Of a stretch of DNA of 64,000 bases, positions 1 to 64,000 are shown in pieces (position 1 is the stretch's first letter; every line of letters begins with the position of its first letter). The notes under the pieces were generated by a model that saw only the letters and a list, made by a program, of their open reading frames with translations, ran no database searches and had not been told where the DNA came from. Made by a program: the position numbers and the translations under genes. Origin of the DNA: Pycnopodia helianthoides (lineage: Eukaryota; Echinodermata; Asteroidea; Forcipulatida; Asteriidae); the NCBI GenBank assembly GCA_032158295.1, contig CM063246.1:16713168-16777167 (forward strand), read 5' to 3'.

Positions 1-260
1 ATTATTCCCTCAGTGAAATTGCATAATTGCTTGAAACTAACTTGTTATGGGTGGATAATGCTCTAGAATCTTGACAAAAGACCGTTAGAAACCCTAAAAG
101 TGCAGACGGAAAAGACACTTCACAAGTGTTAACATGCTGTATCATGAAAAATAAAAATGGATATGTGAACAATTACTTTGTAAATTATTTTTTAGGCCTG
201 AGCATTAGTAATGGCACAAGGGAATAAGTGATGTTCCAATTGAGTTAATAGAGTGTTTAC

Positions 261-3200
261 CTGATACAATTCTCATGATGGCTTGCTCTTGACCATTTCT
301 AAAGCCTTTATAACCCATTTGTTGCAATGCTGTGTAGACTGAAGCTGGTGTCTCTATAAGAAACAAAACCAAATCACAATGGCTCACTATCAACTTTATT
401 CATTAATATTGTACAACAGCAAAGCTCAACTGAATCTCTCACATTGATCTACTGTAACTAAAACTGTTTTCAATTTCATGGTTTGCTATTAACCAAGGAT
501 CATGCCATTATACAATTCCACCTGCAATTTCACTTGCCCATCTAAAAGTTTTCTATCAACACTGACATTTGTATGAAACTTGAGTTTGAAGTCTCATGAC
601 AAATATGTGCATTCAGTAGTTGAGGAATATGAAATAACCAGCAATTGGCCCACTTGTAGAATTCTCTGAGATGCCTCAACTAGCATTTAACTGACAGACC
701 ACTGATAGGGGACAGCATTGAGTGTTATATCTACCTCTAACTCATTAGGTCATAGCTGCCTTAAAAACCTGGATGGATTTTCAGCCTTGTACTCTTAGTA
801 AAGCATGTTGTGCAATGTCAACATGCACATAATCCATCACAAAATGTATGTTATTTTGTAGCATCAGTAAACAACCTTTTTGATGGCAGGTGGCAGGTGA
901 CCTACCAGGCTTGTACCATGGTTTATGTAACCCTCAGCATAAGCTTACAACAAACAACAAACAACAGTTAAAGTCAGCCACCTGATGCATCAGTTTTATT
1001 GTTATACCAGCTAGGCTGACTTGTTTATATTAAGACATAAAGACTGATCTTACCAATTGGTTTTCCATCTGTGCCTGGTTGGAACAAAGGTTGAATAGCA
1101 GGAGGTGGTTGAGGGAAATCATATAATGGCTCATTACTGACTTCTGGAATGTACTCCTCAGATGGTGTAGCATCACACTCAGCTATATACACATACAATC
1201 AAGTTATAAAGAATATTCATATACAAACACATTAACAAATACAATCAACAAAAGTATGCTCATTACATTAAGATGTAATAATTGCATCAAGAATAGAGAA
1301 TACTATTTTGGTTTTACCCAACAATGTTGCGTGTTAATCACTGTATACTCAGTGCTCTCCAGAGTCATGCAGAACAAAAATCCTTGGTTGGGATTTGAAC
1401 CCACAACCCCCCCCCCCCCCGTATTTTAGAGCAGATGTCTTAACTAAACCACCAAGCATCCCTAGTGACAAGAGGCCAGTTCAAATCCCACTGGAGTAGT
1501 ACGCCTGTGGATTTTGAAAGTAAACCTTTAACCATATTTTTGAAATCTGACTAATAAAAACCCTGCACCAACTATTACTAGTAAGTCAAAATAGTATTGA
1601 GAACCAATAAAGAGGATCTGTGACTGATGAAAGCTTAAGATGGTTGATTTACCTGCTGTTGTCTTGATACCACGAGCTGCCAATGAGGCTTCCTCTAGAG
1701 TAGGGAAATCTTCTTCTTTGACCTCTTTCTTCTCATTCTCTTGACTCTGGCCTACGAACATTACAATGCTTAGTGCTTACAGTTACATCTACTAATACTT
1801 CCTTTAAAATGAATCTTAATACTACAACATATTAATTGTCTAACACGGTGTCATCAATCTTCACAAGGCCCATTTCCACAAAGAGCTCATGCTGATCTTT
1901 AAAGGATGTACGCCATACATATGCCATGTAAAAGTTTGTTATTAATTAGGGATAACAGTGTGATGACCCCCAGTCTTCACTGCGTGGTAATGACCAGGCT
2001 GGCAGCTGTTAATGGACCAAGACCAAGTCATTATTTCTTAATTACAAACTTTGGACACAGTAGTACGGCACACATCCTTTAAGACAGGTTGAACTGAACA
2101 ATCTTCATTGCTCTGAAAAGTTTGATGTCACAAAATAAATTACTATTTGTAAAGTGTATAGAGTTGTCTGTTAAACATCACCTTAACATTAATTAAAAGT
2201 TACATGTACATCTTTCAAAACCTTCAAAGGCCTAAAAGGAATTGATAGATCAAGACGTTAGGTCATTTAACAAGATTACCTGCATGAATGTATTTATTTA
2301 GTTGTATTAACATATAGACAAGACAAAATGGGCATACATGTAACAGTTTGACAGACATGTACTACATTTTGTAAATATGAAAGGACAGGGTAAATGGGTG
2401 TTCATATTACCGTAACAAGTGGATGCCCAATGACCAGTTTGTCCACACTTGAAGCATTTGTCATCAGGATTAGCCATGTTTATACCACCTCTGCCTCTGC
2501 CTCTGCCTCTGCCTCTGCCTCTCCATCCACCACGTTTCCCTCCATTTCCTAATCCAAGTCCTCCTCCTTGCCCATGCATCATCTGCTTCCATACCTGTCT
2601 CTTATAAGCCTCTCCCTTAATGTGAAATAATCCCTTTCGGGTATATCTCTTTTTCTTCAGTTCCAGTTTGACAAAGTTTTCATTCAGATTTTGTTTCTTC
2701 ATAGTTGATGTTGATTTTCTGATGAATAATAATAGAATGCAGAGATGTATCACTTCACTGTCAGCAGCAGGTGGCTGATTATTAGTTGTGAAATTAAAGA
2801 CAATTTGAAAAGTAACTATCGCTTACATTCTTCACACTAAAAAATGGGTTTTGAGGTGAAGTAAGTACATGCACATGTACATCATTATTGGCTTTTAAAA
2901 ACAAAACAATCCAAACCTCTTATTTTAACACATTTTTCATAAAACTAACCTTCACATTTTTATTAAAATAAGTGCTTACATAAAAAACAACCTACAATTC
3001 ATTTATGAGCCAAAATAATGCCGATTTTTGTCTGTACCTTGCTGTTCAGTGGCAGACAGCATTTCATAAAGCTTCTAAAACTTTAAAATATTTACACTCA
3101 GTTGGTGTGGCCATTTTGAAACTGGCTGATAAAATTTGAGTTTGTACAATGTGCATTCATATAAATCACTTGGAATAAGTCTCATCTACAATATTTGACC

Positions 3201-6200
3201 CTTGAAAAAGGTAGGAAAATCTCACTGAGTACAAGGGCTTACTTAAAATTTCTATTTAATTTACATTTTACTAATTTTCTGAAATCAAATCAAACTAGGA
3301 AGAATATAATGCATGTTTTATTTGTTGAAGCTTTATTGGCTACATTGAAACCAATGCTCTTGATCTAATCAGATATGTTTGTTACCTCACCTTGAAGCCA
3401 GCTGTTTAGGTAATTCAGTCCTTTGTTGTTTATCATCATTTGTAACTAGTTGTTCTTCAGGCCATTCATACAAATCACCTTCCTTCACATTATATTCATC
3501 CTTGATTTTACTTGTGTCTTCTTGTTTTCCTTGATGCCCATGTTTAGAAAATAATTCTCCATTTTCTTCTGGACCATGGCCTATGATTCTTTCTACATTA
3601 CCTTCATTGGTGCAAATGTTCTGAAGTGAATTTTTTGCGATATGTATGTCCTCTTGATGCAGTTGTATTGAAGTAAATTTGTGTGCTCCAGATTTTGCAT
3701 CGCCATTTAATACTGTAATATCTTCATGGAGATCTTTGGCATGTGTTGAGGTGTCTGTGGCAACATTATTTATTGAATCGATACTTCTTCTGCATACTTC
3801 AGCCTTATGTGCTGTGTTTCCACTGATTCCAGGCTTAGGTGTGTCAACTCCACATGAATCAGCATGCATCCCATTTGTTTGATCACATTTTTCCAGCATT
3901 ACTGTGGAATGTGGGACTTGAAGGTCTCTACCCTGTTCTGCACATTGTGAATGTGAATCATCCAGTCTTGTTAAGGTTTGATCTTCAGGTTTGGGCTTCA
4001 CAATGACGTCATTGTTCATAACAGAAGATCTATGCGTCTCTTGTATGTTTTGTTTGACTTGTTTTACTTTAACTGGATCTGTTGGGAGTTTATTTGTATC
4101 TCCTGAGTCTGACTTACAGCTGTCTAGCCATTCTGATGTCCAGTGATGCTTCTTGTGGGCTTTTGAATGTAGGATTCCAGGTACACCATGTGTCTCATGA
4201 TGCTTTGTCTTGTTAGAGGGATGTGTCATTGAAATCTTGTTTTCTAGACAGTTAAAGATACTCTCAGGGAATATGACAGGACCCTTGTCAATGTGATGTT
4301 GTTCTTCACCTCTATGTATGCTTCCCTGCTCTACATTGTCATCTGATGAAAACTGGCTCTTCTTAGCTAACATAGAATCACCTTTCTTGTACTTGGGAGT
4401 CTTATAAGGCTGTTGATGACAAAATGGAAATAATCAATCAAAGCACACCCATAAATGTATTTATTACATGTATGTAAATGTATCAGCTTTTGTTATTAGG
4501 TAATTGCCAGGCAGTGCATAACTTCTGAGTAATGTTCAGCATGTTGGACCATCTGAGATAAGACACTTAACAAGATGTGATTGGATTTTTAAGACCCATG
4601 AAAATTATTGTTAAGTTTTGAGGCAATTCCAGTGAGCCTGCAGGGGCTGCAATATAGGCCCCTTAGGGTGTAAGGTTCCAGGGCCTGAGTCATGTTTATA
4701 TGCTCCATTGTGTAATCTAAGCACTCCTGGGAGATGATTTCAACAACAAATATTTTGCTATTTTAGTGTTTAAGTTTTTTACTTGATCAGTGACTTATGA
4801 ACAACCTAATATTATTAGACACTTAATATGTATGTGTTTGGCTTTTTGAAATCCCGAAAATAATCAAGATGTCCTAATATACATTATGTACTATGGAGGC
4901 AAGCCCAGTAAACCTGTAGCATGAAGCCCATGAGGGAATGCCAGGGCTCGAAATTGACACTAGACCGCAGGCCTGAGGCCACTGAACTCATGACTGGAAA
5001 AGTCTGGCAGTCTTTCGTTTTTATCCAAATGTTGACTTTCAGTCTGATAAGTCTCTTTCAGTTCTGTTGAGTATTGAAGAATTCGTACCAATCATACAAA
5101 TGAGATAAATCTTCTCTTGGTGCCCGTTCAAGTTATAAAAGTTCAAAATTTAAAATTTGTAGGTATTTTTTCTTCTCTCATTTAAATTCTTTAAAAAAAG
5201 CTAACATTTATTAAAACAAATATTGTTCTGTAAATATTTTGAGCTATTGGTTACCATAGGCTTTTAAAAAAAAATTATATTTATTTATTTTTGTATTGTA
5301 GGGAAAAGGATTCCTATGCTGAGAGTACGTTACTCTAGGTATACAGGTTTTCTAGGCTTCACAGGGAGGCATAGTACATGACCCGTACTACACAAATTCC
5401 CATGTGATTGTGAATATGGTACAAACCTTTAATGAAGAAGCACTCATTTTGAGTTTGTTACTGTACTGATGTAAAATGGTTCCAGTTGTAGAATTTCCAG
5501 TCTGGCCTTTCTCAGGGATGTTTGAGCTACTTCTGTTCAAGTGAGTTCCCCATGTGCCTCCTGAGATCTCTTTGCATTCACTAACACCACTGTTTTTAGA
5601 ACACACTTTTGTAGAGTCATCTTGAAGGAGTCCTTTTTTAACGCTACTATATTCCTTGTAAGCATCTGTTCAGTTTCAAAAAAGAAATATTCCAGACAAC
5701 GTGTCAACGTAAAGATAATCATTTGGGTACTTTTCATTCTCGTTTTTTAACAGCACTCTAAATCCAGCAAACATTCAGGTGACATAAATTGTATAAACAT
5801 ATTAACTTATCAATGAAAAAAAACGTATGACCAAGTCGTCCTCTTAACATGACCAAGTCATCCTTGCCGCAAATTTAAAACCATTCATTAAACAGGTTAC
5901 AGTGATGCAATGGTGACATCATGTTGCTATCTAAGTTAGAGCACAGGCTTTGACTTGATGTTTGTGTTTTTTTTAAGACTGTACTTTCTGAGAACAAGTG
6001 GTGATAAGGTTCATGTGTTAAACCAATGAGGTTGGGGTTAGAAAGAAATCTAATAAGACAAATAAATAAAAATGTTGGCGTTTTGGCTGTAGGGCCCTCA
6101 TCTCCCAACCATTGAAGTGCCCCCCTGGGTGAGGCTAAACCTCCTGTGAACTAAAGTTGGTCGTCTCAATGCAACATGCATAGATGAGGCTTCACATCAA

Positions 6201-7008
6201 GCCCAGCATGCGACTGTGGAGCAGAACAACAAACAGTGGATCACATCATCAGGGAGTGCTCTCTCCATCAACCACCTAATGAAGCCAAAGGTTTGGCTTA
6301 ATGTTGATGCTCCCACACAGGGATTGGCTGCTCAAAAACAAGCTCCAGATCTAAGTCTATTCCCCCGTTTGCAGCACAGGAAAGAAGAAGGCTGCAGGGC
6401 CAAAACCCCTAATATACACTTAACACCCATCTTACATGAACTCCACTGACTCTCGATTAAAATACGTATCACGATTAAGTTAAATCTCCTCACTTTCAAA
6501 CCTCATCATGGACTATCTCCTGTCCATATAATCTGATCTTCTGCATAAACTTCTGTTCATCCTCTTCCATCTGCTGGCCAATCCTTACTGACGCAAACTA
6601 CTGTTTCCACAAAAATCTATGCTCAGAGAGCCCTCAACTCCATTGCACCTCCATTATGAAATGACTTACCAATTCAAATTCCTCAAGCTGACCCTATTCT
6701 GATTTTCAAATGACTTTTAAAAACTCACTCGTTTGAATCTTCATTTTGTTACAAATTGCTTCATATTTTTCCTTGTTTTATGTTTTGTGTTGCACATAGA
6801 GGCCCCTTCATTATGCACTATAAAAATTACTTGTATAATTATTGCTGAAAGACACAAGTGCCTTGACTGGAAACACTTTGTTCTTACCTTGTATCCTTTG
6901 AGGTGCATTGAAGATATCCTGACTACTTGGCTTCCTCTCATGGGTAGTCTCAAAAGCTTTCTCCCATTTCTTCAGTGTCTTTTTGAGGTCAACAATTCTG
7001 AATTCCAT
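261..7008 (-). CDS. RECQL4: RECQL4 DNA helicase, N-terminal part (runs off left edge)
   Basis: Seven coding exons in transcription order are 6888-7008, 5427-5665, 3391-4409, 2411-2718, 1653-1751, 1054-1182 and 261-353. All introns are GT-AG and all phases agree, giving 669 codons before the window ends. Residues 1-120 resemble the Sld2-like start of RECQL4 ([20 protein letters not shown], then AYKEYSS and [11 protein letters not shown]). Exon 3 (340 codons) is polar and low in recognisable motifs. Exon 4 has basic segments, an Arg-Gly tract and a CCHC knuckle. Exon 7 begins the RecQ helicase domain ([20 protein letters not shown]). The Walker A exon would lie to the left of position 1. Known role of the family: a 3'-5' helicase needed for replication initiation and genome stability in the nucleus. 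An acceptor (TTTTTTCACAG) sits one base before the ATG, so a noncoding leader exon lies upstream. Identity is strong; the limits of exons 5 and 6 rest on splice signals and phase. Confidence 0.9.
1330..1515. mobile_element. tRNA-derived SINE-like fragments with poly-C run
   Basis: The stretch in RECQL4 intron 5 holds an inverted B-box-like segment (GGGATTTGAACCCAC), a run of about 14 C, and a second B-box-like segment (GTTCAAATCCCACTGG). It shares the text around 'gtggatttt' and 'cagtgct' with elements at 32085-32352 and 62280-62425, which suggests one foldback SINE family. Boundaries are approximate. Confidence 0.45.
1936..2045 (+). mobile_element. MITE-like fragment, same family as 8420 and 19322
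   Basis: About 100 bp (ggataacagtgtgatg, then cttcactgcgtggtaatgac, then gctgttaatggacc) matches the terminal portion of the elements at 8420-8980 and 19322-19995. It lies in RECQL4 intron 4. Confidence 0.55.
2411..2718 (-). CDS. RECQL4: RECQL4 exon 4 with RG tract and CCHC zinc knuckle
   Basis: This exon joins exon 3 in phase 2 and ends in phase 1. It encodes a lysine-rich segment ([13 protein letters not shown]), a glycine-rich region, about five Arg-Gly pairs, and a retroviral-type zinc knuckle [14 protein letters not shown] (C-x2-C-x4-H-x4-C). The same order, basic block then zinc knuckle just ahead of the helicase domain, is typical of non-fungal RECQL4, where the knuckle binds nucleic acid. 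All four metal ligands are present here, whereas the human protein has lost the canonical spacing. The RG codons are a 6-bp microsatellite at 2486-2522, so allele length may vary in steps of two residues. Confidence 0.9.
6195..6293 (+). mobile_element. LINE reverse-transcriptase C-terminal fragment
   Basis: The plus strand translates to [20 protein letters not shown] followed by HQPP. This is the cysteine/histidine tail (CxC...H...C) found after the reverse transcriptase of many invertebrate non-LTR elements. The remainder of the element is not readable, and the fragment lies inside RECQL4 intron 1. Confidence 0.7.
6425..6745 (+). mobile_element. Degenerate LINE 3' end (CR1/L2-like)
   Basis: Conceptual translation with frame changes gives [20 protein letters not shown], then GLSPVH, then [16 protein letters not shown] and LLKTHSF. 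This order (LHWLP...RIxFKLxLLTFK...LWNxLP...FKxxLKTxLF) marks the end of CR1/L2/Rex-type ORF2. Internal stops show that it is dead. It is close to, but may be separate from, the fragment at 6195. Confidence 0.6.
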
Positions 7009-7139
7009 ACTGTGAAAAAATAGCCACACAATTTATCAGATAAAATTATAAACTTTTGTTTTTCTATACTGCAGATCGAAATCAATACGGGGAAGGCCAG
7101 CAACAGATGGTATTAAAAACAAGAATGATGTGTTGACAA

Positions 7140-7500
7140 ACCAAATGCCTGCTGAGATTATTCTCCTTTTTCTTGAGTTATTGCTCGAACAACATTTCTT
7201 TTATTTTAGCCATAATGATAATGACATTTGATCCCGAGGGGTCCAAAAACAATGCTTCTTGGGGATTGATATGCCAGGTCCTTCTTGAGTTATTGCTTTT
7301 TTTAAATAATAATGACCTCGACATTTGACCTAGGGGGTCAAAAACAATCAACTTTTGGGGGATCCCAAGACAAATCTACACAAAAAGTTTGGAGTTGTAT
7401 GCCAAGTTCTTCTTAAGTTATTGCTCAGACAACATTTCTTTTGTTCTAGCCTATGCATTTGACCTAGGGGATCCAAAAACAATAAGGTTCTGAAGGATCT
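7140..7500. repeat. Three degenerate copies of a ~120-bp repeat
   Basis: The phrase 'cttcttgagttattgct' or a close variant recurs near 7171, 7281 and 7409, followed each time by 'aacaacatttctt' and 'gacctagggg...aaaaacaat' variants. Copies have drifted and carry small indels. Confidence 0.5.
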
Positions 7501-8419
7501 CCTCAACCAATCAACATCAAGTTTGAGTCAATAGGCCAAACACATTGTAATGACCTCCAATCATGGACCCTCCAGGCTCCTTTGTTCAACTCCATGTCCT
7601 GACAAACATGGACTCCATTGTTTTCATTTGTGATAGATGATAGCAACCATGGACCTATTGTCCCTTTGTTAGAAGTCCTTGGTTCCTCTCTTGTTTGTAC
7701 TGTAGTGATCTGTAAATGGACCAACCGCACAGTGCAAGCTAATTGCAAAGTGCGAGCTAATTGCAAAGTGCGAGCTAATTGCTAAGTGCGATAATATTTT
7801 GATTTAGAAGATGTTTAATAACAATGATGGGAATAAAATAACAAGAATGTAAAAAAAAGGGAAACATCATTACTTGCGTCCAACTTGTCATTTTGTCTGT
7901 TGGTGGTCTTCAACTTCAACTTCAAGCCTCCCGATTATACCTACTACTACTCTGCACGTACGTGAGGAATTCAAGGACCCAAACCCAGGCCAAGACACTA
8001 CAATACAAGACACTTTAGTACTTTTTGGCAACAGATCCCATTGACTTTGTACACATTTTCTACCTAGGGACCTTCACCCAACCAGGGACCCTATTGTCAA
8101 CTTACATGTATGTTGAAGGTCCCGGTTTAAATGTATACCTACCCAGACACACGGGAGGACAGGGCAAACACTATGCCCCTTCAGCTTTGCCAGCATGGCA
8201 TTAAAAAAAGTATAGACAGTGTACTATGTTAGTCAGATTTGGCTTTAAACGATACACAGCCAGAATGCACTGAACTGAACATGTACAGTCACTGTTTTTT
8301 GTTTAATGTGAAAAATGCCATTCTGTTTTCACACCAACATTGTCGTTGTGACTTCGTATTCATGAAATGGGAATCACACCAAATATAATGTCACTTTATT
8401 TTCCTTTACAAAAAATCTT

Positions 8420-8980
8420 CGGCTCGTCCATTAACACCGGCCAGCCACCAACCAAGGTCATTACCACGCAGTGAAGACCAGCTCATCGCACTGTTAATCC
8501 CATTAATAAATGCCTTATAACGGAAAAAACTATAAAAATCGTCAGAATTTGTGATTTTCTTTCGCCGTATTTTTAGAAATGTTCTACTCATGTTTAAGGG
8601 CCAATCCTCTGGCTGTTCAACTTTTGTGTAGTACCTAATCTCTTACACATAATTAACTGTTTATACATATTTTCAAGAACCAGACTATGACCAGCTTCCC
8701 CAAATTGATACATTGTCTGCGCGTTCACGCCTACGCGTGGTATGTTTCCGCACGCGGCACCATCTGTCCTGCTCAAAAAAATAATACGCACAAAGAAATG
8801 AGTTGATTTGATACCGGTAATTGCGCGCAACAAACACATAGTGCATAGGATTTTACACAACAATGTGCTTGTTTAGGGGCCATTTATTCGCTAGTTCACT
8901 GAGCCGGTCTTATATCACATGTTAATACACCCCCACGTGACCAGTCTTAGACCAATCAGAGTGCATAAACTCTCCAAAGG
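8420..8980 (-). mobile_element. Non-autonomous MITE-like element, copy 1
   Basis: This segment is the reverse complement of 19322-19930 across most of its length. Shared landmarks are CACGTG near the 'gtgtattaacatgt' motif, 'accggctcagtgaactagcg', 'ggcatttattaatggga' and 'ctggtcttcactgcg'. It has no coding capacity. Confidence 0.7.
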
Positions 8981-9318
8981 TGTTTATTAGTTGCAGTTAA
9001 GGGAACTGACGTGTTGACGTTGCTTGCGGTAAAGGTCACGATCTGCCTCCAATCTAGAAGAACGCCACCTTTGACTCAGACTGAGTTGACATCGGACAGA
9101 GTTGACCATATAATCCGTATTAAATAAAATGTCCCCTGCCATTGCTGTTGCACAAATGTTCTTTACTATAAAACAAAATATTTTCTTTTCTTTTTTGATA
9201 GAGGAAACTGAAACATACTCCTAATTGTCTGAAATTCCAAGACGGCTTGGAATTGTTAATTTTATCCTTGGGTAAAATTATTAAAAAAAATAAAATTGAC
9301 TTCCGTTCACTCAGACGG

Positions 9319-9662
9319 CTACACCCCTATGTTCCGACACCCCTATGTTCCGACAACTCAACCACCCCTATATTCCGACACCCCTGTTCCGACACCCCTT
9401 TGTTCCGACAACTCAACCACCCCTATATTCCGACACCCCTGTTCCGACACCCCTATGTTCCGACAACTCAACCACCCCTATATTCCGACACCCCTGTTCC
9501 GACACCCTTATGTTCCGACAACTCAACCTATATTCTGACACCCCTATGTTCCGACACCCTTATATTCCGACACCCTTATATTCCGACACCCCTATGTTTC
9601 GACAACTCAACCTGTATTCCAACACCCCTACATGTATGTTCCGACACCCCTATTTTCCGACA
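9319..9662 (+). repeat. Minisatellite, ~16-19-bp unit CCTATGTTCCGACACC
   Basis: About 20 variants of 'cctat(g/a)ttccgacaccc' alternate with a longer form ending 'gacaactcaacca'. All three plus frames stay open through parts of the array, but the translations are pure repeats and are not taken as genes. Confidence 0.9.
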
Positions 9663-10283
9663 CGATATATTTTCAATTATTATTACTTTGATAATAGTTT
9701 ATATTTTCCACCAAAAAGCACACGCATCACAAAATTCCATGCGCTATCTCGACATTTTTTATATAATATTTTCTTTCTTTCTATTTTTCGACTTGTTTTA
9801 TTGTTGTAGAAAGCACAAATCAGAATTATTGACCAGCCTCTTACAGCTTGTTTTTATGAAATTGAATGATCTTTAAAAAAAATGCGACCTAATGAAACTA
9901 AATGATTTTATTTGACCAGTGAATGCTAAACTGGTGAAATAGAGTTACACCTTGCACTATGGAAGTACAGTGTAAGGGGACGACTTAATAAATAATTAAT
10001 AATGTTTCATTCCCATTGCAACATTTACATCATTGCATGTTCCTAGATCCAGTTCCCTCAATATAGTTGGAGTTATTACGGTATCCAGCCCAAGAGAAGG
10101 CCAACGAAGTACCTGTCTGAAATCCACGCAAAAATTTACTGGATTGATGCTTTAAATCATGAAGATGATACTGTGTAATAAAAAAATAAAATATTAATAA
10201 TAATGATAATAACTTAAAAATAATAAATTAAAATAAATGGATTAAATTGCGGGTGTCGCATTTAGAAAATGGCCAACACAATA

Positions 10284-10432
10284 TTTTGTGCGGGTTGTCG
10301 GAACATAAGGGGTGTCGGAATATAGGGGTGGTTGAGTTGTCAGAACATAGGGGTGTCGGAACATCCGGGCCAGGGGTGTCGGAACATAGGTTGAGTTGTC
10401 GGAACATAGGGGTGTCAGAATATAGAGTGCTC
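10284..10432 (-). repeat. Inverted copy of the CCTATGTTCCGACACC minisatellite
   Basis: Units read 'ggtgtcggaacatagg' with 'ggttgagttgtc' spacers, the exact reverse complement of the array at 9319-9662. About seven units are visible. The two arrays flank roughly 620 bp of AT-rich DNA. Confidence 0.9.
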
Positions 10433-11811
10433 ATTCCCGACTCACTGACAAACTGTGACAGCATGGAGTATAAAAAAGATGGAGGATTTTCCTTCCTCCA
10501 GCTCCATGCTGTCATTATTTATAGTGTACTGTCATGTCAGTGAGCTCCATGGTGACACTGTCACTGAAACTGTGAAAGTGAATGAATGACCAGATGACTG
10601 ACTGACTCAGTAGGGAGTGCAACAAACGGACTGGCGTCCTACCACTGCAGGATTACGTATTTCTATAACATGATATATACAACAAATTTCTTAATGTTTA
10701 TATATTCATACTGACCTTCAAGTTGAAGTTGACTATATGTGATACCTTGCAAAATATCCTTTGTAATTGTCGAGTCAATCACTAATCAGACAGCCCATCA
10801 GTGACGGTGTGTACTTAGTACGACTAGCGATTAGAAAATGCGCGGCAGTCGTCGTGTGTGCTCATTAATTTTTCGAAAGTGCGCCCTCAATAGTTACATC
10901 ACCAACACGCAAAAGCGACGAGCAAACAGAGAGTAGACTGGTACCCTGTCCTTTTATTTATCCGTCAGGGTACCTCCTGAACAGAGATACTGAACACACT
11001 CGTAATCCACACATGGCACTGGCACTTGGCAGTGTGGCATTGCAGTGCAGATTTAAATGTACATTGTGAACATTCATGTGCATGACAAAAACTTAACAAA
11101 CATTGTTGTATTTCTCCCCCAAGACTAGAATCAGGTATGTCCCATTGTTGGTTTAGCAAAGCAATACATATAAATTATTAATAATATAATCCTAAATTAA
11201 ACTTAATTATTTTGTTATCAATATTTTTAGCAAAAACTATTTTTTACCAGAACAGAACAGAAAGAAGACATATGATATAAATTAATTATAAATAAATAAC
11301 ATTAACACTAACATAAAGAAAAAATTCCTGTCTTTCATGTCTGTCGTCATGGTCGTGTGTCTGTCTTCATGGTCGTGTGTTTGTCGTGGCTACTCATGTA
11401 AGCATTCTATTAAAATCTATATTTATTGTTCCGTCCCAACTTGACAATTGCCACAACTATAATTGGTACTGGTCCCGCCCAATCCCCCAACTTGAGTGTT
11501 TTACACTAAAGTTCGGGCGACCTTATGCTAAATATTAAATGGGGTCAGCTATAGAATGAAGGTACACTTCGAAGCATACGTAGTCTAGTTGCTATATATA
11601 ATTGTAACCTCCCCTTCTCTCGACGGTCGTCAGGTTGTAATAAGGGGTATGATGAACAAACTATAGTATAAGGTATACATCGTCCTCCGCGGAGTCGGAG
11701 TCACAGACGAGTCAAGTACGTCACTGCATTCTTCGAGTGTACCTGTATTCTATAGTTACAACATTGAATGAATTGTTACACAAGCTATGACTTGAAAGTT
11801 GTTAACAGGTT

Positions 11812-12240
11812 AGGCTAGCTTTCCGTACCCCCTTCAGTATGGGCCACACTAGTGGGGTTAGGCTAGCTTTCCGCACCCCCTTCAGGTGGAGCCACACTAG
11901 TGGGGTTAGGCTAGCTTTCCGTACCCCCTTCAGTGTGGGAAGGCTAGCTTTCCGCACCCCCTTCAGGTGGAGCCACACTAGTGGGGTTAGGCTAGCTTTC
12001 CGTACCCCCTTCAGTGTGGGAAGGCTAGCTTTCCGCACCCCCTTCAGGTGGAGCCACACTAGTGGGGTTAGGCTAGCTTTCCGTACCCCCTTCAGTGTGG
12101 GAAGGCTAGCTTTCCGTACCCCCTTCAGTGTGGGCCACACTAGTGGGGTTAGGCTAGTTTTCTGTAACCCCTTCAGTGGGGGCCACACTAGTGGGGTTAG
12201 GCTAGCTTTCCGTACCCCCTTCAGTGTGGGAAGGCTAGCT
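11812..12240. repeat. Composite 33/48-bp minisatellite
   Basis: Units begin 'ggctagctttccg(t/c)acccc' and occur as a 33-bp short form ending 'gtgtgggaa' and a 48-bp long form that adds 'ccacactagtggggtta'. About ten units are present in a partly alternating order. Both lengths are multiples of three, so long open frames exist on both strands, but they look like by-products. Confidence 0.9.
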
Positions 12241-12993
12241 CATTAAATATTAATAATAATAGTGCCTAATAAAAGGCAGTGAGTAATTTACTAAATAATG
12301 TCAAGGATAAAAATAACTGCAAAGCTATTTTACCATTAGAATGTTAGTCTGGTTCTGCACCAACTATGTTGTTGTGACTTCAATATAACGCTGGGAATTA
12401 GACCATTCAATTGTTGACAATAATGTTATTTTCCTTCTTGCTGTCTGACCATTCAATACCATTCACTGTGGTTTTGAATGATGGATAAACTATGCCAGCC
12501 TGCAATATGATACCATGAGGGAATGCATGTACACAGTACACAGTAAGTTCTGTGCACAGTTGTGCCACTGTACACAACCTTGGCAGTGGAATGGTTTCAA
12601 ATGGTTGGTCAACTCACTGGAAAATGTTGCCAAGAGTCACTGACAGTAGGAGGGTTAAATTGAAAAACATTTTAAAACCTTGGCAGCCTGTAGGCAAAAA
12701 GGCTGAGAGAGTAAGGGTTAATTTCAAGTGGCCTGCAAAAGGCATTTCACTAAATTAAAATGTTTGTTTCAAGATTTTAGTTTTCAGATTGGATTGTGTT
12801 ATACTCGGAACTCTCAGGTCAATGACGGATCCAAATTAAAGCCTTGACTGGTTGCAAAGATTTTCACACCTACCGGTACATGTAACAATGATGGGAATGT
12901 AATCACTGTATAAATCACCATGATTTTTGATGTTTCAGGATCTGTTGTGATTTTGACTTCATACACTCTTACAGAAACAGTGTTGGCTGAAAA

Positions 12994-15900
12994 ATGTGCA
13001 CAGAATCATTACAAGCTGATCGGGAACTATTAGATCCACATTTTGATGGTTATAAGTTATCACTGGACACATTGCCAACTTATTCAGTTAATGTCATTTC
13101 TGGTAAGTATTACTGAAAACACAAAGTTACTTGTTTGAGAAAATGCCTGACTTTGGCATATGTTCATTACATGTGCATTAATACTGTACAGTGTTCAACA
13201 TGGTTTCACACTATTTCCTGGAACAGAGACCAACAAATATGATCAGTGTTCACTTTACTTTGCCAATACTTTTATCGTTAACCATAACAAAATGTGATCC
13301 TGCATTTGGTTCTGTCATAATCCTTTGTGCCGTATCGTGGCCAAGCCGTTAAGAGCACTGGATTCAAGCTCTGGTGTTTCTGATCAGCAGAGTGTGGGTT
13401 CGAATCCCAGTCATAGCACTTGTGTTCTTGAACAAGATACTTGATACTGGAGCATTAAGCCGTAGGTTTCATGTACTAGGGTTGGTTGTGCATGTTAAAG
13501 AACCCAGAACACTAATCGTAGAAGAGTAGGGGTAAACCCCGGTGTTTCTGTTTGTTCAGGTGTTGTTATTAGGTTTCCTCAGGCTTGCGAGCTACAGTGA
13601 TTAAGTTCACTTATGATGCATCATAATATACAAATGTATATCACCAGATATATATATAATAAAAATAATAATACAAAATAGTTGGTGGCCTGACATTTCA
13701 ACCATAGTAGAGTCTGCTTTCTCTAAGGCTTCGAGAAAGACTATACTAGGGTCAAAACCTCAGGCCACTAACTATTTTTTGTTTTTATACCAAAGGTCCT
13801 TTTGGTTGGTAGGCAGTTTGCAACAGCCATTTCCATTTTCTCAATAATAATAATAACAAAATTGTTCACTGACATTTGACAGGTATTGATGAAGTGAAAT
13901 TGCGTGCTGACCAGTACACATTGCAGCATGTGAAAGCATTTGGTATCCATAACCATTTGATTCTAGACCAATGGCATACTAACTGTATTTACTATGTCAA
14001 CCAGCAATGGAAGGTTATTCAACACAGAATCATATTGGTACGTCAACTCTTCATTTTGCTCCCATCCATCAATCCACGCTTGTGTTGGATAAATTGTGTC
14101 AAAAATATCAATTAAACAATCAATTTAAAGTATGATTTCTTTTACAATTCATAAACTATTTCCTTCTGTTACTGTCATTTTGATAATCACATCATTATAA
14201 AAGATTTGTGAAAAATGTATGTGAAAAATTATTATTTAATACTTACTTGTAAGTGATATTTGTTAAATGATTCTTCGTACTGCTACAATCATTCAAATTT
14301 ATTTATGGTTACCTTGGTTCCAAGTTGTATGTTAATTAAAAAGAGAGTGTGCATTTTAGTGATTGTCATTCGTGCATATCCATTAATGACCACCATTTTG
14401 TATTGATCTTATCAAGGAGTCACAACTGGAACCTGGTAATGAGGTGTTTGAGGTGACCAACAGAAATGAAAGGTGTAATAAACCAAGGCACAATGTGACT
14501 CTAAACTTCCCTTCACCAGACCTGTGTGTTTTATCAGATGGGACAGGTTCTCTTTACTTATTGTCAACTGGGAATAGAGATTGTGCAACAGTGAAACCGT
14601 GGCAGGTTAGTTCTCTTTACTTATTGGCAACTGGGAATAGAGATTGTGCAATAGTGAAACCATGGCAGGTTAGTTCTCTTTACTTATTGGCAACTGGGAA
14701 TAGAGATTGTGCAATAGTGAAACCATGGCAGGTTAGTTCTCTTTACTTATTGGCAACTGGGAACAGAGATTGTGCAACAGTGAAACCATGGCAGGTTAGT
14801 TCTCTTTACTTATTGGCAACTGGGAATAGAGATTGTGCAATAGTGAAACCATGGCAGGTTAGTTCTCTTTACTTATTGGCAACTGGGAAAGAGATTGTGC
14901 AAAGTGAAACCATGGCAGGTTATTTCTCTTTACTTATTGGCAACTGGGAATAGAGATTGTGCAACAGTGAAACCATGGCAGGTTAGTTCTCTTTACTTAT
15001 TGGCAACTGGGAACAGAGATTGTGCAACAGTGAAACCATGGCAGGTTAGTTCTCTTTACTTATTGGCAACTGGGAATAGAGATTGTGCAACAGTGAAACC
15101 ATGGCAGGTTAGTTCTCTTTACTTATTGGCAACTGGGAATAGAGATTGTGCAACAGTGAAACCATGCAGGTTAGTTCTCTTTACTTATTGGCAACTGGGA
15201 ACAGAGATGTGCAACAGTGAAACCATGGCAGGTTAGTTCTCTTTACTTATTGGCAACTGGGAAAGAGATTGTGCAACAGTGAAACATGGCAGGTTAGTTC
15301 TCTTTACTTATTGGCAACTGGGAATAGAGATTGTGCAACAGTGAAACCATTGCAGGTTAGTTCTCTTTACTTATTGGCAACTGGGAACAGAGATTGTGCA
15401 ACAGTGAAACCATGGCAGGTTAGTTCTCTTTACTTATTGGCAACTTGGAACAGAGATTGTGCAACAGTGAAACCTATGCAGGTTAGTTCTCTTTACTTAT
15501 TGGCAACTGGGAATAGAGATTGTGCAATAGTGAAACCATGGCAGGTTAGTTCTCTTTACTTATTGGCAACTGGGAATAGAGATTGTGCAATAGTGAAACC
15601 ATGGCAGGTTAGTTCTCTTTACTTATTGGCAACTGGGAACAGAGATTGTGCAACAGTGAAACCATGGCAGGTTAGTTCTCTTTACTTATTGGCAACTGGG
15701 AACAGAGATTGTGCAACAGTGAAAACATGGCAGGTTAGTTCTCTTTACTTATTGCAACTGGGAATAGAGATTGTGCAACAGTGAAACCATGGCAGGTTAG
15801 TTCTCTTTACTTATTGGCAACTGGGAACAGAGATTGTGCAACAATGAAACCATGGCAGATTAGTTCTCTTTACTTATTGCAACTGGGAATAGAGATTGTG

Positions 15901-18900
15901 CACAGTGAAACCATGCAGTATTTCTTTACTTATTGGCACTGGAAGAATTGTGCAGCAGTGAAACCATGCAGTTATTCTCTTTACTTATTGGCAACTGGGA
16001 ATAGAGATTGTGCAGCAGTGAAAAACCCTGGCAGGTTAGTTCTCTTTACTTATTGGCAACTGGGAATAGAGATTGTGCAATAGTGAAACCATGGCAGGTT
16101 AGTTCTCTTTACTTATTGGCAACTGGGAAAGAGATTGTGCAACAGTGAAACCATGGCAGGTTAGTTCTCTTTACTTATTGGCAACTGGGAACAGAGATTG
16201 TGCAACAGTGAAACCATGGCAGGTTAGTTCTCTTTACTTATTGGCAACTGGGAATAGAGATTGTGCAACAGTGAAAACATGGCAGGTTAGTTCTCTTTAC
16301 TTATTGGCAACTGGGAATAGAGATTGTGCAACAGTGAAACCATGGCAGGTTAGTTCTCTTTACTTATTGGCAACTGGAACAGAGATTGTGCAACAGTGAA
16401 AACATGGCAGGTTAGTTCTCTTTACTTATTGTCAACTGGGAATAGAGATTGTGCAACAGTGAAACCATGGCAGGTTAGTTCTCTTTACTTATTGGCAACT
16501 GGGAACAGAGATTGTGCAACAGTGAAACCATGGCAGATTAGTTCTCTTTACTTATTGGCAACTGGGAATAGAGATTGTGCAGCAGTGAAACCATTGCAGG
16601 TTAGTTCTCTTTACTTATTGGCAACTGGGAACAGAGATTGTGCAGCAGTGAAACCATGGCAGGTTAGTTCTCTTTACTTATTGGCAACTGGGAATAGAGA
16701 TTGTGCAGCAGTGAAACCATTGCAGGTTAGTTCTCTTTACTTATTGGCAACTGGGAATAGAGATTGTGCAATAGTGAAACCATGGCAGGTTAGTTCTCTT
16801 TACTTATTGGCAACAGGGAACAGAGATTGTGCAACAGTGAAACCATGGCAGGTTAGTTCTCTTTACTTATTGGCAACTGGGAATAGAGATTGTGCAATAG
16901 TGAAACCATGGCAGGTTAGTTCTCTTTACTAATTGGCAACTGGGAACAGAGATTGTGCAACAGTGAAAACATGGCAGGTTAGTTCTCTTTACTTATTGGC
17001 AACTGGGAACAGAGATTGTGCGTGCAACAGTGAAACCATTGCAGGTTAGTTCTCTTTACTTATTGGCAACTGGGAACAGAGATTGTGCAACAGTGAAACC
17101 ATGGCAGATTAGTTCTCTTTACTTATTGGCAACTGGGAATAGAGATTGTGCAGCAGTGAAACCATGGCAGGTTAGTTCTCTTTACTTATTGGCAACTGGG
17201 AATAGAGATTGTGCAACAGTGAAACCATGGCAGGTTAGTTCTCTTTACTTATTGGCAACTGGGAACAGAGATTGTGCAACAGTGAAACCATTGCAGGTTA
17301 GTTCTCTTTACTTATTGGCAACTGGGAACAGAGATTGTGCAACAGTGAAACCATGGCAGGTTAGTTCTCTTTACTTATTAGAAAATCTAACACTTGGAAG
17401 GCCATAGGGCCTAACCTCTTGATGCCCACTAGCCTTGATCAAGGCGTTGGAGTTTTGTCTTCATTTGAATTTATTTCTTTGCTCCGCGCCGCTCACTATA
17501 GTAGGGCAGCCAAAGGTTGATATTACACTTTGGACGGCATAGTTTGTTAATGGCTGGCATCCATGCTAGATCTATTGTTAATTGAATCAAGAAGACGATT
17601 AGGGTGGATGCCACCCTCAATTTTGAATTTAAGGTCATTTTGAGGTCAAATAAGGTCAAAATGGGTATTTTTTGATTTTGCACCAAATTAGACCCCAAGT
17701 GGTAGATCTTTCAACCAAATCTATTTTGATCATCATATTGACATACCTAGCCTGTAAAATTAAGAATAAATCTTTTATCTTGTACACAAATGTATAGTAA
17801 AATGAAAACTAAGTGTGATTTTCTCTCAGTTTTTAATCCAAATTTTGTTTTTCATATCACACCTTTATATATGGTATAAGTAAACAAGAAGGTATGTTAT
17901 TCACGTAGTACATTTGAATGCAAAGTGGGTTTATAGTTTGACATGGTGCTCAAAAACTGTATGTCTGATATCAAAGTTGTTTGTCCTCTGAATCTTTCCA
18001 AGTGAACATTTTTTCAGACTCCTACACAGTTATCAAACTCAACTGACAATGATGAATTAAAATGTTGAAAATTTCTGGGGATTTTGCAATTACGGTTTTG
18101 TTGCACTCCTTTAAGAAAGAAAAAGACACACATTCCGTTGGAATACTCTCTCTATCAGAACTAAAAAAGACAACAGGAAAAGTTTTCACAAACATTTCAA
18201 TTGTTATGGTTGGTTAGTTTTATAAAAAATGCGTACAAATTTTACCAAGCATTTTCGTTTGTTTGTTGCAGTGGCTGAAGTGTGTGAATGGGTCAAAGTG
18301 GGAACCTCATTACCAAATACTCCCCTAAAAAAAGTTCAAATATAGACAAAAATTGAAAGAAAGAACCCTTCATCCTCTGATTCACTGAACGTAATATTTA
18401 AGGATAGATCTTTTGTTCCTGAAAGTTTATACCCAATCTCTCAGTAGGCTACATCCTCTAGAAATTTTGCATTTTGTAGAAGGTTTTGTTTTGTTTTGAG
18501 AAAGTTGTTTCTTCCCGAATAGTTGCATGCTGTGCACCATTGCAATTTTTTTTGTCTGTTGAAGAACGGGAACATTTACTGTAAGGAATATATATTTTGA
18601 GGCAATGTACACATCTATATAAAAAATTTCATTTACACCAAATATGATATGATTTCCATTAAAATATTAAAATGACTAAAGCGTTATTAAAGCAAAAAAA
18701 TAATTTATGAATGTTCTCTAGTGAAAGATTGAGTGTTAACTAACCTTGAAGATATCACCACCCTCAGATAGAATGGACTTGTCCCAACAGTCTCAACGGC
18801 CTCCAAGACAAACACCTGCATTTGAATCTTGTCCAGCTTCATGAATATTATGTTTTATGTAGTAAATAAATTGAATATTTATCAAGCTTTGCTATTTTAC

Positions 18901-21900
18901 AGACCCTTTTCAGAGAGGAAGTATGTGGTTTCTATAAGCCCTTTGTTATACTACACTCGATAGTACAGTCATCATCAGCGCCGTGTACTTCGGTTGATTG
19001 TCTACTCTTTTGTATTGAAGAAGAATCACCAGAGGAATCTGAATCAGCTCCCTCTAGTAATTTTACTGCCTATCTAGATTGGTTTACCATCACCAAACCA
19101 AGTGGTAAGAATGAGCTGTGCTTAAATGTTAGGCTTTATATTTGTTCTCCATACACAACAAAGCTTTTGAAGTTGGATATTGAATGCTGACATGAACTCA
19201 TTTTGAAATTATATGCATGTTCTGAGGTCATTTTAGATGCACATGGGCTAGTTAATGAGAAACTATCAGGGCCCATCCAAAAGGGATTCATATTATTTAA
19301 TGAAATACTACTAATTTATATTAATAATCACCTTGGAGAGTTTATGCACTCTGATTGGTCGAAGACTTGTCACGTGGGGGTGTATTAACATGTGATATAA
19401 AGACCGGCTCAGTGAACTAGCGAATAAATGGCCCCTAAATAAGTACATCATTGTGTAAAATCCTATGCACTATGTGCTTGTTGCGCGGAAACTACCGGTA
19501 TCAAATCAACTCATTTCTTTGTTTGTATTTTTTGTTTTGTTATTTTAAGCAGGACATGGTGCTGCGTGCGGCACATACCATGCGTAGGCGTGAACGCGCA
19601 GACAATGTATCAATTTAAGGTAGCTGGTATGCGCAAGAAACCAACATAATGCAGTCATAGTCTGGTTCTTGAAAATATGTATGAACAGTTAATTATGTGT
19701 AAGAGATTAGGTACCACACAAAAATTGGACAGCCAAAGGATTGGCCCTTGAACATGAGTAGAACATTTCTAAAAAATAACGGCGAAAGAAAAACCACAAA
19801 TTCTGACGATTTTTACAGTTTTTACATTATAAGGCATTTATTAATGGGAATAACAGTATGAGGAGCTGGTCTTCACTGCGATGTAATGACGGGGTTAGTA
19901 ATTGGCCGCTGTTATTGGACCAAGCCGAAGGCCAGGTCCATTAACAGCGGCCAGCCACCAACCAAGGGCATTACCAGGCAGTGAAGACTGGCTCCTCGCA
20001 CTGTTATTCCATTATTTCAATGACTTATATAAAAGTGTATAACTCCAGAAAATAGCTTTACAAATTAAAAGTAGCTGTTATTATTATTGTTATTATTTAT
20101 CACAGCATGCAAAAGGCGGATCACATTTTTCTTTGTGCCAGTAACTCCTCGAGTCAGGCTACATCCCGTAGCCTTAGACCTTAAGGGTCTTTCTCAGGAT
20201 CCTCGCTGTTCCCAAAAGCACCGCCTTCTGTAAGGCTCGCTGTTTCCCCAGTGCTTTGGGAATGGTACCAAGTGCTCCAACCACCACAGGGACTACTTTC
20301 ACTTTCACCTGCCAAATTTTAGGGAGTTACCTGGCCAGGTCTTGGTACTTTGGGGGAAAATTTTGATGTGAATGAAGATATATCCAAAATGTGTAAAACG
20401 CTAATTTGCCAAAATGTGTTATTTATTAAATGAAAATGGTGACAATATTATAACTCATGAGAAAAAAGGTACTGTGATTAGATTAGCTTGTTTTAACTTT
20501 TAATTTCTTGAATATTGCAATGTTCATGTTTTTTCCTGTGCTGTTATGGTATATTGTTGTTTTCATATTTCTCTCCTTATGTTTCCAGACAGCGCATCAT
20601 TTGGAGTAAGTCGTAAAAGGAGACTGAGGAGCCAACTTGCACCATTCTACGCTGCTATTGAACAAAGAGGTCAAGCATTGTTAATTGCAAGTGAATCTGA
20701 GTATAAAGTTATTGATGATTCTGCCCATACTACACCAGAGGAAACACAAGCAGATTTACCGGCTGAGCCAGACACTACTAATACTACACATCCATGTAAG
20801 TTATTCAACACTATCAATGACTGCTTGCCAAGATTTAATGATTTGTAGTATGTACATTCCTCAATGTGTTGCGATTTTCATCTCCAATCACCTAGTAAAT
20901 TTAGAATCTACAAGGATAGAAATTGTTATGGTGATGTGTGTTTAAAGTGAATTATTGACAATTCTGCATAATCCTAAGTAGTTGGGATAGTTTGGGGAAT
21001 ACTATAACTGTTCTTCTGTCTGACATGTCAATATCATGCACTATGCCAGTGGTAAATGTATAGTTTCATGCAGCAGTGATATTTAAAGGTTAATTTTGGT
21101 GATGCAGCGTTTTGGGGCTGTCACAATGACACAAGGGAAGGAATTGTGTGTTTCTTCAATATTTGGTTTAAAAAGCCCCAGATAAGTCCTGCTGACTTCA
21201 ATTAGAAAATAATAAGTGAATAGAAAAGTGATGAATGAAAATTTGAAACAAAGATTGGTAAATTATTGATGAAACAAGTGTTATACCTTTTTTAATTGTA
21301 AAATCTAACAAGCAGCATCAGTTGTCCAGCCCTAGTTTTGTTTGTAAAGAGAAATGTGTGTATCATATTATCACCAGAGCTTCATGCACTATTCCTAAAT
21401 TATATTTCAACTGCATTTATTGCATTATTGAGTCTAGTTGAGTAGTGAGTCTTTCAAACCCTTTTTTTTCAGTATACACATGGACTCAAACATCTGAGGA
21501 TGTGATTCTTACATTCATCCTGCTTCCTTCAACACCAAAAACTGGTGTTCAGTTTCTACTTATGGCTGAATCTATACACCTTGCTGTCAAAAGCAAGGGA
21601 GATCTACTAAAGGGCTGCCTTTATAGGGAGGTGGATGTACAGTGCAGTACTTGGACACTTGAAAATGGCAAGTAAGTCGATCAAGTTTTGACGAGTTCAT
21701 GCAAACAGTTACATTCAAATTGTGTGCATGCTAAAACTATGAATAAGGCACCAAAAAAATACATGTTTAGTGTCCTGCCTTTTTGAAAAAAGGGAGGAGG
21801 CGGGTTTTGGGTTTGTTTGTTTTTTTAACGGCCGCCCGACACATTGTTTTAGACAATTGGCTGGGCTTTTTTCTGTGTGTTTTTTCTATGTGCTAAAAGA

Positions 21901-24900
21901 AACAAAACTGACGTTATGTATTTTAGAATTGATTGTTTTCGTCAGAGATCGTAAAAGGAAGCGGGCGGGGAAGCTAAAAATTGTTTTTTTGTTTTTGATT
22001 TGGCCTAATGAACCAGTATTTGTGTTGCTTTTCAGATTTTCAAATTGTTGACTTGAAATCCTGTATTAAAATTGGCTCAATTGCAGTTTGTTTAATGCTA
22101 AACAAGTCACCTAGCAAGTGAACAAAGAGTAGACAAAATTGTATAACTTGTTAATTGTAGACTGGAAGTGACTCTAGCAAAGAGTGAAGAGGGAGTTATG
22201 TGGCCTGAAGTGGTTGAAGGCAATCAAGATGGCGAGTATGTGGTAGATGCAGACCAGGCTAGGATTATTCATGAAAGACTTGCACACCTAACTTCACAAC
22301 AATTGGTAAGATTCAGGACCTGTTCTTATATGAAGAGGTTTGCTTTGTATGGCAACATTCCTATAAACAACAGCAGACAATTGTTTTATTTCATCTTGAT
22401 ATTAGATTGCAGTAAAGCACCAAACTTTATTAATTTTTTAATTGAAACCTTGCATCAAAATATGCAGTGGTACATATAGGTAGGAAGGTTCAAAGGTTCC
22501 ATCATTTACAACTAGTGGGAATGATGTAATTCAACCTTCACAATCTCATACCATGTTGTTTGAGTACATATTTATGTAGTATGCATCCTTGATGCCAGTC
22601 ATACTGACCATATCATTGTACTCCACTGTACAGTGTATACACACACCCCATGAGTATCGTGTTGTTTTAAAAGGTGCTGAACTTTTGTATCAATTCTAGA
22701 TTGATGTCTCGGATATCTGACATTGGTTCAAGGGTGGACATATTGGATATCTGGCATTGGTTCAAGGGTGGACATATTGGATATCTGGCATTGGTTCAAG
22801 GGTGGACATATTGGATATCTGACATTGGTTCAAGGGTGGACATATTGGATATCTGACATTTGTTCAAGGGTGGACATATTGGATATCTGACATTGGTTCA
22901 AGGGTGGACATATTTTGTTCCATCTATTGTTTTAAATAGCTACTAATTTCAACCCATTAACATTCTTTATATAACACCCAAGCAGATCCTTGCCATTTGA
23001 TTGGAGGATTGTCCGTCACGTGATAGCAAATAAATGTACTATTGCATGCTACGTCAATCACCGTGCATTTTTCGTTCCATTAACCGTGCATTTTTCGTTC
23101 CATCCGATTTGTTCTATTGCACGGTGCGTACCACATCATTACGTGCGCGTGTCTGCACTTGGTCACTGTTGAATCCAAATGAGCTGAACCAAAAGAAATG
23201 GGTGTAATGTCACAATTAAATGTTGTACGCTTTGTTGTTTTGAAAGTTGTATCCTCTAATCAAAATGACAAAGATCTACTTGGATATTATATAAAACAAA
23301 TAATGAATAGGAAAAACTATAAATAAATAATAGTAAACTTGCGGGTACAACCATGTGTAAATCTCTTTTGTTTGAGTGTTGGCTCTGAGAAGAGCCGGTT
23401 TGGTCTCGACGTTTCGAACAGTATACTCTGCTTGAAACATCGAGACCAAACCGGCTCTTCTCAGAGCCAACACTCAAACAAAAGAGATTTACACATGGTT
23501 GTACCCGCAAGTTTACTATTATTTATTTATTGTTTTTCCTATTTGGCCACACCATGCAAAGCTTCAAACAATATTTACAAATAAAGAATGTTGTTCATTC
23601 GTGCAATAGTGAGAATATTTTCATTCGTTGAAAGATGGAATGTTCCATTCAACTCGGCTCCGCCTCGTTGAAAAGAACATTCCATCTTTCAACTCATAAA
23701 ATATTCGCACCATTGCACTCATAAACATTCATCATTTGTATAATATCTGAACACATTTTTTATCAGGTTTGAGTGTGACATGTTCTTTAGAGCGGTTACA
23801 GGATGCTCTCAATATTTTTACTATTACCTTTTTATGGCCGAATAGACATCGTAGATACCATTTAATAACCATTTTAAACTTAAAATTTGCATTTAGTAAT
23901 AAAGAATTCAAGTCAAAAATGCACCTCTCCGCGCGGCTTTTTCAGCCGAGAGTCAAAAACTACTTATCTATGATAATGATATGCTATGACCCCTTGACGT
24001 CACCGGCGGCTAAAAACTCACGGTTAGCATTAAAAACACACACACATAAATGTCTCTTTGCTTGGAAAACAAAACAAATACAAGAAGAAACCAAACTTAC
24101 ATCATACAGTTAAATACTCTTTCTGTCCATCCAGAGTATCCTAAATTGTGTCATTGTAAAATGAAGCCGTGATAATGAGGTCTGCGTTGAATGCTTGATG
24201 TGTACAACGATACACTAAAAATCAAGCCGAGCTGCGGAATCACCTCTCCTCTCAAAGAACGAAAATCCCCAAATCATAAATCCGTTGTAAATTGGCTTGC
24301 TGATCAATGCCTGTTGGATCGTCCTTTAAAGAGTCACATTTACGGCCTTATTGATTGCAAATGGTGAAGTTTGGCGTTGTATTTGCGTTAGCTCAGTACA
24401 TTCATATAGGCAGGTCCAAACTAACTAGCCGCCGGTGACGTCATGAGTCCTTCGTCGCGGGGTTTGTTTGACCTTGCGTTTTCAGATTTTGGGCTGGGAG
24501 TGTTACGAGGAAAACACATTTTTACCCTGTTTTAGCATGAGGTAAGGGACTCGTAATAATTTTTTATATTTCTTGTGGACTCCCATCTGTTGGAAAAATG
24601 TAAAAGCTAAATATTTCCAGAGCATCCTGGAGCCGCTCTTTAACCCGTCATTTTTGATAAATAATCTAGCTCTCAACTTTGAAAACTTGTATTCATCCTG
24701 TAAACTAATGCCCATGATATGCACACACACAAACACATATTGACTAACTTTAGGTGCAGGACCTTGCATGTATTCCAGGTATGATCATTTTCTGTCATGA
24801 CATCTATACGAGTTGTAATGTATCTCCTACATTATTTTGCTAATGTTCAGAATCCAGATCCAGTTCCTGGAAGTACACAGTCAGGTATTGGACCTCATGA

Positions 24901-26301
24901 CTTGGAAGAATGCGATGCTTTACCAGCAGGCTATTCAACGTTGATTCGATTGGATGGAAACACACATCAAGTCACTAACAGGGTAGCGTTAATGTTTTCA
25001 ATGTATAACACATTGCTGTACAGTTATGATAGAATGATGTGATATAAAATATACCCCCCCCCCAAAAAAAAAAAACCCCCAAAACTATGGCATTCAATAT
25101 TGACTGATTAGTTATTTCCATAGAGCTATATATATTGACTAGAGCGCTAACACCCCGTTATACACGCACTAAGGTTTTGAAGCCGTGTGGGCGCATCCAT
25201 GTTTATGTACAAACCAATACAAAAGCTTGAAATTTTGTACGGCAATTGTACGGCTATTTGCATGATAAAGCGTTTGTTCTTTTCTATGCGTCATCGAACC
25301 AAATATGCAGCAAATGAGAACGCACAATCTACTAATGAGTGTACAAACTGCGAGCGTCATGTGCGTTTGCGCGTATACGTTTTTTTTTTGAGTTCGTCAT
25401 TCTTGCCGGCATATTGTGTATCCTTGAAGCAGATTGTTTTTTTCCCCTTGACATCTTGAAGCATTGAATCCTCCCAAACAAGGCTTTAGTTCGACTCAGC
25501 ATTTTTCCTAAGACGTAAGTAACAACATCAGAGAATCACCTACTACATATTTTTTTAAGACATCACTAAAATCACCTGTTTACAAGAGCAATGATCGTTA
25601 GATTAAATATGACGCGTACGTAAGCGCGCACGCCGAATGCAAAATTTTCGCGGCCATGTGTGCTCTCTCAAAATTAAAATCGTTCCGTAGTCACGCAACA
25701 CATCAAACATGTCTGCGCCCAGGGTGGCTTCTAAACGCAGAGCAAGTTAGCGCTCTAGTCAATATATAAATAGCTCTATGGTTATTTCTAAAACTTTCCC
25801 ATGACTCATATATACACACAATGAGTATTGTTTGCTTTATCCTAGGTGAGTTTAAGCAGTCATCAGTTTCTGTTCAATGCACAGACTCATCCTGACAAAC
25901 CACCATGCATCTGCTTACGTCATGATGTAGATGGCTTACTATGGCAACCAGATTGGAGTACTGAGGAACATACATCCCCATGGTATCATACAGCAACATT
26001 TAATGCCCTTGGTTATGTACAAGCTTCTAAGACAGATCGTAAATACTCTAGCTGTCCTGCTAGTTGTTCCTATGCAGTAATATGTGATTGCATCAGACAT
26101 CTCTATGTTTATCGGCAGCCAACACCAATCTCCACACCCCTCAGGAATAGGAAGAGTGGACGTGTTGTTGGTCAGATTGCAAAGCAGCAATTAATAAGTC
26201 TAGAGTCAATGGATGATATACTGGGTATAGCATGTACTGATGAAAGAGTCTATGTATTGACCAACAACAAGCTGTACATAGTACGAGTCACATTGACATA
26301 G
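12994..26301 (+). CDS. NUDCD1: NudC domain-containing protein 1
   Basis: Nine exons join in consistent phase: 12994-13102, 13883-14037, 14417-14605, 18903-19104, 20589-20795, 21473-21671, 22161-22305, 24851-24982 and 25846-26301. They total 598 codons including the stop, against about 583 residues in human. Resemblance runs throughout: LLDPHFDGYKLSLDTLPTYS at the start, LSDGTGSLYLL in exon 3, the CS domain in exons 6-7 (PLYTWTQTSEDVILTFILLP, GVMWPEVVEG), and CLRHDVDGLLWQP, TFNALGYVQASK and AKQQLISLE in exon 9. Family knowledge: CS domains act with HSP90-type chaperones or dynein-pathway clients; NUDCD1 is reported to associate with COPI and DHX15. The start exon is preceded by a likely acceptor (ctcttacag), implying a leader exon. 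Oddity: the exon 3 donor is the first of dozens of tandem copies. AATAAA candidates lie near 26575 and 26723. Confidence 0.95.
13328..13640 (+). mobile_element. tRNA-derived SINE, subfamily A
   Basis: The element shows an A-box-like start (tggccaagccgttaagagc), then 'ctggtgtttctgatcagcag', a B box (GGTTCGAATCCCAG), and the tail phrases 'taagccgtaggt' and 'aaagaacccagaacac'. It lies in NUDCD1 intron 1 and matches copies at 33598-34013 and 35158-35402. Confidence 0.8.
14417..14605 (+). CDS. NUDCD1: NUDCD1 exon 3, ending in the founder copy of the 63-bp repeat
   Basis: The exon starts after 'cttatcaag' in phase 0 and ends in phase 0 at CAG|GTTAGT. Its last 19 codons (SLYLLSTGNRDCATVKPWQ) are the founder of the downstream array. 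The next exon continues TLFREEV, so the joined text KPWQTLFREEV parallels the human EKWEIMFNEEL region. This supports the first donor, or any donor a whole number of 63-bp units later, as the correct junction. Confidence 0.88.
14606..17379 (+). repeat. 63-bp tandem array built from NUDCD1 exon 3 end plus splice donor
   Basis: About 44 units run head to tail from the exon 3 donor. Each reads GTTAGTTCTCTTTACTTATT, then about 40 bp matching exon 3, and ends CCATGGCAG, so every junction rebuilds CAG|GTTAGT. The unit is 63 bp, so each intact copy adds 21 codons (core SLYLLATGNRDCATVKPWQ). The first four units stay in frame with exon 3; the fifth has two 1-bp deletions, and later copies carry scattered indels. 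Common variants are GCAATAG/GCAACAG/GCAGCAG and CCATGG/CCATTG. The last copy breaks off after 'acttatt' into unrelated intron sequence. Confidence 0.95.
17400..18900. other. Remainder of NUDCD1 intron 3
   Basis: AT-rich DNA without a recognisable exon, tandem repeat or mobile-element signature follows the 63-bp array up to the exon 4 acceptor. Confidence 0.6.
19322..19995 (+). mobile_element. MITE-like element, copy 2, with foldback end
   Basis: The element is the inverted counterpart of 8420-8980. Its right part ends in an inverted repeat: 'ggaataacagtatgaggagc' near 19855 is mirrored by 'ctcctcgcactgttattcc' near 20010, with 'ggccagccaccaaccaa' inside the second arm. It occupies NUDCD1 intron 4. 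Confidence 0.7.
20105..20345 (-). mobile_element. Retroelement ORF fragment
   Basis: The minus strand translates to IWQVKVKVVPVVVGALGTIP, then ALGKQRALQKAVLLGTARIL and RKTLK, followed by stops. The phrase VPVVVGALG...LLGTARILRK recurs in retrotransposon-derived predictions in marine invertebrates, as far as I recall; the element class is not certain. Confidence 0.5.
22711..22914 (+). repeat. 34-bp minisatellite in NUDCD1 intron 7
   Basis: Six head-to-tail copies of a unit reading 'ggatatct(g)gacattggttc' then 'aagggtggacatatt' are present with few substitutions. Confidence 0.93.
23306..23543. mobile_element. 238-bp near-perfect palindrome
   Basis: The left arm (aataggaaaaac...acttgcgggtacaaccatg...ggctctgagaagagccgg) is repeated in reverse complement on the right, around a short centre near 23425. 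Arms of about 105 bp differ at few positions. The transcript would form a long hairpin inside NUDCD1 intron 7. Confidence 0.88.
23586..23730. mobile_element. Short palindromic MITE-like element
   Basis: The sequence from 'gaatgttgttcattcgtgca' mirrors 'attgcactcataaacattc'. The inner arms 'gttgaaagatggaatgttc' and 'gaacattccatctttcaac' are exact complements around a CG-bearing loop. It lies 43 bp from the preceding palindrome. Confidence 0.8.
25118..25781. mobile_element. Non-autonomous TIR DNA transposon with TTATTT duplication
   Basis: Terminal inverted repeats of about 35 bp begin CCATAGAGCTATATATATTG and contain TTGACTAGAGCGCTAAC. They bound a CG-rich 664-bp interior with no transposase. 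TTATTT directly flanks both ends (25112-25117 and 25782-25787), consistent with a 6-bp target-site duplication. It sits in NUDCD1 intron 8. Confidence 0.8.
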
Positions 26302-28276
26302 AGACTGAATGAGAGTATCAGGACCTATCACTGTATTCCTGCTCAATAGGTCATATTAGAAGAATTTATAATTCCACTAGTATTTGGGATTTTCATTAAT
26401 TTAATGCAGTTTTGTACTTGGGAATTTACTGTTGTAAAGAACAGTCTCAAACTTCAACATTTTTAGGGCAAGGCCACTTTGGCCTTGGAGCAAGCCAAAT
26501 TTTGGAGGGCACCAAGGCCAGAAGATTGGGCACTAAGGCCAAAAATGCAATTTAAAAAAAGGCACGAAGGCCATCAATAAACACTGTAATGCATTAGTTA
26601 CCCCAAGTTTTTTATAAACACAATTCAAAATATATAAATTGGAAAATTAAAAATATATAAATTGGAAATTTGGCCAGAGGTTCCCCTATGGGTGGTTAAC
26701 CCGATAAAACAATTTGCATGAATAAAATATTGATAAATCACATCTTATTCATAAACAAACTGTAAAGCCACCAGATGTCAACACACTTTCCAGGTTAAAA
26801 AGAACACAACATCCACCACTCCTATGACTAGAGTCAAAAAACCAGGTCACAAAAGCACAAAGACACCGCATGCGTGCGGTAGTCTTTTGAGTGAAGCAAG
26901 AGTATTACAAACTAAAACAATTGTATAACAAACTGTAGTGGATTAACCACAGAGACACCACACAGGCGGCTTGTCTTTTGAGTGAAGCAAAGAGTACCAT
27001 TTGTATAACAAACTGTAGAGGATTAACCACAGAGACACCACACATGCGGCTTGTCTTTTGAGTGAAGCAAGAGTACCATTTGTATAACAAACTGTAGAGG
27101 ATTAACCACAGAGACACCACACAGGCGGCTTGTCTTTTGAGTGAAGCAAGAGTACATTTGTATAACAAACTGTAGAGGATTAAGATAAGAGGAACTGGGT
27201 CTCAATAGGTGGGGCCAACATTAAATAACGAAAAGGATCTCCATCTGTCGGCTTCGTCTGTGTAGAAAAGTTGACAACTGTGTAAAAAATATTCAGAAAA
27301 ATCGCGGCAGCTGGTGCTTCTAAACAACTTTGATAATGTATTTAACTTCTACTAAAAAGGGCACCACGGCCAACAGGGAATAAGAACACGGCAATTATGG
27401 CTTTGAAGAAGATGATTTTTGGAGGGGCACAACGGCCAGTTTGAGGCCTATAAAAAGTTATGCAAATAGTTGTTTTTGTTCTAAATCAATTAAACAATGG
27501 CCAACAATCACTTAGCGAGGTTTCTTTAATTTTATTTTACTTCAAAGCCACCTGATATAATGGGATTGCACTTTGGCATGTTGCCAATCATTCCATTGGT
27601 GTATTTCCCTTTATATTCAGGATAGTTGGTACATGTACATTACATTTAAAAAAAAAATGGAAATACATGTTCAATTGTCGGTATGAGAATAAAGCATGTG
27701 CAGTTTATATCATGCAACTACATGTAACCTACCACAGATATAAATACAGCATTCTGGTAATAGTCTTTTTGTGTGTGTGTGTGAACTCCACAATAATGTG
27801 AATCTCCACACTTTTATTATTTTCTAGTCTCAGTGCTAAAAATCTTTGCATTTACTGTCAAACCAGGTGTAATTAACTTCAACAAAAGCTGACTGGGTAC
27901 ATTTTTATTAACATTTTCAACCAAAAATTAGTTATTATGCCATATCATCATACGATCATTTCTTGTGTATGTCATGATTTTTTCCCAATTTGCTTTAAAT
28001 GAAGTCATGATGACACATTTGTTAAAAATATATTTTTCCATTGTTTTTTTTAAGAATAGACACACAAGTAGGCACAGTTGAATATTATTTTTTCCAGGAT
28101 TCATGACAGCTCAACTAGAAAAATCAGTGCACTTGAAATTAACTGGACTATCACTCGGATTTCAAAAGATGCTAGTTTGAAAACTGACTTATTACTCCAC
28201 TTATGTACATCATCAATTGTTGCTGTAATTGGATTACCATTAACAAACAATGTCATGAGTAATTAGAAGATTAATC
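26302..28276. other. Convergent NUDCD1/MRPL52 3' interval
   Basis: The interval should hold both 3' UTRs. AATAAA appears on the plus strand near 26575 and 26723, and TTTATT (AATAAA on the minus strand) near 27902. No further coding exon is evident. Confidence 0.5.
26862..27184. repeat. ~79-bp tandem repeat
   Basis: Four copies carry 'gtagaggattaaccacagag', 'acaccacacaggcggcttg' and 'tcttttgagtgaagcaagag' with period 78-80 bp. It lies between the convergent NUDCD1 and MRPL52 3' ends. Interspersed 'aggcca/ggcca' motifs surround it at 26465-26575 and 27360-27445. Confidence 0.88.
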
Positions 28277-31200
28277 CTAGTCCTTTGATGATAACTTGTG
28301 TTTCCTAAATTCCTGTCCCTTTGCTTTGAGTTTGTTTTGGTTTATTTCATCTTGCTTTCTTTGCCTTGACTTTTCTTCATTTTGTGTTGTCTGAATTGCT
28401 GCAGTCATCTCACTTGCAAGTCTGTCAATACGTTCCTGTTAAGTCAACAGACAATGTCAATTACTCAAATGTACATATTTGTTTGAAGATCAGCCTGCCT
28501 CCTGAACAGTGGTCTTTTGGCCAAATGTCAATAAAACACTGAGTACCAATCAAATTTATTTGTATCTTATGCTAAGGTCCTTTATCGCATGACTATGACC
28601 CTGAAAGGGTTTTAATGGCCACCTTTTAACCAATAGGACTGCCTAAACTAGTTGGGGTGATTATGAAATTCATAATATGAATATATATGAATATATTATA
28701 TCAAGACGCTAAATGAAAAAGTAAATATTTGGCAATGTTACTTGTATCTAAAAGTTTACCTGAGCACAGAAAACAGTTTTAACTTGAAGGTTGTGAATGC
28801 GTCTTCACTGTTGCATCGGAAATGGTTTTAGGCATTAATCTTAATGGCTAGATTAACTTACTGCTATTTGTCTTTGTTCCTGTTGTCTCTTAAACTGCCC
28901 TGATCCTAGAGGAGCTGGTCGTCCATCTAAAAAGGATTGCAATTTAATATCAACATTGAATGCAAACCTGAATATTATCAGTTTAGTCTTGCGTCACTCA
29001 AATTAAAAATATTAAACTCAAACTATATACTTAATTTTTGGTTCCAAGTACAAATTGAGTTTTCTATTCTGACATTTCACATCACAAACCCTATCCCATG
29101 AAGGTACTCCATCTAAAGTTGTTGATAAGCAATAGGACTTTATTGTTCAACCTACACAATAGCAGTCAGTATTCATTTGAAACTACAGACATTGAATTAA
29201 ATTCACTTTCCAGGAAATGGCACAAAGGACAAATCTCCCTTGCATGTCTTTACAAAATGTTCTTGGTTTTACTATGGTTTTACTATAAATGTCAAGTAAT
29301 AAACCACAAGTGGTTTTACTATAGTAAGTTTAAAGGCAAAGTACACCTGTTTTTTGGGACCGTATAATTGTTTTAATGTAAATAAATCCTATATAAATGT
29401 AGATATATACAATAAAACTAACCTGTGAAAATTTCATTTCAAAAGGTGGTGGCGTTTTTGAAATATCGCCAAAATCCGCAGTGAATATGTCCACGCATAA
29501 AGAATAATCCCTAATAGGAATACACGATCTGAGAAACGTTTCTGACAGAAATGTTTCTCAGATTTCTCAAATTTTGGGGGATAAAAACTGACAAATTTTT
29601 CCATATCCACATTATTTTGAATTGAAATATTTCTCAAAATGATTTATACTATCGAAAGTTGCTGTACTTCTAACCAAGTCAGTTTTTATTGCCATTAATT
29701 TTTAGAGTGATTACCAATCGTGTGCCTTCCCTTTAAAGGCACAGTACACATTTGGTAATGACTCTTTGGGTAGTATAATAAATTTTGAGAAACTTTTAAC
29801 TTCAAAGTTTTATTGGTTATGGAAAATATATCACTTTTATTCCCCAAAATTTGAATCTGAGAAGCGTTTCTATTGAAACGCTTCTCAGACTGTGTATTCC
29901 TATGGGAAATATTCTTCCTGTGTGGAAAGTATTTGTTCCAGTTTTTCGGTGATATCTCAAAAACGCGACCACCTTTTGAAATGAAATTTTCACAGGTTAG
30001 TTTTATTGTATGTACCTACATTTATATAGGATTAACACTGTTAACACTATCAGTAGGCTCCAATTACCAAATGTGTACTGTGCCTTTAAGGTACCGTTGT
30101 ATGAGTTTACATCATTGGTTTATGGAAGGGTGCATTCATCTTTATCCACTATCACGTGAACATTTTATCAAATTATGTGGTCGTGTTTAAAAAAAATTGT
30201 TTTTATCAATGCCATCATGTTTATTTTGTTTTGACAAATTAAAGTACATTAAAGAAAAACTTCTTGTATCACAAATTTATAAAAAGTAAGGGTTTTAGGT
30301 CTAAAATCATTCACTTTATTTGATCATTATTTGATCAGTATCATAACTTTTTAAGCAATTTGCTGAAATGTTTACAGGTCAGTAATGTAGTGTGTTCATG
30401 GTGTAAATGTAAAATATAAAGTACTCTTCCACAGACCAATGAGATACAGTATCATTACATGTGCCATACATGAATTGCTCATACATGTTGTTGAATTGAT
30501 GCAGAGATAAGCATTACACACATTACCTGCATACTTCCAGTCAGGTAAATCTACAAGTGGACCATAGTCACGCCCTGATTGAGATTCCCCTTGGCTGAAA
30601 ATAAACATAAATCAACAATCAATTCCCTGGGACTCAAACTGAAAAGAACTTATGGCATATTACAGTAACAAATTGTATGGGTTTCAAAATGGAGAAATTA
30701 TTGGTTATTTTGCTGTTACATTTACTGTATGATCCAGCATATAAAACAATCACACTTGTTAAATTCATAGCAAGGGATTTATATGATGTATACAATCTTG
30801 CTTTCATGTTGAGTAATTAAGAATTGGGGAGTGCCTCTGTGCCTAGTGTCAGTCATCCAGGTCTCTGTCCTCCAGGTCTCTGTCCTCCAGGTCTCTGTCC
30901 TCCAGGTCTCTGTCCTCCAGGTCTCTGTCCTCCAGGTCTCTGTTCTCCTGGTCTTGGACCTTTTTGTCTTGTCTCAGTCTCAGACCTCCATGTCTCTGTC
31001 ATCCAGGTCTCTGTCCTCTAGGTCTCTGTCCTCCAGGTCTCTGTCCTCCAGGTCTCTGTCCTCCAGGTCCCTGTCCTCCAGGTCCCTGTCCTCCAGGTCC
31101 CTGTCCTCCACGTCTCTGTCCTCCAGGTCTCTGTCCTCCTGGTCTTGGACCTTTTTGTCTTGTCTCAGTCTCAGACCTCCAGGTCTCTGTCATCCAGGTC

Positions 31201-31778
31201 TCTGTCCTCCAGGTCTCTGTCCTCCAGGTCTCTGTCATCCAAGTCTCTGACCTCCAGGGCTCTGTCCTCCAGGTCTCTGTCCTCCTGGTCTTGGACCTTT
31301 TTGTCTTGTCATCCAGGTCTCTGTCCTCCACGTCTCTGTCCTCCATGTCTCTGTCCTCCAGGTCTCTGTCCTCCAGGTCTCTGTCCTCCAGGTCTCTGTC
31401 ATCCAGGTCTCTGTCCTCCAGGTCTCTGTCCTCCATGTCTCTGTCCTCCAGGTCTCTGTCATCCAGGTCTCTGTCCTCCAGGTCTCTGTCCTGGTCTTGG
31501 ACCTATGTGTCTTGTCTCAGTCTCAGACCTCCAGATTTTGTTATTGGTCTTTGATCTTGTTGTTAGTAGGATCTTGCTTGCATTTGTGTTGTTTAGCTTG
31601 TGAAACTAGGTCCTGGTTGCTAATATGGGGAAGACACTTCTAATTTAACCCAAACTAGTTTTTTTTCCCACAACACTTACCTGATTCTCCAGCTTTTCCC
31701 AGCTTGCAAATAACCACCAGTACTTAAATTCCTCAAAAGTACACAGGAACTGTTCTTTATACAGTAGACATAACACAT
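28277..31778 (-). CDS. MRPL52: Mitochondrial large ribosomal subunit protein mL52
   Basis: Four coding exons in transcription order are 31681-31778, 30527-30594, 28862-28926 and 28277-28435. Phases (2, 1, 0) agree, and the total is 129 codons plus TAG, against 123 residues in human. The hallmark is [20 protein letters not shown], split by a phase-1 intron between KYA and DGRP and followed by APLGSGQFKRQQEQRQ. The first exon encodes a basic, hydroxylated N-terminus (LLRNLSTGGYLQAGKSWRIS) suited to mitochondrial import, and the last exon a charged helix (ERIDRLASEMTAAIQTT). The protein is a structural part of the mitochondrial 39S ribosomal subunit. A possible acceptor (TTGTTCTTAG) lies two bases before the ATG, so a leader exon may exist upstream. 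Introns 1 and 2 carry a minisatellite and MITEs. Confidence 0.92.
29331..29742. mobile_element. MITE with TTTAAAGGCA-type inverted ends, copy 1
   Basis: The left end 'tttaaaggcaaagtacac' and the right end 'gtgtgccttccctttaaagg' are imperfect inverted repeats. The interior shares 'gtgaaaatttcatttcaaaa' and 'ctgagaaacgtttct' with its neighbour in inverted orientation. It lies in MRPL52 intron 2. Confidence 0.7.
29735..30090. mobile_element. MITE with TTTAAAGGCA-type inverted ends, copy 2
   Basis: The left end 'aaaggcacagtacacatttg' and the right end 'caaatgtgtactgtgccttt' are near-exact inverted repeats. The centre has a strong stem 'ctgagaagcgtttct'/'aaacgcttctcag'. It abuts copy 1 and shares its internal sequence in opposite orientation. 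Confidence 0.75.
30844..31497. repeat. 15-bp minisatellite with a recurrent spacer
   Basis: Dozens of copies of 'caggtctctgtcctc' fill MRPL52 intron 1. Blocks are separated by 'ctggtcttggacctttttg' plus 'tctcagtctcagacctc' near 30950, 31140, 31283 and 31490, giving a second, longer periodicity. Because 15 is divisible by three, several frames remain open on both strands without being genes. Confidence 0.93.
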
Positions 31779-32084
31779 TCCTAAGAACAAAATTTTGTCA
31801 TGATCATTATTGGAAATTTACATGCATTGAAACTTTGGTACATTTTCCACTGCGGTAGTGTTGGGCTCTATACTGTTGGGATTGGAAAGAAGAGCACTAT
31901 TTCAAGAACTAATTGTTTTGAGAATAGTATTACCTAATATTGTTCCAGGAGAATCTGTTACAGTTAAGCTGAAATGCAGTTCGCATAATACATGATATCC
32001 CTTTCCCTTGTACAAATGAATAAAGTGCACAGCTCTGTGGTTCATTCTGCCTTTGAATTTTTCAAGTGAAGTTTAGTTTTACCC

Positions 32085-32352
32085 ATACAGTACACTGATG
32101 TGTGTAAAGCACTGTAAACTCGGTACTTTCCCGAGTCCAGTGAAAAAAATCCACTGGCATATTACTTGGGTGGGATTCGAACCCACGACCTCTAGCTACT
32201 GAGCAATCTCTGTAGTCTAGTGGTAAGGCATCTGCTCTAGAATGACAAAGGTCATGGGTTCGAATCCCACCCGAGTAATATGCCTCGTGGATTTTTTTCA
32301 CAGGGCTCACTATCAGGAAAGTACAGAGTATACAGTGCTTTACAAACATCGG
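32085..32352. mobile_element. Foldback tRNA-derived element
   Basis: An inverted B box (GGGATTCGAACCCACGACCT) on the left faces a direct copy on the right (GGTTCGAATCCCACCCGAG). The outer arms also mirror each other (actgtaaactcggtactttc versus gaaagtacagagtatacagt). The right half has an A-box-like 'gtctagtggtaaggca'. The element therefore resembles two head-to-head SINEs. Confidence 0.75.
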
Positions 32353-32660
32353 TGTATGGGTAAAACCAAATAATATTCTTTATCTCCAATGCAAACTAAC
32401 ATGTGAAGTTAAATGATTTTTAAAAACCCCAGTAAAGCAAACCTAAATTATAATCAGTACAAGTTTGAAAAAGAAATGTGCTATTGTTTCTTGTATGCAC
32501 AGTGTCCATTCTTACATGTAGTCACAATGATCATTTACGTCCTGATAAACTGACTATAGGGTTAAGATCATTAGAACGACCCACATGTTTTTTGGGTGTA
32601 TCGCGTATAATCAGTTTGTAGGCCTATCAGTCAAAAGGGGTGGATCACCATTACACATGG

Positions 32661-32841
32661 GTTCAGACTGTGGATTTCAGACTGTGGATTCAGACTGTGG
32701 ATTCAGACTGTGGATTCAGACTGTGGATTCAGACTGTGGATTCAGACTGTGGATTCAGACTGTGGATTCAGACTGTGGATTCAGACTGTGGATTCAGACT
32801 GTGGATTCAGACTGTGGATTCAGACTGTGGATTCAGACTGG
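32661..32841 (+). repeat. 13-bp minisatellite GGATTCAGACTGT
   Basis: About 13 nearly identical head-to-tail units are present, with one extra T in an early copy. Confidence 0.95.
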
Positions 32842-33597
32842 TCTACAACAATAACGAATGTCAACCTCTAAAAAACACATTAAAGTCAATTTAATTGCTT
32901 AATTGTCAATTTATAAACCTAAAATAAGTACATTAAAACTAGAATGAAAATAACGGGTAGAATGGTATGATTTTTTACTTGTCCAGCTTGTTTTGTGACA
33001 TTGTATTAGTTGAAATCTTTGACTCAGAATTTAATGTACAATTGTGCATTGGTTGTAATGTAATGGTTGGTCCCAGCGATTGTGAGCCAATTATACATTT
33101 TCATTAGGTGTTAAAATATACCGGAAAATACTTGGGGATTAAAGGAAACACCAGAAATGTGACAATGTGAAGGTAGAAGGGCTAATTGTTCACCAACGTT
33201 TTGGGTAGGCCTACATCATCATGAATATTATCAAATTCCAAAGACAAAATCGCACCGTGTGGGCTGTATTCAACTTCTCCAAAACAAGGCCTCTCTTTTC
33301 TTCTGTCAATTTACAGCAGGCATTTACAAGCAACACATTATTGCGTCCTGTATACGGTCAATGCATGTAAAGGCCTCTGAAATTTTGGGTTGCCGTTCGG
33401 GTGCATGCTGACATCATTTTAGCAACACGCTGTTTACCCACGTCTTGAATGAATGTCCATTGTCAGGCTGGATCAGATTCAAGAAGAAACAGTTTAACAG
33501 ACTTATAACATAATTGTTTTTTTTACAAATTCAAAATGAAATTGCGACATACTGTATGCATGTCGCCAACCAAACACAAATGGCGTTGTTATTTCTA

Positions 33598-34013
33598 TGG
33601 CGTGTTGTGGCCGAGCGGATAAGAACACCGGACTAAAGCTCTGGTGTTTCTGATCAGCAGAGTGTGGGTTCGAGTCCCGGTTGTGACACTTGTGTCCTTC
33701 AGCAAGACACTTAACCATTATTGCTGCGTCCTTCGGATGGGACGTAAAGCCGTAGGTCCCGTGTGTTGTGTAATGCACGTAAAAGAACCCAGTGCACTTA
33801 TCGAAAAGAGAAGGGGTTCACCTTGGTGTTCCTGGTTTGATTGGCAGCATATTGCGCCACAGCACCTTGTAAACCATTACATGGTGCTATAAATGCCTAG
33901 GCCTCATACTTCAAAAACGTAGCTCCACATACCTGGCAGAAAAAATATATATCAGCGCTTAGAAACGCCTGTATTATGCGCTATATAAATGTTGTTATTA
34001 TTATTATTATTAA
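33598..34013 (+). mobile_element. tRNA-derived SINE, subfamily A, with ATT tail
   Basis: The head 'gtggccgagcggataagaac' is followed by the B box GGTTCGAGTCCCGG. The body has 'gggacgtaaagccgtaggtc', 'aaagaacccagtgcacttat' and 'tgcgctatataaatg', and it ends in an (ATT)n run. This is the fullest copy in the window. Confidence 0.88.
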
Positions 34014-34549
34014 TTATTCATAATACATAGATCGTGAGCTTTAATGGTCTAGAACTAATCGCGGGATGTGCCACAAAGAAGCATGTCCCGATGGGGCTTG
34101 CCCACCATTGGTCATTTCCACTGCCTTATAAATACAAATTGTATTAGAAATAGCCCTGGAAATGAGACCTGTCATTAAGCTGGTACTTGGTAAGTTGATT
34201 AAAGTTCCTGCTGTGCGATGTGCTGTAGGGAACAGCGAAGCAAAATTTTCGTCAACACCTGATAATTGTTCACAATTCTTTTGCCACTGTTAGTTTTACT
34301 AGTCTGCTTAACTGTGTCAGTTTTGTCATAATGTTGGAAGGACTTTGACAAAAGATCGTCTCCAAAGAAGAGGAATCTATATACAGTAACCATGGTATAA
34401 CAAATTGTTGCGCACTGATGATAAGGTCCAGTGTACAAAACTCCATAGACCCATCACTCACACCATGTGCAACAATTGTAGTCCTATAAATAATGAACTA
34501 TCAGCCTGCCCATGACATAGTATGGGCGTTATACGTGTATTGATTACGT

Positions 34550-34963
34550 GTACTCCTTTTTCAAAAATGTTGACGTTTATCGATCGTACTATCGCCCCAG
34601 GAACTTATTGTATGTAACTCATCAATGCAATCACGCTCTCAGCAGGATCCCGGGTGCCCTGCCTCAACCGTGAAACCATGTGGTTGAAACAGGGCACCAA
34701 ATTTTAGACAGGTGCCCTGCCTCAACTGTGACAACAACGCGGTTGAGGGAGGTAGGGCATCCGTCTAATTCATGGGTACCCTACCTCCCTCAACCTTGTT
34801 GTCGCCACAGTTGAGGCAGGGCACCTGTCTAAAATTTGACAGGTGCCCTGCCTCAACCGCGTGGTTTCACGGTTGAGGCATGAAGATTGATGTAGTTACG
34901 TACAATAAGTTCCTGGGGCGCTAGTACGACCGATAAACGTCAACATTTTCGAAAAAGGAGTAC
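34550..34963. mobile_element. 414-bp palindromic element
   Basis: The ends GTACTCCTTTTTC and GAAAAAGGAGTAC begin arms that remain complementary through 'tgttgacgtttatcg', 'ccaggaacttattgta' and 'caggtgccctgcctcaac' almost to the centre near 34770. The arms hold repeated 'gccctgcctcaac' motifs, so each arm is itself internally repetitive. No coding sequence is present. Confidence 0.9.
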
Positions 34964-35157
34964 AGCGCCACAGTAACTGGGTCTACCCATGAATCTACAG
35001 ATGAGAACATCTGGGGGGGGGGACTTTGAGAAGTTGAATACAGTAAATATTTCATCACTTCGGATACTTATTAACAATGCAGCAAATTTAATTCAATTCT
35101 TGTTTTTACTTTTATAAAATAAAACAATGTTCTTCTTCTTCTTCTTCCTTTTTGAGT

Positions 35158-35402
35158 GTAGCCTTCAAATGATTGAAGATAAACGCACTGCCAGACGCAC
35201 CGGGGCGAACCCCTTATCTTAGCGATAAGTGTGTACTGGGGTCTTTTACGTGCATCGATGATGGTTTTACATGGAGGTAGCCATAGTTTTTAATACAACA
35301 CACGGGACCTACGGCTCGACTGGGGCTCGAACCCACACTCTGCCGATCAGAAGCATCAGGGCTTGAGTTCGGTGCTCTTAACCGCTCGGCCACGACACGC
35401 CA
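35158..35402 (-). mobile_element. tRNA-derived SINE, subfamily A
   Basis: On the minus strand it reads GTGGCCGAGCGGTTAAGAGC, 'ctgatcggcag', a B box (GGTTCGAGCCCCAG), 'cgtaggtcccgtgtgttg' and 'aaaagaccccagta'. It is shorter than the copy at 33598. Confidence 0.85.
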
Positions 35403-37856
35403 CTGTTTGGGGAGGAATGCTCATTCCCATCCTCCACAAGTTACAATCAACAACAACTCTATGTGAACAATTATTATAAATATTAATCAGTTTTTATTTT
35501 TATTTTTTTAAGTATCCAAAAGCTGAGTGATACTTATAGAAAGTTATACCCTACTCCCTAGTGCGGTCACTCCGAGTCCTACGGCTACAGTACAAGGCAT
35601 ATGTTTTGTGGCAGGGATTTTTGAGCACTTTTTCTTTTCAAGTCTTGAAAACCGTGTCTTACCGGCCGGTAGAACCATGGAGCTATGTATAAAAACCAAG
35701 ATTACAATTACAGAAGAAAAAACACTTACTCTGTGTGTTGATGATGCTAGTAAAAAGATGCATTTTGCTTTTGGATGATATCGCTCATCAGTGACAAAAC
35801 GTTGTTTATTTATATTATTAAAACCTTGAAGTTTGTCCCCTCTTCACATGGTCATGGATCAATTTCAATGAAACTTAGGTCACCGCTTACTTGTCCGGGG
35901 GCTCACTTACTTTATGTTTTTAACTAAAGCATGTGCGTTATTTGCGATACTCATTCTGGTACCGTGTAGCGCCCTCTCGTGACGCACAGACTCCATCATT
36001 ATTTTGTCATTCATACGCCGGGGAAAAAAAATAGCAGCCTAGGCCTATCTGATCTAAGCTTTAATAGTTATAGTCAAGATATAAAATTAATTACAACCAT
36101 CATTTATGTTTTTACTTTTACTGAAGATTCAACTGTGAACGACGAGCAGTGGTGTCCCCTTAATTGATGTCCTGCTAATGAGAAGTTATACTTGAAATCC
36201 CGAATCTGATTTCTGCTGTTTTTCTTTGTTTTTTTGTCTCTCAAAATGAAATGTGTCAAAGTGTGTGCTTTTTTAGATCATTTAATCACCTTTTCCCCAC
36301 TTCGCCTCAATGTTACTTTTCAAATTGTATGAACTTAGTCAAATGGTCCTGGTCATTATATATACAGGTTTGTAAACAACTTGTTTTTCCCATAGGTTTT
36401 TACCCGTTATCTCCACAAAATTATATTAACCTTTCCTTGCTACAGGTTTGTAACATCCACAGGTTTTTAATGCCCTCTCTCCATAAGACTGTTTTCACCA
36501 ACTTCCCTCTATTTTTCCTCTCAATTACTTTGTAAATATTACCCGTTTTTTCATAGATTTTATAACCAGTTCTCTCCACAGGATTAGTCTATTTTTCGTG
36601 CTCTCCATGTCATAACTTCTAATGGCACTCAATACTGACACCAAGTTTCTTTTCCGAGTAAATTACCAAAGCTTAAAGAAAAGAACGTTCGCTACTTGTC
36701 ACATCTTGACAACTATACCGTTTGTATCGTTTGTCCCGCAAGTGTGATTAATCTCAAAAACTAAAGTGTTTCAAGTATTATGTTGAGATTTGTAGATAGG
36801 TTAAACAGACATAAAAAAAGACTGAAGAGTGACACCATAAATATATGGTCTAGAATACTTTATTATAAAATAACACAGTTACATTGCTACGGAAATAAAT
36901 TAAACTGTGAGAGCCGATAGTTGTTGACGACACCACGCCCAAGATCCGACTGCCCCGAATAATGGCAAGCTGATCTCTTAAGTTGAGAACAGTCATTGCT
37001 TATTACGTAAGAGTCGTTCAAATTGTTAGCCTAGCAAACCCGATGAGGCACAGTAGAAGAATTTAAGGAATTTAAAACGCTTCACACAATGCACCACAAC
37101 ACAAGTATACATATTTTCAGAGGAAGTTTTCAACTACAGTGTAGTGACATTTTCAGCTATCGCGCAAATCTATGGACGTTTGTAGTATTTAAATCTTATA
37201 CCAATGTTTTGTCAATTTAAAAAACAATTTCCTATAGATTGTATACAAATACAAAAACTGATTTCCACATACAATTTAAAGCCCCTTTTAGGTCAAGAAT
37301 GCACATTATCTTTAAAAATGTGAAATCAAGTTTTCACTTTGTACGCTGAAAACTGAAGGTTTGTCCTGTTTCTGATCGTTTACGGGGCGGTATGTTGTTT
37401 ATCGCACTGCGTGATGCCATCGTACTGTGATCAACAGTCCAATTTTAATTAAATATTTAATCCCCCCAAAATTCTAACTTCCCATTTTCACCTAGCTAAA
37501 TGTCTTGTTACTATCCGGGGTCTTTTTTACACATAAAAAATCAATCAATGACCAGCTCTCCCGGAATTCCCTAAGGAATTGTACAGCAATTATTCATCAT
37601 TGGGGCTAATGGCCACTGCTAGGTGAATTGAACCGGGTGGTATAAAATCTACACAGCGACAAATGGGGGCTCATCTAAAAAATAATTCGTGCTTGAATTT
37701 GTTTTATTCTCCACAAAAATGAACTACACGCTAATACAAACGGACAGTAGATTACAGTCCGATGGTGTAACCGTGTTGATTTTTTGATGGTGTCACGCAA
37801 AACCCAACTGGGAGAAATCTCAATGCGCTTATACAAAAACTAAAAATTACAAAGAT

Positions 37857-38090
37857 CTACTGAAGGCAAGTTGAAATAGGTTGGATTTGAAATTGTCCAG
37901 AGTATAGCTGTTCTAAAAGTGAAGATGGTAGGGCATTCCACAACTTACATGAAGTGTGTGAAAAAGCCCTGTAGCCATAAGATTTAGTCCTTGGTGTGGT
38001 GGTGATGAAGTTTTTGGATAATGAGCGGATAGATCTAGGAGGTTGATGTCGGCAGAGCAGCCCAATTATGAGCTGTTCGGACATTGCACC
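37857..38090 (-). mobile_element. LINE ORF2 C-terminal fragment (CR1/L2-like)
   Basis: The minus strand reads LLCRHQPPRSIRSLSKN, then PRTKSYGYRAFSHTSCKLWN and ALPSSLL. RSLRS...TKSYGxRAFS...LWNxLP is the usual end of CR1/L2/Rex-type reverse transcriptases. The upstream part is replaced by a CCACC microsatellite near 38090. Confidence 0.75.
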
Positions 38091-38516
38091 CCCCCACCCA
38101 CCACCACCACCACCACACACACCCTTACATAATTTGGCAGTTTTTGGGGGTACTTCCGTTGTTGTTCTATTATTCCATTTTCTAAAGAAATCCTTTGTGG
38201 GGCACCACTAGAACAAAGAAAACCTTGTGGGTATATAGCATTGTTCTATTGTTAAAAGTACCCTGTAAGTTGGCGTGTAAGGGCAAATGTTTGTGAATCC
38301 CGTAAATAGAATACTTCTCTTTGTTCTCCCATTGTTTTGATTTTTTTTAAAGCGATGTCCTCATTGGTTTTGTACACGAAAGCGAAGCGAGGACGTCCTC
38401 GTTCTACAAAACACCCGGATCCCTTTTGTTAAAGTCTTCAGTTTCAACGAGTATAGACGCTCCCACACATACGGAAGGACAAACACTATCCAACAGGCCC
38501 AGGGACGTTTTTATGC

Positions 38517-38598
38517 TGCAGAAGGGGTATGCAGAAGGGGTATGCAGAAGGGGTATGCAGAAGGGGTATGCCGAAGGGGTATGCCGAAGGGGTATGCC
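38517..38598. repeat. 13-bp array inside a small inverted repeat
   Basis: Six copies of 'gc(a/c)gaaggggtat' are bounded by 'gggacgtttttatgc' on the left and 'gcataaaaacgtcc' on the right, which are reverse complements. The structure is about 115 bp overall (38502-38612). Confidence 0.85.
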
Positions 38599-41320
38599 CC
38601 TTCGGCATAAAAACGTCCTGTTGCATAGAATTGTGGATTTATGCCTGAAGCCTTTCTCAGATTCAAATATTTTAGCGAGAAATTACCTCTTTCTCAAAAA
38701 CTACATTGCTTCAGAGGGAGTCGTTTCTCACAATGTTTTATACTACCAGTAGCTCTCGGGTGCTCCTTATATACCAAAACAGTTTTTATGGTAATGTATT
38801 TATTGAGTAATATTCAAAAGTATCCACTGCCTTTTAACACACAAATTCCCTACAATGAATTTTCGATATTTGTCACACTATTTTTAAATTTTGTTTAAAA
38901 TTAATTAATTAATTAATTCTTTTTTTTCGGGGGAGGGGGATGGTGACAGGCTTTTCAAAAACCCCGATATAAATGAGAATGCTGGGAAAAGGTTTGAAAT
39001 ATATATATCTAGGCTTACTTACATTTTCTTTATGACAGGCTTTGTTAAATAAGAGAATGAACTGCATAATGTAAACATTGAAAACCTATATATAAACTTC
39101 ATCAAAATAATCTTATGATTCTTGTAGAGATAATGCGCCATTAAAACTACAGTTTATTGAAATGGTAATAGTATAAGTCAGTCACATCGATGTCATCATT
39201 ACTGTAGAGTACATCAAGTAGCTAAGTCTATTCAGAAGCTATCATCATAGCCTACATGGGTGCTCTAGAGAACATTGTTGAACAGTTAATCGGTAATGGG
39301 CATCAAAAGGAATGTCGAATACCGAAAGAGTAAGGTTTTTTTTAAATACAATGTTGTGGTGATGTGTTTGTTCAGGAGAATTAAATCAAACAAATCGCCA
39401 ATAAAATACACAGAAAGAGGCTATGTCAAAATTCACACTGATTTAATATTTAAAATGGGATTCAAGCACAGCACACTGAACCTCCTTAAACCACAGACCA
39501 ACTGGCTTCATGTTCCAACCTACATTGGCACAGATGGAAGTGGAAAAGGAACAAGGGTTGTTTGTCTGCTCTTGTCAACATAATTACACAAACAAATATT
39601 GCACAACTCTGTACAAAGAATACTGGTAGTAACCATGACAATTATACACAAATAAAGTAAAACTAAAAAAACTTACAACTCTGAAGCGATGGTACAATAA
39701 TACTACCCTTTTGTTTTCAAAAAACACTTAGTATCATGGGTAGGACGTGCGTGTCTCATTTGATGGCTGTATGTAAAACACACATAGTCAGTGTCAATTT
39801 ATTGAGTTTTGTGGCACATTTTATCCGCAGTTTCTCACTAGTGTCTTTTCACTGTTAGGAATTTCATTTTTCATTTATTTCATTTACTAATTTTGGTTGT
39901 GAAGCCAAGGACTCTCAGAAAAGCAAACTTAATCACTATACTGACCAAGAACACCACAGCGAGAAAACAAAGAAATAAGTTTCAGTTTTAGATGTGGGAG
40001 GAAATCCCAGAGATTATTCTAGGGAAAACCCAGGCAATCAGGTAGAGACTAAAAACCCAATCCGCAAAGTGCTCCCGGCGGGATTCGAACCAGGGTCCTA
40101 AAGGTGAAAGGCGAGGAAAGGTACACAACTGCCAACTCAAATGGCAACTGATTAAATGAAATCTTTCTTAGTTCAATTGATACATTTAATACAAACTTAA
40201 CAAATAATTCAGGGAGATCCGACCATGAACTTTCATTTATTCATTTGGAAAATTGCATTAAGATTGTCGGACCCTTAACGATACATGGAAGTAACATAAA
40301 CAAATTGATAATGTAATTCCTTAAAAGGTAGGGCCATAGATTGGTTTTTGTCAACGTAATGCTGATTAAAAGGTCAACTTATCAAGAAAGATACACTAAA
40401 AATCACATGTGAAAGTTTCATCTGAATACAATGTGTACAGCAAAAACTGTCACAGTATTTAAAGAACATAAAATCCCCCCCCCCCCCGAAGCATCTGAAC
40501 GGACACCGGGGAAATTTGAATTGCAAAAAGTCGCCTCAAGGCGCTCTTTGGAGATTTAATTTTCAACCTACTTTGATTGATTTCTAATCAATAAAGGCAC
40601 TTCGAACCAAATATCTCCGTAGGATGCTTATATTGCATGCCGTAAGGAAATAAGGGACTTTGGTTTTTGCGGGCAGTGACAAGCCGAGTTAGGGCCATTC
40701 AGAATTATCAATGTGTGGGTGGGTCAAAACAATTTAGAAAAAGATTGAAATTCTAAAACTTTGATCATTCTGAAAGGCCCTTACAAGATTAATATTCAGA
40801 ATAAAGGCACATCACGTGATCACTAACACCACAGAATATTCCTGCGCAAGATTCAAACTAAGTACCTGCCCCAAAAAATAAAAATAAAAATAAAACAAAA
40901 TAATATGAATAAAAATAAATAAATAAGTTGTTAAAAAATAAATAAACAAATAAAATAAAATAAACACAAAATAATAATTAAACAAAAAGAATTAAAAACA
41001 ATTAATTAAAACATAAATTATGACCCTAAATACAAAAGATATAACAAAGTTCTATATTACCTAATCCTGTTCTGTGGTAAGTTTGATCCTTTCCCTTTAC
41101 ATGAAATGTACACTATTAACAAGGTTAGCAAACAGGCAGAATATTGTACAATGTCATATAAAACTTCACAAAATACTTTTATTTTTCTATCTAGATTTCT
41201 TTGGTAGGAAAACAGAAGGAATGGGTTTGTGTATACTATTACTGGTGAATGTTTTAACCAAACTTTTGAGTGAAAGTTTTTGTCATATTCTTGTGATCTT
41301 GAGGGCATGAATTCCTGTAG

Positions 41321-41965
41321 TACTGACCAGTGTGGCCAACCCCTGTACTGACCAGTGTGGCCAACCCCTGTACTGACCAGTGTGGCCAACCCCTGTACTG
41401 ACCAGTGTGGCCAACCCCTGTACTGACCAGTGTGGCCAACCCCTATACTGACCAGTGTGGCCAACCCCTGTACTGACCAGTGTGGCCAACCCCTGTACTG
41501 ACCAGTGTGGCCAACCCCTGTACTGACCAGTGTGGCCAACCCCTGTACTGACCAGTGTGGCCAACCCCTGTACTGACCAGTGTGGCCATCCCCTGTACTG
41601 ACCAGTGTGGCCAACCCCTGTACTGACCAGTGTGACCAACCCCTGTACTGACCAGTGTGGCCAACCTCTGTACTGACCAGTGTGGCCAACCCCTGTACTG
41701 ACCAGTGTGGCCAACCCCTGTACTGACCAGTGTGGCCAACCCCTGTACTGACCAGTGTGGCCAACCCCTGTACTGACCAGTGTGGCCAACCTCTGTACTG
41801 ACCAGTGTGGCCAACTCCTGTACTGACCAGTGTGGCCAACCTCTGTACTGACCAGTGTGGCCAACTCCTGTACTGACCAGTGTGGCCAACCCCTGTACTG
41901 ACCAGTGTGGCTAACTCCTGTACTGACCAGTGTGGCCAACCCCTGTACTGACCAGTGTGGCCAAC
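41321..41965 (-). repeat. 25-bp minisatellite downstream of the TBC1D32 stop
   Basis: About 26 copies of a unit reading 'tactgaccagtgtggccaac' plus 'ccctg' lie 134-778 bp past the stop codon. Because 25 is not a multiple of three, the minus-strand translation cycles through a 25-residue period and all three frames are open (for example 41057-42001). A minus-strand AATAAA near 41180 would place the array in the 3' UTR. Confidence 0.92.
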
Positions 41966-42098
41966 TAGTTTCTGAATGAGTCTAACTAACGCCTTGATCA
42001 ATGTACTTGCATGCCAAGAATAACTATATTAAATGACTTGAGTCTTTTATCCCATTTACTTTAGTTGTTGTTTGAACTTTTACATAAACTTTACTGCA

Positions 42099-45000
42099 TC
42101 ATGCTTGATTTAGGTTCATCATGTCCGGCAGTACTGTACTTCGGTACTTCTTCTCAAGCTTGGTCATATAGTCAACATGTTGCCTTACATGAAAGCCTTC
42201 AATACTGTTTTCCTGTAATATAAACCAAATACCATACATGTATCACTTCAATGTCTTTAGATTAAGTTATGTCATCATTATTTCTGTTACTGAAACAATA
42301 CCAATTAAATATATAACATTACAGGTTTCGCCACATATTTTTGAAGTATGGACAAAAGAATGTGGTTTAAGACATTAAAATGTTTGGATTGATTGCTCAC
42401 CTTGAAGAATACCTGCAGTTGTTGAGTCTGTGTATGCAACAGGAGTCTTTGCTGAAGAAAATGTAGTACAGCAACACACATATATACTTGGTAATCAACA
42501 CCCATCACAATGCACAGTGCTATATACTGGCTAATATCTGTCCAGTCCAAGTAATTCCAGAAACATTGACGTAGCCAATGCTGGCAAATCTAACCATGAA
42601 AGTGAGAGGCAAGTAAATAAATAAGTAGTTATTATGGTTTGAAAGGTCACTCCAATGCAAGGATAAAATTTAACTTATAATTGACATCATCATCTTCTGA
42701 TGCACCACCATTTTGAAAGTCAAACTAACAAGATCTGCAGCATCTTTGAAATGTTGCGACATGCATCCATAAGTGAAACCTTGTGCAATTTGACTTCTAA
42801 AACCCTGTCAATGCAGAAACTGAACAAGGCCTGCAGAAATATACTACAGAATTGAAGGAAGAAATATACCTGTGATGGAGTGTAACCAGACATCCTGAAT
42901 GCTGTGTAGACATGTGGTACTTCAGTCTGCAAAATAAGCTCCACATTATGCCCTGTCCTTGAAAACACTGGATGGATACCACTGGATGCAATATCTAATG
43001 GAACATGTTCCTTCATTCACACAGAAACAAAATATTACTGAACATATGGTCACATGAAAAATGATAACTTTGGTTGTTTTAATTCCACGCATTTTTTGCA
43101 AGAAAAAAAAGAAACACAATAACATGCAGACACATAATGCATTAAGAGCTGGCAGAGATTGAGGATCACTCACAGGAAAAGATTGATGTCTGTATTTCCA
43201 ATTCAACAACCATTCTGTTCTCCACTTAGATATAAAGAGCTCGTTGGTCTAGTGGTACAATAAATACTCTAGGTACTAGGTACTCTAAACATCAGTGTCA
43301 AGTAAAACACAAAAAATTGTGACCCCTCTAAAAAATAAATAACATAAATTAAAAAGAAATAAATCTACCTATGATCACAACGTGTTAAAACTTACTGAAG
43401 CATGAAGGCGAGCCATGCTCAAGTAGCCAGATGACAAAATACAGAAACACTTGTGTAGAAGATTCCACGCTTTGTCACGGTTACCAGATAGTAGCAAAAA
43501 AGATGGTACAGACAAACCAATCAAAGCCCATGTAATCTCCTTTCAGGTAGCCTTTAACACACAGTCATTGAGATTGGTCAAGGAAAAGAATCATTGTTGT
43601 ATATTGATATTACATATCAATTTATTTCCTTCTTTTAAAAAAACCCAACTTGGATTGTTGACCAATAAATCTAAAGTGAGCAATAAATGTGATAAACTAT
43701 AAAGAAAGTTGACTATATTGAAATTGCTTTCAAAAATTCAACGCATGCTCTACTTTTATAGCACTATTAGTAGTAATTTCAAATTTGGAAGAGTATAATT
43801 TTACTTGGTCTAAAATGTGTCTATTACCACACCAGGAGAAAACACATCAAGCCTAATGTATTACTACATTGGTTTTCATCCAAAACACTGACCCACCTAA
43901 CAGCACAGTTTGTATCATCCATTAAAACACTGACCCACCTACCAGCACAGTTTAAATCATCCGTTAAAACACTGACCCATCTAACAGCAGTTTGTATCAT
44001 CCGTTAAAACACTGACCCACCTAACAGCAGTTTGTATCATCCATTAAAACACTGACCCACCTACCAGCACAGTTTAAATCATCCGTTAAAACACTGACCC
44101 ATCTAACAGCAGTTTGTATCATCCGTTAAAACACTGACCCACCTACCAGCACAGTTTAAATCATCCGTTAAAACACTGACCCACCTAACAGCAGTTTGTA
44201 TCACTCCGTTAAAACACTGACCCACCTAACAGCACAGTTTGTATCATCCATTAAAACACTGACCCACCTACCAGCACAGTTTAAATCATCCGTTAAAACA
44301 CTGACCCATCTAACAGCAGTTTGTATCATCCGTTAAAACACTGACCCACCTACCAGCACAGTTTAAATCATCCGTTAAAACACTGACCCATCTAACAGCA
44401 GTTTGTATCATCCGTTAAAACACTGACCCATCTAACAGCAGTTTGTATCATCCATTAAAACACTGACCCACCTACCAGCACAGTTTAAATCATCCGTTAA
44501 AACACTGACCCATCTAACAGCAGTTTGTATCATCCGTTAAAACACTGACCCACCTACCAGCACAGTTTGTATCATCCGTTAAAACATGACCCACCTAACA
44601 GCAGTTTGTATCATCCATTAAAACACTGACCCACCTAACAGCAGTTTGTATCATCCGATAAAACACTGACCCACCTAACAGCAGTTTGTATCATCCATTA
44701 AAACATTGACCCACCTAACAGCACAGTTTGTATCATCCGATAAAACACTGACCCACCTACCAGCACAGTTTGTATCATCCGTTAAAACACTGACCCACCT
44801 AACAGCACAGTTTGTATCATCCGTTAAAACACTGACCCACCTAACAGCACAGTTTGTATCATCCGTTAAAACACTGACCCACCTAACAGCACAGTTTGTA
44901 ACATCAGTTAAAACACTGACCCACCTAACAGCACAGTTTGTATCATCCGTTAAAACACTGACCCACCTACCAGCACAGTTTGTATCATCCGTTAAAACAC

Positions 45001-48000
45001 TGACCCACCTAACAGCAGTTTGTATCATCCGTTAAAACACTGACCCACCTAACAGCACAGTTTGTATCATCCGTTAAAACACTGACCCACCTACCAGCAC
45101 AGTTTGTATCATCCGTTAAAACACTGACCCACCTAACAGCAGTTTGTATCATCCGATAAAACACTGACCCACCTAACAGCAGTTTGTAACATCCAATAAA
45201 ACACTGACCCACCTAACAGCAGTTTGTATCATCCGATAAAACACTGACCCACCTACCAGCACAGTTTGTATCATCCGTTAAAACACTGACCCACCTAACA
45301 GCAGTTTGTATCATCCGATTAAAACACTGACCCACCTACCAGCACAGTTTGTATCATCCGTTAAAACACTGACCCACCTAACAGCAGTTTGTATCATCCG
45401 TTAAAACACTGACCCACCTAACAGCACAGTTTGTATCATCCGTTAAAACACTGACCCTCCTAACAGCACAGTTTGTATCATCCGTTAAAACACTGACCCA
45501 CCTAACAGCAGTTTGTATCATCCGATAAAACACTGACCCACCTAACAGCAGTTTGTAACATCCAATAAAACACTGACCCACCTAACAGCAGTTTGTATCA
45601 TCCGATAAAACACTGACCCACCTACCAGCACAGTTTGTATCATCCGTTAAAACACTGACCCACCTAACAGCAGTTTGTATCATCCGATAAAACACTGACC
45701 CACCTACCAGCACAGTTTGTATCATCCGTTAAAACACTGACCCACCTAACAGCAGTTTGTATCATCCGTTAAAACACTGACCCACCTAACAGCACAGTTT
45801 GTATCATCCGTTAAAACACTGACCCACCTACCAGCACAGTTTGTATCATCCGTTAAAACACTGACCCACCTAACAGCAGTTTGTATCATCCGTTAAAACA
45901 CTGACCCACCTAACAGCACAGTTTGTATCATCCGTTAAAACACTGACCCACCTAACAGCAGTTTGTATCATCCGATAAAACACTGACCCACCTAACAGCA
46001 GTTTGTATCATCCGATAAAACACTGACCCACCTAACAGCAGTTTGTAACATCCAATAAAACACTGACCCACCTAACAGCAGTTTGTATCATCCGATAAAA
46101 CACTGACCCACCTACCAGCACAGTTTGTATCATCCGTTAAAACACTGACCCACCTAACAGCAGTTTGTATCATCCGATAAAACACTGACCCACCTACCAG
46201 CACAGTTTGTATCATCCGTTAAAACACTGACCCACCTAACAGCAGTTTGTATCATCCGTTAAAACACTGACCCACCTAACAGCACAGTTTGTATCATCCG
46301 TTAAAACACTGACCCACCTACCAGCACAGTTTGTATCATCCGTTAAAACACTGACCCACCTAACAGCAGTTTGTATCATCCGTTAAAACACTGACCCACC
46401 TAACAGCACAGTTTGTATCATCCGTTAAAACACTGACCCACCTAACAGCAGTTTGTATCATCCGATAAAACACTGACCCACCTAACAGCAGTTTGTATCA
46501 TCCGATAAAACACTGACCCACCTAACAGCAGTTTGTAACATCCAATAAAACACTGACCCACCTAACAGCAGTTTGTATCATCCGATAAAACACTGACCCA
46601 CCTACCAGCACAGTTTGTATCATCCGTTAAAACACTGACCCACCTAACAGCAGTTTGTATCATCCGATAAAACACTGACCCACCTACCAGCACAGTTTGT
46701 ATCATCCGTTAAAACACTGACCCACCTAACAGCAGTTTGTATCATCCGTTAAAACACTGACCCACCTAACAGCACAGTTTGTATCATCCGTTAAAACACT
46801 GACCCACCTACCAGCACAGTTTGTATCATCCGTTAAAACACTGACCCACCTAACAGCAGTTTGTATCATCCGTTAAAACACTGACCCACCTAACAGCACA
46901 GTTTGTATCATCCGTTAAAACACTGACCCACCTAACAGCAGTTTGTATCATCCGATAAAACACTGACCCACCTAACAGCAGTTTGTAACATCCAATAAAA
47001 CACTGACCCACCTAACAGCAGTTTGTATCATCCGATAAAACACTGACCCACCTACCAGCACAGTTTGTATCATCCGTTAAAACACTGACCCACCTAACAG
47101 CAGTTTGTATCATCCGATAAAACACTGACCCACCTACCAGCACAGTTTGTATCATCCGTTAAAACACTGACCCACCTAACAGCAGTTTGTATCATCCGAT
47201 AAAACACTGACCCACCTACCAGCACAGTTTGTATCATCCGTTAAAACACTGACCCACCTACCAGCACAGTTTGTATCATCCGTTAAAACACTGACCCACC
47301 TAACAGCAGTTTGTATCATCCGATAAAACACTGACCCACCTAACAGCACAGTTTGTATCATCCGTTAAAACACTGACCCACCTAACAGCACAGTTTGTAT
47401 TATCCGTTAAAACACTGACCCACCTAACAGCAGTTTGTATCATCCGATAAAACACTGACCCACCTAACAGCAGTTTGTAACATCCAATAAAACACTGACC
47501 CACCTAACAGCAGTTTGTATCATCCGATAAAACACTGACCCACCTACCAGCAGTTTGTATCATCCGTTAAAACACTGACCCACCTAACAGCAGTTTGTAT
47601 CATCCGATAAAACACTGACCCACCTACCAGCACAGTTTGTATCATCCGTTAAAACACTGACCCACCTAACAGCAGTTTGTATCATCCATTAAAACACTGA
47701 CCCACCTAACAGCAGTTTGTATCATCCGTTAAAACACTGACCCACCTACCAGCACAGTTTGTATCATCCGTTAAAACACTGACCCACCTAACAGCAGTTT
47801 GTATCATCCGATAAAACACTGACCCACCTAACAGCACAGTTTGTATCATCCGTTAAAACACTGACCCACCTAACAGCACAGTTTGTATTATCCGTTAAAA
47901 CACTGACCCACCTAACAGCAGTTTGTATCATCCGATAAAACACTGACCCACCTAACAGCAGTTTGTAACATCCAATAAAACACTGACCCACCTAACAGCA

Positions 48001-51000
48001 GTTTGTATCATCCGATAAAACACTGACCCACCTACCAGCACAGTTTGTATCATCCGTTAAAACACTGACCCACCTAACAGCAGTTTGTATCATCCATTAA
48101 AACACTGACCCACCTAACAGCAGTTTGTATCATCCATTAAAACACTGACCCACCTAACAGCACAGTTTACATCATCCGTTAAAACACTGACCCACCTAAC
48201 AGCAGTTTGTATCATCCATTAAAACACTGACCCACCTAACAGCAGTTTGTATCATCCATTAAAACACTGACCCACCTAACAGCACAGTTTGTATCATCCA
48301 TTAAAACACTGACCCACCTAACAGCACAGTTTGTATCATCCATTAAAACACTGACCCACCTAACAGCAGTTTGTATCATCCATTAAAACACTGACCCACC
48401 TACCAGCACAGTTTGTATCATCCATTAAAACACTGACCCACCTAACAGCACAGTTTGTATCATCCGTTAAAACACTGACCCACCTAACAGCACAGTTTGT
48501 ATCATCCATTAAAACACTGACCCACCTACCAGCACAGTTTGTATCATCCGTTAAAACACTGACCCACCTAACAGCAGTTTGTATCATCCGTTAAAACACT
48601 GACCCACCTAACAGCACAGTTTGTATCATCCATTAAAACACTGACCCACCTACCAGCACAGTTTGTATCATCCGTTAAAACACTGACCCACCTAACAGCA
48701 GTTTGTATCATCCGTTAAAACACTGACCCACCTAACAGCAGTTTGTATCATCCATTAAAACACTGACCCACCTAACAGCACAGTTTGTATCATCCAATAA
48801 AACACTGACCCACCTAACAGCAGTTTGTATCATCCGTTAAAACACTGACCCACCTAACAGCACAGTTTGTATCATCCGTTAAAACACTGACCCACCTAAC
48901 AGCAGTTTGTATCATCCGATAAAACACTGACCCACCTAACAGCAGTTTGTATCATCCGATAAAACACTGACCCACCTAACAGCAGTTTGTAACATCCAAT
49001 AAAACACTGACCCACCTAACAGCAGTTTGTATCATCCGATAAAACACTGACCCACCTACCAGCACAGTTTGTATCATCCGTTAAAACACTGACCCACCTA
49101 ACAGCAGTTTGTATCATCCGATAAAACACTGACCCACCTACCAGCACAGTTTGTATCATCCGTTAAAACACTGACCCACCTAACAGCAGTTTGTATCATC
49201 CGTTAAAACACTGACCCACCTAACAGCACAGTTTGTATCATCCGTTAAAACACTGACCCACCTACCAGCACAGTTTGTATCATCCGTTAAAACACTGACC
49301 CACCTAACAGCAGTTTGTATCATCCGTTAAAACACTGACCCACCTAACAGCACAGTTTGTATCATCCGTTAAAACACTGACCCACCTAACAGCAGTTTGT
49401 ATCATCCGATAAAACACTGACCCACCTAACAGCAGTTTGTAACATCCAATAAAACACTGACCCACCTAACAGCAGTTTGTATCATCCGATAAAACACTGA
49501 CCCACCTACCAGCACAGTTTGTATCATCCGTTAAAACACTGACCCACCTAACAGCAGTTTGTATCATCCGATAAAACACTGACCCACCTACCAGCACAGT
49601 TTGTATCATCCGTTAAAACACTGACCCACCTAACAGCAGTTTGTATCATCCGATAAAACACTGACCCACCTACCAGCACAGTTTGTATCATCCGTTAAAA
49701 CACTGACCCACCTACCAGCACAGTTTGTATCATCCGTTAAAACACTGACCCACCTAACAGCAGTTTGTATCATCCGATAAAACACTGACCCACCTAACAG
49801 CACAGTTTGTATCATCCGTTAAAACACTGACCCACCTAACAGCACAGTTTGTATTATCCGTTAAAACACTGACCCACCTAACAGCAGTTTGTATCATCCG
49901 ATAAAACACTGACCCACCTAACAGCAGTTTGTAACATCCAATAAAACACTGACCCACCTAACAGCAGTTTGTATCATCCGATAAAACACTGACCCACCTA
50001 CAGCAGTTTGTATCATCCGTTAAAACACTGACCCACCTAACAGCAGTTTGTATCATCCGATAAAACACTGACCCACCTACCAGCACAGTTTGTATCATCC
50101 GTTAAAACACTGACCCACCTAACAGCAGTTTGTATCATCCATTAAAACACTGACCCACCTAACAGCAGTTTGTATCATCCGTTAAAACACTGACCCACCT
50201 ACCAGCACAGTTTGTATCATCCGTTAAAACACTGACCCACCTAACAGCAGTTTGTATCATCCGATAAAACACTGACCCACCTAACAGCACAGTTTGTATC
50301 ATCCGTTAAAACACTGACCCACCTAACAGCACAGTTTGTATTATCCGTTAAAACACTGACCCACCTAACAGCAGTTTGTATCATCCGATAAAACACTGAC
50401 CCACCTAACAGCAGTTTGTAACATCCAATAAAACACTGACCCACCTAACAGCAGTTTGTATCATCCGATAAAACACTGACCCACCTACCAGCACAGTTTG
50501 TATCATCCGTTAAAACACTGACCCACCTAACAGCAGTTTGTATCATCCATTAAAACACTGACCCACCTAACAGCAGTTTGTATCATCCATTAAAACACTG
50601 ACCCACCTAACAGCACAGTTTACATCATCCGTTAAAACACTGACCCACCTAACAGCAGTTTGTATCATCCATTAAAACACTGACCCACCTAACAGCAGTT
50701 TGTATCATCCATTAAAACACTGACCCACCTAACAGCACAGTTTGTATCATCCATTAAAACACTGACCCACCTAACAGCACAGTTTGTATCATCCATTAAA
50801 ACACTGACCCACCTAACAGCAGTTTGTATCATCCATTAAAACACTGACCCACCTACCAGCACAGTTTGTATCATCCATTAAAACACTGACCCACCTAACA
50901 GCACAGTTTGTATCATCCGTTAAAACACTGACCCACCTAACAGCACAGTTTGTATCATCCATTAAAACACTGACCCACCTACCAGCACAGTTTGTATCAT

Positions 51001-54000
51001 CCGTTAAAACACTGACCCACCTAACAGCAGTTTGTATCATCCGTTAAAACACTGACCCACCTAACAGCACAGTTTGTATCATCCATTAAAACACTGACCC
51101 ACCTACCAGCACAGTTTGTATCATCCGTTAAAACACTGACCCACCTAACAGCAGTTTGTATCATCCGTTAAAACACTGACCCACCTAACAGCAGTTTGTA
51201 TCATCCATTAAAACACTGACCCACCTAACAGCACAGTTTGTATCATCCATTAAAACACTGACCCACCTAACAGCAGTTTGTATCATCCGTTAAAACACTG
51301 ACCCACCTAACAGCAGTTTGTATCATCCATTAAAACACTGACCCACCTAACAGCAGTTTCTGCCAGGCTTATTTTTTTGTTTAGAAAGACCATCATTGAC
51401 TTATTGCCTAGATCACAAATTGAAATAGTAATAGTTAAAGGATACGCATGTTGGATGAGATGCTCCTTTGATGTCTGCTTAGGTAATAGCGACTTGTTTT
51501 TAGCAGTAGGCTTAGGTTTTCAGTAGACTCATTACTGTTGTTGAGTACCTTCAAGTGCTGTCCATATCTTTACAAAATACAGGAATAAAAGCAAGTATTT
51601 CAAGTGTTGAAACATTTGGAAATTGTGCTTAGATCATTGATTTGGAAGAGAAAAAGAATTTCCATTCTCTAGTTCTTAAACAAACACTAAAGCCGATCTG
51701 TTCCAATTTTATGAAAGCTCCAGTTTTAGTAAAAAAAAAAAGAAAAGTGTTAATGTTTGTTTAATATTTGAGCTAATTTTGATTTTGGCAATTAAGCAAG
51801 CAAAGGATATTATTTAATAAATATGATGATTACGTAGTCGGAAGCATCCTGACTGACATGAAATGTGCTTACACACACGATCAGATTCCTTTAAACTTCA
51901 ATAAGTTACATTGACAAGTTTAAAATGTTTTTGAAAAGTTAGCAGTCATTTTTATATTGACACAAGCAAGATACCACCTAAGGCTTAAAGTTCATTTTTA
52001 GCATTCAGTTTTAAAAACGAAATTGTATTTAAAGGTACAATGTTAAAATAATTATTCTACAGATCATCTACATATGAAAAGTTAAAGACCAAGTTGCTTG
52101 GAATTCTGACAAGAGTAAAGTACTCACCTGATAACCATTTTGATGCCTAGTATATGTAATGCAGGTAACTTCTGTGCTTTGAGGGCGCTGTCTGATAACT
52201 TACAAGACTTGCTGGTGAATACCTCATTATGAGGAATGAGAAGTTGTGCAGTTATAGCATCATCCAATAGGTCAGCTAGTACTACATTGGATAACAAAAA
52301 CACCATCAATTAATCAAAGAAATAACTACATTATGATTATATGGAAACTAACAATAGCACTGATTAGTGTACTTTTGGTGTATCAGGAGGTGTATCTTTG
52401 GTTAACTTTGTCAATGCTTATTATATTGGAATCTATCTCATCAAGAGGTAATGACTGAGATTTGTGATATATTCTGCAGACAAACAATCCAACAAAACTG
52501 GCAGGGTTGTCAAATGTGAGCCACTGGTAGATTTTGATAAAAATGTGAATTTCTTCACAATGTATTTTGTTTCATTATTCAATTGCAAAGTTTATAATTG
52601 GGAATTAGAAGTGGTTAAGTTTGAAATCTGTATGAATGCAAATACTTGATAACAACTAAAAATTGCATTTTAGTTTCTAAACTTTCTAATGATCAATGAG
52701 AACACATACATATAACATTCTAAGCTAATGATAAGCAATGTGATCCTACTCCGCTGATAAGGAATAATTTACCTTTATTAGACAATGAGTGAGGTTTTCT
52801 TGTCAAGCAGGTCAAGAAGTGTTGTTGACATTCCTCCAGCCAAGTCTCAGCATCAGACACTGATTTCAATGGAGTCTTATAGCTTAGAAACTGGCTCAAT
52901 TCACTTTCTGTAAATGAAGTAAACATTTCAAGTCCATTTCTTAATTCATCAACAATTAAATATAGGTTGTCCCGGTCATTTTTGGCAATTAAGTGTCATG
53001 TTTAAACGCCACATTGTTCTATTTCCCAAGAAATTGAAAGCTCCTCAAAACAGTCATTTAGTTTCACGATTCGCACACACACACAGAACAAACAGCCACT
53101 TGTGTGTGTCTCACATGCGTTGGTGATAAGACTTAAGACCTTTGAACCTTTGGAGGTGGACAGCGTCATTTTTTCTTATAGGGACCATGTGCTATTTTTA
53201 GACTATTGTCATCTTAAGATTGCGCTCTATCAACGGCTGTTTGCTGCATTATAATCGCATGTTTAAAACTCAAAATACAACTTGTCAAACTTCAAAGGGT
53301 GGTTGCGGGCGGTATGCAGAGTAATAGGCAGGGCGGCTGTGGGTGGTACACGTTCTAAACATTTTTTTAAAAGTGCAAGCACTTAAAAAAAAAATTGTAC
53401 AAAATATGAACTCACAAACAGGCCAACAACAAAAAACATGGAAAACAGGACAATACCAACCTACAAATAAACCATAAACCTCCACTTTGTGATAAACTTA
53501 TGCGTTGTACTTGAGCTACTCTTAACCATACTTTTGCCCCTATTCCACAGAAAGTCAAACACAATACTTTCAATCTGCTTAACTACCTGGCAGGATACAT
53601 GGATACAAGATCCCAAGTATACAAATTGTGACAATGCAAAGGTTTTTATCCAAAGAATCTTACCAGAAAGGTCCACTCCATTAATTTATTTCCCATCTCT
53701 ATATTCAACATCAGTTAAATATGAGTTATTGAATTTCCAGTGACAAGGACCTTTACCAGGATCTTTATACAAACTAATGGCAGTAAAAACGTAGAATGGT
53801 CAAATCCAGCCTACATTGAATCAGAGGGTTCTGTTGCCTCCAAGTGAATCTATTTTCTTTGGGATTTTTGTATCTACAAATGTCTATTAAATCAAACCAA
53901 TCAATGACATCTTCAATTGCACTAATAATACTCTTTAGGCTTTTCTGTACCACTTTTTTGTGAAGATTTTTATTTAAAACACAATTGAAGTCACCACCTA

Positions 54001-57000
54001 AAATACTGCTATCCTTGTCTTAGAGTTTTCTTTCAAGGAACAAATGTTTCAAGTTAGTGTAAAAACAAAATTAAGCCTGCTCTATATAGGGTGCATAAAT
54101 ATTAATCAAGGAGAAATGTTTCTCAGCTTTCATTACATCAATGATCAAAATTCTACCTCTGTCGTCCTTACACACATGTGTCAAGTCTATACCATTACCA
54201 TTACGAAAGACAATAGCCACCCCTCTGCTGTTGCTACTACCATGAGAAAAAAAATGACTTTTCCTCCCCATTCATGCTGACATTGCCTTTCATTTTTTTT
54301 TGGACACTATGAGTTTCTTGAAGAAAATAATGTCTCCTTCAAATTTTCTGCACCAGTTAAAGATACTTCTTTTCTTCTACTTCTTTTCTTCTTAAAATTA
54401 CAAAGACCTCTCACATTAAGAGAGACAATATTTAATTTAACACTCATTAAATCATTTGCTAATAGTTGTATCCATTCTAGGAATATAACAACATTGATGA
54501 ACCCAGGGGATAAATCACAGCTTCAGACGGTTATCACAACAAACACAAATTTACAGACAGGTTGAGTGTTTACAAAAAGGACAATAGCATAAAAACAAGA
54601 AAAAACAAAATTCGAGTTGAACAGAACTTTCCTCATGATCAATAAAACAAAACTGGCACGTCTAGGCAGGGTACAGTAAAAGGCAGGGCACAGTAATAGG
54701 CAGGGCACAGTAATAGGCAGGGCACAGTAATAGGCAGGGCACAGTAATAGGCAGGGCACAGTAATAGGCAGGGCACAGTAATAGGCAGGGCACAGTAATA
54801 GGCAGGGCACAGTAATAGGCAGGGCACAGTAATAGGCAGGGCAGCTGTGGGTGGTACACGTTCTAAACAGTTAACAGATAATGACTTACTGAGAGAGATC
54901 TTGACTTATAATTAAACACTATGGATATTGGAACAATGTGGAATAAAGGCAAGGGATAGGGGTTAACTTACCTTGCTTACTACTTGGGGACCTTGTAACA
55001 CTAGGAGTATACTCCTTAGGTACTGGTAGAGTAGAGAACAGAGGCCAGGGATAGGGGTCACTACCATCCTTCAGTAAGGTGTGTGGTGGCAGAAGTCTTT
55101 CTGTTGGTCCACCAATGACATTAGTTCTCACTAGCAAATGGTTACGCTCGATGGACAGCAAGTCAATCACAATGGCTGAATCACTGAAGAAAAATACATC
55201 CTCTCATGTCAAAATCATAAATCCAATGAACACACTTTGTAATTTTGGGGGCAATTCTAAGGTGTGTTATATGTTAACAGAGACACTGTAAAAATAAATA
55301 AAACATTTTAAGCTGCCATGTGTGTGAAAAACGCACCGTAACATTTACATTCGTTCATTTTTATTTTAAATGTCAAGTAATGAACCACAAGGGAAACTGA
55401 CTGGGTAAATTTCAAATGGTTTGGGGTTGAACAAAGAAAAATTGACTAGAGCGGGATTTGAACCAACGACCTCCGGATTAACGTACCGGCGCTCTACCAA
55501 CTGAGCTATCTAGCCCTATGTTGGCGGTCTCCCTATTTTGTCAATATCTTTGTTCGGGGGTGCCAGTCAGAAGCCATGCAACCGTTAACTGCAGTGTAGC
55601 CAGGGATCACACCCAAGTTTACGATACAACCTGGGAAGCGGCAGCCACGGGATCACCATGAGGGGATGCGACTTTTTTTATTTTAAATGTCAAGTAATGA
55701 ACCACAAGGGAAACTGACATGACAACACACATTTTTATTTTATTATTTTTTTAAATGAAATATCGCCTAACTCACAAGGTGAGGGCTACACTTAACTGAT
55801 TTGGGCTGTCGACCCAAATCAACTGTCACCAAGGGCATCTTGCCAACTACTTCTGGGGCTGAAACAGGGTTACCCCCTTCACAGTCCGTAAGGGTGTAGG
55901 CATGGGTATCATACACAAGGAGCCTGGCTGGTAGAGCAGAATGCAATACCTTCCCAACTTTTTACGTAGCAATTATGGTTAAGTGTGACCGGTATTCAAA
56001 CCCACACTCTACTGATGACAACACCAGAGCATGGGTCCAGTGAACTAGACCGCTCAGCCACGACATGCCACATGCTGGTTAATAATGTACCATACTCTTA
56101 AGAGCTTCATATAGAAACCTTTCTCAGATAATTATCTTTTTTTTTAAGAACACCACATTCCCTGTGAAGTACAAACGACCAAACTGCATTCTGCCACAAT
56201 CCAATGTGTCATCCAGTGTTAATCACCTGTTCTTTCTATAATTATTTGCAGAAGTGCATGAAATTGGATTGAATAGTTCATATGATTATACAGTATACTT
56301 CACACAACTGCCCTCTGACTTGTATTGAATACTCCCAGTTGCTGTTCATAGAATTTTCAATACATTTGATGATAAACTGGTTAGTCAACAGTATATAGTA
56401 TGCAGAAAAATATTCTCTTATGGCCTAAGCATTCAAGGGTACAGATTCCAAATTTAATTAACCAAGTGGTACAGGAGCTCAGATATTTATAATTTGAATG
56501 AATGACATATCAAGCACTATTATAGGTTGTTTCACAGTACAACTGTTATTGAACCCAAGTAGTTTGAATGTAATGGTTGGTTAAATGTTCAGTAATAATG
56601 CTTAAGAATACAACCATTTGTAACAATAGTGCTGACTTGTCAAGGCATTTCTAAATTGAAATGAATTTAACATGGCACCAAATGGCCATAAAGGTCTTGT
56701 ACACACAAAGCACATTGACAGTGAGGTGCACATCATCAAGCAGGTGACCCTTTTAGGGCTGTAGAGCATCAAGGGAAAGTCACTCTAAACAAGATCTATC
56801 ATCAACCCAACAACTATACAGGTGTCAGTTATTAGTGTCATAGTTGGGTGTATTCACCAAGCTGTACACTTGCACTTTTAGCTAACCACCAAGTAAATCA
56901 AAGCTTAATTAGACCATGTACGTACCCATTACGGTTTGCCTCCTGGGCATGTAAAAGCACATCCCAGATGTGGTACTGAGTCTCCAGTAATAACAATGAA

Positions 57001-60000
57001 TCTAAGCATGATGTCATTACCGTCAGAAGCCTACAAGACAAATACAAATATTTAATGACTAAATGTACTCAATCTAATAACTCAATTGACCATTGAAAGA
57101 ACTAGCCCTAAGTTTATTTAAAAAAACACTTGATTACAACGTAAATTTACTAACTAAATCAATGACTTATTAATATTGAACAAAAGTTATTATAAGAAAT
57201 CTAGTGACATTGAGTCTTGAGGGCCGTTTTGAATGGAGTTACCAACTTATTTCTTCACTCACTTATGAAGTTGTAATGTTACATAAAGCTTAAAGAGTCA
57301 TCAATAGTCGTTCCCAGAAGTTGTATATTTAATGTATAAAACGATATTTTCCTATAAGAAAAACACTTATTTTCAAGGTGTATTATTGTTTTAACACAAA
57401 TCTATCCAAGCGCTGGAACCAGAACAAGAAGAGAACAAAATTGTACAACCAAAATAAAACTGCAATTGCTACAAAACTACTTTGTTTGTGCCCTATATAA
57501 TCAGCAATCCTACCTCAGACCAAAGATATGCGACTGTTCATAATTGAATAAAGAGTGAATCTTAGCATCACTGTCTACTATTATCAGTCGCTCAATAACT
57601 CCCTGTAAAAACACAACAAGATAATTAATAAGATAAGAACAAGTAAAATATTGACAAAAGTAATATCAGATTTTATGGGAATACGCCAATGGCACTCCAC
57701 ACTAACGACATCACTTTTGCTTAAAATGCCCGAATGTCAGACAAACTTTTCACCCCCTTGCGATCAGTACACCGGCGCACCAGACCACTGTACACTGTAG
57801 TACAGTACATGCTAGTAAACATACAGCTTCTATTAGTGAAATTTAATACATTGTCTCAGATCCGGGTACTGAGCTCCATTTTTAGCATTAGTGTAGAGTG
57901 CTATTGTCTGTTATACTGAAACATCTACATACTACTTCAGAGTCCAATTTGATATGAGGTGGTAAAACTGGTAAAGCTATGAGTCCTTGATTCAAATACT
58001 AACCAGTATATGATGAGGAGCTTCTCTGAGTGAGTAATACTCTTTACATGGTAGTGGTTGATCAGCCAAGATCTCATATACAGCTGGATATGCTGATAAC
58101 ATGTTTATCATCCGCACAAAATACTGCAAAAATAAATATATATACATATAAGAAGAACACCCACCAACAAAAGGGCTGGTAAGCTGTTGGTAGAGCACTC
58201 TATGGTGTTGGAAAGATCACAAGTTTTGTTTTTTATTACTTCAGATCTAATCCATGTTATAAAACTGATGCTTAGAACGTTGAAATAGACTGGCCCCTTC
58301 CTTGTAAAATATGTCACTCAGTTATCGCATACATGAAACTAGACAAAAAGATAGTAACAATGTGATCAAGGTCTATGGAAGGCAGAAATTAAATTGCTAA
58401 ATTAAGGTACAAAAAGTTTCCATCCAAAGTGTTTGTCTTCTTCGTTAAGACTGAGAAAGTAAAGTACAGATTAAGCACTGAAAGACAGAGAAAGTACAAC
58501 ATAATTTGAATAATAATACCAGAGTCTTATAAAGCGCACCTATCTACCAATAAGGTGTCAAGACCGGGACTCAGACCCACACTCTACTGATCAGAAACAC
58601 CAGACCTTGAGTCTACTGCGCTTGACCACTTGGCCATGACACGTGGGCTAGAGAGCAAGTTGGTTCAACGTGGTAACGAAGAGGTTTGACTGGCTTTTTA
58701 TTCAACATAACTTTCAACAATACTTGGTATATCTTTGATAAGAATACTTACCTTATGAGCAGTACGATCAATGGGTTCTACAGGTATTGGGCTTGGTCTG
58801 ATCATACGCTGGCCATCGCTACCACACTCTAACACAGACCATAAACCCTGTACAACAGCTCCAATGAATCCTGCAATAAACATACAATGACAATCAAGGT
58901 TATCTACATGTATCATTAAGTGTGGAAATGGACATATATATCTTCTTTTTGAACTATTTTGAGTTTTCATATTTTGTTGTTTACCTGTGCCCTGTAGTGC
59001 TACAATACCAGGAGCTGTAGCAGCAACTTGAGTCACCATACTTCCATATCCAAACTTCTCTGTTTTACTCACCTACACAAACATCACAATACAAATATGG
59101 TAACAAGATTCCAAAGTAAATTGAGGAATGATGTTTCAGATCAAATACATTTAGAGCAAACATTAAAATTATCCAAAATATATAGTGCTCCGTCTACAGG
59201 AATCTCAAAGCAACAATTGGGGGGGGGGAGGGTTCAAATAATTGTGAGATACTGACTGATTCTAAAGCATCGTGCAATTTTCTGTTTGCTCTATTGTAAA
59301 CGAACATTGTATGGCAAGGTTAAGAATTCAAGAAGTTGCACGATTTTAACAGTAATGTTGGTCTCAATAGTGGTACAATATGCTCAGTTATTTCTGATTT
59401 TAATTTTGACAAAAAGCCTAAATACCTGGAGCTGCTTAGCTGATCTGTTGTACATGTATGCTATACATTCATTGATAGCTCCTGTCTGTTGTAGTAAGAG
59501 TAGGCCCTATGGATACAACAATCAAGTGAGCAAACGATACAATCAAATCAAATCAAACTAAATTAAACTAAATTAAATTAAATTAAATCAAATTAAATCA
59601 AATTAAATCAAATTAAATCAAATTAAATCAAATTAAATCATTCAATCATTAACCAAACAATCAATCAATCAATCATCAATCAACCAATCAATCATTCAAT
59701 CAATCAACCAACCAACCAATCAACTACAATATTCATATTTATCCAAATCAATAATTGTCAATTCTGTTTAATTTATCAATCTCCCATTGAACAGTGAACT
59801 TCAATTCAGATCTCAGTTTGGTATCTTTATATCTAAAAAATTTACATTGCAGGAAGAAATTCTGCATACATGTCTAAAAATATCAATGTTCACAACAAGG
59901 CTATTTAGGAATTACTAATAGTGATGCCTGATACACAGTATGTATTTTAGAACTTTGGCTGATGACAGCTGGGCAATACATATAGTTCTCATTTGTAAAT

Positions 60001-63000
60001 TTTGAGACTTGTTTGTATTCTACAAGACATAAACAGCTTTGAATAAGAAACTAAATAAGAAAACACTTAATGAGGTTGTCAACACTATAGTGAATGTAAA
60101 TTGAGATTTACCTTTGGTGTACTGGCAAAGTTGAGCAAGTTGTCAATGAGTGTGCGTTCCCATGACTGCAATGCATCAACTCGTTGTGTTTGACTGTTAC
60201 CTAGCTTACTGGAATCAGTAGTCTCTTTGTTGTGTAGTGTATCTACTTGCTGTGTTTGACTGTTAACTTGACTAGTATCTTTACTGTCCTCATATCCCAT
60301 ACCAGGATCACTAGGGGTGGGTGTTCCTGCCAGCTCAAGGTCTCTACAAACCTAGGGCAAATTCAGTATCATGAACATTCTTAAAAATAATCACTATAAC
60401 AACCCATGTAAACCAACTTTAAAAAAATAAATACTAAAACTACTGTCTCATGAAGCTCCCTGCGGTGAAAAATATAAATATAAATCAAATCAAAGCAAAT
60501 GGTTTGTCTTATGAATATTTGTATATTGACCGAATTCACCTAATGTCATTATCACAATAATCTTGGTTGTGCCTTTTTGGGAGTCAATGTCCCATAGTGT
60601 TATACAGTGTAGAGCACATTTAAAATAATGCAGCGTTGACTCCCAAAATGTTGAGTGTGGTTGACAGTAGCTGCATGTCACATTGGTGCAAGGGTTCAAT
60701 ATAGTCATGTTCTGTCCGAGGATACAATATTCCTACATAAAGATCTCTAGAGGAAGGTGTTCCTTCCCATCTTTATAAACCTAGTATTCCTTGAGCATAC
60801 ATGTTTATCAATTTCTATCCAACTCACTTAAATGACTTTTTATTGTAAAAATGTACCATAAAAAGAAAATGAAACATCAAATTTTGAAGTACTTTGGAGT
60901 GTATTTTGCACTGCTTATCAAAAAATATTGTGCAAAGTAATGTGTAGGCATTCTGAACTCGAAAATGTAATTACAAGAAAGAGTTTAAACAACTACTGAC
61001 CTGTTTCCATGATTGTGCTATGTGATGATGTAAAGCATAGTGATTAAGAATCAGCAAGCCTTCACATGTACTATACAGCTGTCTACACACATACAGGAAT
61101 GCACCAGTCACATTGTGGGATGGCTGTATACACAAACTAGATGAAAATTCACCATCCAATGCTTGCTTTGTAAACTCTGCCATGGTGTGAATGGGTGCTG
61201 AACTGACAATTCAAAACAAAAAGATAAAGATGCTCAAATGAACCAAGTTTAATTAATAACCCTAACCCCAGAAAACAAAAACACAAAAAACAAACAAACA
61301 AAACAAACAGACAAATCAAATTAAAATTGGCCCGTTTTAAATGATTTCCAACCAAAACAAAAACAAGTGATAAAAGCATTCCAGTTGCAGCAGTGTGTCT
61401 GATTTATCATTGTGATTGATTCTAACCTGTTGTCTTTGAACCACTCGCCCTTTTCTCCATACAGGAGGAGCTTACGTCCAACTTCCCAAGAAGCTATTGT
61501 AGAAAGGATATCTGCAATGTGTAACATTCTGGACTCACTGCAAGCCTGCAGGAACAAAACAAAGACTTGGTTTAACCCTATAGAGACCATAGCCACAAGA
61601 CTTGACCTACTTTTGTGCTCAAACAAGAGGGTAACAGAAAAAGTATTGGACTGAATTGACATTTCCTAATGTTTCCCATGTAAACATAGAATGTACAATT
61701 CTCAATCAAAACCAAGTATTTCTGTTTCTTAATAATTTTCTTGACATTTTTCCTGCAAATATTCAGGGCAAAAATCAACAAGATTAGCAATATCTGGGCA
61801 TATGGTGATGATGATTATACAGAAATAAATGGTCTCTAAAGGGTAAGCAGAAACCAACTACATGTTCACCAATAGTAACCCATCACCTTTTGCATTAAGC
61901 AACTTAGCAGAGCATACGATAATTAATTAAATTAATGTAAGTATAGTATGCATCAGGGATAAAGAATAACACAAGTAAGTTGAACCGTACATCTATTTTC
62001 TGCAGGATCCAGAAAATGCTGACTATACAAACTTTCTCATACATCGTGTAGGGCCAAACTAATGGTACCCTCACATTGATATTTCATAAGCACTGTAATC
62101 TCTGTGCTTTAAGAGTCCTTTGGACAACACCCAATCCACCCACCACTGGGGTGGGATTTCAACAGGAATTAGAAACCATTCAAACATTGCAAGAGTAAAA
62201 AAACAAAATACTGCTCTTTATCCTTTTGTTAACAGAACCAGCTGTTAACTGCAGGATTTGAACCACTTGTAGTTAGGTACATTATGTCATCTAGTGATTC
62301 ACATCAGCTCTACAATGTGGGGTCATGGGTTTGAATCCCATTGGAGTGGCCTGTGGAGTTTTTTTGACAAGACTTAGAAAACACCGAGTATACAGTGCTT
62401 AACACACATTGCGAATAGTTAAAATAAAAATATTGGAAACCATATTGGTTTTCCCTAACACTAGATGTAGTTTGGTTAACCTGTACCTTATTACGCTTGA
62501 GCCACATGTGCACTGGATGTAAAAGCTCTGTTATTATAGCATCTTTGCACAAACAGCGACAGCAACTAGCTTTACTAAAACACAGAACTTTCAAGATCTC
62601 TGTTACCAAAGAAACCGGATCAAACCCACCTGTAGATCAAAACAAAATGTAACATCAACTTGTTATAACAGATATGTACTTGACAACATTTACAAACATT
62701 ATAACTGACCTATGTACCTGCCTCTTTCAGCATCTGACCAGTTAGATAGTGTCCACATTGTACGTAATCATATCAAAATTTTCAATAGACTGATGCACCT
62801 TTGGTCTACAAACCAATCAGATTCAGATTACCTTCCTGGTCTCATCTGCTGACAGCCCATGGTTAAGACAAGCAAACTCATTGGTTCCTAACTCAGGAGT
62901 ACCTCTTATCACATCATTTGTGGCGTGTCGTGGCCAAGCAGTCTAGTTCACCGGACACAATATGTAGTGTTGTCAGCAGCAGAGTGTGGGTTCGAATCCC

Positions 63001-64000
63001 GGTCATGGCACTTGTGCTCTTGAGCAAGGCATTTAACCATATTTGCTTGTAAAAAGCTGGGAAGGTTTAAGCGCATTCTGCTCTACAGCCAGGCTCCTAG
63101 TGGATGATACACATGCCTACATCCTTATGGACTGTGAAGGGGGAAACCCTGTTTCAGCCACAGGAGTAAGTGGCATTGTGCCCCTGGTGACAGTTAATTT
63201 GGGTCGTTAGCCTAAATCAGTTAAGTGTAACCCTCACCTTGAAGTTAGGCGATATTTCATATAAAAATAGACTCAGAGGTATTGAAAGTTCCATGAAACT
63301 AGGACTAGCCTGGTAATACCAGCCGAGACAACTTTGAATTGTACTAAATCCTTTCAAGATTTAAGTTCTAACCTACCAGCAGCTCATGACTACCCAATTC
63401 GCAAGTGTGGTCATTTGGTTTAGATTTATCACTTTTCTTGTTATATTAACTTCAGATAAAAGGGATGGTGCCAGTTGTGCCTGGCGCCTTCTCACAGCCA
63501 CTCAGCCTTTACTTTAATGCATTTTCTGTCATTATTGTTAGTCATTAGAATTAGTTGTTATTTAGAAGCCATTGTTTGTTCTACAAGCTATACTTGGCCG
63601 TGCTACTTCACTCTGGATGTCTTACTACCACACATCGTGGTGTTGAGTCTGTATACAGCTGTTTGCAAGATTAAGCTGACAACGTGGTCGGCAGCTTATA
63701 TTCTTGGCAGTTCATACAGCGACATGTAAAGTAAACTTGGGTAATTTAGACTAAAATTTAAACCAGCAATTTCATCTGACTTTGATGTGTTTATTGACGT
63801 TTATAAATAAGCAAGAAAAAAAACAACTCAAAAACTTGCCTATGCAAAACATCAATGTTTATAATGCTTGTACTATAACTTAAATTCTTATACTCTGAAA
63901 GTAATGGTATATCCTTAGCATGATGCTTTTTATAGGCAGGGGACCAATAAAGCTAGCAAGTTACTTACTTTGCTCTTGTCTATTTAGTACTGGTGCCTCT
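42099..64000 (-). CDS. TBC1D32: TBC1D32 (Broad-minded), C-terminal part (runs off right edge)
   Basis: Exons in transcription order: >64000-63969, 62832-62887, 62710-62798, 62487-62629, 61427-61545, 61001-61202, 60112-60351, 59426-59506, 58985-59072, 58752-58870, 58004-58123, 57514-57602, 56926-57030, 54972-55183, 52773-52907, 52128-52281, 51446-51567, 43396-43551, 43174-43224, 42870-43010, 42401-42589 and 42099-42212 (TGA). Phases agree from 62629 down to 51446 and after 43396. About 860-920 residues are covered, against roughly 1260 for the human protein. Diagnostic text: [44 protein letters not shown], and the TBC-type end [36 protein letters not shown] and [13 protein letters not shown]. 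Family knowledge: a ciliary protein acting with CDK20 in Hedgehog signalling, with a TBC domain considered catalytically inactive. Two exons carry apparent frameshifts (see findings). Identity rests on memory of the family. Confidence 0.85.
42401..42589 (-). CDS. TBC1D32: TBC1D32 TBC-domain exon
   Basis: A 63-codon phase-0 exon encodes [19 protein letters not shown], then [20 protein letters not shown] and [20 protein letters not shown]...DYQVYMC...HTQTQ is the C-terminal part of a TBC fold; the arginine and glutamine finger motifs of active Rab-GAPs (IxxDxxR, YxQ) do not occur in this exon. Confidence 0.88.
43396..43551 (-). CDS. TBC1D32: TBC1D32 exon with an apparent 1-bp frameshift
   Basis: From the acceptor at 43551 one frame reads [19 protein letters not shown] and then hits a stop. 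A second frame continues [19 protein letters not shown] and [13 protein letters not shown] to the donor at 43396. The switch lies at a six-A run on the plus strand (43496-43501). With one base fewer, the exon would be open from end to end and would match the phase of both neighbours. The exon lies just after the 7.5-kb satellite intron. Confidence 0.75.
43889..51357. repeat. 7.5-kb satellite of 40/43-bp units inside a TBC1D32 intron
   Basis: Roughly 180 units read 'aaaacactgacccacctaac' then 'agca(ca)gtttgtatcatccg' with tt/at/aa endings. The optional CA makes 43-bp units with 'agcacag' versus 40-bp units with 'agcag'. Other marker variants are ACCAGCAC and 'gtttgtaacatccaata'. The array fills almost the whole intron between exons 51446 and 43551. 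Open frames on both strands are by-products of the periodicity. Confidence 0.96.
46350..51255. repeat. Two nearly identical 2.45-kb blocks within the satellite
   Basis: The order of unit variants from about 46350 to 48800 repeats from about 48800 to 51255 with a shift of 2453-2454 bp. Marker pairs include 46531/48985 and 46981/49435. I saw one single-base loss (near 49998) and one substitution near the end. Flanking units outside the blocks do not match. Confidence 0.85.
51446..51567 (-). CDS. TBC1D32: TBC1D32 exon next to the satellite array
   Basis: A pyrimidine-rich acceptor ending TTTTGTAAAG opens an exon reading [20 protein letters not shown] and [16 protein letters not shown]. It takes phase 2 from the exon at 52128-52281. 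The end at 51446 (C|GTATCC) is inferred from phase 1 required by the next exon; an earlier donor (A|GTAATG, in NNS) would also fit. The satellite begins only about 90 bp downstream. Confidence 0.6.
53480..54450 (-). mobile_element. Deleted LINE: endonuclease start joined to RT end
   Basis: Reading the minus strand from 54450, the apurinic-endonuclease domain appears in pieces: [58 protein letters not shown] and [24 protein letters not shown] then leads directly to a reverse-transcriptase tail ([28 protein letters not shown]). The whole catalytic RT core is missing and there are several frameshifts, so it is a dead L1/Tx1-like copy in a TBC1D32 intron. Confidence 0.85.
54660..54846. repeat. 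17-bp minisatellite GGCAGGGCACAGTAATA
   Basis: Eleven nearly identical head-to-tail copies run into 'ggcagctgtgggtggtacac'. A lone copy of the same junction text occurs at 53318-53362, on the other side of the LINE fragment. Confidence 0.93.
55358..55718. repeat. 44-bp direct repeats flanking a tRNA-bearing insert
   Basis: The same 44 bp (starting tttttattttaaatgtcaag and ending ccacaagggaaactgac) occurs at 55358-55401 and 55675-55718. The 273 bp between contain the tRNA-like segment and GC-richer DNA. Confidence 0.9.
55444..55515 (-). tRNA. tRNA-Thr-like pseudogene or SINE head
   Basis: The minus strand has a plausible acceptor stem (GGCTAGA/TCTAGTC with one G-U pair), a canonical D arm (GCTCAGTTGGTAGAGC), an anticodon arm CCGG...CCGG and the T loop GGTTCAAATCC. 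The anticodon loop lacks the invariant U33 and the T stem has a mismatch, so a working tRNA is unlikely. It sits between two 44-bp direct repeats. Confidence 0.55.
55780..56071 (-). mobile_element. tRNA-derived SINE, subfamily B
   Basis: On the minus strand the A-box-like GTGGCTGAGCGGTCTAGTTC and a B-box relative are followed by 'ggttaccccct'-type and 'aggctccttgtgtatgata'-type text. The tail phrases are shared with 62921-63262. Confidence 0.82.
58545..58648 (-). mobile_element. SINE head fragment
   Basis: The minus strand shows GTGTCATGGCCAAGTGGTCA, 'ctggtgtttctgatcag' and GGTCTGAGTCCCGG. Only the tRNA-related part, about 100 bp, remains. Confidence 0.75.
59560..59730. repeat. AATTAAATCA 10-mer run and ATCA-type simple repeat
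   Basis: About eight copies of 'aattaaatca' are followed by 'aatcaatcaatc' variants, in a TBC1D32 intron. Confidence 0.9.
62280..62425 (+). mobile_element. tRNA-derived fragment related to the 32085 foldback
   Basis: It holds 'gtcatgggtttgaatcccat' (B box), 'gcctgtggagttttttt' and 'accgagtatacagtgctt', matching the right half of 32085-32352. Confidence 0.65.
62921..63262 (+). mobile_element. tRNA-derived SINE, subfamily B
   Basis: The head 'gtggcgtgtcgtggccaagc' and B box GGTTCGAATCCCGG are followed by 'ctctacagccaggctccta', 'ccttatggactgtgaagggg' and 'gcgatatttcatataaa'. It ends 34 bp from the start of a TBC1D32 exon on the other strand. Confidence 0.85.

Follow-up and report, generated by a model that had tools for sequence, protein, structure and literature searches.

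The 3' end of exon 3 of a sea-star NUDCD1 gene, together with the splice donor that follows it, is the source unit of a long tandem array that runs on into the adjoining intron. The array lies at 14547-17379 of the window (the whole stretch of 64,000 nucleotides that was analysed), where TRF reports a 63-bp period with 45.3 copies, 95% matches, and a score of 5057, and its units vary internally. The most probable explanation, in our view, is a neutral, VNTR-like minisatellite, the unit of which came by chance from sequence on both sides of the exon 3 end, donor included.

The host gene

The gene combines a CS domain with full-length homology to NUDCD1 proteins, which places it in this family. 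Pfam detects the domain (PF04969, E=8.9e-12) in the CS exon and gives no match in the other four pieces scanned; matches to solved structures (5 sequences) are limited to the CS domain. Among the matches listed by the protein search, the best is the protein of A. amurensis, with 86% identity over the 552-aa query (88% in the multiple alignment), and the next sea-star matches are those of Acanthaster (65%) and Patiria (63%). By these identities the window comes from a sea star close to Asterias, though probably not from A. amurensis itself; among the 120 matches listed of 566, no protein of the source species was recognized. The 552-aa query, which served for the identity, structure, and alignment searches, is the first gene model and is without eight residues at the exon 2 join. 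An exon 2 end at 14013 with a GTTATT donor was rejected, as homologues indicate an end at 14037 (TTG|GTACGT). Once spliced and translated, exons 2-9 (13883-26301), all bordered by GT/AG, can be read without interruption for 560 residues up to the stop. The parts of the gene around the array are as follows.

about 12994-13104: NUDCD1 exon 1, located by tblastn with the Asterias amurensis protein
14417..14605, + strand: NUDCD1 exon 3, with 63 codons in 189 nt, starting and ending in phase 0; last residues ...VKPWQ
14606..14611, + strand: native donor GTTAGT of intron 3 (CAG|GTTAGT); 11 aligned homologues bear out the exon 3-4 join
14606..18902, + strand: NUDCD1 intron 3, 4297 nt, of which the array makes up about two thirds
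18903..19104, + strand: NUDCD1 exon 4, beginning TLFREEVCGF...

Both the assignment to NUDCD1 and the predicted end of exon 3 are supported by the spliced translation and by homologues. Residues 90-155 of the A. amurensis protein (P0001) match 14408-14605 at 88% in tblastn, and exon 3 (ending at 14605) joins exon 4 (beginning at 18903) in phase; thus, 2774 nt of intron 3 (4297 nt in all) are taken up by the array. In the alignment of 11 homologues, none has an insertion where exons 3 and 4 meet. In a wider comparison with P0001, which covered 119 homologues from the best 120 of 566 matches, an insertion of at least 10 aa within 25 aa of the join is absent from 118, the lone exception being P0021 (Owenia).

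Anatomy of the array

Splitting the array at the motif TCTTTACT[TA]ATT yields 46 pieces, of which 45 are full units and the last is a 12-nt tail. Exactly 34 of the 45 full units are 63 bp long, the whole range being 55-67 bp, and these 34 comprise 17 distinct sequences. At its right end the array stops in mid-unit, after CTTTACTTATT, and is followed by other intron sequence.

14547..14605, + strand: exonic part of unit 1, the source copy inside exon 3
14614..17367, + strand: units 2-45, the 44 complete copies of the 63-bp unit that lie in the intron
17368..17379, + strand: final, truncated copy; different intron sequence from 17380

Because unit 1 is the exon copy, ending at the native donor (14605/14606), there are 44 further full copies, in agreement with the approximately 44-fold amplification of exon end and donor that an earlier, sequence-only reading had proposed. 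That reading had also made each unit out of the end of the exon and the start of the intron, which is what we find: since GTT is common to both sides of the joint, the unit can be read as anything from 56 exonic plus 7 intronic nt up to 59 plus 4. The short sequence that it supposed to be shared by both ends comes down to these 3 bp. Units of 10-100 bp, internal variants, and growth by units or blocks are the marks of a minisatellite, and here the unit is 63 bp, there are 17 variants, and similarity recurs at a lag of 11 units.

Splice donors at the unit junctions

The donor sequence CAG|GTTAGT (CAGGTTAGT) is exact at 39 of the 45 unit junctions, namely the native donor and 38 copies. The remaining six are altered or degenerate, so that the donor is rebuilt at most junctions. 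The junction of unit 6 reads CAGGTTATT (GTTATT), the sole one of that type among the 45; those of units 21, 32, and 41 read CAGATTAGT, in which the donor GT has become AT and the GT is lost; and those of units 22 and 23 (2/45) are degenerate. Across the 64-kb window, CAGGTTAGT occurs 40 times on the + strand and once on the minus strand, so its excess is far above chance.

Donor strength was scored on a matrix of human sites, and the following values are to be read on that scale. The unit donor, at 8.6 bits, is the third strongest of the seven NUDCD1 donors scored, the other six spanning 2.4-9.3 bits. An equally good donor is present on the same strand in 2.9% of 5000 random 63-bp pieces of the window (5.8% if either strand is counted), with 21 such sites outside the array on the + strand and 25 on the whole minus strand. 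With only 2.9% of random pieces carrying one, the unit of any particular array would not be expected to contain a donor, and this counts against the neutral explanation. Tandem arrays are abundant in the window, however, which speaks for it: 13 intervals, picked by hand from the TRF list, cover 13,524 of its 64,000 bases. A donor-bearing unit is thus uncommon for any one array, yet less remarkable in a repeat-rich genome.

Origin and variation between units

At the left edge the exon reads ACAG|GTTCTC (ACAGGTTCTC), whereas the regular repeat junction reads CAG|GTTAGTTCTC (array sequence CAGGTTAGTTCTC); the difference at this edge, from which the exon copy had been called the founder, is therefore real. 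The position of the exon copy agrees with a founder role, but its sequence agrees less well. Columns 14 and 49 set it apart from the array consensus. The first of these falls in codon 14564-14566, which is Ser in the exon but has the base for Ala in 43 of the 44 array units. The matching codon is Ala in three other sea stars aligned, and on this comparison the array looks like the keeper of a seemingly older Ala state. Six units carry GCA at column 38, which gives CAAV, as in A. amurensis. Unit 31 alone has the exon's base at column 14, for which conversion from the exon or a second mutation may account.

In the mechanism that we propose, a tandem duplication would have linked the first 4-7 intronic nt back to the exonic GTTCTC, with GTT shared, and repeated slippage or unequal exchange would then have expanded the copies to about 44. 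Part of this growth may have been by blocks some 11 units long, since the types of unit tend to repeat 11 units further on (z = 3.2; corrected for the 24 lags compared, p = 0.024), as block duplication would predict.

A mobile element as the cause of the truncated right end was rejected, as the right flank (17380-18902) is without a second copy in the window; this check covered the 64-kb window, so that elements with copies elsewhere in the genome are still conceivable.

Reliability of the assembled array

It is quite possible, although short of probable, that the assembler got both the copy number and the interior indels wrong, the array being real, of unknown length, and assembled from reads placed in the wrong register. 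Such errors are compatible with a neutral minisatellite. The case for them comes from where the deletions fall. Twelve of the 63 columns vary between units, and outside units 22-23, 8 of the 10 deleted columns coincide with a variable column or belong to a run that adjoins one (p = 5e-5). One of these ten, in unit 15, is paired with an insertion, and if it is set aside the count is 7 of 9 (p = 2e-4). When units 22-23 are included, the count is 15 of 25 (p = 7e-6). Moreover, all ten deletion-bearing units are confined to one part of the array (p about 0.009).

14866..16418, + strand: units 6-30, which hold every deletion-bearing unit; the consensus here is likely unreliable

This is the pattern expected when reads of different units are stacked in consensus calling. 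As most deletions are at variable sites and none lies outside units 6-30, errors of assembly may account for the copy number and for the frameshifts inside the array. Exons 2-9 of NUDCD1, which are without a frameshift, also favor this explanation.

On the other hand, two other arrays in the window are far cleaner: one, with 182 units, has 3 single-base deletions and the other, with 26 units, has 0, vs 21 in the NUDCD1 array. This argues that the assembler is not generally prone to such deletions and that the fault, if there is one, is local. These arrays are too clean to confirm the deletion pattern: 2 of their 3 deletions are at variable sites (p = 0.19). The 17 distinct sequences and the block structure are those of a real multi-copy array, and some of the deletions may be true. 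We infer that the array is real and that its exact copy number and interior frameshifts are not to be trusted.

Tests for constraint

Units 2-45 show 13 types of substitution. The donor columns, which make up 9 of the 63, hold 2 of the 13 vs 1.9 expected, so that changes in these columns occur at the background rate. Coding changes between units look neutral: 3 of the 13 types are synonymous, where the expected fraction is 0.23, and one, found in unit 39, is a stop codon. The predicted RNA fold of three units (14547-14735) is no better than that of shuffled sequences (z = 0.67; 149 of 200 shuffles are at least as stable). In sum, no sign that the copies are being maintained was found in the donor columns, the coding changes, or RNA folding, and the array is most likely neutral. 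On the other hand, the exactness of 39 of the 45 junctions weighs against full neutrality, and since there are only 13 change types, weak constraint would go unseen.

Predicted splicing outcomes

Forty CAG|GT positions were tried as ends of exon 3, with reading frames computed from the array as assembled. The full frame is kept from the native donor and the next four copies (0, 63, 126, 189, and 252 nt); for the remaining 35 ends, the spliced frame is closed by a stop at residue index 229, after unit 6, at 61 bp, has shifted it. The native donor at 14605 would make most of the NUDCD1 mRNA, leaky use of the next four donor copies would insert 21-84 aa in frame, and the later copies, as assembled, would lead to a premature stop. 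If the deletions are false, the in-frame downstream donors could exceed four. In one published study (PMC5585400), SRSF1 and site strength governed the choice between two competing donors; on that account, the winning donor copy is not predicted from sequence.

Such computed frames raise the idea that the downstream donors are used productively, so that NUDCD1 would have isoforms longer by one to four repeats of 21 residues (VSSLYLLATGNRDCATVKPWQ), or by more should the frameshifts inside the array be errors of the assembly. In favor of this, the length of the unit is divisible by 3, its frame is open, and the native donor and the four copies described above keep the full reading frame. We nevertheless regard them as unlikely. 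The coding changes between units look neutral and include the stop in unit 39, and a similar repeat protein was not found at E<=10 among the 8000 candidates scored (eligible length about 52-164 aa).

Less likely again is that the length of the array acts as a tunable splicing rheostat, in which competition of the native with the repeated donors sets the shares of NUDCD1 mRNA and copy number alters output between individuals, much as has been reported for the activity of CBS. If it did, the shares would be those of normal mRNA, of mRNA with in-frame 21-residue inserts, and of mRNA with a premature stop.

The sequence-only reading had suggested a donor buffer or U1-binding platform. Such a device could secure the recognition of exon 3 or shield intron 3 from premature polyadenylation. 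Thirty-eight extra exact donors, all in one direction and just downstream of the true one, are an arrangement that would suit this role, as would the rank of the unit donor (third of seven, again on the human matrix). The variation between units lends the proposal no support, however: the donor columns change at the background rate instead of showing excess conservation, units 21, 32, and 41 carry the GT-to-AT change that kills the donor, and we see no sign that the native donor needs help. We therefore think it very improbable that the array works in this way. Scarcely credible is the idea that the CAG|GTTAGT copies are ratchet points for recursive splicing of intron 3: CAG does adjoin a GT donor at most junctions, but ratchet sites have a pyrimidine tract before the AG, the bases before the CAG here (GTGAAACCATGGCAG) are, judged by eye, purine-rich and without such a tract, and a 4.3-kb intron should not need ratchet points.

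With a neutral minisatellite as the preferred explanation, the dozens of spare splice sites are, as far as the sequence can tell, most likely a by-product of repeat expansion, and a conserved gene would then tolerate many duplicated donors beside the true one. The locus amounts to a natural competition experiment, in which dozens of near-identical donors, spaced at 63 nt, come after a single exon end, the first few of them in frame. Provided that the gene is transcribed normally, its cDNA would reveal the distance that an animal spliceosome will go downstream while the sequence of the site and its local context stay the same.

Comparison with known boundary-spanning repeats

Among coding genes, human CBS offers another duplicated splice boundary in 844ins68, reportedly a single duplication that copies an intron-exon boundary and its acceptor and is skipped by alternative splicing. 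The likeness is that a splice boundary is duplicated and the transcript is, or in NUDCD1 would be, kept normal; 844ins68 reportedly duplicates a single acceptor, whereas the sea-star gene has an array of donors.

The closest comparator is also in human CBS, where a tandem unit likewise spans an exon end and the adjoining splice donor. The 31-bp VNTR of that gene is described as c.1444_1467+7(16_21), that is, 24 exonic and 7 intronic nt in 16-21 copies, with single-base differences between units (PMC2630376). A second paper places it at the exon 13/intron 13 boundary and mentions lower CBS activity with more repeat units (PMC5188458, citing Lievers 2001). Both arrays consist of an exon end and the first 7 intronic nt in tandem, with the exon-intron boundary recurring in each unit, and the NUDCD1 array and the CBS VNTR are the same kind of object. 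The NUDCD1 array is accordingly less unusual than had been supposed. There are differences: the CBS repeat is 31 bp, constant in length, present in 16-21 copies, and polymorphic in people, whereas the sea-star unit is 63 bp (a multiple of 3), is present in about 44 copies of variable length in the assembly, and belongs to another gene and another phylum.

In potato RdRp, one tandem duplication across an exon-intron boundary led to a new intron (PMC4974935). The two cases are alike in that a boundary-spanning tandem duplication copied a splice site, but in NUDCD1 a pre-existing intron gained many donor copies: the predicted gene model places the whole array in one intron, between exons 3 and 4, although the array may yet contain a new exon. 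Within a limited literature collection, no paper was found that combines NUDCD1 with a minisatellite, and no other donor array of this kind besides CBS was recognized by titles and the beginnings of abstracts.

Other features of the window

A second large array, of 7.5 kb, is found at 43882-51359 and has about 182 units of 40-41 bp (an 82-bp double unit). Several of its reading frames recur, letter for letter, about 2453-2454 bp apart (e.g., at 47300 and 49754), which points to a large duplication, either internal to the array or introduced by the assembly; at this lag, the array as a whole matches itself at only 47-48% identity.

Exons of a BROMI/TBC1D32-like gene lie on the minus strand at 58698-61665 (PF14961, E=2.4e-17 and 5.9e-6). 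Also on the minus strand, a frame at 2307-2822 has a CCHC zinc knuckle (PF00098) as well as a run of GRGRG that a 6-bp repeat encodes; minus-strand frames near it have what we take to be a helicase-like, RECQ4-like look, with no Pfam match in the one piece scanned. Minus-strand frames at 52720-54520 resemble, by eye, fragments of a LINE endonuclease and reverse transcriptase, and neither of the two pieces tested had a Pfam match. Finally, a motif beginning TTCCGACACCCCTAT is arrayed at 9321-9663 and, judged by eye, seemingly appears again on the opposite strand around 10292-10430.
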